Positions 1 through 64,000 of a stretch of DNA of 64,000 nt are shown in pieces. The position numbers were made by a program, and so were the translations under genes. Source of the DNA: Eunapius fragilis (Eukaryota > Porifera > Demospongiae > Spongillida > Spongillidae); NCBI GenBank assembly GCA_963681505.1, contig OY811972.1:8076720-8140719 (forward strand), read 5' to 3'. The notes under the pieces were generated by a model. The model made no database searches. It worked only from the letters and a program-made list of their open reading frames with translations, and was not told the DNA's origin. How positions within the stretch are numbered: position 1 is the stretch's first letter; each line of letters starts with the position of its first letter.

Positions 1-560
1 CATGTACCTTATAATTCTTTGTGGCAAGCTTAAGCCATGCAGTAACTCGTGAATTTGAAGTGAGTTGTTGATGGCCTGGTTCGTTATCTTTTACGCTAAC
101 GTAAATGCGTTGAGACTTAATTCTGAGTCATCGTTGAGGGTTTTGATACACACTTCAGCATAAGTGTGTACATAGCTAGATTATAACCAATGGAGTCACG
201 GTCTCACTGTCTTCACTAGAGAAGTGAATCACGCCCTATTATAATTGCTGGATCAATAGAACATCAACAGAACATCTTTAATAGCCATCCTGGCCACGAA
301 GCTTCTGCCTAGTTGGGCGTGTTGGCGTGTTTCAGCCAATACGCGAGGGTCGGGCTACGCCCAACTATATCTAGCTCTTGCTTTCATCAGAGATAGTATA
401 TAGATATTATCTCTGCTTTCATGACCGCTTTTTTGTTTATGTGTTATTTTTACCGTCATCAACACAAAATGAATTTGGGATCACAATCTGTTTTTTTTTT
501 TTTTCAATTATATGATGAATCATTCTAAATTCAACACGGCATACCATTTTCGTATGGCTG
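1..560. repeat. Left outer arm of a giant inverted repeat
   Basis: This stretch reads as the reverse complement of 62110-62663 over nearly its whole length, with scattered substitutions and a small indel. Matching landmarks include the segment around the ACGCTAACGTAAATGCG motif near 92 and the end near 530-553. No coding potential is visible. The two arms are about 61.5 kb apart and point toward each other. It could be a dispersed repeat that happens to lie at both ends, but a second matching pair (785-1836 with 56110-56990) in the same inverted order favours one large inverted duplication. Confidence 0.85.
310..367. repeat. Small palindromic MITE-like element (short version)
   Basis: Ends TAGTTGGGCGT and ACGCCCAACTA are inverted copies of each other. 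The partner copy at 62281-62354 is 16 bp longer and has complete 26-bp arms, so this copy lost part of one arm after the large inverted duplication, or the other gained it. Confidence 0.6.
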
Positions 561-784
561 CGTCACCATGCATGCTGAGTGGATCTGGCACTATATATGT
601 GGAGCCAGTTAACTTATGTTGTGTATTTTAGTAGTTATAGATAGTAAGGGTGTCAAATGGAAGGGAACATGGTTGCGAGAAACATAAATGAGTATGTAGC
701 ACGTGTAAACATCCAAATAATGCTAGTAGTCTTTTATCTTTAAAGTTTGGCCCCCCTGTCCTGTACTTTTATTAAAAGGGGGTC

Positions 785-1836
785 ATCCATTTATGAGGTC
801 AATGTTTCAGTGCAGGAAAGCATGTTCTATAACAACAAAGTGAATTTAACACTCATTTTGCCAATAGAAAACCCACAGTGCATCATTGTTGGCCGCAGTA
901 CCTTTACATACAAAAGTCTTGAGAGATTGGTTGACCTCAGTCCTGGTCTTGAGAAATTGGTCATGGTTTTATGGATGTGCTATTGTATTAACTGAGCACA
1001 TCCACTTCAGAAAGGTATATAATTGAGCACTAATACACATAGTGTATTACGCTCATGACAGGCAGCAGCCTCATGAGGTATTATCAAATGAGGATGGGAG
1101 GCAGTGATGAGGGAAGCTGACCAACGATGTTATATGTGCAATTGCTCTGGTAGGGAAAAGGGAGTAGTTCCATGCATGTGGATGTGCACACTACACAGGA
1201 CTATACGTATTTATATATTGTTTTGTATTTATCTAAGTATTAATTATCAACCTGTGTGTGGATGCATACATGAATTTTCTCCCCTAGCTAGCTGTGTGCT
1301 CAAATGACTATAGAGGCAGGCAGACGGCCCATACGCATCAAGGAGCAGCTAGGATAGTTTTAGTCGTATTTGAATGGGCAGATGAAAAAACAATGCTTAC
1401 TTGACATATCTATGCTCTAATGATTAGCTGGAGATAATGTTGGCTCCAGTACAGAATGCTCCAGTAGGTAGTCTGGTAGCACACAGATGACATTATAAAT
1501 CCTGGTAGGTAATTCCCATATATTGGCACCATGGTTACATGCCACAGACCACACTTTTGCCCATGGTATATAAAACATCATTATATGTAAATACATGTAC
1601 ATTGTAATACAACATCAAACATACATGTACATTCATCAGTTGAACTATTTATAGCTACAAATGTACTAACAGTCTAAGCTAGAACAGCATATCACACAAC
1701 ACTCCAACACTACACTACCTCCATGCTACAAACACACTATTGCTACCTGTAAATATGCTACAGTCCATACAATGTCTTTAATTGTTCAGCCAGGACCACA
1801 TGGTCACAGGATGAGAGGGCATCAATCAGCTTCTTG
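785..1836. repeat. Left inner arm of the giant inverted repeat
   Basis: Reverse complement of about 56110-56990 on the right. The match covers the 3' part of a Death-domain exon (1758-1836, minus), its 3' flank, and a block around 785-965. About 190 bp separate it from the outer arm match, whereas on the right 5.1 kb lie between the two matching blocks. Either the right arm gained the repeat-rich 57.0-62.1 kb block or the left arm lost it. An open frame at 747-995 (plus) is not kept in a single frame in the right copy, so I do not call it a gene. Confidence 0.75.
1758..1836 (-). pseudogene. Truncated Death-domain terminal exon (antisense copy)
   Basis: The minus strand reads KKLIDALSSCDHVVLAEQLK and ends LYGL-stop, matching the last helices of the Death domain at 55909-56177 (which ends LYRL-stop). 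Similarity stops abruptly at about 1836, inside the domain, so the N-terminal two thirds are missing and no splice acceptor of the parent exon remains. It lies in the left arm of the giant inverted repeat and points out of the window. It could still be the tail of a different gene with a new upstream exon, but I see none. Confidence 0.7.
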
Positions 1837-2162
1837 GTGGAGAGTGGAGCTGTGCTTATGTTGTAACAGTTGAGATTTCCAATCACAAGGATAAGGGAAG
1901 GGAGATATATCCACCACACAATACTCTCAAGTGGGGAGGCAGTGCTAATCAATTAATTACACATCGAGATTGGCAGCAATGTATGGTTTTAAAAGGAGGG
2001 TTGAAATAAACATTCAGAGCAACATGCACAGTCAAGTAATGTCTTGACATACCTAATTAATGCCCACCACACCGCAGTGAAACACAGTGCATCCTTTAGC
2101 TCAAGGTGTAAAAATCAATTTGAGAAATGAAGAATGAAATGAAGTTGAAAACCATACACACG

Positions 2163-2164
<2 letters not shown>

Positions 2165-2211
<47 letters not shown>
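2165..2211. repeat. (CA)n microsatellite
   Basis: Uninterrupted CA dinucleotides for about 47 bp in an otherwise gene-free stretch (1837-2940). Confidence 0.95.
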
Positions 2212-2215
<4 letters not shown>

Positions 2216-2439
2216 CAAATACACACAGAGGGAGAAATAATGAGGAAATATGTATGGCAGGGTGCAGTGATAATCATGCAGTAGTGTACATCACCCATGT
2301 GTTTAAAAAGGAATGTACCTGCACTAAAGTAAACTTTTTCCCCATAGTGCAATTATCAGCTACATGTGTTATTAGACATACATCTGTATAATACTGTACA
2401 AAAATTACCAAATTATTAAGCTTCATAAATCAAACCAGG

Positions 2440-2905
2440 GCATTAAATGACATTCATTCATACCACTGTGTTGCTAAACACTACCCTGGTCAGGTTCATC
2501 ATTTGTTTGTGTTATGAACATTGGTACAATTATTAAATATAGGGATGAGTTCAAAATTGTGTAAAATCACTACAGTCCATGTGTTCACTAATTTTTCATA
2601 ATTATTAGGCTGTGTGCCCCAATAATTTAATCTACAGTAGTAACTGAATACACATACATGTCCCGAGTAGTGCATGTTGTGTTTACATAACAGTAACACT
2701 ATTTTAAGAAGTTATGAACAATTATTGTCATGTTGTGTTGAAATCATTGGACGTGTTCAACAATTGTAACAACTATAATGTGCTTGGGTTCACCAATTAG
2801 GGAGACTTTACTAATTGTGTAAAATTATTGGGCCAATGTTCACAAATTGTGTGTATGCAATTATTAGGCTGTGTTCACCAACGGTGTATTTTACAATTAT
2901 TACAA
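2440..2905. repeat. GGTGAACA/AATTATTAGG satellite-like block, inverted
   Basis: Repeated short motifs such as TTCACCAATT, TGTGTTCACCAA and CAATTATTAGGCTG recur at irregular spacing. The block reads as the reverse complement of about 59480-59790, including the longer shared stretch around AGTGTCTCC/GGAGACTTTACT. No open frame of interest. See also the direct copies at 57.9-64 kb. Confidence 0.7.
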
Positions 2906-2939
2906 TAGTGACGTCATCTGTAGTATTGGTCCAATGGAC

Positions 2940-4440
2940 TTTTTCACAATCATCATCTTTGATTTTAACACACATTATACACAAAAGGAGTATTACAAAG
3001 TATTACATGTCTTTTATTATCTTCATATGTTGGTCTGCTATGTCTCTCTCCCTGAAGTTGTCCACTGGCTTAGTATCATCATTATGAGGTGTACGTACCA
3101 CTGTGATGGAGGGAAACAATTACTGAAGGTCATAATAACAGCAGCAACAATTCAATACATGAATACAAATATAAATGCTAATCTCCTCATGCAGCCTCTT
3201 GGCTGTCAGTGATCCCCTCTGTTGGTTTGGGCTTGCACCTGGTACATTTATGTAATTTGAATCACTGACAAGTCATTTAAATAGGATTTCATAATATAAC
3301 AAAGAAATTACTTCCAATTGTACATGTATAAATGTTAGAATTTTCATATGATTCAATATGGGAAATCACCTTGATTGATCATTCCTCCTTTGTGATTGCT
3401 CACATGATTTTTAAAAACCTTTTGTACACACATATGAAGGGCTAAAAATGAATACATTGGATCATCATGAATTGGCAACATGAAAATTAGTAATGAAAGA
3501 TAAATGATACGAGGGAGAAAGTATAATAGTGTAAACAGAAATAATTTTTATATCATTTCTGTATTTGTTAAAATGAATTAAATGAACTTGTGATTTGTTG
3601 GTGTATTAAAAATCAGCATACATGTACTAGTACATACGTGATTTATGAGAAATAAAAACCACTATAGAGTAACTTCAACAGTTTCCATTATTCATATGTA
3701 TATGAATACATTGTGTATATCATATACACACAGTGGACATCTTGTAGTAATTACTGTAGGTACAAATACATCATTTCTATTAGGATGGTCAGAGTCCATT
3801 GTGGATAGCAAGTTTCTATGGACTCCTTGACGAAGTAAAGAAACTCATTGAAGCAGGAGCTGATGTCAATCAGGCTGATAAGGTTGGTATGAAATGATCT
3901 GCTCCATTTAGTGGTCTGCATATCCTTGACCACTTTAAATTTTTTCACCTTAGAAATGATGTAATGTTATGTGCAGTGTACAACGTATGCATGCAGGTTG
4001 TCAATATCATGTGGTATAGACTGTTGACACAATCGTAAAAGAAGGTTTACAATATTAATTAGTTTCCTATTTACATTAAGATACATGTAGATGTACATAT
4101 ACAGGGTGATTGGAATGTTGCGCAAAATATTTGAATAGGTATAACTCCAGGAAAAATTATGCTATTGAACCATGCCAGTGATTTATTAATTAGTAGTTAT
4201 AAAAGTTGTAAACACAATCTTAAAAGTAGGTAAACAATATTGTAGTAGAGTTTCCTATTTACATCACATTACATGTACTTGTAGATGTACATGTACATAT
4301 ATTTATCAGTCTTGTTTTCCAGCATACTTTAAGAGCTTTTACCTTGACTAAAATAGGTGTAGCTGGGGAGACTGCTTATTACGTAAACCAGTGGTTGAAA
4401 ACTGCCATGGACCCAAGCCTAAGAAGTTTTGGGATATGAT
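2940..4440. repeat. Segmental duplication containing an A-type ankyrin exon (copy 1)
   Basis: Co-linear with 26330-27930: the same AT-rich intron sequence, the same ankyrin exon (3784-3882 versus 27500-27598) and the same downstream intron. Copy 2 carries an inserted LINE fragment and other sequence at about 26580-27025. Apart from the exon I see no gene; 3883-4920 is otherwise non-coding intron-like DNA. Confidence 0.8.
3784..3882 (+). CDS. Ankyrin-repeat exon A1 (99 bp)
   Basis: One complete ankyrin repeat, 33 residues, beginning DGQSPLWIASFYG and ending IEAGADVNQADK. It is bounded by an acceptor (TTCTATTAG) and a donor (AAG/GTTGGTATG) and is phase 0 on both sides. The conserved SPL, (I/T)ASF, L-EAGAD-VN pattern is that of the helix-loop-helix and beta-hairpin of ankyrin repeats, which mediate protein binding. 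It is the first recognisable exon of the plus-strand array; no start codon exon was identified upstream, so the gene's 5' end may lie elsewhere in 1-3783, outside the window, or in sequence I could not recognise. Confidence 0.8.
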
Positions 4441-4924
4441 GTAATCTAAACGTCCCTTTGCAAAGTCTGGGCAATATGTTAAATTGCTATGTTAGTCTGC
4501 ATGATAGCAAACATGTTAATTGGTGCAGATCATTTGGATAATACATGTATATAATGCTGAGAAACATTACCTTATTATTGCATGTACATACAAATGGTAC
4601 ATGAACATGAATATGTGTCAAGGGTATTACAGTACATGTATGTGTACAAATATTTCAGATGTCAAATGTTGTGTGCATGTACATTTGTATGTACCTGTCC
4701 ATACATGTGTATTTAGGGAACAAGTAATGGCTGACTTGGGGTTGGGTACATAAATCACTGGTCATGTCCATGGAATGTGATCTTGCATGTCATGTTGAAA
4801 TCTGTATCTCTTGACCATCTGGTTTGATTGTAAATAAAAATCCCCTAACACTTACACATCATTTTCAAAAAATTATCTCAGTTCAAAAAATGAGGGGCAG
4901 GTGATTGAGTAAAGTGTACAGTTT

Positions 4925-5970
4925 GATACAACCCTTGATGTAATAAGGTGCAGCAAGGCATAAGTTGGCGAAGCTTCATATTCGAGTTTATATTATGTTA
5001 AAAATACTTCAGACTTTCATATTATACAAAACATACTACATGTACTTACAACGAGTATTGTTGTGGGAATTAATGTTAAATAATTAACAAAAATTGTGGG
5101 TTTTCTTTTAAAACATCAATTAACTTCTTTAAACTAAGTTGTAAAAATCTTCCCCATGTATGTGGATGTTCATGTAATGTCTTTACAGGAGGGATTTTCA
5201 GGAATAAAACGAATCAAGTTAAGCATTGGATGATGTTACGCAATGTATTTGATATATTTCTAAAGTAGACAGGTGAAACAATTGAATTACAGAGGCATTT
5301 AAAAATTAAAGGACATGTATCTTTTGCTTGGATTCAGTGTTACACAAAAAATTACATACATGTACCTTTATAACACGTCTATGAGATTTTTATATAGTTT
5401 TTATCAACTTCTCAATGTCCGAGCCTTCTTTGTGACCTTCTAAATAGCCAAACACGTAGTGCTTTGCTTTCCTAAAGTAGTTCTGTATTGTCTCAGGGTT
5501 TATGGAGTCCATGGCTTCTGGTAATATATTTCTCAGCTTTGGAAGAGTATAATTCGTACGTTCTCTTGTGTACCTCATGGCATGTCTCCAACATCGTTCA
5601 ATTGGGTTGAATTCAACGTGAAACTTTGGCAACATGAAACAAGTTCCCTCACCAATATGTCATGAAGCAGCAGAGATAAGGACATCTTATCGTCTCTATG
5701 CAAGGCTTGCATCCACTCTTGAGCATAAACATTTATTGAGTTTATAAACATTTATTGCTTCAGTTTCTACTGTATGATCGAATGCCCACCTCTGGTTCAC
5801 CCATCTTCATGTGCTTAGAAGCACGAGCATCCATCAATTGATTCTTTCTTTTCGAAGTCTTCAGCATTACAAGCAGTAAGGATGCAGTGGCCAAAAGGCT
5901 AAATGCACCATTAATAAAATTGCTACCCACCCCCTCCTCCCCCCACAACACATCCATGTACACACAAGGT
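4925..5970 (-). mobile_element. DDE transposase-bearing element, fragment copy 1
   Basis: Matches 33205-34160 in the same orientation. It carries the C-terminal part of a transposase at 5390-5635 and further degenerate coding sequence at 5760-5960 (LMDARASKHMKMGEPEV). Ends are not defined and no terminal inverted repeat was seen. It is inserted in the intron between ankyrin exons A1 and A2. Confidence 0.65.
5390..5635 (-). pseudogene. DDE-type transposase C-terminal fragment
   Basis: The minus-strand frame reads LPKFHVEFNPIERCW, the typical block around the catalytic glutamate of DDE_3-like transposases ('H-E-NPIE--W'), then a helical segment NYFRKAKHYVFGYLEGH and ends in a stop. Upstream coding (residues with the first two aspartates) is interrupted. 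Only about 81 residues remain of a protein that would normally be several hundred long. The assignment to DDE transposases is family knowledge; the exact superfamily is not decided. Confidence 0.7.
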
Positions 5971-5989
5971 GTGCTATGGAGATTAAAGA

Positions 5990-6959
5990 AGTGTGCACGT
6001 TACTCAGGTGTGGGTCATTCCACTATGACTTTGTATGGGAGCGTGCTTCACATCTTCAGATCATGATTCATTTACTCATATTTGTTTGTTTGTTTTTGGA
6101 TGAATGTTGCTTTTACCGTTTATTGTATTAATAACTTAATTGGCTTACGAAATATGCTGTCCTGAATAATTATTTTTTCCAGATACAGTTCAACTTGGAA
6201 AGCTCATACCTTTTTTGTCTGATACAGACATTATTGACATCGAACTTAATTGGAACCAATATTAATAATTTTTGTGGGTGGTGAAAGGGTTAAATACTAA
6301 AGTGCTGATTAAAAAATTTGGAATCATATACACATGTAGAAGTTTAAAAAGTATAAACATCAAGGGAAGACTAATATCTCGCGTTTTTTGTTCATAAAAT
6401 TTCAGTGTATAGATAACCCCTGAGTTGTATGTGTTTGATGATGTGGCAGCCATATTTATTTTTTAACTTGGCTTTTATTACTTAGTGGTGGTAAGTGTGT
6501 TACATAACTATCATACAACAGCTATCAACACTGAGGTTTATTTATGCCTCAAGTGTGTCTTTGATAGTCTATGCCAGCCACAAATGCCACGTGCAAGTAA
6601 GATCTTTTAGTGCATTGAGTAGTATCAATGGCAAGAGCTTCCTAATATACCACAAACCACTTAGATGACTTAACAACACAATGGTTTTGTTCATTCACAG
6701 CTCAATTTAGTTGACTTAGTTAATGAATTTATGCATTTAGTTGTGTCAGCCAGACATTGTTTGGCAAATTTACTTCAGCTGACTAACCAGGTCAGTCAAC
6801 AGAGGAGATGGTCCACTATCTGCACACATTATGAATTGTAGCATGCACAATCATTTGTTGTTTGGACTTAAATTGAAGTGTGCATACATGTACTTGCAAA
6901 ATGATTACTTGTAAAACACAAAGGACTGGTCATTAATAAATTGATCACTCTTGTATTAG
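5990..6959 (+). repeat. Duplicated intron upstream of A-type exons
   Basis: No gene. The same intron sequence recurs, with indels, at about 13390-14287, 35200-36020 and 46430-47136, each time directly before an A-type ankyrin exon. Shared landmarks are GAGCGTGCTTCACATCTTCA, AACATCAAGGGAAGACTAAT and GTGTCAGCCAGACATTGTTT. This shows that whole exon-plus-intron units were duplicated, not only the exons. Confidence 0.8.
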
Positions 6960-7058
6960 AACGGTCGAAGTCCATTGTGGACAGCAAGTTTCAATGGACA
7001 CCTTGAAGTAGTAAAGGAACTCATTGAAGCAGGAGCTGATATCAATCTGGCTGATAAG
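6960..7058 (+). CDS. Ankyrin-repeat exon A2 (99 bp)
   Basis: Encodes 33 residues NGRSPLWTASFNGHLEVV...GADINLADK, one full ankyrin repeat, between TATTAG and GT, phase 0/0. Paired with B exon 7501-7602 about 440 bp downstream. Almost identical to A3 and A5. Confidence 0.85.
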
Positions 7059-7182
7059 GTTGGTGTGAAATGATCTGCTCCATTTACAATGTAGTGGTCA
7101 GCATGTATATGTACTGGTACTGTAACATGATTTAGTATAAAATATCAAAACACTCCACTTTTTAAATACAGACCTGTTGTGC

Positions 7183-7188
<6 letters not shown>

Positions 7189-7252
<64 letters not shown>
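7189..7252. repeat. (GT)n microsatellite between A and B exons
   Basis: About 64 bp of GT repeats. The same position in the A-B intron holds a GT/TG tract at 14513-14585 and 28106-28141, so the tract was present before the unit duplicated. The apparent open frames of Thr-His repeats across it are not genes. Confidence 0.95.
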
Positions 7253-7255
<3 letters not shown>

Positions 7256-7354
7256 CGCGCCACGTAATAAGTAAAATTGAGATTCCCCATAACAACAGGC
7301 ATAGTTACCAAATAATGAAATACATGTACCATTGCCACATATAATGCTGATCTG

Positions 7355-7500
7355 GTGATGTTGTCATTTCTACACCCTCCCAACATGCACCTTCTCCCTC
7401 TGTACTTCTCTCATTCACTTCTCTTCTTCATATTCACTTTCAAACTGTTCTCCCTTCTTATGTGCATCTGTGATGCCTTTGTTCCTTCTCTCTTTACCAG
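7355..7500 (+). promoter_or_regulatory. Pyrimidine-rich acceptor block preceding B exons
   Basis: A long CT-rich stretch ending TTCCTTCTCTCTTTACCAG precedes exon B1. Nearly the same about 145-bp block precedes every B exon (for example 11470-11624, 14690-14841, 21985-22136, 28225-28372, 34885-35029, 44745-44882, 46065-46212) and one truncated copy without an exon (45480-45575). It would act as a strong polypyrimidine tract for splicing. Confidence 0.6.
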
Positions 7501-7602
7501 GACAATGCAACTCCACTGAATGTGGCAAGTCAGGAGGGTCATCATGATGTAGTACAGACCTTGTTGGGAGCTGGTGCTGGAGTGAATATAGCAAGATCTG
7601 AT
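7501..7602 (+). CDS. Ankyrin-repeat exon B1 (102 bp)
   Basis: 34 residues DNATPLNVASQEGHHDVVQ...GAGVNIARSD: one ankyrin repeat with the TPL and G-H-VV--LL-AGA-VN pattern. Flanked by CCAG and GTAAGTGATG, phase 0/0. B exons are one codon longer than A exons (NIARSD against NQADK). Confidence 0.85.
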
Positions 7603-7984
7603 GTAAGTGATGTTTAGTTGTGGAGAGATGTATACATGTATGGACTAATGAGGGTATGGAGGGATGTTATAAGGATGCGGTGGCAGAGGGCTACATGTAT
7701 ATACCATTAATAAAAATGCTGCCCACCCCATAACACATACATTTATATATTCAACGTTGTCGTGTTTTGGATCATATTGAACGATGATGCTTTGTTGTGT
7801 GCTGAAGTTTAGTGGATATTTCAGCTGCTCTACCGTTAGCGTGCATGGTGTTCATTGTGTGCAGCTGTAATTTTCTGGCTAAAAACTCGATCACTTCAAT
7901 TGTCCCTGCCCACTCAAAGAGATGAGATGGTGCAATAAATGAGGGTACAATAAGAATGTGAGCAATGTATAGTGATTATCGAGG

Positions 7985-9090
7985 TGCTAGGTTATCAACA
8001 TTCAAAAGAATTTGTGGTTAAATCGTATTCATCTACGTGGATCTCATCACTGAACAATTTCAAAGTCTACTTGTGAAAACAGTCAGTATTAACGATGCTG
8101 CCACATGTAGATCATTTTAGCAAATGCATGTACATGTAACACGTGATGGATGTATTTCATGTACGAATATGTCATCGTTTGTACGGTGTTGTTTAAACAG
8201 CACACAACTAGTTGACACATTTACATGTACATTTATGGTGGTATTCATATGAAATGAAGTTGGGCTGAAGTTAGACCAATACAGGCGAAAATGCTATGAT
8301 CATACACTATGAATACGGAATGAGACCTTTCTACTGCCCCATCCATGTACACAAATGGTGTGCTATCTAGCACTGCCCAGCCACATACAGCACAATTAAC
8401 AGAGAACTGCCTCGGTGTCATACATGTAGTACTCCAGGCTTATCTGTCATCTGTTAAGGAAATCTCCTTATTTGACCAAACACATCATTGCATCAACACT
8501 GCACAAAACTGGTATCACAGCTCCTTTTCACATAACCATAGGTGTAGTGTCACCTGTGTACACCATCTTAATAAGACACAATAGACAAACAAAGAACGGG
8601 CTGACCAGTTGGGAGTTATATTCCCAACTGCTTAGTAACAGACAAACGAGTTTCCAGTGCATCCTTTACATAACCATCCTTGGCAGATTGTGACCTCTAG
8701 TGGCCATGCCTCTTGAATAAGTGATGGACCACACCAGCCCTCACTGCAGCAGTGGCACCACCTGCCCACAGACTATGCATGCCAAATACACTTGGTTATC
8801 AACGTTCAAAAGAATTTGTGGTTAAATCTTATTCATCTACGTGGATCTAATCTGAACAATTTTCAAAGTCTGCTTGTAAACAGTCAGTTGTAACAATACC
8901 ACCACATGTAGATGATTTTAGCAAATACATGTAACACGTGATGGATGTATTTCATGTACGAATATGTCATCGTTTGTACGGTGTCGTTTCAACGGCATAC
9001 AACTAGTTGACGAATTTACATGTATGGTGCTATTCATATGAAACGAAGTTAGACCAATACAGGTCAAAAATGCTATGATCATACACTACG
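7985..9090. repeat. Pair of about 300-bp direct repeats flanking a DIRS-like fragment
   Basis: 7985-8310 and 8793-9090 are direct copies (both contain ACACGTGATGGATGTATTTC and TATGTCATCGTTTGTACGGT). Between them lies the tyrosine-recombinase fragment 8340-8790. No gene. The remaining 9091-9992 is non-coding; 9160-9260 recurs at 45180-45275. Confidence 0.7.
8340..8790 (-). mobile_element. DIRS-like retroelement fossil, 3' recombinase end
   Basis: Matches the C-terminal end of the tyrosine-recombinase region of the longer copy at 38220-41400. The minus strand holds the 'FGMHS-AGGATAA' and 'AKD-YVKD' blocks of the recombinase catalytic core. A broken fragment of a few hundred bases. Confidence 0.6.
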
Positions 9091-9992
9091 AATACATGTA
9101 CATGTACATGTACAACCTATGATGTATAGAAATAAACCTTTTATAAACTATATGTATGTTTAGAACAAGAGCAGCTTGTACACATGTTCTCCATCCACAC
9201 TCTGTACTTTACCTGTAGATTTATAAAATATGAAGAGAATTGATACTTGTGCAGTTTACATGTACATAGTTTACATGCACCCAATGGATCCAAACGTTTA
9301 GCAAACAGTAAAAAAATTAATCTATACACATGTTCCATATAATGTGTGTATCGAAAAGCTGAAGAGGAAGATAGGTGCCCAACATTTTTGTCATTATCGG
9401 GTCAATTCACACTAAATTGTATTGTAATACATCATGCTCTCATATTGGCATACCACTTACATATAATATACTCCCCTGTGATATCAACAAAATTCCGCTA
9501 CACATGTATACTCTATGTTGATCTGTTTATATAATATGGCTTGCTGAATAATTAATTATTTTGGTGACCTTTGTCAATTGAAATAAGTGTAGTGTGAGTC
9601 CTGACATGCACAAGTTTGGGCCTTTTGCACACAACAAAGTAGATTGTAGAGTGGTACCCATTGCAAGTAAACTTACTTTAATTAATGTTAATAGGTTAAT
9701 GTTACTATAAATTTTTGATGAGTTTTGAAAGTAGCAAAAAATTACATCCTCTATTTCTCACCATTTTTTTTAAATACATAGCTGCTATTACCCTTAAGGC
9801 ACTTAGCTTGACAGCTTTTGTGGGACATTAACTACTGGACTGTAATACCAGTAAAATGACTAGTAGCCATTTTATTGCTTCTTGGTTTGGCTTTGTTAGT
9901 TGACATAGTCACTATGAGGTGTTAATGGATGTCATAACTGAGAACCCACAAAATCAAAACTGTGCAATACAATGTATCTGCATGCATGTGGT

Positions 9993-11469
9993 TTATGAAA
10001 GGTAGGTCTGTAGAGCACGGGAAGCTTCCTGCATCTCTTTCTTTGTTAAAGTGTAGGTTCTACCAGTAGCTGTTGACGGCTGGACACGAGTCAGAATGTC
10101 TGATGGATCTATGTCCAAAATATCCTGTTGGTCAGGGTAGACAAATGATGTAGCTGGGATACAGGGATGGAGAAATGTTGTTGTGATGGTATGTTCATGT
10201 TCATTCACATTGAGCACACAGCCAAGCCAACAGGAGCCATCATATACCACAGTTACATACCCACTAATTGCACCAAATGGAAGAGGTGTAAAAGCTTGAC
10301 CCAATGCAACCCTTTCTTTCCTTGGGGATGCACTGTTTGAAAAAGACTTCACTTCAACCACAGTGGTACTAACTGGAACAACACTGTGCAGCTGATGTGT
10401 CCCTGGAACAGTTCTGCTCCTGTTCAGTCGATCTTCAAGTACTTTGGCTTCTTGCTCATGTTCACTCAGTGTTGCAAAGCCAAAGTGCATTCCCTTTATT
10501 TCACTAACTGCAAAGAGATATAGCTGTTCTGCTGTTAGAATGTGGTCTTTATAGAGACGCTGAAGACTGGCTTTTGTGGCTAGCCGCTTCAAGGTTCCTC
10601 CAGCACCGTCCCCTGCAGACTTCCCGTGAGATGTCGCGAAGAAGTGCCACTCTGCATGTACCCCAAAGTCCAGAAAATGGTAGCACAGATTTGTAAAATT
10701 TTTACAGTTTTTATACTGGGCTGCACGTACACCCATCAGAAAAGTAGTAAATCTTCTGCGGCTTTTTCCCCCCACATTTTTAGGACAAAAACTCCACAAG
10801 TTTTCCCTGAAATAGGTGGACAGCAATGGTGTCATGCTGAGTGTTCTCAGAGATGATGATGTAGCAGAGGCTCTTGAGATTTTCTTTCTCCCGGTAATAG
10901 CAGACAAAAGGGTGGACAGTGGCAGAGCTGTTGTTCCAATGGAATGACTGAACTTCATCCTGAACAACAAAACTGAAGTTTTCGGAGAAGTCAGCAATCA
11001 CCAGAAATTCTCCCTCCTTTAGGCTCTCCTTCTTCTGTTGCATGAAACTTGACTGCATTTTGGCAGTAAAGTCATGAACAACAAGCTTTTTCATCATGGT
11101 GATGAAACAGTCCACGAACTCATCAACTTGAAGCACCCTTGTTTCCAGAGTGGCACGGTCTGTGGAAGTCCACTGCTTGAACTCCACGGTGTCAATAGAG
11201 TGTTTATCAAAAGCAGCTTGCAGGGATTTGTGGAGTGGTTCTGTGCCAGGACATTGATTGCAGTTGCCAAAATGACAGTCTATGTTTGGCGGGTTACATT
11301 GCATCGCTGCAAGGCAGTGTCGGTAGTGCTTGTATAATCCATCAGTTAGTGACTCTATCTTGCCTCCAGCCATCATCAATTTGATGTTCTGATGGATTGT
11401 ACAGACGCACACTGAATGTGTACCAACATGTGTACAGAGAACCTGCATGCTGCAACACATCATATACAA
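9993..11469 (-). mobile_element. DDE/RNase H-like protein of a dispersed metazoan element family
   Basis: The minus strand encodes, in two overlapping frames, an N-terminal part (11469 to about 10780) with cysteine/histidine spacing resembling a zinc site (CHFGNCNQCPG) and VIADFSENFSFVVQDEVQSF, then a C-terminal part (10997 to 9993) with AAQYKNCKNFTNLCYHF, EWHFFATSHGKSAGDGAGG and a terminal beta-rich segment GYVTVVYDGSCWLGCVL. I recognise this block order from a multi-copy protein family in cnidarians, sponges and insects that looks transposase-like; the D in DFSEN, the D in FSDG and the HGK-GDG-GG block are the likely catalytic region. A frame change falls between FSDG and QYKN (near 10720-10735), so this copy is probably inactive. 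Inserted in a B-exon intron. The superfamily is not certain. Confidence 0.6.
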
Positions 11470-11624
11470 ATTGATCTGGTGATGTTGTCATTTCTACACC
11501 CTCCCAACATGCACCTTCTGCCTCTGTACTTCTCCCATTCACTTCACTTCTTCATATTCACTTTCAAACTGTTCTCCCTTCTTATGTGCATCTGTGATGC
11601 CTTTGTTCCTTCTCTCCTTACCAG

Positions 11625-11732
11625 GACAATACAACTCTGCTGTATGCGGCAAGTAAGAATGGTCATCATGATGTAGTACAGACCTTGTTGGGAGCTGGTG
11701 CTGGAGTGAATATAGCAACATCTGATGGAGGG
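11625..11732 (+). CDS. Ankyrin-repeat exon B2 (108 bp, shifted donor)
   Basis: Begins DNTTLLYAASKNGHHDVVQ. The usual donor after SD (GATGTAAGT in sister exons) has become GATGGAGGG, and the next GTATGT six bases downstream makes a good donor, adding two glycines while keeping phase 0. The exon would therefore be 36 codons. If the new donor is not used the exon is dead. Confidence 0.65.
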
Positions 11733-12064
11733 GTATGTTATGGATACAGTAAAAGAGGCTACATGTGCCATTAATAAAATTTATAAAATTGCTCCCCACC
11801 CCCTCCCCCCACAACACATACATGTTCACAAAAGGTGTGCTGTTGAGATTAAAGAAGTGTGCACGTTACTGAGGTGTGTCAGGCCCAAGTGCATAGCTTA
11901 TAGGCAGGGGCAGATGTTAATGATTCAATAGGATTGTATTAACAATGTAATAACATGTATCCCACATTGGAAATCTGTGGCCTCTTATTATACTTTATGC
12001 CACATGTTCATGTGTTCAGAATGTAATTTCTAAATGTTCAATGTTGTCATTGCAATGTACATGT

Positions 12065-13390
12065 TACAAACGAGTTTCCAGTGCATCCTTTACATAACCA
12101 TCTTTGGCAGATTGTGACCTCTAGTGGCCATGCCTCTTGAATAAGTGATGGGCCACACCAGCCCTCACTGCAGCAGTGGCACCACCTGCCCACAGACTGT
12201 GCATGCCAAATACACTTGGGTCCATACCCAACTGTTCTGTCTTCTCTAGTAGCAACTCCCTAAGTCTTGTGTAGCTGATCCCCCCCCCCCCCCCCTGATT
12301 TACTCAATCACTGCCCACCTTTTGCCCAAAACACTTTGCCTTGCTCTTGTGTACACAAACCACCCATGCTGAAATATCTCTCCATGATGGCTACCAGATA
12401 TGTAGGTGTCCCTGTACGATCAACTACCAGGGAGGAACCCTCCCTGTACTGATCTGTCTTGGTAGACGTTATATTTATGGTCATGCTTTCTGTGCCAAGT
12501 GCAATATCAGAGCACTGCAACTTTAACAACTCATCACAATGCATAAAACCAGCAAATGCCACCAGTTATGAATAAGTGATGGGCCACACCAGCCAGGGGC
12601 TGACATTAATGACTCTTAATCTCTAATCTATTTCCATCCTTTAATTAGGATGAAAATCCTGAATTAAGGATAACTTTACGCTGCTCGTATCAACTTCAAT
12701 TCACATCATATTGGATATTTTGTGGGATATTGGCTTTCCTCAAAACAGTGCTAGCTAAATAGTCATTTCTTTATACTTTTTTTTCTGACTTCGATTGTAA
12801 GTGGCAGTATTATGAACCCTGCATTCAGATGTGTGGCTACCCCAGTGATCTGCAACATGGCACGCAACGCTGCCAACTTAGCTTCTGGAACCAAAACACA
12901 GCCCCGTTCCAGGTCTGCATCAAATCCCAACCACGCTGTGCTACATGTAAGTGACAGGAATCAAACTGACATACTCTCATGCAAAACCAAACCCACACAT
13001 TCAAGAGCATCCCTCACCCATGCACTGGCCTTTTTGGCCTCTATCTTACCCTTAACTGCACATATGCCATTGACCAGGTACATCACTGCTTTTAACCCCT
13101 TAGATCGCCATAGCTTAACCAAGGGTCACATAAGTTTAGAGAACACATATGGTCCATCAAAACCCAGATACTAACTCGTTCACATGACGCAGGTTAAGCA
13201 CCAAGCACTTCTTCTAACAGCGGGCTGCAAATATACGATCTAGCTGATACTGTCTGGACGTAACCCCCACTGAGCAGCTTAGCAACAGCAAGGTCCACAA
13301 ATCCTGTGTTCACCCACGCCGACTGCTGATTTGTTCTTGTATACACCGTAGGTTTGGAGTAGAACGGTATCACATACCCTTCCCATTTCC
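12065..13390 (-). mobile_element. DIRS-like retroelement fossil, copy B
   Basis: Contains a tyrosine-recombinase segment (12308-12562, LLKLQCSDIALGTESMTINI, ...TKTDQYREGSSLVV), a reverse-transcriptase/RNase H piece (12812-13175, antisense to the frame at 41071-41349) and an N-terminal RT piece (13194-13385, GYVIPFYSKP, FVDLAVAKLLSGGY). The parts are incomplete and rearranged relative to the longest copy at 38220-41400. Broken at several points. Confidence 0.65.
12280..12295. repeat. Poly-C tract inside the recombinase end of DIRS-like copies
   Basis: Sixteen C in a row just after GTAGCTGAT. The same position is a C tract in the copies at 28872-28887, 38446-38461 and 22422-22448 (27 C) and a short interrupted one at about 20985. 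Confidence 0.9.
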
Positions 13391-14287
13391 CACTATGACT
13401 TTGTATGGGAGCGTGCTTCACATCTTCAGATCATGATGCATTTACTCATATTTGTTTGCCTTTGGATGAATGTTGCTTTTACCATTTAGTACGAAATATG
13501 CAGTCCTGAATAATTAATGTAGTTCAACTTGATACCTTTTTTGTCTGATACAGATATTATTGACATCTAACTTAATTGGAGCCCATCGTTAATGATCATT
13601 TTTGTGGGTGGTGAAAGGGTTAAACACTAAAGTGCTGATTTCAAAATTTGGATTCATATGGAAGTTTTAAACATCAAGGGAAGACTAATATCTTGCGTTT
13701 GTGTTAATGAAAATAAAATTTCAGTGTATAGATAACTATGATGTGGCAGCCATATTTATTTTTTACCTCAGCTTATATTACTAAGTGGTGGTAAGTGTGT
13801 TACATAACTATCATACAACAGCTATCAACACTGAGGTTTATTTATGCCTCAAGTGTATCTTTGATAGTCTATGCCAGCCACAAATGCCACATGCATGTAA
13901 GATCTTTTAGTGCATTGAGTAGTACATGTATCAATGGTGAGAGCTTCCTAAAATACCACAAACCACTTAGATCTCTTAACAACACAATTTGTTCATTCAC
14001 AGCAATTTACATGGGATACATGTACATGTACATGTCAATTTGACTTAGTTAACGAATTTATGCATTTAGTTGTGTCAGCCAGACATTGTTTGGCAAATTT
14101 ACTTCAGCTGACTAACCAGGTCAGTCAACAGAGGAGACGGTCTACTATCTGCACACATTATGAACTGTAGCATGCACAATCATTTGTTGTTTGGACTTAA
14201 ATTGACGTGTGCATACATGTACTTACACAACTATTACTTGTAAACACAAAGGACTGGTCATTAATAAATTGATCACTCTTGTATTAG
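13390..14287 (+). repeat. Duplicated intron upstream of exon A3
   Basis: No gene. Co-linear with 5990-6959, with small deletions and a (TACATG)n expansion near 13998-14035. Confidence 0.85.
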
Positions 14288-14386
14288 GACGGTCAGAGTC
14301 CATTGTGGACAGCAAGTTTCAATGGACACCTTGAAGTAGTAAAGGAACTCATTGAAGCAGGAGCTGATATCAATCAGGCTGATAAG
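14288..14386 (+). CDS. Ankyrin-repeat exon A3 (99 bp)
   Basis: DGQSPLWTASFNGHLEVV...GADINQADK, 33 residues, phase 0/0, between TATTAG and GTTGGTATG. Same protein sequence as A5 (36021-36119). Confidence 0.85.
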
Positions 14387-14510
14387 GTTGGTATGAAATG
14401 ATCTGCTCCATTTACAATGTAGTGGTCAGCATGTACTGGTACTTTAACATGATTTAGAATAAAACATCTTTGGAAAACACTCCACTTTTTAAATACAAAC
14501 CTGTTGTGCA

Positions 14511-14512
<2 letters not shown>

Positions 14513-14585
<73 letters not shown>
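14513..14585. repeat. (TG)n microsatellite between A3 and B3
   Basis: About 73 bp of TG repeats at the position equivalent to 7189-7252. Confidence 0.95.
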
Positions 14586-14590
<5 letters not shown>

Positions 14591-14841
14591 CACGCCACGT
14601 AATAAGTAAAATTGAAATACCCCATAACACAACAGGCATAGTTACTGAATAATGAAATACATGTACCATTGCTACATATAATGCTGATCTGGTGATGTTG
14701 TCATTTCTACACCCTCCCAACATGCACCTTCTCCCTCTGTACTTCTCTCATTCACTTCTCTTCCATATTCACTTTCAAACTGTTCTCCCTTCTTACATGT
14801 ATGTGCTCCTGTGATGCCTTTGTTCCTTCTCTCCTTACCAG

Positions 14842-14943
14842 AACAATGCAACTCCACTGTTTGTGGCAAGTCAGAATGGTCATCATGATGTAGTACAGAC
14901 CTTGTTGGGAGCTGGTGCTGGAGTGAATATAGCAAGATCTGAT
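14842..14943 (+). CDS. Ankyrin-repeat exon B3 (102 bp)
   Basis: NNATPLFVASQNGHHDVVQ...NIARSD; acceptor TTACCAG, donor GTAAGTGATG, phase 0/0. Forms an A-B pair with A3. Sequence 14944-15300 downstream is intron, a copy of about 7603-7940. Confidence 0.85.
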
Positions 14944-15299
14944 GTAAGTGATGTTTAGTTGTGGAGAGATGTATATGGACTAATGAGGGTATGGAGGGAT
15001 GTTATAAGGATGCAGTGGCAGAGGGCTACATGTACCATTAATAAAAATGCTGCCCACCCTACAACACATACATTTATATATTCAACGTTGTCGTGTTTTA
15101 GATCATATTGAACGATGACGCTTCGTTGTGTGCTGAAGTTTAGTGGATATTTCAGCTGCTCTACCGTTAGCGTGCATGGTATTCATTGCGTGCAGCCGTA
15201 ATTTTCTGGCCCAACTAAAAACTCGGTCAGTTTAAATGTCTTGGCCCACTCAAAGAGATGAGATGGTGCAATAAATGACGGTAGAATAAAAATGTGACC

Positions 15300-15751
15300 T
15301 TTTTACATATCCATACATGTACACAAAAGGTGTGCTATCTAGCACTACCCAGCCACATACAGCACAATTCACAGAGAACTGCCTCGGTGTCATACATGTA
15401 GTACTCCAGGCTTATCTGTCATCCGTTAAGGAAATCTCCTTATTTGACCAAACACATCATTGCATCAACACTGCACAAAACTGTGGCCCTTTTCACATAA
15501 CCATAGGTGTAGCGTCACCTGTGCACACCATCTTAATAAGACACAATAGACAAACAGAGAACGGGCTGACCAGTTGGGAGTTATATTCCCAACGCTTAGT
15601 AACCGACAAACGAGTTTCCAGTGTATCCTTTACATAACCATCCTTGGCAGATTGTGACCTCTAGTGGCCATGCCTCTTGAATAAGTGATGGGCCACACCA
15701 GCCCTCACTGCAGCAGTGGCACCACCTGCCCACAGATTATGCATGCCAAAT
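15300..15751 (-). mobile_element. DIRS-like fossil copy C, left part (host of the LTR element)
   Basis: Same sequence as 8340-8790. It is cut at GCATGCCAAAT by the LTR element at 15752-20905 and resumes at 20906. Uninterrupted sister copies (for example 28795-28815) read straight through GCCAAATACACTTGG, which proves the nesting order. Confidence 0.75.
15747..15751. repeat. Target-site duplication CAAAT (left)
   Basis: CAAAT directly precedes the left LTR and is repeated at 20906-20910 after the right LTR. Sister copies without the insertion have it once. Confidence 0.9.
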
Positions 15752-16070
15752 TGTAAGGGTCTGGGAACCCTTATGTAAATTAATTACATGTACGTACGAA
15801 TAATTACGTAACAGATAACATAGGAGCTTGGCGGGACGTTGCAGCAGTTAGAAGAGAACAATCCGTGTCCGCTGACCCCTTCGGGAATCGACGGCAAGAA
15901 TCCGATTGGACGATGTGTATGTATCAAGACTATATAAATGTGTAGTGGAGTGTGTATAAGTCATGATGCGCCTACCTATCAAGGTTTTATACCCTTACGG
16001 TCAGGGATATAGCGCAAGCCGTCGAGTCGCGCTCCGAACGGAACGAGTCTAGCTAGGAGAACCTCTTACA
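15752..16070 (+). repeat. 5' LTR
   Basis: 319 bp, starts TGTAAGGG and ends CTCTTACA. Contains a TATATAAA box at about 15931-15938. Matches 20587-20905 without gaps. Confidence 0.95.
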
Positions 16071-16072
16071 TT

Positions 16073-16089
16073 TGGTGGCAGCGGTGGGA
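16073..16089 (+). promoter_or_regulatory. Primer-binding site, probably tRNA-Leu
   Basis: TGGTGGCAGCGGTGGGA starts two bases after the 5' LTR. Its complement ends CCACCGCTGCCACCA, the acceptor end I know from eukaryotic tRNA-Leu (AAG type) plus CCA. The match to tRNA-Leu is from memory. Confidence 0.75.
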
Positions 16090-16141
16090 TACTACAGTCG
16101 TGCGAAACGCGACGGAACTCATGAAGTTCGTATAGGCGTTT

Positions 16142-17110
16142 ATGACAACACGTTCAGGACTTTTGTTCAGAGCAGAGACGACGATGGCGGAAATGGAGGT
16201 GGCATCGATGAACGACGTTCTAAGGTTGCTCCAGGAGACCCAGCAGAGGCAGGTCGAGGCAGAGCAACGACGGGAGGAGGAAAGGAAACAGGAGCGTCGG
16301 GAGGCAGAGTGGATACGGCGAGAGGAAAGCGAGCGACAGTTATAATGGTTCGCTAAGCTGATGGAAAGGACTGAGTTACGGACGAGGAAAGGGCCGAGCG
16401 AGAAGTACGTGCAGCTAGTACGACTGACGGAGAAGGACGACATAGAGACCTACTTTACCACCTTCGAGAGGGTGATGGAAGCCTACGAAATTGACAAGTC
16501 GAGATGGGCTTTCAAGCTGGCTCCATACCTTAGTGGTAAGGCTCAGCAAGCGTACGCGTCCTTATCTGCAGAAGAGGCCGCACAGTATGCCAGCGTGAAG
16601 GAGGCAGTCTTTCACCCTACGACATTAAGGAGGAGACCTATCGACAGAGGTTTAGGTCTATGCGGAAGGGACCAGGAGAAACCTACCGAGAGCAGGCGAG
16701 CAAGCTATACGACATGGCCAAGAAGTGGCTAAAAGGGTGCACCACCGTGGATGAACTGCTGGACGCTGTCGTCAAGGAGCAGTTGGTTGACACCTTGCCA
16801 CAAGCTCTGAAGGTGTGGGTGAACGAGAGAGAACCAAGCTCAAGCAAGGAAGCGGGAGAGCTTGCAGACAGCTACCTGCAGGCTCGAGGAATAGAAAGAG
16901 GAGGGGCCGGAGGTGGAGAAAGGGTACCGGTGGACAGAGGACAACCGTATCCTAGAAAAGAAAGGGTTGAAGAGGCTGAGAAGGTTTAGAGAAACTCTGG
17001 AGACCGAGGATACCAGAGGGAACAAGAAGGAAGTGGAAAAGGAGGAGTCAGAGGACACGGCAACGTCAAGTGCTATAACTGCAGCAAGACGGGCCACCTC
17101 TCGAGGAATT
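16142..17110 (+). pseudogene. gag region with CCHC zinc knuckle (fossil)
   Basis: Part of the LTR element. Capsid-like helical sequence (FTTFERVMEAYEIDKSRWAF, YRQRFRSMRKGPGETY-type blocks) is followed by a zinc knuckle CYNCSKTGHLSRNC at about 17070-17111. The preceding segment is rich in Arg/Glu. The region is broken. Confidence 0.7.
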
Positions 17111-17178
17111 GCCCGGAGAAAGCGCTGTACAGCCGCAGTCGGGAAAACTACAAAACGTGTCGGCAGGCAGATCGAGCA

Positions 17179-17520
17179 GTGCTGCGTTCCGGATTGGTGG
17201 AAGGGAACAAGGTCCAGGATATTGTGCTGGATACAGGGTGCTCAAGGACAATGATAAGAAAAGACCTGGTACCAACAACGAAGATGCTGGACGATGCGGT
17301 CATGGTGCAGTGTGCGCACGGAGACACGGTGGCGTACCCATTGGCAGTGGTAGAACTCATAGTAGACGGTCTACCCCTAACGGTGGAAGCAGCTCTGTCG
17401 GATACTTTGCCCACGGCGGTCCTACTGGGACGAGACGTGCCGGAACTGAACGAACTGTTGGGTAGATGTAAAGTTAGGAAGCTGCAGGACACACCAGGCA
17501 AGGATGAGGCGATGATGGTC
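17179..17520 (+). pseudogene. Aspartic protease domain (fossil)
   Basis: Part of the LTR element. Has the active-site block VLDTGCSRTMI and the later hydrophobic AVLLGRDVPEL typical of retropepsins. It is followed by an acidic, Gln/Glu-rich spacer (17520-17766). Confidence 0.85.
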
Positions 17521-17778
17521 ACAACCCGATATGGTGCGAGAAAACGGAGGGAACTAGAGGAGGAGCTTCAGGAGCAGGGAGTGGAACCACAGGTGCAGAG
17601 CGAGGCGGAGAGTGCGGTGGAGAGGCCCGAGCAGGCAACAGAACTGGAGGCTGTCCTGGGGGATGCTGAGACTGAGAGGCAGGATCAGGTCCAAGACCCG
17701 GCAACAGTACTACAAGAAGACCCGTGGAAAGATGGCCTGGACGATGAGCTGCTGGAGGGCGGATGAACGCGACGACGA

Positions 17779-19290
17779 ATGACTCGAGCAGAGAAACGCC
17801 AGGAACGGAGAAAATGGTGGCATCGAGAAGATGGAACACAAGATCTCAACTTCGGGGCGGCGGAGCTACGACAGCTCCAGCAAACCGACGAAAGTTTAGC
17901 TGGAAAACGGCAACTGGTCAAAGTTGGACATCCTGGGTTCGTGGAGAAAGACTCCCTTATGTATAGAATACAGGGACAAGGGGAAGAAGAGGAGAGGAAA
18001 CAGTTGATCCTCCCAAAGAAATGCAGAGAAGCAGTTCTCATGATGGCCCATGAAATTCCGATAGCGGGACACCTGGGAAAATGCAGAACCACCAAGAGGC
18101 TGCTGCAAAGGTTCTACTGGCCAAATATTTACCAGGACGTGGCCAACCTCTACAGAAACTGTACTAGGTGTCAGAAGGCGCATAACAGACGTGCACAACC
18201 AGTTCCCCTGGTTCCACTACCGATCATGTCGGAGCCGTTCTCACGCATAGCCATGGACATTGTGGGACCTCTACCACGAAGCAGCAAGGGACACAAATAC
18301 ATCCTGGTCATATGCGACTATGCAACTCGTTACCCGGAGGCCGTACCATTGAGAACTTGTGATGCAGAAGCTGTGGCAGAGGAACTGGGAAAACTATTCA
18401 GCCGAGTAGGCATCCCAAAGGAAGTATTAACGGATCAAGGGACCAACTTTACCTCCCAACTGTTGGTAGAGCTCTACCGTTTGCTGAACGTCCACGGTAT
18501 CCGGACAACTCCGTACCACCCTCAAACCGACGGCCTTGTAGAGCGATTCAACCAGACTTTGAAGGCCATGCTGCGAAGAACGGTGACAGAAGAGGGAAAA
18601 GACTGGGACAAACTTTTACCCTATCTGCTCTTTGCTTATCGTGAGGTGCCACAGGCGTCTACGGGATTTTCTCCCTTCGAATTACTGTATGGAAGAGCAG
18701 TACGGGGTTCACTGGATGTTATCAAGGCAACGTGGGAAGCAGACGAAAAGAGCGACGAGAGCGTGGTGTTGTACGTGTTGTCAATTCAGGAAAGGCTAAC
18801 AAAGATGGCTGAGCTGGTGAAGGACAACATGGACAAAGCACAAGAGACTCAGAAGAAATGGTATGATCTCAACGCGAGGGAGCGCAGCTTTGAAGTGGGT
18901 GAAAAGGTTCTGGTCCTACTCCCGACATCTACTCACAAGTTACTAGCACAGTGGCAGGGACCCTACGACGTTGTGAAGAAGATCAACAAGGTGATCTACG
19001 AGGTGGAGATGCAGAACAAGAGGAAAAGACTCCGGCGTTTCCACATCAATATGCTGCGGAAGTGGTATGAACCACTGGCAACCAGCTACTGGGTGCAAGA
19101 CGTAGAAGGAGAAGAAGAGCTTCACCTATGGAGCGAAGAGGCTGAGGGGGAACAAACGTATGAAATCGCAAAACATCTCACCAAGGAGCAGCGTGCCGAG
19201 TTACGACACCTTCTGGAGCAGTACAAGGACACCTTGCATGACAAACCAGGAAGGACACGGGTAGCGGAACACGTTATAGATACTGGTACA
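17779..19290 (+). pseudogene. Integrase upstream of RT (fossil)
   Basis: Part of the LTR element. The HHCC zinc domain (AHEIPIAGHLGK, CTRCQKAH) lies at about 18030-18180. The catalytic core follows, with MDIVGPLPRSS, LTDQGTNFTS and DGLVERFNQTLK at about 18250-18570, then a C-terminal region with GPYDVVKKI (18955-19080). Placing this before RT is the diagnostic of Gmr1-like elements. Confidence 0.9.
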
Positions 19291-20581
19291 GCTAAACCAG
19301 TAAAACTACCACCATACAGACTACCGTATGCATACAGGGACCTGGTACAGAAAGAGCTGAAGGAGATGGTGAAGGATGCATGGAATCGCCACAACGTCAA
19401 ACAGTGAATGGGCATCCCCCATAGTTCTAGTCCCTAAGAAGGACGGAGGGATCCGGTTCTGTGTCGACTACAGGAGGCTGAACGCAGTCTCAGCAGCAGA
19501 CTGCTATCCAATGCCACGAGTGGACAAACTAATCGATAGACTGGGTACGGCCAAGTTCATATCGACATTGGATCTGGCACGGGGATACTGGCAGGTTCCC
19601 ATGGCGACAGAGTCGAGAAAGAAAACGGCATTCGTGACACCTTTCGGCCAGTTTGAGTTCACCGTGATGCCGTTTGGTCTCAATGGTGCACCGTCTACCT
19701 TTCAGCGCATGATGGACCGAGTGTTGCAAGGATTGGAGGCGTGGTCGGCAGCATATATAGACGATGCAGTCGTCCAGTGTGCCGCCTGGAGCGAGCATGT
19801 AACGGCCCTACAAGCAGTACTGAAGAGGCTTCAGGAGGCGGGGCTGACAGCCAAACCCAGCAAGTGCCATTTCGGCATGGACGAATGCACCTACTTGGGG
19901 CACATAGTGGGAAATGGTCATGTCCGGCCGGAGAAAGGCAAGGTAGCAGCAGTGGAGGCGTTTCCCGTGCCCAAGACGAAGAAGGACGTTAGAGCATTCC
20001 TGGGCCTTACGGGATACTACCGCAAGTTCATCCCAGAGTACACTACCCTAGCCGCCCCACTGACAGAGCTCACCAAGAAGGACAAGCCCAATTGCCTGAT
20101 ATGGAGCTCAGAATGTGCAGAGGCATTCGAGGCCTTGAAACGTCACCTGTGCACAAGCCCAGTGCTAAAGTGTCCAGATTTCGAACGTCCCTTCGTACTG
20201 CAGACGGATGCATCCGATTGGGGGGTTGGAGCTGTGCTGTCTCAGATGGATGAGGATGACAACGAGCACCCGGTGGCCTACTTCAGTAAGAAACTACTAC
20301 CACGGGAATGGCGGTACTCCACAGTTGAAAAAGAGTGCCTGGCAATCAAGCTAGCCACCCATGCGTTCCGGGTATACTTACTAGGAAAACCCTTCACCGT
20401 CCAGACGGACCATCACGCTCTGGAGTGGCTCGATCGTCTGAAAGAAGACAACGCGAGACTCACAAGATGGAGTTTGGCCCTACAACCGTATCAATTCAAG
20501 GTGAAATATCGCCAAGGACGACTCAACGGTAATGCAGATGCCTTGTCGCGACAAGCCAGCTTGTCACCGGAGGAAGGGTAG
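19290..20581 (+). pseudogene. Reverse transcriptase and RNase H (fossil)
   Basis: Part of the LTR element. RT has SPIVLVPKKDGGIRFCVDYR, the PFGLNGAPSTFQ block and the catalytic YIDD at about 19755-19770; RNase H follows with TDASDWGVGAVL (about 20205-20240), EKECLAIK and TDHHALEWL. The frame ends at 20581, six bases before the right LTR. Confidence 0.9.
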
Positions 20582-20586
20582 AGGAG
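20568..20586 (+). promoter_or_regulatory. Polypurine tract
   Basis: GGAGGAAGGGTAGAGGAG directly precedes the 3' LTR and would prime plus-strand synthesis. Confidence 0.75.
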
Positions 20587-20905
20587 TGTAAGGGTCTGGG
20601 AACCCTTATGTAAATTAATTACATGTACGTACGAATAATTACGTAACAGATAACATAGGAGCTTGGCGGGACGTTGCAGCAGTTAGAAGAGAACAATCCG
20701 TGTTCGCGGACCCCTTCGGGAATCGACGGCAAGAATCCGTTTGGACGATGTGTATGTATCAAGACTATATAAATGTGTAGTGGAGTGTGTATAAGTCATG
20801 ATGCGCCTACCTATCAAGGTTATATACCCTTATGGTCAGGGATATAGCGCAAGCCGTCGAGTCGCGCTCCGAACGGAACGAGTCTAGCGAGGAGAACCTC
20901 TTACA
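20587..20905 (+). repeat. 3' LTR
   Basis: 319 bp, TGTAAG...CTTACA, six substitutions from the 5' LTR, followed by the CAAAT duplication at 20906-20910. Confidence 0.95.
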
Positions 20906-21560
20906 CAAATACACTTGGGTCCATACCCAACTGTTCTGTCTTCTCTAGTAGCAGCTCCCTAACTCATAAGTCTTGTGTACCTGATCCACCCCCTGATTTA
21001 CACAATTGCTGCCCACCTACAAACAACAGCATACAAGTGACTCGCTATCACTCACATTCAATCTGTGTACTCCCATCGAATGTATATCTGGGGGGGAAAA
21101 ATCACGTCTGAGTAAAAGCGCTAACAAGAAATTGAACTACTATATGCAGTTGGACCACCATACTACACTAGTAGACTTGACTATAGCACACCAGCACACC
21201 ATGTTCCGTCTTACTGACACTAAGAACTCACTGGCCACACCCATTGACCCATGGGCCCTCATAGCAGGCAGGAATATATGCCCTTCCATATAAGGGCTTC
21301 AACATAACTCATGTTCATGTAGACATCTTGTTTATGTATACCAGCTGCAAACATCCTACCTGATACACTACACCTCCTCACACTCACATACCACACTCAT
21401 CCACCCTCCCTCACTGGCCACACCCATTGATCCTCACAACTCTACCAGGCTTGCCACCACTCACTGGCTTACTACTAACAGTCTGACATTAACATATAAT
21501 ATAACAATCTTTAACAATTCTGTTTGGAGTAGAACGGTATCACATACCCTTCCCGTATTA
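20906..21560 (-). mobile_element. DIRS-like fossil copy C, right part
   Basis: Resumes the element cut at 15751. It matches 38375-39480 (with a large internal deletion) and then runs without interruption into sequence that in copy F lies on both sides of an insertion (39485-40505). A fragment of the RT N-terminal region follows near 21520-21560. Confidence 0.65.
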
Positions 21561-22136
21561 AATCAAGATCCACTCTGGGTCACATAGCACATCCACCCAA
21601 AACTGTACATGCTGTCTCACCCAATTGGAATTCCCAACATCTGCCGATAGAAGTTTTTATGGCATACCTTAATGTAAAGAGCCCCAAATTTATCTCAGTT
21701 AACGGGTAAGTGATTAATAAAAGTGTACCAACCAAGCACAGGTTATCACAACCCTTGATGACCAAAGCAGATTGATGGTGTGGGGTGTAGGCATGCCAAC
21801 ATGTACATGTAGCTCTATTCATAATAATATTATGAATTACCCTATCAGTCTACATGTACATGTACATGTACAATGTAGACCATGGTGGGTCAAGGCCCAT
21901 GACCTCAGTCCTTACCCTAATACCACAAGCCATGTTTACCAACATCTGTACAGAGTACTTGCTGCAATACATCATATACAAATTGATCTGGTGATGTTGT
22001 CATTTCTACACCCTCCCAACATGCACCTTCTCCCTCTGTACTTCTCCCATTCACTTCTCTTCGTCATTTTCACTTTCAAACTGTTCTCCCTTCTTATGTG
22101 CATCTGTGATGCCTTTGTTCCTTCTCTCCTTACCAG
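21561..22136 (+). other. Intron before exon B4
   Basis: No gene. It holds repeat pieces shared with 29900-30050 and 33175-33230 (ACCAAGCACAGGTTATCACA), (TACATG)n near 21851-21872 and the pyrimidine-rich B-exon acceptor block. Confidence 0.6.
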
Positions 22137-22238
22137 GACAATAGAACTCCACTGTATGTGGCAAGACGGAATGGTCATCATGATGTAGTACAGACCTTGT
22201 TGGGAGCTGGTGCTGGAGTGAATATAGCAAGATCTAAT
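22137..22238 (+). CDS. Ankyrin-repeat exon B4 (102 bp)
   Basis: DNRTPLYVARRNGHHDVVQ...NIARSN, phase 0/0, acceptor TTACCAG and donor GTAAGTGATG. RR replaces the usual SQ before NG, so this repeat differs on its binding surface. No A exon lies nearby. Confidence 0.85.
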
Positions 22239-22421
22239 GTAAGTGATGTTTAGTTGTGTAGAGATGTATATGGACTAATGAGGGTATGGAGGGATGTTAT
22301 AAGGATGCAGTGGCAGAGGGCTACATGTATGTAGTCCAGCAGCTCTAACGTGTATTTAAACTGTGTTTGTGCACAATCAAGTGATTCTTTCACCACATTA
22401 ATCACCGATCGTTACACTAAT

Positions 22422-22625
22422 CCCCCCCCCCCCCCCCCCCCCCCCCCCTGATTTACACAATCACTGCCCACCTTTGCCCAAAACACTTTGCCATGCTCTT
22501 GTGTACACAAACCACCCATGCTGAAATATTTCTCCATCATGGCTACCAGGTATGTAGGTGTCCCTGTACAATCAATTACCAGGGAGGAACCCTCCCTGTA
22601 CTAATATGTCTTGCTAGACACTCTT
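22422..22625 (-). mobile_element. DIRS-like fossil copy D (recombinase middle)
   Basis: Starts with a 27-base C run and matches 12296-12470 and 38462-38640. Broken fragment. Confidence 0.6.
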
Positions 22626-22639
22626 GTGTTCATAACGGT

Positions 22640-23400
22640 TAAAAGGAACAGCACATGGTGTGCCACCTATGTGTACAATGCAGGGATTTATTTATGATGG
22701 GTGGATAGGCAACTGGACATGGGTGGGTTATGTCAACCATGTGTGTTATATGTCAAATGCCAGAATTCAATTGTATGCAATCAATTCATATTGTAGTAAT
22801 ACAGTACTGGCTCGGTCATAGAGAAATTTCGCAGCTCGCTCATAGAGAAAATAAAGTGTATACATTGGGACTAAGCCAACTTAGTTTTCATAGCGGTTGC
22901 TATGAACATTGATGGTTTCTTTAGTTACCAATGTATACGCTTTATTTTCTCTATGATCGAGCCGGTACTGTTGTTGCATGTATAAACAACAGAATACACA
23001 AATTGGTTTTCGCACATTGAAAGATCATGCCTGCACCGCTGGTGAGAAGTGAGATTAACTATAAAAAGTGGTACCATCCAATATGGTTTTTAAGAGTGGG
23101 AAAGCCTAAATTTGCATCCTTTGCAATACCTTATCAGTACATACAGTGTAGTTATAAAAAACCTTGGGTAAATGGTGGGTCAGATAAATCCCTGCAATGT
23201 CCTCAAACATAGCTCCATCCCTTATATCCCTAACCCACCACCATGGCACTCCAAACACCATGTAATGATGACATCTGGGTGGGAACTTATATCCCATAGC
23301 CATTCTTGGCTCACTATAACCACCAGCAGCCATGTCTCTTCAATAGCCGATTGAGCACACTTGTATTAGCACCACCGGCTACCAAACTGTGCATTCCTAA
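22640..23400. repeat. Non-coding repeat block
   Basis: No gene. 23200-23345 is one of three copies of a sequence with CCATGGCACTCCAAACACCA and TATATCCCATAGCCATTC (others at 34480-34620 and 45650-45790). It contains the MITE at 22802-22973. 23400-23820 is AT-rich and has no recognisable feature. Confidence 0.6.
22802..22973. repeat. MITE-like inverted repeat element
   Basis: Left end CAGTACTGGCTCGGTCATAG and right end CTATGATCGAGCCGGTACTG are inverted copies. The match continues inward through AGAGAAAATAAAG and TGTATACATTGG after a small tandem duplication in the left arm. About 172 bp, no coding capacity, no clear target duplication. Confidence 0.7.
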
Positions 23401-23832
23401 TAGCTCAGCCAAGATGGGCTAAGCCTTGAGTAGTTCAGCCCCCCAGTTAAAGTACACAAGGTTTTGCCTTTCATGGTATCAGCAACTGTCCTGATATCAC
23501 TGTGATCATCAATAAAAACAATCAAATATAACTTTGATGACAGCTGCATTATAGAGGTTACTTTTCAAAATTCAAATAAAATATTGTAGTCCGCGACACC
23601 ATCGAGGAAGTAAAAATTATGCACTCTTTTTTAAAAATAAAAGATGTCTTTGGGGTCTAAACAATAGATTAGGCATATTATTTTCCGCAGACCATCTCGT
23701 ATTATAAAAAATTCAGTGAGTTGAATACTAATGAGCGAGACTATTATTCACGATAATTAACAAGTAGCGCGTGCGGTCACTAATGAAATTCACATGAAAA
23801 CACTTCGAAACGTTTACATAACTCAAAATGTA

Positions 23833-25265
23833 TTACATTTCGTCCGTATCTGACTCGCTGCTGTCCACGTCACCAAAAGAACTGCTGCTTTCAAAATGGG
23901 AAGGGTCCTCTTGGTCTTCAACACTCTCCACGTCTGAATCACTCATGTCCGATGCTGCATAGTCTTCACTATTGCTGTATTCTTCGTTGTCATCAGCCTC
24001 CATGTACTCCTTTTCTATTTTTCTGACATGGGCATACAGGTTCTCAATTCTCCCTGTAGTGTCGGCATTCAGATGTTCAAAAGCTGCTTCCAATCGCTGC
24101 TTTACTATTATACCATTGTTGTTGATAGGTCATATTGCCTTCCCACTTCACCCTTGACTTGTGACCAGACCATTTCTATTGGTTGCAAGTCACAGTGATA
24201 TGGAGGCGTATACAACACCTCGTGACCCTGCTGCTTTGCAAGCTGAACTACTTCTGGCTCCACTGTATCTACATAAGCTTTTAGTTTCTTTCGAAGAGTA
24301 GCAACGGTGTCCTTTGCTGCAAAGGAAATGCCAGATGCAGTGAGAACCTGCTGCAATTCTGCCTTTTTAAGCCTGTATCCACTTGGTGTAGTTGCTGGCT
24401 TTGTGCGATGATATTTGGCATTATCAAGGCGAATCAGAGAAGGCTGGCTCAGATTTGGTAACAACTGTGTTTTGAACCAGTGGACAAAGTTAGTACCATT
24501 AAAGTTCTGATGGTAGTCTCCAGATGATTTCTGTTACTGAAATATCCACACAGAGTTGGGTACCAAACCCGCCTTGTCATTAAAGGATACAGCACCGGTA
24601 GGGGCTTGACGTATTAATGGGTTGGATTTTCTAATTGCAGCAACAAAGCACAAACGCTTTCCCTTTTTCTGTGTGCGCGGCTGTTTAAATTCGGCATCAT
24701 TTGGATCAAAAAGTGAATCGTTGTGGCGGCGATAGTGGTGGTGGATGGTAGGACTCATCTACCGTAAGTCAACGATACGTAGTTGTTGCTCAGGTGGTAG
24801 ACTTTCGTTGTCTATGAGACGCTGCAAGTATTGAATGCGGGCCTCACGAATAGCTGCTGTCTCTTGAATTGGCGCAGTTACCGAGTCACCTCGACTGAAT
24901 CCATGACGAGAAAGATAGCGTTGTACACAGCGCAGTGCGGAGGCAAACATCTTACGATCAGTTTCGTCAACGTCAATCCAGTTTCGCTCACGCATGAGAT
25001 CTAGAATATGTCGAGCAACAACTCGTTCACTGTTAGCTCGCCGCTGACGTACCAATGCTCTCACTGATAGCAGTACCTGTTTCGATTTAGGTATACGTTG
25101 GCGCTTGGGTTTGCGATTTGCTGCAGCAACAGCTACCTTGATTTCTTGCTTGCGATTCCAATCTCGATAGGTAAGTCCCACCTTTTTGCTGGAATAGCCT
25201 AAAACGCTGCTAACCCGCCGTTGGTAATTACCTTTGCCACACTTTCGTCCTGGCAGAGATAATAT
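23833..25265 (-). mobile_element. Tc1/mariner-superfamily (IS630-like) transposase, decayed
   Basis: The minus strand encodes, from about 25265 down, an N-terminal helix-turn-helix-like region (GNYQRRVSSVLGYSSKK), a basic linker, then FVAAIRKS, GDYHQNFNGTNFVHWFKTQL, LIRLDNAKYHR (second catalytic Asp) and YTPPYHCDLQPIEMVWSQVK (catalytic Glu). An acidic Ser/Asp/Glu-rich tail ends at 23833. Length near 450 residues is normal for the family. Two in-frame stops (at 24759-24761 and 24534-24536) and a frame change between 24108 and 24093 show that it is inactive. I could not find convincing terminal inverted repeats at about 23.58 and 25.33 kb. Confidence 0.85.
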
Positions 25266-25449
25266 CAGAGATAATATGATAATATATAGAGGGATTGGAA
25301 ACGAGCCAAATTAACACCAATTAACGCGGACAATGCTACATGCAACATATATGGCTTCGAATACACCGCATATGTGAAGTTTTTATTTTATTTATAACTG
25401 TGATCAGTATAATGTTACTGATATTAGTATGATGCCATGTCAAGCTAAT

Positions 25450-25600
25450 CATCACACACATACATGTACATAACTCACATACAATACCACACACACACAC
25501 ATACATGTACATAACTCACATACAATACCACGCACACACACATGCACACACACACGCACACACACACACTCACAAGCACACAAACATACACACACACAGT
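25450..25600. repeat. CA-rich microsatellite cluster
   Basis: Interrupted ACACAC/ATACATGTACATAAC repeats. Confidence 0.85.
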
Positions 25601-25654
25601 GACACCAAGAGATAACAAATAAGAATCAATTTAAAAACTACTGTAGTCCTTTAA

Positions 25655-25985
25655 TTATATAGCCTTTGCCTTTTGGGTTGCTTTCTTATTGGCTACTCTG
25701 TATGCCTCCATCCATGCACCGCACAAAGAAAATCCGCGAAGTGTAACCCATAGCTTTACAATTTTATCAAGCTACTCCGAACTGCAATCTGAATCCCATA
25801 TATATTATCTCTGGTCCTGGACGCATCTTTTTCCTTTCAGGTCTTCATTATGCAACAAGAAAATCAGTCTTTTGCTCTTCAGTTAATGCTCGGGGTCTCT
25901 TTTTCTTCAATTCCTCTATTTCAGCCAACAACACACTCTCATCTTCTTTATTATTGCTGCTAGTCCCCTCGAGAACTGTCGACAT
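25655..25985 (-). pseudogene. Small decayed ORF with a WVT-RGFS motif
   Basis: The minus strand begins MSTVLEGTSSNNKEDESVLL, then AEIEELKKKRPRALTEEQKT, and after a frame change continues IVKLWVTLRGFSLCGAWMEA, then YRVANKKATQKAKAI-stop. Both parts look coding (charged coiled helix, then an aromatic-rich block). I have seen WVT-RGFS--WME-blocks in short proteins associated with animal transposable elements, but I cannot name the family. The remaining 26000-26330 holds nothing I recognise. Confidence 0.45.
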
Positions 25986-26571
25986 CCTAGAACACGCACA
26001 AAGTTGCCAAATCCGCAAAAAAAAACTGATCCAGAAAGTGGATCGATGTGGTATTAGTAATAGATGATAAACACCTATAGTCGCATACCTGTTCCATGTC
26101 ATTATTTTCGTGTCTTCTGGGATCTCAGTTCTAGCAAACGACTACATGTAGATCAGAACACGCCGATCACGAGTTTGATTGTGAGTTCTACCGTGTGATT
26201 TATACATATTTGTGGACAATTATCGTGGGCGAGGCAACCAGCTGTAGCATCTCATCTAGGACATTATATAATTACTAACTGTGACATCTTCATTATCATC
26301 ACTTGGTCCAAATTGACTATTTCATTTAAAACAATCATCATCTTTGATTTTAACACACATTATATTACAAAGTATTACAAGTAGTTTCAGATGTTGGTCT
26401 GCTATGTTTCTCCCTGAAGTTGTCCACAGGCTTGGTATCATCATTATGAGGTGTACCACTGTGATGGAGGGAAACAATTACTGAAGGTTATAAAAACAGC
26501 AGCAACAATTCAATATATGAATACAAATATAAATGCTAATCTACTCATGCAGCCTCTTGGCTGTCAGTGAT

Positions 26572-26790
26572 CTCCTCTGTTGGTTTGGGCTTGTACCTGG
26601 AGTCCAACAAATACCAGGCTGCATTGAGATGGTGGCTGGGATTGAACACCTCAGGTGGGGTCATGTGCCCTTTCTGCCCCAAAACCACCCTTGATTCCCT
26701 TGGCCACCATGCAGTGACCTGCAGACATGGAGGAGATGTGGTTATACGACACAACCTCTTGAGGGACATTATTGCTGACCTTTGCAATTT
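26572..26790 (+). pseudogene. LINE C-terminal zinc-binding fragment
   Basis: Plus strand reads MCPFCPKTTLDSLGHHAVTC, then RHGGDVVIRHNLLRD, the same CCHC-type motif as in the LINE at 42464-44575 (CPDHQLDPLGHHAVTC). It is cut off before the endonuclease block. Confidence 0.7.
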
Positions 26791-27499
26791 ATTTAGCTAC
26801 AGTTATTCTAAGTATCTTCATATCTTCGCAAAAGTCGTGGGGCAATGCAGCTTAACTACTAGAAGCAAGCATATCTGTTTCCTTCAGTGCCCTGAGTTAC
26901 ATGTATGTAATTATAAATTCATAGTACCCGAGTACAGGTGGGTAATAACATTTCACTACATAATAGATAGCAATATTATTCAAGCACCATTACTAATACC
27001 ACATCGATCCACTTACCGCACCCACTGTTAACAAAGAAATCACTTCCAATTGTACATGTATAAATGTTAGAATTTTCATATGATTCAATATGGGAAATCA
27101 CCTTGATTGATCATTCCTCCTTTGTGATTGCTCAAATGATTTTTAAAAACCTTTTGTACACACATATGAAGGGCTAAAAAATGAGATCATCATGAATTGG
27201 CAACATGAAAATTAGTAATGAAAGATAACTGATAAGAGGGAGGAAGTATAATAGTGTAAACAGAAATGATTTTTATATCATTTCTGTGTTTGTTAAAATG
27301 TACTTGTGATTTGTTGATATATTAAAAGTCAGCATACATGTACTAGTACATATGTGATTTATGAGAAACAAAAACCACTATAGAGTAACGTCAACAGTTT
27401 CGATTATTCATATGTATATGAATGCATTGTGTATATCATGTACACACAGTGGACATCTTGTAGTAATTACTGTAGGTACAAATACATCACTTCTATTAG

Positions 27500-27598
27500 G
27501 GAGGTGTGAGTCTATTGTGGACAGCAAGTTTTAATGGACGCCTTGATGAAGTAAAGAAACTCATTGAAGCAGGAGCTGATGTCAATCAGGCTGATAAG
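27500..27598 (+). CDS. Ankyrin-repeat exon A4 (99 bp)
   Basis: GGVSLLWTASFNGRLDEVKK...GADVNQADK, 33 residues, phase 0/0, closest to A1 (both have LDEVKKLIEAGADVN). SLL replaces SPL, losing the conserved proline of the ankyrin TPLH motif. Confidence 0.75.
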
Positions 27599-27868
27599 GT
27601 TGGTATGAAATGATCTGCTCCATTTAGTGGTCTGCATATCCTTGACCACTTTAAATTTGTTCACCTTAGAAATGATGTAATGTTATGTGCAGTGTACAAC
27701 GTATGCATGCAGGTTGTCAATATCATGTGGTATTGATATTCATTGATCGTCCATTGACTGTTGAAACAATCTTAAAAGGTTTACAATATTAATTAGAAGT
27801 AGAACATCAAATTACATGTAGATGTACATATATTCTTCAATCTTGTTTTCCACCGATCAGCTTTTACC

Positions 27869-28057
27869 TTGACTAAAATAGGGTTAGGGGGAGACTACTT
27901 ATTACGTAAACCAGTGGTTGAAAACTGCCATGGAGGGCGAGCTATATTTGATAAAGAACAATTAATTAACTACTTAATTAAAGCCCTTTATACCAGATTA
28001 AATGTGACTCCTGTATACTGGAATTATGTAACTGTGTTTGCAGACCTACCTTCATAA
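27869..28057 (+). other. Short conserved-looking frame, unidentified
   Basis: The frame contains CHGGRAIFDKEQLINYLIKA and TPVYWNYVTVFADLP. A shorter homologous stretch lies at 4345-4400. It looks like decayed protein-coding sequence rather than random intron, but I do not recognise the family and see no splice sites that would join it to the ankyrin exons. Confidence 0.3.
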
Positions 28058-28105
28058 TGAGAATGGAAAATACTCCACATTCTAAATGCAGACCTGTTGT
28101 GCATT

Positions 28106-28141
28106 TGTGTGTGTGTGTGTGTGTGTATGTGTGTGTGTGTG
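28106..28141. repeat. (TG)n microsatellite before exon B5
   Basis: Shorter TG tract at the position equivalent to 7189-7252 and 14513-14585. Confidence 0.9.
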
Positions 28142-28372
28142 CCCGCACCGCGTTATATTGAAATACCCCATAACAACAGGCATAGTTACCGAATAATGAA
28201 ATTCATGTATATATAATGCTGACCTTGTGATGTTGTCATTTCTACAACCTCCCAACATGCACCTTCTCCCTCTGTACTTCTCTCATTCACTTCTCTTCTT
28301 CATTTTCACTTTCAAACTGTTCTCCCTTCTTATGTGCATCTGTGATGCCTTTGTTCCTTCTCTCCTTATCAG

Positions 28373-28474
28373 AACAATGCAACTCCACTGAATGTGGCAA
28401 GTCAGGAGGGTCATCATGATGTAGTACAGACCTTGTTGGGAGCTGGTGCTGATGTGAATATAGCAACATCTGAT
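28373..28474 (+). CDS. Ankyrin-repeat exon B5 (102 bp)
   Basis: NNATPLNVASQEGHHDVVQ...GADVNIATSD, phase 0/0. This is the B exon with the canonical GAD-VN end; most sisters have GAG-VN. Confidence 0.85.
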
Positions 28475-28524
28475 GTAAGTGATGTGAGGGTATGGAGGGG
28501 TATGTTACAGGTACAGGTCAAAAA

Positions 28525-30055
28525 CGGATATCACAGTCCCTTTTCACATAACCATAGGTGTAGTGTCACCTGTGCACACCATCTTAATAAGACACAATAG
28601 ACAAAGAAAGAACGGGCTGACCAGTTGGGAGTTATATTCCCAACTGCTTAGTAACAGACAAACGAGTTTCCAGTGTATCCTTTACATAACCATCCTTGGC
28701 AGATTGTGACCTCTAGTGGCCATGCCTCTTGAATAAGTGATGGGCCACACCAGCCCTCACTGCAGCAGTGGCCCCACCTGCCCACAGACTATGCATGCCA
28801 AATACACTTGGGTCCATACCCAACTGTTCTGTCTTCTCTAGTAGCAACTCCCTAAGTCTTGTGTAGCTGATCCCCCCCCCCCCCCCCGCCCTGATTTACA
28901 CAATCACTGCCCACCTTTTGCCCAAAACACTTTGCCATGCTCTTGTGTACACAAACCACCCATGCTGAAATATCTCTCCATCATGGCTACCGGGTATGTA
29001 CAGTAGGTGTCCCTGTACGATCAACTACCAGGGAGGAACCCTCCCTGTACTGATCTGTCTTGCTAGACGTTATATTTATGGTCATGCTTTCTGTGCCAAA
29101 TGCAATATCAGAGCACTGCAACTTTAACAACTCATCACAATGCATAAAACCACAATGCATAAAACCAGCAAATGCCACCAGGCATAGTACTAACAGTCTG
29201 ACATCAGACAATGATGGTTCCTGCCCCACCAAGTCTACCATTGCCCTTAACATATCTGCAGTGACAGGCCTGTTGTTCAAATAATCAGTGGAGGGAACTG
29301 AAGAGGTGGTGGCACCAAAGCAGATAGATGGTGTGGGGTGTAGATACACCACTCATTCTTTGTAATACCTTATCAGTACTTAGTAATAAGATATCTATAC
29401 AATATACAAACAAAGAAGTGCCAAGAGGTCTTACCTGCAATGGAATCTCGTCCTTTAGGAAGCACTCCCGCTGTTAAAGAGCTCCTCCAATCAAGTAAAC
29501 AGATCCAACAGCTGCCTAATTTGCATTTTACAATGTGCAAATTGAAATAACTGCAAGACAACTTATTTGGTGTAATAGTACGGGACTTCAATTTGCACAA
29601 GTAAATAAAAAAATCTTCTCTATGAGAAAGTTGGTGGGATATAGGATTTGAAGGCAATGGGGGTGTCAAAAGCAAGGAAACAAGGGTCTGTAATAGTAAG
29701 GGAAAATGTCATAGTCCTACATGTATATACGATCTAGCACTTACATGTACTGTCTGGACGTAACCTCCACTGAGCAGTTTAGCAACAGCAAGGTCCATAA
29801 ATCATGTGTTCACCCACGCAGACTGCTGATTTGTACATGTACATGTATACGCTGTAGGTTTGGAGTAGAACAGTATCACATACCCTTGCCGTATTTAATC
29901 AACGATCCACTCTGGGGCACATAGCACATCCACCCAAAACTGTACATGCTGTCTCCACCACCCTTTGATGGACACTGGTCAGCCTTCACCCAATTGGAAT
30001 TCACAACATCTGCCCATAGAAAATTTTATAGCATACCTTACTGTGCGTCTCTAAA
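28525..30055 (-). mobile_element. DIRS-like retroelement fossil, copy E
   Basis: 28525-29352 holds the tyrosine-recombinase region (LVAFAGFMHC, LLKLQCSDIAFGTESMTINI) and 29725-30055 pieces of the RT N-terminal side. An unrelated repeat (29420-29700) lies between them. Broken. Confidence 0.6.
29420..29700 (-). repeat. Inverted copy of the 58/60/62-kb exon-like unit
   Basis: The minus strand matches 60560-60660 (GGAGCTCTTTAACAGCGGGA, then CCATTGCAG/GTAAGACC). Its other end resembles one arm of the fold-back at 53492-53790. This links two repeats that elsewhere in the window are separate. Confidence 0.65.
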
Positions 30056-30241
30056 TACCTGCGAATAAAGTAAAAATTGAGTGCTCAAAAAGTTAGAAAG
30101 AAAATTTTGAGGACTCAAAGTGGACAAAAAGCGGGAGGGTCGGTTGGTAAGCGTGAGGAGATGAGATGCAGGAACAGCGAGTAATTAGGCCCAGGCGTAC
30201 AAACGGTATCTCGCTCACTGCAGACGAAAACTTCAGCAACA

Positions 30242-31149
30242 GTGTATTGTTGTGACAAATTGGTAACTACGGCGGGGAGTGTGGATCGCGAAAAGAGAAA
30301 ACCTGGACACAAGAGGAAGATGAGCACTAAGGACGCACTGAGTCTCTTTTTCTATAAGACGATTTATCCTGCTGCTCAGTTATGTGAGTGCAAATCCTTT
30401 CTAAGGGTGACACAAGGCTCAGATTTTTCTCACACGACCATTTCACGAGAACTCAGGAATCTTGCCTTGACATACAAGGCCATGCGATACTACTCTAAGA
30501 ATCGAAATGAAACGGACCAAGTGGCATTTTGGACTAATGCTCCAAACCATCCAGTTCCACCTGGTGTAGCAGGAGTACATCACAGTTACATTGTAGATAT
30601 AGATGAAACTGGAAGATACACCAGTGCAGCTTGCAGATGCAGAGGACACTCCCTAAGTGGTGCACCTTGCCGGGACAGTGGGCCACCCAAGCGCAGTGAT
30701 AGCCGTCTAGCTGCTGTAATAGCTGTGGACTCTGTCAAAGGTGTTATCAGCAGAATGCTGTATGAGAAAGGAACTACTGGAGCCAAATTTACAGTTTTTG
30801 TGCAGCATGTGTTATCCAAGGGACTGGCACTCGTGTTATCACCGTGGATAACCTTGATGGGCACAGTCCAGCTGTTCAATTCGTCAAGGCAGCTGGTCAC
30901 TATGTTGTCTTTCGCCCCATACATTCCCCTGACTTTGGAGGAGTTGAATGGGTTTTCAACTTTTTGGATCTCTTTCTTCAAGTCCATCAACCACATGTGT
31001 GCAACACCAATTTGTGTGAAGCAATGGAAGCAGCATTTGACTGTGTTACACCACAAGATGTGGCAGGATATATGGCCAAAGCCCACTTCTGTGTTGAGGG
31101 TCACACCTTCGAACCTTACATGGGTCAGCAATATATTCTCAATCTTTGA
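30242..31149 (+). pseudogene. Tc1/mariner-type DDE transposase
   Basis: Encodes about 300 residues. IVDIDETGRYTSA has the first catalytic Asp and LAAVIAVDSVKGVISRM is the next core strand. RVITVDNLDGHSPAVQF (second Asp) and PIHSPDFGGVEWVFNFLD (catalytic Glu) follow. One frame change near 30830 separates the second half (30844-31149) from the first, so it is probably inactive. Transposase would bind the terminal repeats and cut and paste at TA. The N-terminal start at 30242 is the first ATG of the frame and is not certain. Confidence 0.85.
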
Positions 31150-31243
31150 TAAGAAATGGTTGTACATGTAATTTAGATGTGCACAAATATGTGTAAACAG
31201 TGTGAGTACAAATGATTGTCATATGTTGTTGTTAATTAATTAG

Positions 31244-32816
31244 CTAGTAATCATCAAGAAATGTGAACACAGGCATTTCAACATGAATGATTGTGAGTTG
31301 CCCAAACAAATCATCATCATCAGCAGATCCTTGATTTTGTTCAGCTTTTCTCTTTCGGCCTGTATCCACTTGTTCCAATGCTGAGTTCACCGTGTGCACT
31401 CGGATTGGTGTATTTGAAGAGCTACCATTTCCGATGTCTTTGCAGGCAGTTTTGAGATACGGAAGAAGGTCACGTTGATCATTTTCAGATGGGTTTGCAA
31501 GTACATTGAAAATGTGGGAAAGAACTTTCTCATTATCACAGGTGGCCTTCTTAATTCTACTTCCATTTGCTTTATCTACTGGACTGCGATCAGCTTTCCC
31601 TGGTTTTGTTTTTCCATAGGCCTCAATGCCTCTTTCTTTCAAATCAGCTTTGAGTTCTATTATGACCTCCTTCATATGCTCTATGTCTGGTCCTGAGACA
31701 GGTACCACTTCAATGATTACTGCAGGATTAACAACAGTATTGAGTTGCTGTGCTTGATCAGTGGCATTGGGTGGTGGAGGGGCTCCAGGATTGGCATTTA
31801 TCAAGGCTGCCTGTTGGAGAGCTTCCTGCTGCTCAGGCAAGATATTTCGAACAACCATTGCTCTCTGAATCAGGCCCTGCATATTTTCTATAATTCCCCC
31901 TACCCTATGATCTGCACGCTTTAGAGACTCCAGCTGTGGTCCAATGTGGTTGCACGTGAATCATCCCATGGCCTCGACGTCTACGATCCAACTCTTCCCT
32001 GACTTGTTGCTTTATCTGATCAGATGCTCCCCACCAATCCAATGTTCCTGGTAGCTGTTCCTCTAGCTCTGCAATAACCATGGGACCATCAGCCTCATTC
32101 ATGATACGATTGAGAGGTGCAGCCACAGCAGCTGTAAGATTGCTGAAGTTGTTAACAAGTGGTCTCTTTTTCTCATCATTTTTTTTTTTACCTCATATCC
32201 GTCAGACAGCTTTTTGTAGTGACTATTCACTTCATCTGCAGTTCCAGGATACAATGGGAAAGGGTTGTCTGCAGTAGGATTGGCAACATATTGCCAAGTC
32301 TTTGCATGCTTTACAACTGAACAGAGTAAGCACACTTGCAAATGTAATTGGCATGAAATCTGCAGCTCTCACAGGACTGAAGGGACATTCTTGATTGCTG
32401 GTTGGACAGTTATGGTTAACTAAAGACATTAGCTGCTGGTCTTGGCTGCAATTAGGACACAACTTACACATTGGGATCTCCATGCTTGATACCAAAAGAT
32501 AATCAAGTGCCAAAGGAACAAATACCCAAGGCCGATACGTTTGAGTGCTGTGCAGCAGTCCATTGGCAGGAGGCAGAGAAAGGGACCGTGCATACAACCC
32601 AATACGCTTTGTTGAAAGAAGATGGCACGAAGGACAACGAGCGCAGTTATAATGGTAGTATTCATTTTTCATACCAAACTCATATTTCATTCTCTCTGGA
32701 GGTGCTACCTCATTAGCAGGTAGAAAAAGCAGTTCTTGCTGCCCTGCATTCAGTGTAGCCAACGTAGGTTCATACCTGTACGGCTGTGCTCGCTGCTGTT
32801 GCTGAATTGCTACCAT
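31244..32816 (-). pseudogene. Accessory zinc-binding gene of the transposon, convergent to the transposase
   Basis: From 32816 down: a Gln/Pro-rich start, then cysteine pairs YNCARCPSCHLLSTK and CKLCPNCSQD, CLLCSVVKHAKTW, a helical charged middle (AELEEQLPGTLDWWGASDQI) and a C-terminal part with a Lys/Arg-rich stretch and DTGRKRKAEQ. It is read in several frames, with changes near 32340, at the T run near 32177-32187 and near 31900. CxxC motifs suggest zinc-dependent DNA or protein binding. I do not know a named family, and a second gene is unusual for Tc1/mariner elements. Confidence 0.55.
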
Positions 32817-32832
32817 TACAGTAGGCCGGTTT

Positions 32833-33025
32833 TCGGTGAAACGTTGTTTCTGGTCATTCTAGCGGTGGTTTGTGGTAGTGACGCGGTGGTTGTTATCTGC
32901 CATTATCACAAATGAATGTTTTCTTCGCTACCTAGAAAACGTCATGTTGTGAAAATGGCAGATAACAACCACCGCGTCACTACCACAAACCACCGCTAGA
33001 ATGACCAGAAACAACTTTTCACCGC
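32833..33025. repeat. Subterminal hairpin of the two-gene transposon
   Basis: Arms of about 68 bp (centred on CGGTGGTTTGTGGTAGTGAC and its complement GTCACTACCACAAACCACCG) separated by about 47 bp. Nearly perfect. It is the upstream region of the minus-strand gene. Confidence 0.85.
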
Positions 33026-33204
33026 CTTATGCATACTGAGATAGCTTTTTTAAAGCTTGTTCTTATCTTTCAGGCCATGTTGAAGCCAACAACCCCTCCC
33101 ACTTTTTGTCCAATTTCTGAGCCCTCAAAATTTACTTTCTAACTTTTTGAGTACTCAATTTATTCGCAGGTATTGATAAAAGTGTACCAACCAAGCACAG
33201 GTTA

Positions 33205-34330
33205 TCACAACCCTTGATGTGTGTAAGGTGCAGCAAGGCATAAGTTGCAGTTTAATATTCGAGTTTATATTAATATAATGCCACTTAAGAATGTTAAAAA
33301 GACTTCAGACTTTCATATTATCCAAATCATACTACTTACAACATACAAGTTTTGTTGTGGGAATTAATATACTTCAATTGTTCAAAATTATCAAAAATTG
33401 TAGTTTTTCTTAAACATCTTTAAACTAGGTTGTAAGAATCTTTTCCGTTTATGGATGTAATGTCTACAACTTTATAGGAGGGATTTTTTTAGTTCAGGAA
33501 TTAAACGAATCAAGTTCAGCATTTGATGATGTTATGCAATGTATTTGATATATTTCTAAAGTATTCAAGTGACATAATTGAATTACAGAGGTGTTTAAAA
33601 ATTAAGGTACATATATCTTTGCTTGGATTCAGTGTTACAGAGTGTATACTTAAAATTACATACCTAAGGTAACACGTCTATGAGATTTTTATATAGTTTT
33701 TATCAACTTCTCAATGTCAGAGCCTTCTTTGTGACCTTCTGATACCCAAACACGTAGTGCTTTGGTTTCCTAAAGTAGTTCTGTATTGTCTCAGGGTTTA
33801 TGGAGTCCATGGCTCTGGTAGTATTTTTCTCAGCTTTGGAAGAGTATAATTCGTATGTTCTCTTGTGTACCTCTTGGCATGTCTCCAACATCGTTCAATT
33901 AGATTGAATTCAACGTGAAACTTTGGCAACATGATACAAGTTCCCTCACCAATATGTCATGAAGCAGCAGAGATAAGGACATCTTATCGTCTCTATGCAA
34001 GGCTTGCACCCACTCTTAAGCATAAACATTTATTGCTTCAGTTTCCACTGCATGATCGAATGCCACCTCTGGTTCACCCATCTTCACGTGCTTAGAAGCA
34101 CGAGCATCCATCAATTGATTCTTCTTTTCGAAGTCTTCGGCATTACAAGCTACAAAGTCACAACCAGTATAAAACAAATCTAGCACACCGATAACGTAAT
34201 TATTGCCTTTGTTAACGTTACGTCGCACATTGTTGCAAAGAACCACCGCATATGCAAGAGATTGATAATCGCATTCACGACAAATAAGATTATGCAATCT
34301 ATTGATTGGATTGGACAATCCCTAGCAACC
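33205..34330 (-). mobile_element. DDE transposase-bearing element, fragment copy 2
   Basis: Same element as 4925-5970. Coding remnants are at 33703-33930 (degenerate NPIERCW region) and 34016-34318 (YVIGVLDLFYTGCDFVACNA, then EDFEKKNQLMDARASKHVKM). This copy keeps more of the N-terminal half. Frames are broken. Confidence 0.65.
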
Positions 34331-35029
34331 ATCACATATCACCCAAAAAATCTGACTTTTGATAGCAGGTAAATAATTTACTATGCTCATGAGCTTTAGT
34401 TTGTTAAAAACTGTTTAGGCAAGTTATGCCTTGGTGCACCTTAGGAATAAAGCTTTTAACCTAGACTGTCCTCAAACATACACTGTACATGTAGCTCCAT
34501 CTCTTATATCCCTGCCCCCCCCCATGTGGCATTCCATTTCATCCAATCACTATGTCATGACAACATTTGGGTGGCATCCCATAACCATTCATGGCTGACT
34601 ATGACCACCAGCAGCCATGTATCTTAAGCAGCTGATCATACATGCAGACATGCAGCATGGCATGTCTACATGTACATGTAGCTCTATACATGTGGATGGT
34701 TTAATGGTGTACTTTCCATGTACATGTAAACTTCCCACTCCACCTCAGCTGGCACTTGAGATGTTGAATATTATTAATTACCCTACTGCCTGTGGTGGTC
34801 AAAGCCCATGACCTCAGTTCTTATCCTAATCCCACAAACCCATGTGTTCCATGAACATGCTGGCATGCATGCAAATTGAACTGGTGTTGTTGCCATTTCT
34901 ACACCCTCCCAACATACACCTTCTCCCTCTGTACTTCTCTCATTCACTTCTCTTCTTCATATTCACTTTCAAACTGTTCTCCCTTCTTATGTGCATCTGT
35001 GATGCCTTTGTTCCTTCTCTCCTTACCAG
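34331..35029 (+). other. Intron before exon B6
   Basis: No gene. Holds one copy of the 23200-23345 repeat at 34480-34620 and the B-exon acceptor block. Confidence 0.6.
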
Positions 35030-35131
35030 GACAATAGAACTCCACTGTATCTGGCAAGTCAGGAGGGTCATCATGATGTAGTACAGACCTTGTTGGGAGC
35101 TGGTGCTGAAGTGAATATAGCAACATCTGAT
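35030..35131 (+). CDS. Ankyrin-repeat exon B6 (102 bp)
   Basis: DNRTPLYLASQEGHHDVVQ...GAEVNIATSD, phase 0/0, acceptor TTACCAG, donor GTAAGTGATG. Confidence 0.85.
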
Positions 35132-35174
35132 GTAAGTGATGTTTAGTTATGGAGAGATGTATATGGACTAATGA

Positions 35175-35210
35175 CTTGATGTTTATATTTTTAAAAATAT
35201 AAACATCAAG
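35175..35210. repeat. Perfect 36-bp palindrome
   Basis: CTTGATGTTTATATTTTT is followed at once by its exact complement. The right half continues into the standard A-exon upstream intron (ATAAACATCAAGGGAAGACT), so the left half is an inverted copy of intron sequence at a deletion junction. Confidence 0.9.
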
Positions 35211-36020
35211 GGAAGACTAATATCTTGCGTTGTTTGTTAATAAAATTTCAGTGTATAGTTAACCCCTGAGAACCGCATTCGTTTGATGATGTGGCAGCCA
35301 TATTTATTTTTTAACTCTGCTTATATTACTAAGTGGTGGTGGTGGTAAGTGTGTTACATAACTATCATACAACAGCTATCAACACAAGGGCGTAGACAAG
35401 GGGGGGGGGCAGGGGGGGCTAAAGCCCCCCCAGTTTTTTGGGCAGTTTTTTTAATAACTAGCAAACTTAATTAATAAACCAACCGGATGTACTATAATTA
35501 GTTTGGATAACTTGGTTTATTAATAACTAGCCCCCCCAGTTTGAAAAACTTGTCTACGCCCTTGAGTTGCTGAGGTTTATTTGTCTTTCATTTATACCTC
35601 AAGTGTTTCTTTGATAGTGTATGCCAGCCACAAATGCCACATGCAAGTAAGATCTTTTAGTGCATTGTGTAGTATCAATGGCAAGAGCTTCCTAATATAC
35701 CACAAACCACTTAGACCACTTAACAACACAATACTTTTATTCAATCACAGCAATTTACTAATTGCAATTTAGTTGACTTAGTTAATGAATTTATTCGTTT
35801 AGTTGTCTCAGCCAGACATTGTTTGGCAAGTATACTTCAGATGACTTACCATGTCAGTCAACAGAGGAGACGGTCCACTATCTGCACACATTATGAACTG
35901 TAGCATGCACAATCATTTGTTGTTTGGACTTAAATTGAAGAGTGCATACATGTACTTGCACAACGATTACTTGTAAACACAAAGGACTGGTCATTAATAA
36001 ATTGATCACTCTTGTATTAG
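35200..36020 (+). repeat. Duplicated intron upstream of exon A5
   Basis: No gene. Copy of about 6345-6959, interrupted by the MITE at 35385-35564. Confidence 0.8.
35385..35564. repeat. 180-bp MITE
   Basis: Terminal inverted repeats CAAGGGCGTAGACAAG and CTTGTCTACGCCCTTG. Internal TTAATAACTAG copies are also inverted. It interrupts an intron that is continuous in the copies at 6530 and 13825. The flanking bases do not form a clear duplication. Confidence 0.85.
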
Positions 36021-36119
36021 GACGGTCAGAGTCCATTGTGGACAGCAAGTTTCAATGGACACCTTGAAGTAGTAAAGGAACTCATTGAAGCAGGAGCTGA
36101 TATCAATCAGGCTGATAAG
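36021..36119 (+). CDS. Ankyrin-repeat exon A5 (99 bp)
   Basis: DGQSPLWTASFNGHLEVV...GADINQADK, phase 0/0; same protein sequence as A3. Confidence 0.85.
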
Positions 36120-36768
36120 GTTGGTATGAAATGATCTGCTCCATTTACAATGTACTGGTCAGCATGTACTGGTACTTTAACATGATTTAGAATAAAATGT
36201 TTCGGGGAAGTTACAACATGTAAAAATCATAACATAGCATTTACCGTTAACATTACCATGCGCCTTCTTAGTGGCTGATATTTTTATCCCACATTGGACA
36301 TCAGTGGTCTCTTATTTTATACTTTATGCCACATGTACATGTGTTCAAGATGTAATTTCTATACCAATGAAATGTCCAAAGTCAGATGAGCATATGGAGG
36401 TGATGAATGATGTTGTTGAGTGGTGGGACAATGACCAAAACCATCTGTATAGTGAAATAGATTGTTCTGGGGCAAACTCTCATACCCCAATGTGGGAACA
36501 TCCCCTCCCCCTCCCCCCCTCCCCCCTCCCTCCTCCCTAACTGTGGCTGCATCGTTTACTATTCGTTGGCTGCATCACTTTTTATTAGCTTCCATGACAG
36601 CTGGGATTAGGATATAGCTTGACCATATGAATAAAGTGACATGGTGAAATGATCATGCAGCATAGAAGCTGTATACTCCCTCCACATGCCTTACATGGTA
36701 TCCTCACAGTTCTTAATCACATCACCATTGGTGTAGCCTCACCTGTGCACGCCATCTTAATAAGACAC
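36120..36768. other. Intergenic or intronic sequence without a gene
   Basis: Nothing recognisable apart from a CCCCTCCCC-rich stretch near 36501-36536 and, from about 36715, a piece of the repeat also found at 8530-8585 and 28545-28600. Confidence 0.5.
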
Positions 36769-37128
36769 AATAGGCTGGAATGGTACACAGCACACAGACC
36801 AATACTCCAATAGGCTGGAATGGTACACAGCACACAGACCAATACTCCAATAGGCTGGAATGGTACACAGCACACAGACCAATACTCCAATAGGCTGGAA
36901 TGGTACACAGCACACAGACCAATACTCCAATAGGCTGGAATGGTACACAGCACACAGACCAATACTCCAATAGGCTGGAATGGTACACAGCACACAGACC
37001 AATACTCCAATAGGCTGGAATGGTACACAGCACACAGACCAATACTCCAATAGGCTGGAATGGTACACAGCACACAGACCAATACTCCAATAGACTGGCA
37101 TGGTACACAGCACACAGACCAATACTCC
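36769..37128. repeat. Minisatellite: nine tandem 40-bp units
   Basis: Nine copies of a 40-bp unit starting AATAGGCTGGAATGGTACAC. Eight are essentially identical and the ninth differs slightly. It expanded inside the DIRS-associated repeat (the first unit continues from TAAGACACAATAG). It has no spacers, so it is not a CRISPR array. Confidence 0.97.
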
Positions 37129-37602
37129 AAACATAACACCATACAAAAATAACACTAATAACAACAACAACATCGGGCAGCCAACACAACAACACCACAC
37201 ACAAGGCTGGGCAGGGGGCTTAACACAAACCTATATTTTAAAAGAAGATGAGCCCACATCTCCTTTAGGAAATACCCCTGTGGAAAACCTCAAAAGAAAT
37301 CTGCACTGCCCAGCCACATACAACACAATTCACAGAGAAGTCCACCTACTGCCTCAGTGTCATAGTACTCCAGGCTTATCTGTCATCTGTTAAGGACATC
37401 TGCTCATTTTGCAAACAATTTACCATCTGGTTTTGAGTACATGTATGGGTGTGGTTGGGGAGTGTAAATAATAATCTCCAGACACTGTCACATCATTTTC
37501 TATAAAGCCCAGGAGGTCATACCACCCACCCCATGTCCCCATCTACATACATGTATGTATTACTGCACATAAGGATGCCTTTGTTCCTTCTCTCCTTACC
37601 AG
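37129..37602. other. Non-coding sequence before exon B7
   Basis: No gene. 37310-37390 matches part of 8375-8460. Only a short remnant of the B-exon acceptor block remains (37577-37602). Confidence 0.5.
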
Positions 37603-37704
37603 GACAATTCAACTTCACTGTATGTGGCAAGTTGTCATGGTCATCATGATGTAGTACAGACCTTGTTGGGAGCTGGTGCTGGAGTGAATATAGCAACATC
37701 TGAT
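37603..37704 (+). CDS. Ankyrin-repeat exon B7 (102 bp)
   Basis: DNSTSLYVASCHGHHDVVQ...NIATSD, phase 0/0. TSL replaces TPL and CH replaces QE/QN. Sequence 37705-38219 after it is non-coding. Confidence 0.75.
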
Positions 37705-39327
37705 GTAAGTGATGTTTCTAATTCATCAGTTGTAAAGTGGATAAATGGAGAGATGTGATAGGTACTGAGCATGATGATTTACAAATAAACATGGGACAAT
37801 GACCAAAACCCAAGGCCCACTCTACTCATTATTATTTTCATGCTGAATATAAGAAATCACATTTCATGTTCAAAGTAGTAAGGTTTTTCCAACATTGAAA
37901 TATAACTAATCATGCAAGCTTTATTATTTACCTACACATACACACGTAGGACGAGGGTAGAACAGGCTTTAAGGTACATGGACATTAACGGTTTTACTGT
38001 TTAACCACTAGCGCCACTTATAAGTGGCAAAACTATTGTGCTTCAGATACTCCTCCCGGATTAAATCTCCACTCTGGGGCACATAGTGTATCCACCCAAA
38101 TCTATAAACAATGTAATGACATGAGGGTCCTATGTTATTATCCCACATTGGATATCAGTGGCCTCTTTATGCCACATGTACTGTACATGTCATCAAAATG
38201 TAATTTCTATACTCATTGCAATGTACATGTTACGAACGAGTTTCCAATGCATCCTTTACATAACTATCCTTGGCAGATTGTGACCTCTAGTGGCCATGCC
38301 TCTTGAATAAGTGATGGACCACACCAGCCCTCACTGCAGCAGTGGCACCACCTGCCCACAGACTATGCATGCCAAATACACTTGGGTCCATACCCAACTG
38401 TTCTGTCTTCTCTAGTAGCAACTCCCTAAGTCTTGTGTAGCTGATCCCCCCCCCCCCCCCCTGATTTACTCAATCACTGCCCACCTTTTGCCCAAAACAC
38501 TTTGCCATGCTCTTGTGTACACAAACCACCCATGCCGAAATATCTCTCCATCATGGCTACCAGGTATGTAGGTGTCCCTGTACGAGCAATTACCAGTGAG
38601 GAACCCTCCCTGTACTGATCTGTCTTGCTAGACATTATATTTATGGTCATGCTTTCTGTGCCAAATGCAATATCAGAGCACTGCAACTTTAACAACTCAT
38701 CACAATGCATAAAACCAGCAAATGCCACCAGGCATACTACTAACAGTCTGACATCAGACAATGATGGTTCCTGCCCCACCAAGTCTACCATTGCCCTTAA
38801 CATATCTGCAGTGACAGGCTCCTTGCACATCTTTGGCCGCACCAACTCACTCTTGAGACCTGCCAGTGTCACCTGCACTATTGGTGCATCTCCCACTGAT
38901 GGCAAACCAGCCACCTGATGCAGCCAGGCACCAGTGCTTCCACTGCCTCGTCTGTTGCAGCTCACGACTCAACAGACTCACTCAGATGTTGGAGGTAAGA
39001 GTGCCAGGTGGATTTCTTGCACAGAGAACACAGGAACACCTTGCCTTGCCTCTGCCCATAGTTTCCATCTCTTGAAGGCACCCAGGTACAGCGCCGTCCA
39101 CCCACACTTGCACGGGAACAACTCGTCAACACTCACATTTGATCTGTGTACTCGAATCAAATGTATATTTTGGGGGAATATTTGGGGAGAAAAATCAGAT
39201 TCAAGTAAAAGCGCTAACAAGAAATTGAGCTACTTGTACTATTTGCAGTGGACCACCATACTACACTAGTAGACTTGACTATAGCATGCCAGCACGCCAT
39301 GTTCCGTCTTACTGACACTAAGAACTC

Positions 39328-39440
39328 ACTGGCCACACTCATCGACCTTCACTCACTAGCCACACCCATCTACCCGCAATCACTAGCCACACCCATCGAC
39401 CCTCACTCACTGACCACGCCCATCCACCCTCACTGGCCAG
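39328..39440. repeat. Short tandem repeat, about 28-bp unit, four copies
   Basis: Degenerate units containing CACTGGCCACACCCATCGAC. The copy C equivalent (21225-21255) has about one unit. Confidence 0.75.
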
Positions 39441-39484
39441 CAAGCAGGAATGTATGCCCTTCCATATAAGGGCTTCAACATAAC

Positions 39485-40505
39485 TCATGAAATTAATCAG
39501 CATATAATGAAGTTGCAGTATACATCTGAAAGTTACCTGAATTAGTCACACATTTGACAGATGATTTCACTGTTTCCCTTTTCTCACGTGCCTGTAGTGA
39601 TTGAGGCCCCCATTCTCAACATTGCTAAATTTTAACCTTTCATATTGATTATAATATTGGTATTAGTCCCTGTTTTTGACTACACAACTTGGTACTTGAA
39701 TCTACCCCGTGATAATGAACAGATACATACCCATACCTTGGTGTAATCAAATCCTTTCTTGATCATCCTCCTTCTTTCAGCTAAGGTGTCAATGATGTGC
39801 TGCCTAATTGCTCGCTCCCCAAAGTATTTGGTTGAGCAATTTGGAACCAATTTCTGTACAGACCATATCCTCGAGTTTCTTTTTCTCTTCAGGGTCAGTC
39901 TTAAACAAAGGAATAACATTTCCTTTCCACTGTTCTTTTACACCTTTGTTCACCTTATTTCGCTATGGATTTTTAAAAGTCACTTTTCAATTCCATGATT
40001 TATAATGCTTACATCATCAGGTACCATCTTTTCTCCTCTGGTGGGATCTTCATCAACTCAACAAGGGAAAGTTTTTTCCTGGCACTGCCAAAGCCTTCAG
40101 GTGCAGGAAAATTATCACAGGCAGCTGCTTTTGTGGGCTGCTCCAACGTTAGCATTATGAGCGTCCTTAACTTCAGTTGCTCACTAACAGTTTTAAGCCC
40201 ACAAACTTTCAGCTACTCCATGCTGCCATGTTGGCACAGCAACGCAAGAGACGCTCCATCACAAATTCCCTGCTCTGTGAATTGTGTTAATTAAAATTAA
40301 AAAAACATTGTGGTTGCGACACGTTCAGATGCTGATTAATCATCCCGCCCTTTGGGCAGGAGCATGCACAATATGCATGAGCAGCATGTATGTGCACATG
40401 GCATTGGCATCAAAGAGAAGGAAAAAGGTACATTGGTATTAGCTATAAACAATTATCCCACCTATTCTGATTCAAGTTGCATCTCACGCAATGGGACAGC
40501 AGATA
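39485..40505 (-). pseudogene. Inserted host-like gene fragment with a SAM-like domain
   Basis: The minus strand at 40283-40022 reads TQFTEQGICDGASLALLCQH, GLKTVSEQLKLRTLIMLT and KKLSLVELMKIPPEEKRWYL, ending at a donor GTAAGC. At 39955-39737 it reads VNKGVKEQWKGNVIPLFKTD and, in another frame, FGERAIRQHIIDTLAERRRM, then IKKGFDYTK, ending at GTATGG. The first part resembles a sterile alpha motif (G-DG--L--L, LKV-GLKTV--QLKL). Each piece has an internal stop or frame change, so it is decayed. The block is absent from DIRS copy C at 21300, so it inserted into DIRS copy F. Confidence 0.5.
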
Positions 40506-41639
40506 TACATGTACATGTACATGTAGACATCTTGTTTATATATACTAGCTGCAAACATCTAACCAGATACACTACACCTCCTCACACTCACATACCACAC
40601 CCATCAACCCTCACTCTACACCCATTGATCCTCACAACTCTACCAGGCTTGCCACCACTCACTGGCTTACTACTAACAGTCTGACATTAACACATAATAT
40701 AACAATCTTTAACAATTCTGTTAGCAAGTGTGGCTGTCGACTACCCACCAGTACTCTCATATCACACAGCTTGTGTGCAATGGAGTCCCCTAAGCACCAC
40801 CACCAATTCCCTTCCCGTAGAACTCTGGGCTGCTTCTCCTGGCAACCAACTACCCTGTGCAACATGCAGGCCATGCTCCACTGTATACCCCCAATAGCCA
40901 GTATCACTCACATTTGAATACACCAACCTAACGGCTGAAGGGCTAAGCCATATAGGCTGGGCATTATATTGGGCCACACAACTAGATGATCTCCAAAACT
41001 CTAACTCCCGCTGCACACCTCGGTTGATCTCTAAGTGCTCACACCATGCATGTCTGGACCACAGCAAGACCTACAAACTCCTAGTCATAATCCTAGACAT
41101 TGGCCCCAAAGCCAACCCCATGGAAATAATCTTGCCAACCAAACTAGCAATAAACCCTGCATTCAGATGTGTGGCTACCCCAGTGATCTGCCACATGGCA
41201 CACAACGCTGCCAACTTAGCTTCTGGAACCAAAACACAGCCCCGTTCCAGGTCTGCATCGAATCCCAACCATGCTGTGCTAAGTGACGGGAGCCAAACTG
41301 ACTTACCCTCATGCACAACCAAACCCGCACATTCAAGAGCATCCCTCACCCATGCACTGGCCTTTTTGGCCTCTATCTTACCCTTAACTGCACATATGGA
41401 AGTTACTTTTCTAAATCAAATAAAAATTCATCTATATACTTTAACCCCTTAAGCACACTTAAATAAATATCATATCCGATAGGTACATCGATCTAATACC
41501 CAAATGTTGTCTGATACAAAATAAGATGACCCATGCATAACCACATACAAGTACAAGTACATGTACTGCTTATTCGAACTCACAAAGGTGATCAAAATAA
41601 TTAATTATGCGAGTGGCCATATTTCATAAACGGAACTAC

Positions 41640-42050
41640 ATAGGGTATGCAATTTTGTGTAATACAGTTGGGAGAATATATATGGGAAATGGTATCTCAA
41701 TGTGAGAAGGTAAGGTATTTAGGGTGGTACAATTAACCCTATTTGTGCCTTTTACTACTCCTTGGTAGAGGGCCCAACAATGTCCATGGAACGGGCTCCA
41801 ACATGATTGGTAGTGGGATGAGTGGAACAGGCTGTCCTCTTCAGTTGTGCACAGACCTTCTGACATGTTGCACAGTTGCGACTAATGTTGGTCTTATCCT
41901 TGTTAATATTGGCCAGTAGAAACTGCTGGCTAGTTCACCTTTTTCCCAGGTGTTCTACCATTGGAATTTCGTGTGCCAGCTTCTGTGCTGCTTCTCAGCA
42001 TTTTTTTCACTCTTCCACCCTTCCTGACTGCCCCTTTACTAGATGTTTGA
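41640..42050 (-). mobile_element. Old relic of the Gmr1-like LTR family (integrase piece)
   Basis: The minus strand keeps PVPLIPLPIM and GPLPRSSKRHK, close to PVPLVPLPIMSEPF and GPLPRSSKGHK of the nearly whole element at 15752-20905. Only the zinc domain and the start of the integrase core remain. Much older than the full element and heavily broken. 41400-41640 and 42050-42415 contain nothing I recognise. Confidence 0.7.
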
Positions 42051-42415
42051 GGGAGTCCCCAGATGTCAATCCTTAGATGTCTGCATTTCCTTGCATCAGT
42101 TTTCTGAAGTTCATTGAAAAACCTCCACCACCCCCTCCTCCCCCCCCCCCCCCCCATCCCCGAAAGTCTAGATCAGACCTTTCTCCAGCTCCACCTTTTT
42201 GCTAACAGTTAATCCTTTCTGGCACCCCTATGCTGTGGACAAACATCGTGGGGTTGGTCCTTCCAGGAGCTTACAATCTTTCATGATACTGGTACTGTCT
42301 CTGGTTCCAACTCTTGGACCTGATTATGCTTCTAAGCACCACCCTGGGGTACTGTTACCCTCTTTGAGTCGTTCCGGACCCGGGGTTCCACTGCCTGTTC
42401 TTTTTCCCATTACCA

Positions 42416-42463
42416 GAGCAACTCAACTGCACTTCTTGTGGCAAGTGAGAAGGGCCATCATGA
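42416..42463 (+). pseudogene. Ankyrin B-exon remnant interrupted by a LINE
   Basis: After an acceptor CATTACCAG the sequence AGCAACTCAACTGCACTTCT continues through a degraded copy of the B exon (LLVASEKGHHD-like) and stops at HHD, exactly where the LINE-derived sequence starts. Confidence 0.6.
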
Positions 42464-44575
42464 TTAATATAATTAATTATAGAAGCATCCCAAGGATCCA
42501 GTTCCATCAAGTCCAGAAGTTACATTACCATCAGAAGGTTTCAGGTTGCCCCCAGACTTGTCTGTCCTTCATCAATTTCCTAGAGATAGTGCTAGTGGCC
42601 CCTCAGGTCTGCGAATACAGCACCTCATTGACGCTGCCAAAGTCCACCTGGCAACCCCCATCTGTGCATCACTCAGGGCTGTGGTAAACATCCTAGCAGG
42701 AGGTAGAGCCCCAGCCAAGGTAGCCATGTACATGTATCTAGCTGGTGGCTCACTCACAGCCTTGATTAAATATGAAGAGGTCTCCACTGGATATACGGCC
42801 TATTGTTGTTGGAGAGGCTCTTAGAAGACTAACGGGAGAATGTGCAACCCATTTCCCAGAACTTTTCCGGTTGTTTTTTTTGGTGCTATGGGGCAGCATC
42901 CCACCCTGTGTCACTCCACGGGTACTCTTGGGTCGGAGCGGGGAGTTCAGCAGGGGGATCCTTTGGGTCCTCTCCTGTTCTCTCTAGTTCTGCATTAGCT
43001 TGTCCAGACCATTGCGGCAGACAGTGAATGTTCTGAACTTTTTTTTAATATGTGGTACCTTGATGACGGTACTCTGGCAGGTCCCAAGGATGCAGTGAAG
43101 CATGCTATCCACCTAATTCAGCAGTTTGGTCCCTCCTTGGGGCTATATATCAATATGGCCAAGTGTGAAGTCTTTTCTCAAGGGGCCATGGAGGGCTTTC
43201 CAGCGGACATAAAGGTGTTTCATGAGCCTAACTTAGAAATCCTGGGTGCTCCTATTGGGGATGCAATATTTTGTGCCAAGTTCCTCGCTCAAAAGCGAGC
43301 CAAGGTGGTCAATAGATGTCAGAGGTGGGTTCAGTAGATCCTCAAATTACACTCCTTCTCTTACTTCATTGTGCCACCTTTTGTAAGCTGGTCCATTTAG
43401 CTCGCTCCACTCCACCTGCCCTTGTGTCTGAAGGCCTAGCATCATTGTTTGATGCGGAGGTTCGTCGTCACTTTTGTGACACTGTTGCAATTGATCCCTC
43501 TGACTCTTGAGTGGCTTCAAGTTCAGCTGAGCCTCAGCAGGGGTGGTCTAGGCCTCCGTAGGTTGGCTTTACATTGCTCGGCTGCTTATCTGGCCTCAGT
43601 AAACAAAGCAGGCTGTTCAGCTCCACTGGATGAGTTCACCTTACAAGCTGTCACCTTGTTCAATAGATTGGTTCCACCTGCAAGTTCCATCTCTGATAAG
43701 TCTCGTCTGGAGCCCTGTTCAAGTCAAGAAGACTTATTATCCAGAATTGATGACCATCAATTTGACCAGCTGTGCCTCATCTCCACCCCGGCCAATCGTG
43801 CTCGTCTTCTTTCAGTTGCATCGTGTCATGCTTCTCCATGGCTAGTCGTAATTCCATCAAGAGGTATTAATCTTTGCTTGGATCCAGACCAGTTCCAGGT
43901 TTCTTTAATATGGTGGCTTGGGATGGACACATCATCACAGCTACCAACCCCTTACTGCCCTGACCACCAGCTGGATCCTCTTGGGCATCATGCTGTGACG
44001 TGCAAAGGGGGTGGTGATGGGGTGTTGAGCCACAACAGCTTAAGAGATGTTTTTGCCCAGTTTTGTCACAGGGCAAGGCTGGGTGGTCAGCTTGAGGTAG
44101 GTCATGGGTATGGGGGTGAGAGTTCACTCAGTAGGCCGGCAGACATCCTAGTGCCCAACTGGATGATTGGGAAGCAAGCTGCTTTTGACCTAACAGTGGT
44201 CTCTCCACTTAACTCCAGTACATTGAATGAAGCGGGAGCCAGAAGTGGGTTAGCAGCTGGAAAGGCTGAAGTGCGCAAGCACAATGCCAATGACACCAAG
44301 TGCACAGGTCTGCATACCCTTGGCAGTAGAGACGTATGGTTGTTGGGGTGCGGAAGCTCAGGGTTCCATTTCTAGACTGGCTGCCCGTCTGGCTTTGCAG
44401 TTGCAGTGCAGCAAGTCAAGGGCCATTTCAAGCATCTACCAGAGACTAAACCTCATCCTAGTTCGCTGCAATGCCAGGGCCTTGCTATCCCGTGCTTGGT
44501 TTCTGCATGTGTGTGTGTGTGTTTTCTCTTTCTTTATTGTCTAGGTGGTAGGTATAATAACAATAATAATAATAA
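42464..44575 (+). mobile_element. 5'-truncated LINE with C-terminal restriction-like endonuclease
   Basis: Plus strand: FPRDSASGPSGLRIQHLIDA (RT start, about 42570-42640), RPIVVGEALRRLTGE (about 42795-42838), GVQQGDPLGPLLFSLVL (about 42943-42990) and the catalytic YLDDGTLAG (about 43055-43082). NMAKCEVFS (about 43155-43180) follows. A C-terminal part at 43449-44375 has CPDHQLDPLGHHAVTC, GGDGVLSHNSLRD, RPADILVPNW and KQAAFDLTVV, a zinc motif and PD-(D/E)xK-like endonuclease core. It ends in (AATA)n-like tail sequence at about 44551-44575. It starts in mid-ORF, and several frame changes (near 42775, 42985, 43330 and 43500) make it inactive. The family name is uncertain. Confidence 0.75.
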
Positions 44576-44882
44576 ATGTGCATTTATTCCTTTCAAACGC
44601 AATGAAATAACCCTATAGATGTACATGTAGATTGTGGTGGGTCAAGGCCCACGACCTCAGTCCTTACCCTAATACCACAAACCATGTGTACCAACATCTG
44701 TACAGAGTACTTGCTGTAACACATCATACACATGTACAAATTGATCTGGTGATGTTGTCATTTCTACACCCTCCCAACATGCACCTTCTCCCTCTGTACT
44801 TCTCTCATTCACTTCTCTTCTTCATATTCACTTTCAAACTGTTCTCCTATTACATGTATGTGATGTCTTTGTTTCTTACCAG
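44576..44882 (+). other. Intron before exon B8
   Basis: No gene. Same sequence as 21870-22136, including the pyrimidine block, with a small deletion near 44848-44870. Confidence 0.7.
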
Positions 44883-44984
44883 ACCAATGCAACTCCTCTG
44901 TATATGGCAAGTCAGGAGGGTCATCATGATGTAGTACAGACCTTGTTGGGAGCTGGTGCTGGAGTGAATATAGCAAGATCTAAT
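44883..44984 (+). CDS. Ankyrin-repeat exon B8 (102 bp)
   Basis: TNATPLYMASQEGHHDVVQ...NIARSN, phase 0/0, acceptor TTACCAG, donor GTAAGTGATG. Confidence 0.85.
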
Positions 44985-46212
44985 GTAAGTGATGTTTAGT
45001 TGTGGAGAGATGTATATGGACTAATGAGGGTATGGAGGGATGTTATATGGATGCAGAGGTGCTGATATGAATATAGCAAGATCTGATGTAGGTGATGTTT
45101 AGATGTGATGGGGTGTGAACTATATTATTAAATCTACGATACCTTAATGTAAAGAGCCCCAAGTTTAGGAAAACATCATGTATGTTTAGAACAAGAGCAG
45201 CTTGTACACATGTTCTCCATCCACACTCTGTACTTTATCTGTAGATTTATAAAATATGAAGAGAATTGATACATGTACTTGTGCTGTTGGTTAGATAAGC
45301 AATATATGAGGAGTGTGTTCAAATAATCAATGGAGGGAACTGAAGAGGTGGTGGCATCAAAGCAGATAGATGGTGTGGGGTGTAGATACACCACTCAACC
45401 TTTGCAATACCTTATCAGTACATAGTAATAAAAAACCTTGCTACATGTATCATGCAATGCCTGCTGCAACACATCATGTACATGTACAAATTGATCTGGT
45501 GATGTTGTCATTTCTCTCTTTTTAATATTCACTTTCAAACTGTTCTCCCTTCTTATGTGCATTTTTGATGCAGATAGATGGTGTGGGGTGTGAACAATCT
45601 CATAACAGTTAAAATGAACAGCACATGGTGTGCACGTTAGGACACCTACATTGTCCTCTAACACAGCTCCATCTCTTATATCCCCCCCCCCTCCCATGGC
45701 ACTCCAAACACCATGTAATGATGACATTTGGGTGGGAACTTATATCCCATAGCCATTCTTGGCTGACTACACTGTATGACCACCAGCAGCCGTACATGTA
45801 TATCTTAAGCAGCTGATCATACACACAGCATGCAGCTTGACATGCCTACAGTTCTATACATCTCTGTACATCTCTGTGGATGGTTTAATGGTGTACTTTC
45901 CATGTATATGTAAACTTCCCCTCCCCCTCAGCTGGCACTTGAGTTGATGAAATTATTAATTACCCTACCCACTGTGATGGGTCAAGGCCCGTGACCTCAG
46001 TCCTTACCCTAATACCACAAACCCATGTGTTCCATGCACATGCTGGCATGCATGCAAATTGATGTGGTGATGTTGTCATTTCTACACCCTCCCAACATGC
46101 ACCTTCTCCCTCTGTACTTCTCTCATTCACTTCTCTTCTTCATATTCACTTTCAAACTGTTCTCCCTTCTTATGTGCTTCTTTGATGCCTTTGTTCCTTC
46201 TCTCCTTACCAG
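44985..46212 (+). repeat. Intron with truncated exon and intron copies
   Basis: No complete gene. 45059-45096 is the tail of a B exon (GADMNIARSD-like, followed by GTAGGTGATG). 45480-45575 is a B acceptor block without its exon. 45180-45400 matches 9160-9260 and 29290-29350, and 45600-45830 matches 23180-23345. These are leftovers of unequal duplications. Confidence 0.7.
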
Positions 46213-46314
46213 GACAATGTAACTCCACTGTATCTGGCAAGTCAGGAGGGTCATCATGATGTAGTACAGACCTTGTTGGGAGCTGGCGCTGGAGTGAATA
46301 TAGCAATATCTGAT
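46213..46314 (+). CDS. Ankyrin-repeat exon B9 (102 bp)
   Basis: DNVTPLYLASQEGHHDVVQ...NIAISD, phase 0/0. It is the last B exon before the intact 3' part of the gene. Confidence 0.85.
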
Positions 46315-46903
46315 GTAAGTGATGTTTAGTTGTGGAGAGATGTGTATGGACTAATGAGGGTATGGAGGGATGTTATAAGGATGCAGTGGCAGAGGACCAT
46401 TAATAAAATGTACACAGTTATTGAGATTAAAGAAGTGTGCACGTTACTCAAGTGTGAGTCATTCCACTGTGACTTTGTATGGGAGCGTGCTTCACATCTT
46501 CAGATCATGATGCATTTACTCATATAAATTGGGGCTGATATACATGTAGAAGTTTTTAATATATAAACATCAAGGGAAGACTAATATCTCGCATTTTATT
46601 CTAATAAAATTTCTGTGTATTGATAACCCGTGAGAACCGCATGCCTTTGATGTTGTGGCAGCCATATTAATTTTTTTACTCTGCTTATATTACTAAGTGT
46701 TGGTAAGTGTGTCACATAACTATCATACAACAGCTATCAACACTGAGGTTTATTTATGCCTCAAGTGTTTCTTTAATAGTCTATGCCAGCCACAAATGCC
46801 ACATGCAAGTAAGATCTTTTAGTTCTTTGCATAGTATTAATGGCAAGAGCTTCATAATTAATACCACAAACCACTTTTGACGACGTAACGACACAATACA
46901 GTT

Positions 46904-46992
46904 AATAATGTGTGCAGATAGTGGACCGTCTCCTCTGTTGACTAACCAGGTCAGTCAACAGAGGAGATGGTCCACTATCTGCACACATTATT
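46904..46992. repeat. Fold-back, 40-bp arms, 9-bp loop
   Basis: Left arm 46904-46943 is the inverse of 46953-46992 with one mismatch. The right arm is the normal intron sequence (copies at 6795-6835, 14120-14160 and 35848-35890); the left arm is the added inverted copy. It lies in the intron before exon A6. Confidence 0.9.
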
Positions 46993-47136
46993 ATTAGCAT
47001 GCACAATCATTTGTTGTTTGGACTTAAATTGAAGTGTGTGTAGATGTACATGTAGATGTACTTGCACAACGATTACTTGTAAAACACAAAGGACTGGTCA
47101 TTAATAAGTAATTTACATTGATCACTCTTGTATTAG

Positions 47137-47235
47137 GGTGGTTGGAGTCCATTGTGGATAGCAAGTTTCAATGGACACCTTGAAGTAGTAAAGAAACTCA
47201 TTGAAGCAGGAGCTAATATCAATCAGGCTGATAAG
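47137..47235 (+). CDS. Ankyrin-repeat exon A6 (99 bp)
   Basis: GGWSPLWIASFNGHLEVVKK...GANINQADK, phase 0/0. 47236-47855 after it is intron without other features. Confidence 0.85.
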
Positions 47236-47855
47236 GTTGGTGTGAAATGATCTGCTCCATTTACAATGTAGTGGTCTGCATGTACTATAACATGATTTAA
47301 AATAAATTGTTTCGGGGAAATTAATGGCCATGGTCATCTACAGTATGGTACGTAATGTTTAGATGTGATGGGGTGTGAACTAATGAGCGTATGGAGGGAT
47401 GTGGTGTGGTGGGGGAGTTAGGGGACATGTTACAGGATACATGTATATATATTGATGTAGTATACATGTAGTACTCTTATTGTTACCTTTGAATTATTTT
47501 ACACACTTCCTGTATTGTAGAATTATGTAATCTTAGTGACACATTCATTGTTGGACCTAATATTTTTATGGTTACATCATGTACACTGCATGTGCCTTGA
47601 ATGGATTTTTATTCCACAAGAGATGTGGTCTCAATATTTTATTTGCCACAATGTACATGTATTCAAATTTAAATGGTTATACTCAGGAGGACTGTAACCT
47701 CAGGAGACACATGTACATGTACATTGAAAGACATTTTTTAGTTCAGTGCATGTCAGTATTAGCAGAAATGCAGGTGTATTGATATCCATTCACACATGAT
47801 GGCATGCATAAGTACATGTATATCACTCATGTACATGTACATGTATGGTCTTCAG

Positions 47856-47936
47856 GATGGGAGCACACCCCTGGACATAGCAGTGAAGAAGGGTCACAAG
47901 GAAATAATTGAACTACTGAAGCTTAACATGAGCAAG
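47856..47936 (+). CDS. Last ankyrin-repeat exon (81 bp)
   Basis: DGSTPLDIAVKKGHKEIIEL, then LKLNMSK: a capping ankyrin repeat of 27 residues. Acceptor TCTTCAG, donor AAG/GTTAGG, phase 0/0. The lysine-rich surface and missing GAD-VN end are typical for a C-terminal cap. It is not part of the duplicated A/B families, so it marks the conserved 3' core of the gene. Confidence 0.85.
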
Positions 47937-48679
47937 GTTAGGTTAGGTGTGCATGTACATGTACATAGACACCTAATGTGTGTGCTGGTGTGATGTTTGG
48001 TACTCCCTGCAATATCAACCTTTTTATGATGTCCTACTGTATATGTTTGATAATTTGCTATGTACATTTTGCCAGACCAACATGTATCATCTATAACTGT
48101 ATCACTGTTGACTACATTGTACTGTGAGGTGCTTTTGCATAACCCTTGTTTACATGTAATTACTTGCTTGTGTGATTCACTTGTGACCTCCATGTAATGT
48201 ACGTCTAACATACTGATTTCAATAAGAAGTCTGAAAAGTACTAGTTGTCTGCTGCAGACAACCATCAACCTTCATTAACTTCATTACATGACCTGTACAT
48301 TGCCATTTGTTGGTTGTATTAATGAGGCAAAATGCTCAGACTTTGCAGGCCCATGATTTGTCTGCCGTAGCCCTTGAATTATAGTGTATAGGTGTTATTT
48401 GTATGGTGTGTAAGTAACAAAGTAATTTATATATTTTAATTACATCTATATGTTTTAATTATGTATTTGGCTATGATTAAACGCAGAGACATACATGTAC
48501 AGTAAGAAAAAATAATCCATTTTGAAATCATATGCTTTTAAATCTGTGTTTTGTCAATAGGCACTGAAGATGAAATAAAGTCATCTGATGATATACATGT
48601 AGTGTTTCCATGAGCACCAAATGTTGCATGTGTTGTTGTATACCATCAATGATGTACATATTCCCATGTACTACTTCAG

Positions 48680-48721
48680 GGTGATGGCCTAACTGAACAG
48701 AATAACCTGAAGCCTTCAGAG
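48680..48721 (+). CDS. Linker exon (42 bp)
   Basis: GDGLTEQNNLKPSE, 14 residues between ACTTCAG and GTGAGT, phase 0/0. It would connect the ankyrin and NHR parts. Sequence around it (47937-48679 and 48722-49051) has no other gene. Confidence 0.6.
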
Positions 48722-49051
48722 GTGAGTCGCCTGGGTGATGTGTGGTCTGGGGATGAGGTAATAGGCAGTGCAGTATGCATGTAGGTCACCAAGGCAACAC
48801 AAAAGGTCTAATGGACCACCCTGCAGTACAATACATGTACATGTATGTACATGCAAGTACACAGACAATCGAATAGTTGCAATACACTGCTAATTCATAA
48901 CACTATTAATAGTGGTGGGAGCTACAGGTAATCTTGATAAGAGGTCAGGGTACTACAAGTATGTGGAGGAGCACTGTTGTTGCTTTTGAATTAGGAGATG
49001 TATGCTTCCATGGCATATGTCATTATGAAATGTATATTTGTCTGTTTACAG

Positions 49052-49077
49052 ATAAAGCAGCCAGTGGAACATAAAGA
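49052..49077 (+). CDS. Small linker exon (26 bp)
   Basis: IKQPVEHK plus two bases, acceptor TTTACAG, donor GTAAAC. It ends in phase 2, which is what the next exon needs (GA + G gives Glu). Without splicing a stop follows directly after the Glu. Confidence 0.65.
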
Positions 49078-49170
49078 GTAAACATTTGTACCACCAAATG
49101 TATTCATGATCCTTCACACTCCACTCTATCTCCTCCCCTCTCTCTTCCCTCCAATATTCCTTCTCAATAG

Positions 49171-49306
49171 GTTGGTCACATTTGCCTCCACACATGGTGA
49201 CAATATCAGACTTGAACATGGAGGACAAGTGGCCTGCAGATTTAATAACAACTCAAGAGGCATTGTGATTACTTCTGCTCCTCTTCCTAGTGATGTCATC
49301 TTTCAG
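49171..49306 (+). CDS. NHR (Neuralized) domain, exon 1
   Basis: Completes a split Glu codon, then reads LVTFASTHGDNIRLEHGGQV, ACRFNNNSRGIVITSAPLPS and DVIFQ. This is the start of a Neuralized homology repeat: F-x-HG-NI-L--GG--A-R, then GIV-S--PL. NHR domains bind peptide partners, as in Neuralized binding Notch ligands. Bounded by CTCAATAG and GTGAGA, ends in phase 0. Confidence 0.9.
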
Positions 49307-49695
49307 GTGAGATGACAGGTTTAGGCATTGTCACCACTGAGTGTTGTGACTTTTGTGCATGTTATCTTGGCTGCTTTAAATTATACACCCGGGTATAAAA
49401 TTGACCTTAGGATGACATTGAATTATACTGCACATATTACAGTGTTCATATCACATGCCTGTATAAATATATCTGCACTCATCTATGGTTACTATTCTTG
49501 GTTTGTGGGGTGGGGGAAATATCTTATTTGTTGTATCTGATTTTGTGTGGCTTTATTTTATCCAGTTGGTGCCTTTCTAGTACATCATGTATACAGATGC
49601 ATACATGTACATGCAATTCTGGCAATTGCTAACACTGCAAGTGCATTTGAATGTGTGCATATTTCATATTATGAATACTGATTACACATCAATAG

Positions 49696-49872
49696 GTGGA
49701 GATTATGGAGGTGGACTCCAAATGGAGTGGCTCTCTGTCCATTGGAGTCACTACACAAAGTACAGCACAGGTGGTTTCTGTGGACAATGCAAAGCAGTTG
49801 TTGGGACAAAGTTTTATTGTGACATCATCAGTTAATGGCAAATCATCCTTAGCTCTGTATGCAGGAGGGCAG
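49696..49872 (+). CDS. NHR domain, exon 2
   Basis: 59 residues: VEIMEVDSKWSGSLSIGVTT, then a variable loop, SFIVTSSVNGKSSLALYAGGQ. W-GSL-IGVTT is a hallmark of NHR domains. Acceptor CAATAG, donor GTATGA, phase 0/0. Confidence 0.9.
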
Positions 49873-50326
49873 GTATGACACTGTTTAGTTCATGTACATG
49901 TGTACATCTGTTGTGTGTGCTATAGAGCAGTCCATGCCGCCATTGTAGAAAATTGTATGTCTCATTGATTATTGTATGTTTGTGTATGTACATGCATGTG
50001 AATCAAACTATTCACTAGCTGGTCGATATGAGGCTCCCTCTGGATAGCAATAGAAAGATGCTGCCAAATATATTGAGTAACATTTTGAGTGTGATCCTCT
50101 TGCCACGTTCTTTTAGGAGAGGGAGGGATCGAGAAACACCTTGTATTGCTACAGGGCACAAAATACATGTTAAATTAAGCATGTAGTGATACTAAGTACT
50201 TAATCACCAATTATTCCACATGGGCATGTACCTGTACATTTAAAAAATCTTTTTTGACATGCATTAGATGTACATCTGCAATGAATGAACTGGTTCATAT
50301 AAATACATATGTATTAATATCACCAG

Positions 50327-50609
50327 GAAGTGGATCAACTGCCTGATGAAATCGATTTCCATGACCTAAAGGTTGGGGACACAGTTGGACTGCTGTACAC
50401 AAACTCTGGTACCTTGCACCTCTTCATTAATGGTGCCCACATGGTCACACTTCCCTGCACTGTCCCCATGGGTGTGTATGGTTTGGTGGACCTGTATGGT
50501 CAGTGTGTGAAGGTATTCCTAAGACCACTGACACCTTGGAGTGGGGGAAGTCCCCTTCATGTCATGGCTGATAAATATGCTCTTGATCAGCAGAGAAAGC
50601 AGCTTGCTG
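50327..50609 (+). CDS. NHR domain, exon 3, and linker to Roc
   Basis: Encodes DLKVGDTVGLLYTNSGTLHL, FINGAHMVTLPCTVP and GVYGLVDLYGQCVKVFL, the end of the NHR beta sandwich (G---GLL----G-LH-FING, V-DLYGQC--V). A charged linker DKYALDQQRKQLAG follows. Acceptor CACCAG, donor GTAAGC, ends in phase 1, matching the Roc exon. The intron 50610-51580 shows nothing else. Confidence 0.9.
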
Positions 50610-51580
50610 GTAAGCTGTCCATGTCACCTGTTGTTTAGACCTGTATGTTGCATTGGAGCTTAGGTTTATGTATATGTACACTGTAGTCCTGTTACTTGTA
50701 CAGTTCATGTACATATAGCAAACACTTCTTTTTTGCAATTGCATTGAGAAGTGACTCAGCTGACTCTAAATATGTTGGCTTCTGATGGGTCAGACCAGTT
50801 GTCTTTGTATTTTACCTTTGAGTTATTTGTTTGTAACTCTGCTTAGTTTGGGTAATGTAACAATAAATTTAGAGGGAAGTGTACCATTTCACACTTGATA
50901 GGGAGGACCATCACTGGTACACTTAGTGGGATGAAATTTTAAAAAATTTGAGCACAGTATCATTAGCAAAGTTTCATTAATTTTTATTGTTGCAATGATG
51001 ACAACCATAAAAATGACCATCTCCCTACATGCGCATTCATCATTGGGCTGGTGGGGTGGCTACAATTCTAACAGTTGTACATAATGCAACTACATTATCT
51101 CATATATAAATATTTGAGTTGCATAATGAACAATACATGGGCTTGCTGTGTAGTGCATTAATATCTATTCCAGCTGAGCAAAGCATTATGGTGACATGAT
51201 GGGAATGGTTCTCCCAGCAGGGCATAGGGCCAGTTGTTACAATATACCAAGGACTGGATGTCTATTATAAAAAGGCCTTCAAAGCTCCGTTCTGTAACAA
51301 TCAACCCATGCATGCGGCTGGTTATTTCCTCATATTTCCTGAAATATCCTTAAGTGTGTTGAATGAATGGTAATTTAATTAATGAGCACTTTCTAAATGA
51401 TGAAGTACATAAAATGTAGCAACCCTTACCACCTTTATGAAGTGGCAAATGTGAGGTATTATTGGGCCAAACACACTTAAGATCTGATGAAAAGAGACAC
51501 ATAATCAAATGCAGTGATGATGAAATATTGATCTTCAAGTGTGTTGCTTTTACGTAAATATGAATTTCTATCTCTATCAG

Positions 51581-53502
51581 AGGCAACAAAATTGTATGAA
51601 GAAGCTATGAAGGAAGGTTCAGTAAATATATCGATTATCAAATGCCTGGTGCTTGGGATAGCAGGTGTGGGGAAGACCCACCTCAAGAGGCTCCTCCTAC
51701 CAGATGGTAATGATAAATCCACTGGTCGTGTTAGCACAGGACTGGCAGATAACCCAGTACAGGCATTTGTTGGCTCTGTCAAGTCCATACTAGCAGGTGT
51801 GGATGAGAATGATCCAGGTAGGTGGGAGGTTATTGATGAGGCTAAGCTGATGCAGGTCCTTGCAAGTGCATACCATTTGAAGCCTACACCTACAAAAGCA
51901 CAGATAATTCAACTTCCATCACTTCCAATGGCTTCAGAGAACCTCACTAATAAAAGTTCTCAATCAGCTAAGACAGCTCCTAAACCATCTACCCTAGAAC
52001 CGTTGGAAGCAGAGCATCATAGTGACCGTGACGTGTTTGATAACCCAGCTACTGGAGAAGTAGATAGTCTATTCATAGAAGCATTCAAAAACATAAGCTG
52101 TAAGAAAGTGTTAAACGTTAGATTGGTCCAGTTCATTGACAGTGGTGGTCAGCCCCAGTTTCTTGAGCTCTTACCAGTCTTTGTTCAAGATGTTTCTGTT
52201 GTTCTCTATGCTATAAACCTTTCTGAAAGTCTCAACCACTGCCCTATGATCTATTTCTACGGAAAGGACAGTCAACCAGTAGGAAATCCGTACAAGTCTC
52301 CATCTTCCCACAAGCAGGTGTTGGAGCAGTGTGTGAGAGCTGCACATGCCAGAGATTTCCGTCCCAATTTGTTTGTAGTTAGAACTCACCGCGATGAGGA
52401 GGATAAGTGTTCTGAGACGAAGGGGGGAAAAGGTGATGTCATCAAGCAAATGGTGAATTCAGAGCACCTGATATGCAAGAATGGTGTGGACGTAATCTGG
52501 GATATAAATGGTGCAAACCCTGATTCCTATGACCAAAAGGTAGCTGGTGAGCTAAGGCATGCAATAGTAGATCACTGCAATGATGAAGCCACTCCTTCCC
52601 TGCCTATAAAGTGGTTTGGTCTAGAGATGCAGATAAAGCACACAGCTGTAAGAGGTGTTATCAGCCTTCATAGATGTCTTCAGCTGGCACGGAGCTTAGG
52701 TATGGATGAGCAAGCCCTAGAAGCAGCTCTCCTGCACATGGTCAAATATAACCTGTTGCTATGGTACCATAATGTACCCTCTCTTCGCAACATAGTGTTC
52801 TGTGATCCCCAAGTTATCCTAAACATCATCTCAGACCTAGTCCAGTGTAAACATGAGCTGGCTGGAGGTGAAGTGTTGGGCATTGCTGGTGTAAAGAATG
52901 CATGGTGCTCTAAGTTCAGGGACCATGGTATTGTCAGTACAGATTTTCTTTATGTTAATCGCTTCGAGAAGCATTTTTTGGATGATGTATTTCATGTAGA
53001 GCATTTCACTGCCCTCATGTGCCACCTCTTCATTATGGTTCCATTGGAAGGTGGTGACTACTTGATGCCAGCTCTTTTGGACCCTCTTAGTCCTGAGAGC
53101 ATCAGACGACATAATGCATCAGCACAACCTCTCCTATTGCACCTCCAAAATGATCTTGTTCCATTTGGATTGTTCAGTAGCTTAGTTTCTTCCATTCAGA
53201 CAGAATGTTCAGTTTTAGAGGTGAATAAAGTACCAGTTTGTCTTTATAGGAACTGCGTGTCTTTCAAATGTAGAAAGTTTCCAGCCCAATTCACCATTAT
53301 TGATTCCTCATTATTCATAGAGGTGCACCTTGATTCTGCACGAGACATTCCCACAGCCTGTCCCAGAATACGAAAGCTGATATATGAGGGTATAAAAAAA
53401 TGTAGTGATGTTCTCCGTTATCATAGTTTGAGGCTCCTCAAAGATGGCTTTGCCTGTTCTAATAAATCTTGCAAAGGTGTGGCCGCACCATATGACAAGT
53501 AA
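51581..53502 (+). CDS. Roc-COR GTPase exon (Roco family)
   Basis: Starts at the acceptor TCTATCAG/AG; the phase-1 G of the previous exon completes Glu. 639 residues follow (EATKLYEEAMKEGSVNISII...). The P-loop LGIAGVGKTHLK lies about 30 residues in. A long insertion follows, then the switch II-like block FIDSGGQPQFLELL and a THRDE element in place of the usual NKxD, making a Roc GTPase. From about WFGLEMQIKH the helical COR domain continues (RSLGMDEQALEAALLHMVKY, VFCDPQVILNIISDLV), with beta-rich C-terminal sequence (SLFIEVHLDSARD) and a Cys-containing end CSNKSCKG. Roc and COR together form the dimerising GTPase switch of Roco proteins. A stop follows at 53500-53502 with AATAAA overlapping it. 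Alternatively a donor at 53477 (GCAAAG/GTGTGG) leads in the correct phase to the Death-domain exon 55909-56177. Confidence 0.92.
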
Positions 53503-53790
53503 ATAAAAACATTCTCTAACGAGAGAGTTGTTGGTATATAGGATTGACCAATGGTGGTGTAAAAAGCATGGAAACAAGAGTGACAGAAATATTATTGGAA
53601 AATTGAAATAGGCCTATATTTAGCCCATTACTCAGGCATGTGTGGTGTATTGTGTGCTAAATATAGGCCTATTTCAATTTTCCAATAATATTTCTGTCAC
53701 TCTTGTTTCCATGCTTTTTACACCACCATTGGTCAATCCTATATACCAACAACTCTCTCTTTAGAGAATGTTTTTATTTACTTGTGTCAT
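53492..53790. repeat. Fold-back with about 133-bp arms at the end of the Roc-COR exon
   Basis: 53492-53624 and 53656-53790 are near-perfect inverted copies separated by about 31 bp. The left arm includes the last codons and the stop of the Roc-COR frame (ATGACAAGTAAATAAAAAC). A diverged single arm lies at 29590-29690. Confidence 0.9.
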
Positions 53791-53832
53791 AAGTTTTTTT
53801 TCACCCTGTCATAGCAGTATCATAGTCAATAA

Positions 53833-54133
53833 TCAAATGTAGGAAGAGGATGGACGATCCCCTTTATCTCTTAATGCAAGAACAAAGAACTTTAATAGTA
53901 CTGCTGGTGGTGGGGGCAGGGCTGGTGATGCAGGCAGGAGTGCCAGTGGGGGCAGCGCTGGTGGTGCCGGCGGGAGTAGCTGCTGGTAGTGGTGTGGGCA
54001 GTGCTGCTGGTGGTGGTGGCAGAAGCGGGGCTTCTGGAGGTGGTGGGGTGAAGGGGAGAGGAGTTGGAGGATGAATGTACTCTTCCTCCTCCGACCCCTC
54101 GTTGGTGAAAAACCCGCGAAGGTCATTAGCCAT
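53833..54133 (-). other. Proline-rich open frame, unassigned
   Basis: From an acceptor-like TATATGTAG the minus strand reads MANDLRGFFTNEGSEEEEYI, then a low-complexity P/A/T-rich stretch to 53864; another frame over the same DNA is also open. GC-rich GGTGGT/GGCAGG repeats cause the composition. The first 28 residues look coding, the rest could be repeat-driven. It might be an exon of the minus-strand gene at 55140-55742. 54134-54980 shows nothing else. Confidence 0.3.
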
Positions 54134-54990
54134 CTACATATACGTAACAGAGAGTGTGATTAAATTTTTACTTCTTTATTTTTTAAAGCAAAGTGCAAAG
54201 CCTTTACACATCCACATAGAGTATTATTAAATTTTTACCTCTTTTTGCTAAGTGCACTATTCAGCGGATGAGTGGCTTTTATACCTGCAAAGCCTTAACA
54301 TGTGTGCAGACTGTGCTATAATTATATTAGTCCGATTCCATCATATTAATGACAGGGAGGGAAGGGGTGTATGCGTGTCAGTTGTGCTAAAATTCTATTG
54401 GTCAAATTTGATCCAGTAAAAATGGTCCTATCTAAACATGGAGGTGTAGCCTACATGCAGTTAAGTTGTATACATGGGTAGTGTGGGAACTAAGGAAGTG
54501 AACTACATGGCAGCATGTAGATCGATAGATAAGGATATGTTGTCAGGTGAGGTAATATCTGTGGACAGGGTCTGCAGCTTTATGAGCGTGGGCAGAAGGT
54601 CTGTTTTTATTTCACTACATAAATGTGAGTGTGCTGCTAGAAGTACCTGATGGTGGCTTATCTTACTTACTGCTGCACAGGCAGATCACTACCCCTCGGA
54701 ATAGCTTTTTCAAGACCACCATTATACTCCATTGGTGCATGAGATTTGGGTTCATACAAGGAGTAGCTATATGGGAAAAGGATATAGTTGCAGCTATTTA
54801 GTTCTCAGCCCTTGCAACTGTAACTATATTCATACAGTTGCAACATTCACAGTACATGGCTAGACAAGGAAGTCTTCAGATAAGGAAGTTTTATCAGATT
54901 AAAACAATAGACACTGCTGTACACACAGTTGAGTCACCATGCATGCATTACATGTGAAGTGAATGGTTTTGTGCAGATCCGTGCTGTACA

Positions 54991-55073
54991 TAGTCGGGCG
55001 GGCCCTACTACCTACAGGTAGCTATAGTAGGGTGACAAACCCGACGAAACGCGGTTGTAGGGCCGCCCGACTA
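54991..55073. repeat. 83-bp MITE-like inverted repeat
   Basis: TAGTCGGGCGGGCCCTAC at the left and GTAGGGCCGCCCGACTA at the right. TGTACA flanks it on the left, with TGCTGTACA on the right. The ends resemble the palindromic element at 62281-62354 (TAGTTGGGCGTAGCCCGAC). Confidence 0.7.
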
Positions 55074-55139
55074 TGCTGTACAAATGTTGCATGCACAGCT
55101 TTTTAATGTTAATACAACATGCCATAACATACCTTTGGG

Positions 55140-55742
55140 TGGTAGTGGTAGTTCTGTGACCCCTGCGGTACCGCGTCCTCTCGGCAGCACATTTAGCCAA
55201 TCGGACAGCGGGATCATTCCAATACCGACTCCTTTTAATGGTAGCTGATATTTCTCCCTTTTAGCAGCGCGATTTCCCTCGAGGTCCTCTTCATATCGCC
55301 GCCTTTTAGCAGCACGGTTCTCCTCAAGGTCCTCTTCATATCGCCGCCTTTAGTTTTAGCAGCACGGTTCTCCTCAAGGTCCTCTTCATATCGCCGCGTT
55401 TAGTTTTAGCAGCACGGTTCTCCTCGAGGTTCTTCATATCGCCGCCTTTGAGCAGCACGGTTCTCCTTGGGGTCCTCTTCGTATCGCCACCTTTTAGCAG
55501 ATCGCTTAGATTCAATATCGGCCTTGTAGCTGTCGCGTACAGAGGCCTTCTTCATTTCGGGATCGGCCTTGTAGCTGTCGCGTACAGAGGCCTTCTTCTT
55601 TTCGGGATCGGCCTTGCAGTTGTCGCGTACAGAGGCCTTCTTTTTTGGGGGGATTGGTCTTGTAGAGCGCTCGGGCTTTAGCTTTGTTCTCGTATTGCTT
55701 TTGGAGGTATTCCGCTCGTTGCTTAGATCTCTTCTTTTGCAT
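55140..55742 (-). CDS. Charged tandem-repeat protein, two 15-residue repeat types
   Basis: The minus strand starts MQKKRSKQRAEYLQKQYENK. Three units like KKASVRDSYKADPE (45 bp each, about 55500-55640) and about five units like RRYEEDLEENRAAK (45-50 bp, about 55255-55490) follow, then RLAKCAAERTRYRRGHRTTT and a good donor GTATGT at about 55132. The period is 15 residues in both repeat types, suggesting a charged helical rod. Small frame changes occur (for example at the G run near 55650 and among the second repeats), so this copy may be a pseudogene. I have seen similar repeats in sponge and cnidarian predicted proteins but know no function. It lies antisense in the intron between the Roc-COR and Death exons. 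Confidence 0.5.
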
Positions 55743-55908
55743 TTTTAGAAAAAGAACTCACTATTAGCCAAAGTAACAACTAAATTAGTATCACAATTTG
55801 TGCCATGCGTGACAGCGTTGTTAGGAAGTGGAGTACTTTTACATGCACTTGTCTGTTTATATGAATTTTTGTATTCTTCATCACCTGTTTATTTCTGTCT
55901 TTCTTCAG

Positions 55909-56177
55909 ATCATACTTTTACTCATAAAAATGTACTCAGTGCTCTTAAAGACGTGGTGGATTGGAAGTCACTGGGAACCCAGCTACACATTAGCCCTGCA
56001 AAGATAAAAGAAATTGATATTAATAATCGTGGACAAGTTGCGGATTGCCGACGCCATCTTATTCAGTTCTGGTTGGAATCAGACACGTCATGCTCCTGGA
56101 AGAAGCTGATTGATGCCCTCTCATCCTGTGACCATGTGGTCCTGGCTGAACAATTAAAGACATTGTATAGACTGTAG
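55909..56177 (+). CDS. Death-domain terminal exon
   Basis: Starts after TTTCTTCAG; a phase-1 G from upstream gives Asp. Encodes HTFTHKNVLSALKDVVDWKS, LGTQLHISPAKIKEIDINNR and, through CRRHLIQFWLES, the end LIDALSSCDHVVLAEQLKTL followed by YRL-stop, a complete six-helix Death domain (VVDW--LG--L-I---KI--I, WLES, W--LIDAL). Death domains recruit adaptors by homotypic contact. Joined to the Roc-COR exon it gives ANK-NHR-Roc-COR-Death. It could instead belong to a separate gene; the phase match and order support joining. A truncated inverted copy is at 1758-1836. Confidence 0.85.
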
Positions 56178-56990
56178 CATATTTAGAAGTAGCACTTGTG
56201 TGTTTGTAGCATGGAGGTAGTGTAGTGTTGGAGTGTTGTGTGATATGGTGTTCTAGCTTAGACTGTTAGTACATTTGTAGCTATAAATAGTTCAACTGAT
56301 GAATGTACATGTATGTATGATGATGATGTATTGCAATGTACATGTATTTACATATAATGATGTTTTGTACACCATGGGCAAAAGTGTGGTCTGTGGCATG
56401 TAACCATGGTGCCAATATATGGGAATTACCTACCAGGATTTATAATGTCATCTGTGTGCTACCAGACTACCTACTGGAGCATTCTGTACTGGAGCCAACA
56501 TAATCTCCAGCTAATCATTAGAGCATAGATATGTCAAGTAAGCATTGTTTTTTTATCTGCCCATTCAAATACGACTAAAACTATTGTAGCTGCTCCTTGA
56601 TGCATATGGGCCATGTGCCTGCCAGATGTGCCCTCAGATCCAAAGCTGATTGGTTGACATGGAGAAGTGCAGAAGCTGATAAACATTACTTCTGCAGGAG
56701 GACACAAAATATGGTGTGCACCCATGTGACTCCTGCACACCAGCCTATATATTCTAGTTGTGTAGGATACAAAAAGCATAACCCCTAAAACAGTGACCAA
56801 TTTCTCAAGACCAGGACTGAGGTCAACCAATCTCTCAAGACTTTTGTATATAAAGGTACTGCGTCCAACAATGATGCACTTGTGGGTTTCTCTATTGGAA
56901 TTCCAGTCAAGATGAGTGTTAAATTCACTTTGTTGTTATAGAATATGCTTTCCTGCACTGAAACATTGACCTCATAAATGCTCCACATTG
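56110..56990. repeat. Right inner arm of the giant inverted repeat
   Basis: Covers the 3' part of the Death exon and its 3' flank; inverted copy at 785-1836. Apart from the exon it has no gene. Confidence 0.75.
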
Positions 56991-57129
56991 TGACAGATCC
57001 TCTACATGTAACTAGATCCTCTGGGTCACCATGGAGCCAACTGTAAGCATGGCAGTGACCATATCAACACAACAGGCTGAGGATTATCTATGCTACCTCC
57101 CACAGGCACACTTGCCTCATGGTAATTGA

Positions 57130-57430
57130 AGCTGGTTTCACATGTCCTCAGTCGCGTCCCACTAATGTGTACTTGTTCCAGACTGCTGGGGAATGTGACA
57201 AGCCCGCTGCTTTTGACCTCGCTGTTCCATCACTGCTAAAAATCTTGGAAGTGGATCTGACTTGTGGGTCTGCATAGCTTTTTATGATGCCAATGTCATC
57301 AAATGGACTGGGTGAGCATAACACATAAAGCTGAGGCTTACTGTTGTTGGGGCAAGGGAGCACAGAAAGCCTTCCTCTGGTGGCTGGCTGCATGTCTTGC
57401 CACAACGTCATGTGGTCACGGCTTGATAAT
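57130..57430 (+). pseudogene. LINE endonuclease relic
   Basis: Plus strand retains GECDKPAAFDLAVPSL (compare GKQAAFDLTVVSPL in the LINE at 42464-44575) and equivalents of the following DAN/LLGWG region. Heavily decayed. Confidence 0.5.
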
Positions 57431-57959
57431 CTTTACTAGTATTGTCACCTTAACTTAGTGTGGCCTGCAGCTAGGGCCATTATATCATGTCTGGTGTCGT
57501 CTGAAGCTGAGAGCCTCTGCATAGTTATTTGATGCTTGTAAATTTCGTTGTGTAAAAAAAAAACGTTAAGAAATATACTGAAGTACGCAAACACACTACT
57601 AAGGCAGAAACTTCATGGCCTTACGTGTAGAGATATTATATATGTTCTATATCGAACCAACAAATGTTATCATGTGTGGTTCAGTTCTCAGGTTAGACAG
57701 GCGCTCTTCTAGATTATAATCTTATGCCAAGGTGTGTATTAGAACCCACATCTTACTTTATAGCGTAAAATATGCATGTATTAACACATGCAGCTACATG
57801 TAATCAAATCATTGACATCTTACTGGCTTAAGCTTATGTGCACGTGGAGAGCTACATTAGGTATTATACAATACAACATCCAAAGACCTGTACCATCTAT
57901 ACTGTACCGCACTAATTTATGCTGAATAATATACAAATGTAAGTTGGCTATTAATCTAA

Positions 57960-59900
57960 TGTGGTAAAAATTAAAATTTGCGCGTCAATTAGGCATCTGT
58001 TTACTCGATTGATGGAGCTCTATTACAGTGGGAGTGCTTCCTAAAGGATGGGATTACATTGCAGGTAAGACGTCTTAGCGCTAATATAGGTTGTTGTTTG
58101 TGCCTGACTTCCTGCATGCTTCCTGGTACATCCGCCGGGTGAGGGTATTGTTATAACTATTGGCCTAAAGGATTGAGTTTGAGACACAATTAAGTGTCTT
58201 GTATTTTCACGCAACTCACTGGAGAACACGGGACTAATAGTTGTACACATTTGGTAAACATACTGTAGGCCCAATAACGCTACACACTTGGTGAGCAGAG
58301 CCAGTAAAGTATATCGATCGCTGTGCCTAGTCGGGCCACACCCAACTTCATCACTGAATTACGATGTAGGTCTGTCTGGTCTACGAGACTATTTTGGTGA
58401 GTACAATTCAGAAATAAATGATAACGCATCAAAATCAAATGATGATTGTTTTAATATTGATTATTAAGTTTAAACCTGGAACAATTCTTCTACTTTTGAT
58501 GACTCTAGCTACCATCCTCACTAGAGAGATATTCACCCCCATATACCTAATTAATATAATTGTCGAAATGTCAGTTTTTTATTAGCATCCCTTTGTGCTC
58601 TGATGGTTACATTTAGCATATTAGTGATAACACATCCCATGGTTGGATAAATATTGGCCAACTAATATTACGTGCAATTGATAAACATACATGTACATGT
58701 GTCTTTATTATGCAGATTTGGTGACCCTACATTGTAGTGAAGGGTTAATGCTATTTTACAGAATTTGGGAAAACAGTTTTCAAATGATTAGCACAGTCTA
58801 CATGTGATGCATTGGAATTGGTGAACACACCCAAATAATTAGTTTGTTCGATAATCAAATTCCAAAGTTATTATACGACACACAGCAGCAGATACATACT
58901 CACAACTAAAAGGCACTACAATTACTATCTGTCTCTTACGTTAATTGGAACTTGTAATTGTACAAATTGTTGAACGCATGTGCACAATTTGGAGAACACA
59001 TGTATTATACACAATTATTGAACACAGTAACTGTACACAAGTCTGGTGTACATACAATATTTTACGTGTAGGCTTAATTATTGCTCACAATTGATTAACT
59101 GAGCCTAATAATTTGTTACAATTCATAAACAATTGGTGAACACTTGCAAATTATGTGTGCAATTTTAATAGGAAAAACTGTACTACATGTATATGTTCAC
59201 CAATACATGTACATGTAGTTCACAAGTTGTATTTGTACAAGTACATGTATGTTAAATGATGAGGCTGAATTCACTAAACTGTACTACATGTATAGGTTCA
59301 TCATTTTCCATTAAGCATATTCAGTTCAAAACCTATTGGGTTAACTAAATTGTACTTGTGGTCAACAATTAGGTAAACTGTGTGTTCACCAATAGCATAT
59401 ATTTTGTAAACACACCATGTACATGTAGAAGCAATCAATCAATTGGTGAACTTAGCATTAACACAATTGGTGAACCACATAATTTATTGTAATAATTGTA
59501 CAATACAATGTTGGTGAACACAGCCTAATAATTACACACACACAATATGTGAACATTGTTACACAATCAGTGAAGTCTCCCTAATTGGTGAACCCAAGCA
59601 CATTATAGTTGTTACAATTGATGAACATCATACAAAACAGCCTGATAATAATTGTCCACAACTGCTGTACTTAGAAGACTTGTAGATTTAATGATTGGGG
59701 TCCACAGCCTAATAATTAGTGAACACATGGACTGTGGTGATGTTACACAATTGTTGAATACTGACTAGTAGTTAATAATTGTACAAATGTACATAACTGA
59801 AATTATCACACACACACACACACATACGCACACACACACACACACACACAGAATGATTTTAACACAATGTTTGAACCATAGTCCGCAGTTAAATTAAAAT
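57960..59900 (+). repeat. Right-flank unit, copy 1
   Basis: Begins with an exon-like stretch (ATTGATGGAGCTCTATTACA ... CATTGCAG/GTAAGACG), then about 500 bp shared with copies 2 and 3, then the GGTGAACACA/CCTAATAATT block (58820-59790). No protein gene. 57431-57959 shows nothing recognisable. Confidence 0.8.
59807..59850. repeat. (CA)n microsatellite
   Basis: CACACA with one interruption, at the end of the GGTGAACA block. Confidence 0.9.
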
Positions 59901-59989
59901 ATCATTGTCTTCAAATTGATTGTTTGTACATGTGTATGGAATTATAATGTGTATGAATTATTTGGATGAATTGTAAAATTAAATAAATT

Positions 59990-60579
59990 AAATACATGTA
60001 CTTGGTGAACACACACAAATACAATTATGGGTGAACTATTGGTGAACACAGCCTAAATATTCCATTTGTGAGCGTTCACCAATTATGGAACAGGCTGCGT
60101 TCACAATTATTGGGTCAATTACATATGCAAGATTTTTTTAATGAATACAAGATATACTAACATACACAAACATTAGGGCAAACAAACAAGACATTAATCA
60201 TTTCTGCCTGCTAAGCAGGACAGATCAATGGCAGAGTCTAGTGGGGAGCATGTGCCCTCTATGGTATGACCATCTAGAGCCACGGAGACACATGATTGCA
60301 GAACGTACACAAATTACATGTACATGTACTGTAAGAAGCATATTAACACCTCACACTACTGGACTATAAGCAAATAAACAAGTGCAAAACTATTTACCAC
60401 TTGATATTATCAGGCTGTTTGAGTAATTATTAAGTTGGAGTAATTATTAAGTAATTAATAAGCCTACAGTTATAAATGTCAGGTGCATCATTTGTGTTAA
60501 TTTCAGTTATGTACATTTGTACAACTATAAACTAATTATTTATTTTTTTAATTTAATATTTGCACGTTGTAAAGTGCAA
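59990..60579. other. AT-rich spacer
   Basis: No gene. Ends of the GGTGAACA block up to about 60120, then unremarkable AT-rich sequence. Confidence 0.5.
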
Positions 60580-61960
60580 ATGAGGCAGCGGTTGGATCTG
60601 TTTACATTGATGGAGCTCTTTTACAGTGGGAGTGCTTCCATTCCATTGCAGGTAAGACCCCTTGGCGCTAATATAGGTTGTTGTTTGTGCCTGACTTCCG
60701 CATGCTTCTAATACATGTACATCCGCCCTGTATTGTAATAACTATCAATTTAAGCCAAGTGTCTTATATTCTCACGCAACTCACTGGAGAACACGGGACT
60801 AATAGTTGTACACATTTGGTAAACATACTGTAGGCCCAATAACGCTACACACTTGGTGAGCTGAGCCCAGTGCCGTACACAGGTGGGGAAGATACCCCGG
60901 GCCTCCGGGTGGAAAGGGGCCTCCGGGTCCAGAAAATACTATTCCTACAATTGGGGGGTTGGGGGAATCATCGTCAAAAAATGTGATGCTTGGCATGGGT
61001 GAAGGGCCTCATTAACGTAAATACCCCGGGCCTCCGTGCCGCTCTTAACGGGCCTGGCTGAGCCAGTATATCGTTCGCTGTGCCTAGTCGAGCCACATCC
61101 AACTTCCACTGAATTACGATGTATTGGTCTGGTTTACGAGACTATTTACAATTCAGAAATAACTAAAAGCTCCATTATGATGATTTGTTTAAACATTATT
61201 AAGTTTAAACCTGGAACAATTCTTCTACTTTTGATGACCCTAGCTACCGACCTCACTAGAGAGATATTCACCCTCATATGTTTTATAAAATTAGAGCGAA
61301 TGCCAGAGCCATTCTCCGAAGCCTTACCTGTCCGTGTTTGATGTGTTTTTCATGCCTGTGTTATGTAAATTGTTTCTAAGTTTAAAAAAATCCTTTGAAA
61401 TGTCAGTTCTTGATAAGCATTTGTTTTGTGCTCTGATCATTACATTTACATTAGGCATATTAGTGATAACACATCCCATGGTTGGATTAAATATTGGTCA
61501 ACTAATATTACGTGCAATTGATAAACATACATGTACATGTGTCTTTATTATGCAGATTTGGTGACCCTACATTGTAGTGAAGGGTTAATGCAATTTTACA
61601 GAATTTGGGAAAACAGTTTTCAAATGATTAGCACAGTCTACATGTGATGTATTGGAATTGGTGAACACACCCAAATAATTACATGTAGTTTGTTTGATAA
61701 TCAAATTTGGTGAACAGAATTTATTGTAATGATTGCAATACACTGTTGGACCTGAACACAGCCTAATAATTACATACACACAATTTTTACAATAATTACA
61801 TGGTGAAATCTCCCTAATTGGTGAACCCAAGCACATTATAGTTGTTACAATTTATGAACACATGCAAAACAGCCTGATGTATGGTAAATTTCACAATTGT
61901 GAACAAGTAGTTACAAACGTATCGGGTTAATTTGTGCCATGGTTAAGAATTGTGCCAAGT
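60580..61960 (+). repeat. Right-flank unit, copy 2
   Basis: Same unit as 57960 (CATTGATGGAGCTCTTTTAC ... CATTGCAG/GTAAGACC). It contains the hAT-type MITE at 60868-61056 and lacks much of the GGTGAACA block. Confidence 0.8.
60868..61056. mobile_element. hAT-type MITE with 8-bp target duplication
   Basis: 189 bp, ends CAGTGCCGT and (complement) CAGGCCCGT, flanked by GCTGAGCC at 60860-60867 and 61057-61064. Copies 1 and 3 of the surrounding unit read GAGC(A/T)GAGCCAGTAAAG without the insertion. An 8-bp duplication and CAG-type ends fit hAT elements. The GGGCCTCCGGGT repeats inside are GC-rich. Confidence 0.85.
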
Positions 61961-62109
61961 GTGTGTTACCAATGTATGGGGTCGTGGCAGTGAAAAGGGA
62001 CCTAGCGCATATTATAAACATTTTCTAGGAAGGAGCATCTAAATTGACGCATGCAATAATAATGTCCAAGTAATTAAAAATTCAGACCACTGTATGGACA
62101 GACTAATTT

Positions 62110-62663
62110 AATTAAAAATGGTATGCCGTGTTGAATTTAGAATGATTTATCATTATAATTGAACAACAGATTGTGAATCCCAAATTTATTTTGTGTTGAT
62201 GACGGTAAAATTAACACAGCTTTACACTTTTATAGACGTAGGCCTATATTAAAAGCGGACATGAAGACAGGAGCTAGATATAGTTGGGCGTAGCCCGACC
62301 TTCGCGTATTGGCTGAAATACGCCAACACGCGAAGGTCGGGTTACGCCCAACTAGGCAGAAGCTTCGTGGCCTGGATGGCTATTAAAGATGTTCTGTTGA
62401 TGTTCTATTGATCCAACCATTATTATAGGGCGTGGTTCACTTCTTTAGTGAAGACAGTGAGACCGTCACTCCATTGATTATAATCTAGCTATGTACACAC
62501 TTATGCTGAAGTGTGTATCAAAACCCTCAACGATGACTCAGAATTAAGTCTCAACGCATTTACGTTAGCGTAAAAGATAACGAACCAGACCATCAATAAC
62601 TCACTTCGAATTCACGAGTTACTGCATGGCTTAAGCTTGCCACAAAGAGTTATAAGGTACATG
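62110..62663. repeat. Right outer arm of the giant inverted repeat
   Basis: Reverse complement of 1-560. It lies between copies 2 and 3 of the right-flank unit. Confidence 0.85.
62281..62354. repeat. Palindromic MITE-like element (full version)
   Basis: 26-bp arms AGTTGGGCGTAGCCCGACCT and its complement around a 20-bp centre. The counterpart is at 310-367. Confidence 0.8.
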
Positions 62664-62744
62664 CATGCAGTTACATAAAATGCTAAATGCTGAATAATTT
62701 TTGTCTTGCTATTAATAATATCATTATTTAAAAAAATTAATTAG

Positions 62745-64000
62745 ACAGGGATCTGCAGCTGTTTACTCTATTGATGGAGCTCTTTAACAGCGGGAGTGCT
62801 TCCTAAAAGACGGGATTCCATTGCAGGTAAGACCTCTTGGCGCTAATATAGGTTGTTGTTTGTGCCTGTCTTCCTGCATGCTTCCTGGTACATCCGCTGG
62901 GTATTGTTATAGCTATGAAGGATTTAGTTTCTGATATTTTCACGCAACTCATTGGAGAACATGGGACTAATACATGTAGTTGCACACATTTGGTAAACAT
63001 ACTGTAGGCCCAGTAACGCTACACACTTGGTGAGCTGAGCCAGTAAAGTATATCGATCGCTGTGCCTAGTCGGGCCACACCCAACTTCATCACTGAATTA
63101 CGATGTAGGTCTGTCTGGTCTACGAGACTATTTTGGTGAGTACAATTCAGAAATAATGAAAACTCATTAAAATCAAATGATTTTTGTTTTAATATTGATT
63201 ATTAAGTTTAAACCTGGAACAATTCTTCTACTTTTGATGACCCTAGCTACCACCTAATTAATATAATTGTCGAAATGTCAGTTTTTTGATAAGCATCCCT
63301 TTGTGCTCTGATCGTTACATTTAGCATATTAGTGATAACACATCCCATGGTTGGATAAATATTGGCCAACTAATATTACGTACAATTGATAAACATACAT
63401 GTACATGTGTCTTTATTATGCAGATTTGGTGACCCTACATTGTAGTGAAGGGTTAATGCTATTTTACAGAATTTGGGAAAACAGTTTTCAAATGATTAGC
63501 ACAGTCTACATGTGATGCATTGGAATTGGTGAACACACCCACATAACTAGTTTGTTCGATAATCAAATTCCAAAGTTATTATACGATACACAGCAGCAGA
63601 TACATACTCACAACTAAAAGGCACTACAATTGCTATCTGTCTCTTAAGTTAATTGGAACCTGTAATTGTACAAATTGTCAAACACATGTGCACTATTTGG
63701 AGAACACACGTATTATACACAATTATTGAACACAGTAACTGTACACAAGTCTGGTGTACATACAATATTTTATGTGTAGGCTTTATTATAGCTCACAATT
63801 GATTAACTAAGCCTAATAATTTGTTACAATTCATAAACAATTGGTGAACACTTACGAATTGTGTGTGCAATTTTAGTAGGCAAAAGAATTTATTTTTAGA
63901 CCATGTTCACCAATACATGTCCATAGTTCACAAGTTGTATTTGTGTGTGTGTTCACCAAGTACATGTATATTAAATGATGAGACTGAATTCACTAAACTG
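62745..64000 (+). repeat. Right-flank unit, copy 3 (runs off the window)
   Basis: Very close to copy 1 from CTCTATTGATGGAGCTCTTT and CATTGCAG/GTAAGACCT through the GGTGAACACA block. It is cut by the window end. Confidence 0.85.

What the first reader, a model, noticed from the sequence alone, without database searches (positions are those of the whole stretch)
47856..56177. ANK - NHR - Roc - COR - Death architecture in one gene
Seven consecutive exons with matching phases give ankyrin cap, linker, a three-exon NHR domain and a Roc-COR GTPase; a phase-compatible Death-domain exon follows. Each module is individually known (Neuralized NHR, Roco GTPases such as LRRK/DAPK, Death adaptors), but I do not know a described protein combining all of them. 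It would couple a partner-binding front end (ANK plus NHR) to a GTP switch and a death-fold signalling tail, like an innate-immune or cell-death receptor.
Basis: partly seen in the sequence, partly recalled or inferred. Interest (0 to 1): 0.88.

Follow-up and report, generated by a model that had tools for sequence, protein, structure and literature searches.

The report
Sponge ankyrin-NHR-GTPase-death gene cluster
A sponge-like chromosome carries a cluster of at least five related genes that join ankyrin repeats, a Neuralized-type domain, a Roc-COR GTPase and a death-type domain in one predicted protein; the copy in this window is damaged, but two neighbouring copies read through completely, and the combination extends arrangements already hinted at in oysters and sea slugs.

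Summary
The domains are real. Spliced NHR exons match Neuralized at E 3e-31; the large exon models as a full Roc-COR, with all 24 PDB matches at E <= 0.001 being Roco proteins; the last exon is a Death domain.

The window copy is not an intact gene. The first-exon block lies inverted inside the array.

The surroundings hold five copies within about 265 kb, each with the order ANK exons, cap, NHR, Roc-COR, Death-type exon. Two give complete GT-AG models of 19 and 20 exons, 1337 and 1373 aa. No transcripts were available.

NHR with Death and TIR, apparently with Roc/COR, was already mentioned for oyster, centipede and Aplysia, so this is a new variant: ANK in front, no TIR. Likely role (inferred): a cytosolic receptor or scaffold GTPase. 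LRRK2's Roc binds an NHR region of NEURL4 in human cells, suggesting an NHR-Roc switch.

The parts
3784..22238 (+). Seven upstream one-repeat ANK exons (3784-3882, 6960-7058, 7501-7602, 11625-11732, 14288-14386, 14842-14943, 22137-22238), perhaps a partial duplicate of the array
   Evidence: the stretch 3297-4017 with the first ANK exon is repeated at 27029-27733. The 11732 end is read from the sequence: the usual donor position has no GT
26028..27001 (-). Upstream and first-exon block of the family, inverted relative to the gene; reads MEQ where c1 and c3 read MGQ
   Evidence: 91.8% over 1015 bp to the upstream block of copy c1
27500..47235 (+). Eight ANK exons nearest the gene body: 27500-27598, 28373-28474, 35030-35131, 36021-36119, 37603-37704, 44883-44984, 46213-46314, 47137-47235; each one repeat, phase 0
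   Evidence: the last five plus the cap give Pfam Ank E 3.9e-48
47856..47936 (+). Capping ANK exon (81 bp)
   Evidence: 71% over 28 residues to the cap of E. muelleri ANK-kinase P0129; present in the five copies
48680..48721 (+). Linker exon 1 (42 bp, phase 0)
   Evidence: Open with conserved splice sites in c1-c4; not found in c5
49052..49077 (+). Linker exon 2 (26 bp)
   Evidence: Found in c1-c4 and c5; weak donor score -2.0
49171..49306 (+). NHR exon 1
   Evidence: Pfam Neuralized
49696..49872 (+). NHR exon 2
   Evidence: Pfam Neuralized
50327..50609 (+). NHR exon 3 and linker to Roc, donor phase 1
   Evidence: E. muelleri P0050 reads on in the same way across this junction
51581..53496 (+). 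Roc-COR exon, 3' end missing; the open frame ends in a stop made by the insert.
53495..55783 (.). Insert: 133-nt inverted repeat with arms at 53495-53627 and 53653-53785 (98% complementary), then repeat-rich, mobile-element-like sequence
   Evidence: a stretch of about 130 bp at 29.6k is 78% alike; edges by comparison with P0002 and c4. The right edge is an estimate
55909..56177 (+). Death-domain exon (type 1) and stop
   Evidence: Pfam Death E 1.6e-5 and 4.5e-6; 81% to P0050

Best explanation
The window holds a damaged member of a clustered sponge gene family. Its complete members encode a probably cytosolic Roco GTPase of about 1340-1370 residues: a short MGQ start, 9 or 10 ankyrin repeats of two types, each on its own phase-0 exon, a capping repeat, one NHR domain, a Roc-COR GTPase on one exon and a C-terminal Death-type domain. 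Proposed working: the ankyrin array binds a partner or ligand; the NHR sits next to Roc and may contact it in a nucleotide-dependent way; Roc-COR dimerisation then brings Death domains together to recruit adaptors for a cell-death or immune output. Shown here: domain content, the same gene order in the five copies found, two complete open models, constraint on Roc-COR, damage in the window copy. Inferred: splicing into one transcript, ligand binding, the NHR-Roc switch, dimerisation and the output.
For: Domains. Five copies in the same order. Complete models c1 (19 exons, 1337 aa) and c3 (20 exons, 1373 aa), junctions GT-AG. E. muelleri ANK-kinase P0129 also begins MGQ. For four pairs among c1-c4, NHR and Roc-COR exons differ by 0.7-3.0% with no gap columns in c1-c2, c2-c3 and c1-c3 and one in c2-c4; introns differ by 4.6-14.2% with 18-331 gap columns. 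Roc-COR pN/pS 0.22 (c1-c3) and 0.38-0.52 in the other five pairs. Residues of G1, G3 and G4 invariant or nearly so in 50 rows. E. muelleri NHR-Roc-COR-Death prediction. In human cells LRRK2 binds NEURL4 through Roc (partly also WD40) and a NEURL4 region with NHR3-4, more strongly with the GTP-binding mutant T1348N: PMC4565672, passages.
Against: No transcript evidence; the E. muelleri models are AUGUSTUS predictions (PMC7385117, passages) and P0050 and P0051 both lack ANK. Co-duplication of two neighbouring genes would also give the same order in five copies. NHR pN/pS is 0.48-1.62 on 2-4 synonymous changes, so constraint on NHR is not shown between copies. Linker 1 is missing in c5; linker 2 has a weak donor. 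The sponge NHR does not group with NEURL4 NHR3 or NHR4; it is a long branch placed by NHR6. The type 2 tail has no Pfam hit (c1, c3, P0051) and no PDB sequence hit (P0051), and the AF2 model of P0051 failed; a profile comparison with type 1 supports it (96%), as does a weak Pfam Death match of the related P0055 tail (E 0.089).
Confidence: 0.62

Rival explanations
1. Two adjacent genes, duplicated together: an ANK array gene ending at the cap (kin of the E. muelleri ANK-kinase genes) and a separate NHR-Roc-COR-Death gene with its own start, for example a short ATG frame that runs into linker 2.
For: E. muelleri P0129 and P0145 carry the same kind of ANK and cap in front of a kinase; P0050 and P0051 lack ANK; a short ATG frame before linker 2 is shared by c1-c4; no protein with ANK plus NHR plus Roc was listed in three database searches, each limited in length and candidates.
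Against: The cap is the last ANK exon, 1.1-1.6 kb before NHR1, in the five copies; the kinase part of P0129 found nothing in the region scanned; in c1 and c3 the frame is open from MGQ through the array into NHR and the Death-type exon. P0050 and P0051 start inside the NHR, so they look cut short at the 5' end.
Confidence: 0.25
2. The window copy is still expressed, with the 53476 cryptic donor used to skip the insert and join Death.
Against: That GT is inside conserved coding sequence in relatives, the first-exon block is inverted, and pN/pS is higher in pairs with c2 (0.42-0.52) than in c1-c3 (0.22).
Confidence: 0.12
3. The whole cluster is decaying, with no functional member.
For: Two of five copies are broken: c2 by the insert and inversion, c4 by a stop and a frameshift in the Roc-COR exon.
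Against: c1 and c3 are complete, c5 has an open Roc-COR exon through the COR end, and Roc-COR pN/pS is below 1 in all six pairs of c1-c4.
Confidence: 0.06

Closest known systems
Neuralized proteins with Death and TIR, apparently with Roc/COR, in oyster and centipede (PMC5094078, passages); NHR, ROC, COR, Death and TIR in the legend of Aplysia Fig. 6 (PMC9334734, passages)
   Same: Neuralized domain combined with Death and, as the texts imply, Roc/COR in an immune-candidate protein
   Different: They carry TIR; no ANK is mentioned. Figures and sequences were not seen, so order and homology are untested
DAPK1, Roco group 3 (PMC6337361, passages)
   Same: Roc-COR with a C-terminal Death domain, no LRR; ANK in front (recalled)
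   Different: DAPK1 has an N-terminal kinase and, as recalled, no NHR; no kinase found in c1 or c3
E. muelleri Em0014g975a / Em0014g985a (P0050, P0051)
   Same: NHR 94% and 92% over the aligned part, COR and second Roc part about 60%, same reading across the NHR-Roc junction; P0050 has the type 1 tail (81%), P0051 the type 2 tail (84% to c1 and c3)
   Different: Models start inside the NHR, lack part of COR and show no ANK; unnamed predictions
E. muelleri ANK-kinase proteins (P0129, P0145)
   Same: Same two-type ANK repeats and cap; P0129 has the MGQ start
   Different: The cap is followed by a linker or coiled-coil-like stretch and a kinase instead of NHR-Roc-COR-Death
Brown-algal ROCO genes (PMC11378527, abstract and section 11)
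   Same: Roco GTPase whose repeat units each sit on one exon, shuffled and proposed to vary binding
   Different: LRR not ANK, phase 2 not phase 0, LRR-ROC-COR only; positive selection reported there, not shown here
LRRK2-NEURL4 complex (PMC4565672, passages)
   Same: Roc partnered with NHR
   Different: Two separate proteins there; NHR3-4, which this NHR does not specifically resemble

Membership tests
Roco GTPases | Roc and COR in tandem | tested here: met
   AF2 pLDDT 77, pTM 0.79; 24 PDB chains at E <= 0.001, all Roco proteins. By Pfam alone not met: COR-A below cut-off, Roc not over cut-off
Roco GTPases | G1, G3, G4 motifs | tested here: met
   Positions of GIAGVGKT, DSGGQ and THRD invariant or nearly so in 50 rows; that THRD is the Roc-type G4 is recalled
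Roco GTPases | GTP binding and hydrolysis | not testable with these tools
   Needs protein
DAPK1 (Roco group 3) | Kinase N-terminal to Roc-COR | tested here: not met
   No kinase family in c1 or c3 at E <= 0.5
DAPK1 (Roco group 3) | C-terminal Death domain | tested here: met
   Type 1 Death over cut-off; type 2, the tail of c1 and c3, only by profile comparison
LRRK / LRR-Roco (groups 1 and 2) | LRR before Roc | tested here: not met
   No LRR family in c1 or c3
Neuralized / NEURL4 | NHR domain | tested here: met
   108.7 bits; PDB 2e63, KIAA1787, E 2.4e-13
Neuralized / NEURL4 | RING, or six NHR repeats | tested here: not met
   One NHR stretch and no RING family in c1 and c3
NHR-Death-TIR proteins of protostomes (with Roc/COR) | TIR domain | tested here: not met
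   No TIR family in c1 or c3
NHR-Death-TIR proteins of protostomes (with Roc/COR) | Common descent of an NHR-Roc-COR-Death core | not tested
NLR / STAND receptors | NACHT or NB-ARC | tested here: not met
   None listed in c1 or c3

The most novel reading that the evidence does not exclude
Sponges keep a clustered, exon-modular family of cytosolic receptors in which ankyrin exons are multiplied and shuffled like cassettes to vary recognition, the NHR is a built-in, nucleotide-sensitive partner of Roc (the LRRK2-NEURL4 contact fused into one chain), and Death tails are swapped between copies; the NHR-Roc-COR-Death core would then be older than the split of sponges and bilaterians.
Probability: 0.2. 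Interest if true: 0.8.

Novelty: new variant of a known kind. Interest (0 to 1): 0.55.

Why it matters
If transcribed as modelled, it puts a repeat array suited to recognition, an NHR, a GTP switch and a death-fold output in one animal protein, and gives a natural fusion in which to test whether NHR domains regulate Roc, a question tied to LRRK2. It would also allow a direct test of whether an NHR-Roc-COR-Death core, hinted at in molluscs and a centipede, is ancestral to animals.

Tried and rejected
Diversifying selection on ANK exons: pairwise counts in the window gave pN/pS 3.2 for the 9 B exons and 1.4 for the 6 A exons, but an event count over 44 of the 46 exons taken from c1-c4 (two with altered 3' ends dropped; c5 not included) did not show more non-synonymous change than neutral: A 8 synonymous to 36, p 0.09-0.32; B 12 to 43, p 0.10-0.34; B codons 1-12, 5 to 30, p 0.02-0.12, by transition weight. 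Suggestive only. Variable codons fall near positions I recall as DARPin binding positions; recalled, not tested.

NHR of the NEURL4 NHR3-4 type: not supported by the tree of 32 rows, which holds NEURL4 repeats and two sponge NHRs only. The best NEURL4 repeat differs by species.

Death type 2: Pfam, PDB sequence search and the AF2 model of P0051 (pLDDT 35) gave nothing; hhalign gave 96%, with the rows of A3 and A4 picked by me.

ANK part of an ANK-kinase gene: no kinase hit in C2:7970720-8290719. NCBIfam: none. PDB by sequence for Roc-COR: one hit at E 0.61. The phage search with the inverted repeat was uninformative. Start peptides of ANK proteins were not found by tblastn; the MGQ exon was found from conserved upstream sequence.
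Full report
What the genome is. The window lies at C2:8076720-8140719 of an unnamed 219 Mb, 24-contig assembly. Among named proteins, the closest to Roc-COR and NHR, and the most identical to the ANK part, are from the freshwater sponge Ephydatia muelleri (by score NEURL4 proteins with several NHRs lead the NHR search and a Branchiostoma ANKRD50 the ANK search), so a sponge close to it is the likely source (inference). Window coordinate x equals C2 position x + 8076719.

The observation. The spliced NHR exons give a full Neuralized domain (108.7 bits, E 3.1e-31) against 35.0, 24.1 and 35.3 bits for the separate exons. The nearest solved structure is KIAA1787 (2e63, E 2.4e-13), ahead of Neuralized entries 2yue and 4kg0; that KIAA1787 is NEURL4 is recalled. 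The Roc-COR exon misses Pfam cut-offs, but an AF2 model on 50 sequences (pLDDT 77, pTM 0.79) has 24 PDB matches at E <= 0.001, all of them Roco proteins: LRRK2, LRRK1, Chlorobium tepidum Roco and Methanosarcina barkeri Roco2. P-loop, DSGGQ and THRD positions are invariant or nearly invariant in 50 rows. The last exon is a Death domain. E. muelleri model Em0014g975a (P0050) has NHR, Roc, part of COR and Death in one predicted protein and reads across the NHR-Roc junction in the same way; per domain, identity is 94% NHR (126 of 174 positions aligned), 82% first Roc part, 35% insert loop, 61% second Roc part, 62% COR (173 of 293 aligned), 81% Death. These models are AUGUSTUS predictions trained with RNA-seq (PMC7385117, passages), not transcripts.

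The ankyrin part. ANK repeats lie on separate phase-0 exons of two types, A (99 bp) and B (102 bp; one of the nine appears to be 108), 15 of them at 3.8-47.2 kb, before the capping exon. In E. muelleri the same kind of repeats and cap precede a kinase (P0129, P0145), so the ANK-cap front looks like a movable module. No protein with ANK, NHR and Roc together was listed in three protein searches, each limited by length, by shared words and by the length of the list.

The surroundings decide. With the genome-search tool unreachable, a 280-kb stretch including the window was put together from fetched pieces, then 40 kb more on the right. Five copies were found, each with ANK exons, cap, NHR1-3, Roc-COR and a Death-type exon in that order: c1 (minus, C2:8025083-8049642), c2 (the window), c3 (plus, C2:8156782-8188223), c4 (minus, about C2:8218112-8249215) and c5 (minus, about C2:8267920-8290476, 5' end not seen). 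In c1, c3 and c4 a conserved block upstream of the first ANK exon contains ATGGGACAG followed by GT, reading MGQ; E. muelleri P0129 also starts MGQ. c1 and c3 give complete models from MGQ to stop, 19 exons and 1337 aa, 20 exons and 1373 aa, with GT-AG junctions. c5 has a Roc-COR exon that is open through the COR end; its full model was not built.

Damage in the window copy. In relatives the Roc-COR exon continues for about 34 codons after PYD and then has a phase-1 donor. In the window, similarity to c4 stops at 53495 and resumes at 55899, and to P0002 resumes at 55784. Between lie a 133-nt inverted repeat, 98% complementary, one arm of which is 78% like a stretch at 29.6k, and repeat-rich sequence. 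The first-exon block is inverted at 26028-27001 (91.8% over 1015 bp to c1) and reads MEQ. c4 has a stop and a frameshift in its Roc-COR exon.

Constraint. For four pairs of copies, NHR and Roc-COR exons differ by 0.7-3.0% and their introns by 4.6-14.2%; exon gap columns are 0 in three pairs and 1 in the c2-c4 pair, intron gap columns 18-331. Roc-COR pN/pS is 0.22 for c1-c3 and 0.38-0.52 for the other five pairs of c1-c4. NHR pN/pS is 0.48-1.62 on very few changes, so it shows no constraint between copies; its 92-94% identity to E. muelleri, against about 60% for COR and the second Roc part, suggests it. c5 was not in this comparison.

Cap to NHR. In c1-c4 the cap, linker 1, linker 2 and NHR1 have no indels while the stretches between have many. 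A direct splice from a second cap donor and an extended linker 1 are also open in the window. c5 lacks linker 1, which is phase-neutral. A separate start before linker 2 is not excluded. Only cDNA can settle this.

Death tails. c2, c4 and P0050 have type 1; c1, c3, c5 and P0051 have type 2. Type 2 has no Pfam hit but aligns with the type 1 profile at 96% probability.

Mechanism. DAPK1 joins Roc-COR to a Death domain and forms dimers through Roc and kinase (PMC6337361, passages); that other Roco proteins dimerise through COR is recalled. In human cells LRRK2's binding to NEURL4 depends on Roc, partly on WD40, and on a NEURL4 region with NHR3-4, and the GTP-binding mutant T1348N binds more strongly (PMC4565672, passages). 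A fused NHR next to Roc could therefore be an internal regulator. The NHR tree does not single out NHR3-4, so this is a lead only. Neuralized repeats are counted among SPRY-like domains prominent in immunity, and proteins joining Death-like and TRADD-N domains are hugely expanded in the sponge Amphimedon (PMC8195603, passages).

Novelty. Nine literature searches, of which only the listed part was seen, showed no description of ANK-NHR-Roc-COR-Death. They did lead to a Neuralized domain named with Death and TIR_2 in a Roc/COR context for oyster and centipede (PMC5094078, passages) and to NHR in the legend of an Aplysia figure of TIR and COR proteins (PMC9334734, passages; figure not seen). Hence a new variant of a known kind.

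Noticed in passing
window 16990-20581: Open frames that look by eye like a Ty3/gypsy-type retroelement (zinc knuckle, integrase, reverse transcriptase motifs) between ANK exons; listed only.
   Followed up: no
window 1315-1835 and 56100-56623: The 3' end of the gene is present inverted at the left of the window (96% over 524 bp); further inverted duplicates flank the window.
   Followed up: partly
window 3.8-47.2k and the arrays of c1, c3, c4: ANK B exons vary mostly in codons 1-12 plus 27, 32 and 34, while the rest is nearly invariant; a selection test was not conclusive.
   Followed up: partly
G000 C17, C11, C13, C18, C10, C3: Roc matches inside single open frames of 1300-1900 aa, perhaps Roco genes with very large exons or without introns, elsewhere in this genome.
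   Followed up: no
c1 and c3, intron before the type 2 Death exon: A minisatellite of about 20-bp units (ggccacatgttgtgtatagg) fills much of the intron.
   Followed up: no
P0066 and kin: E. muelleri has a related family with Kelch repeats in front of the same kind of Roc-COR.
   Followed up: no
window, THRD motif of the Roc-COR exon: The window copy reads VRTHRD where c1, c3, c4 and c5 read VGTHRD.
   Followed up: no
window coordinates -57292, -94267, -98509 (left of c1) and 175431-175682: Further Death-exon pieces, possible remnants of more copies.
   Followed up: no
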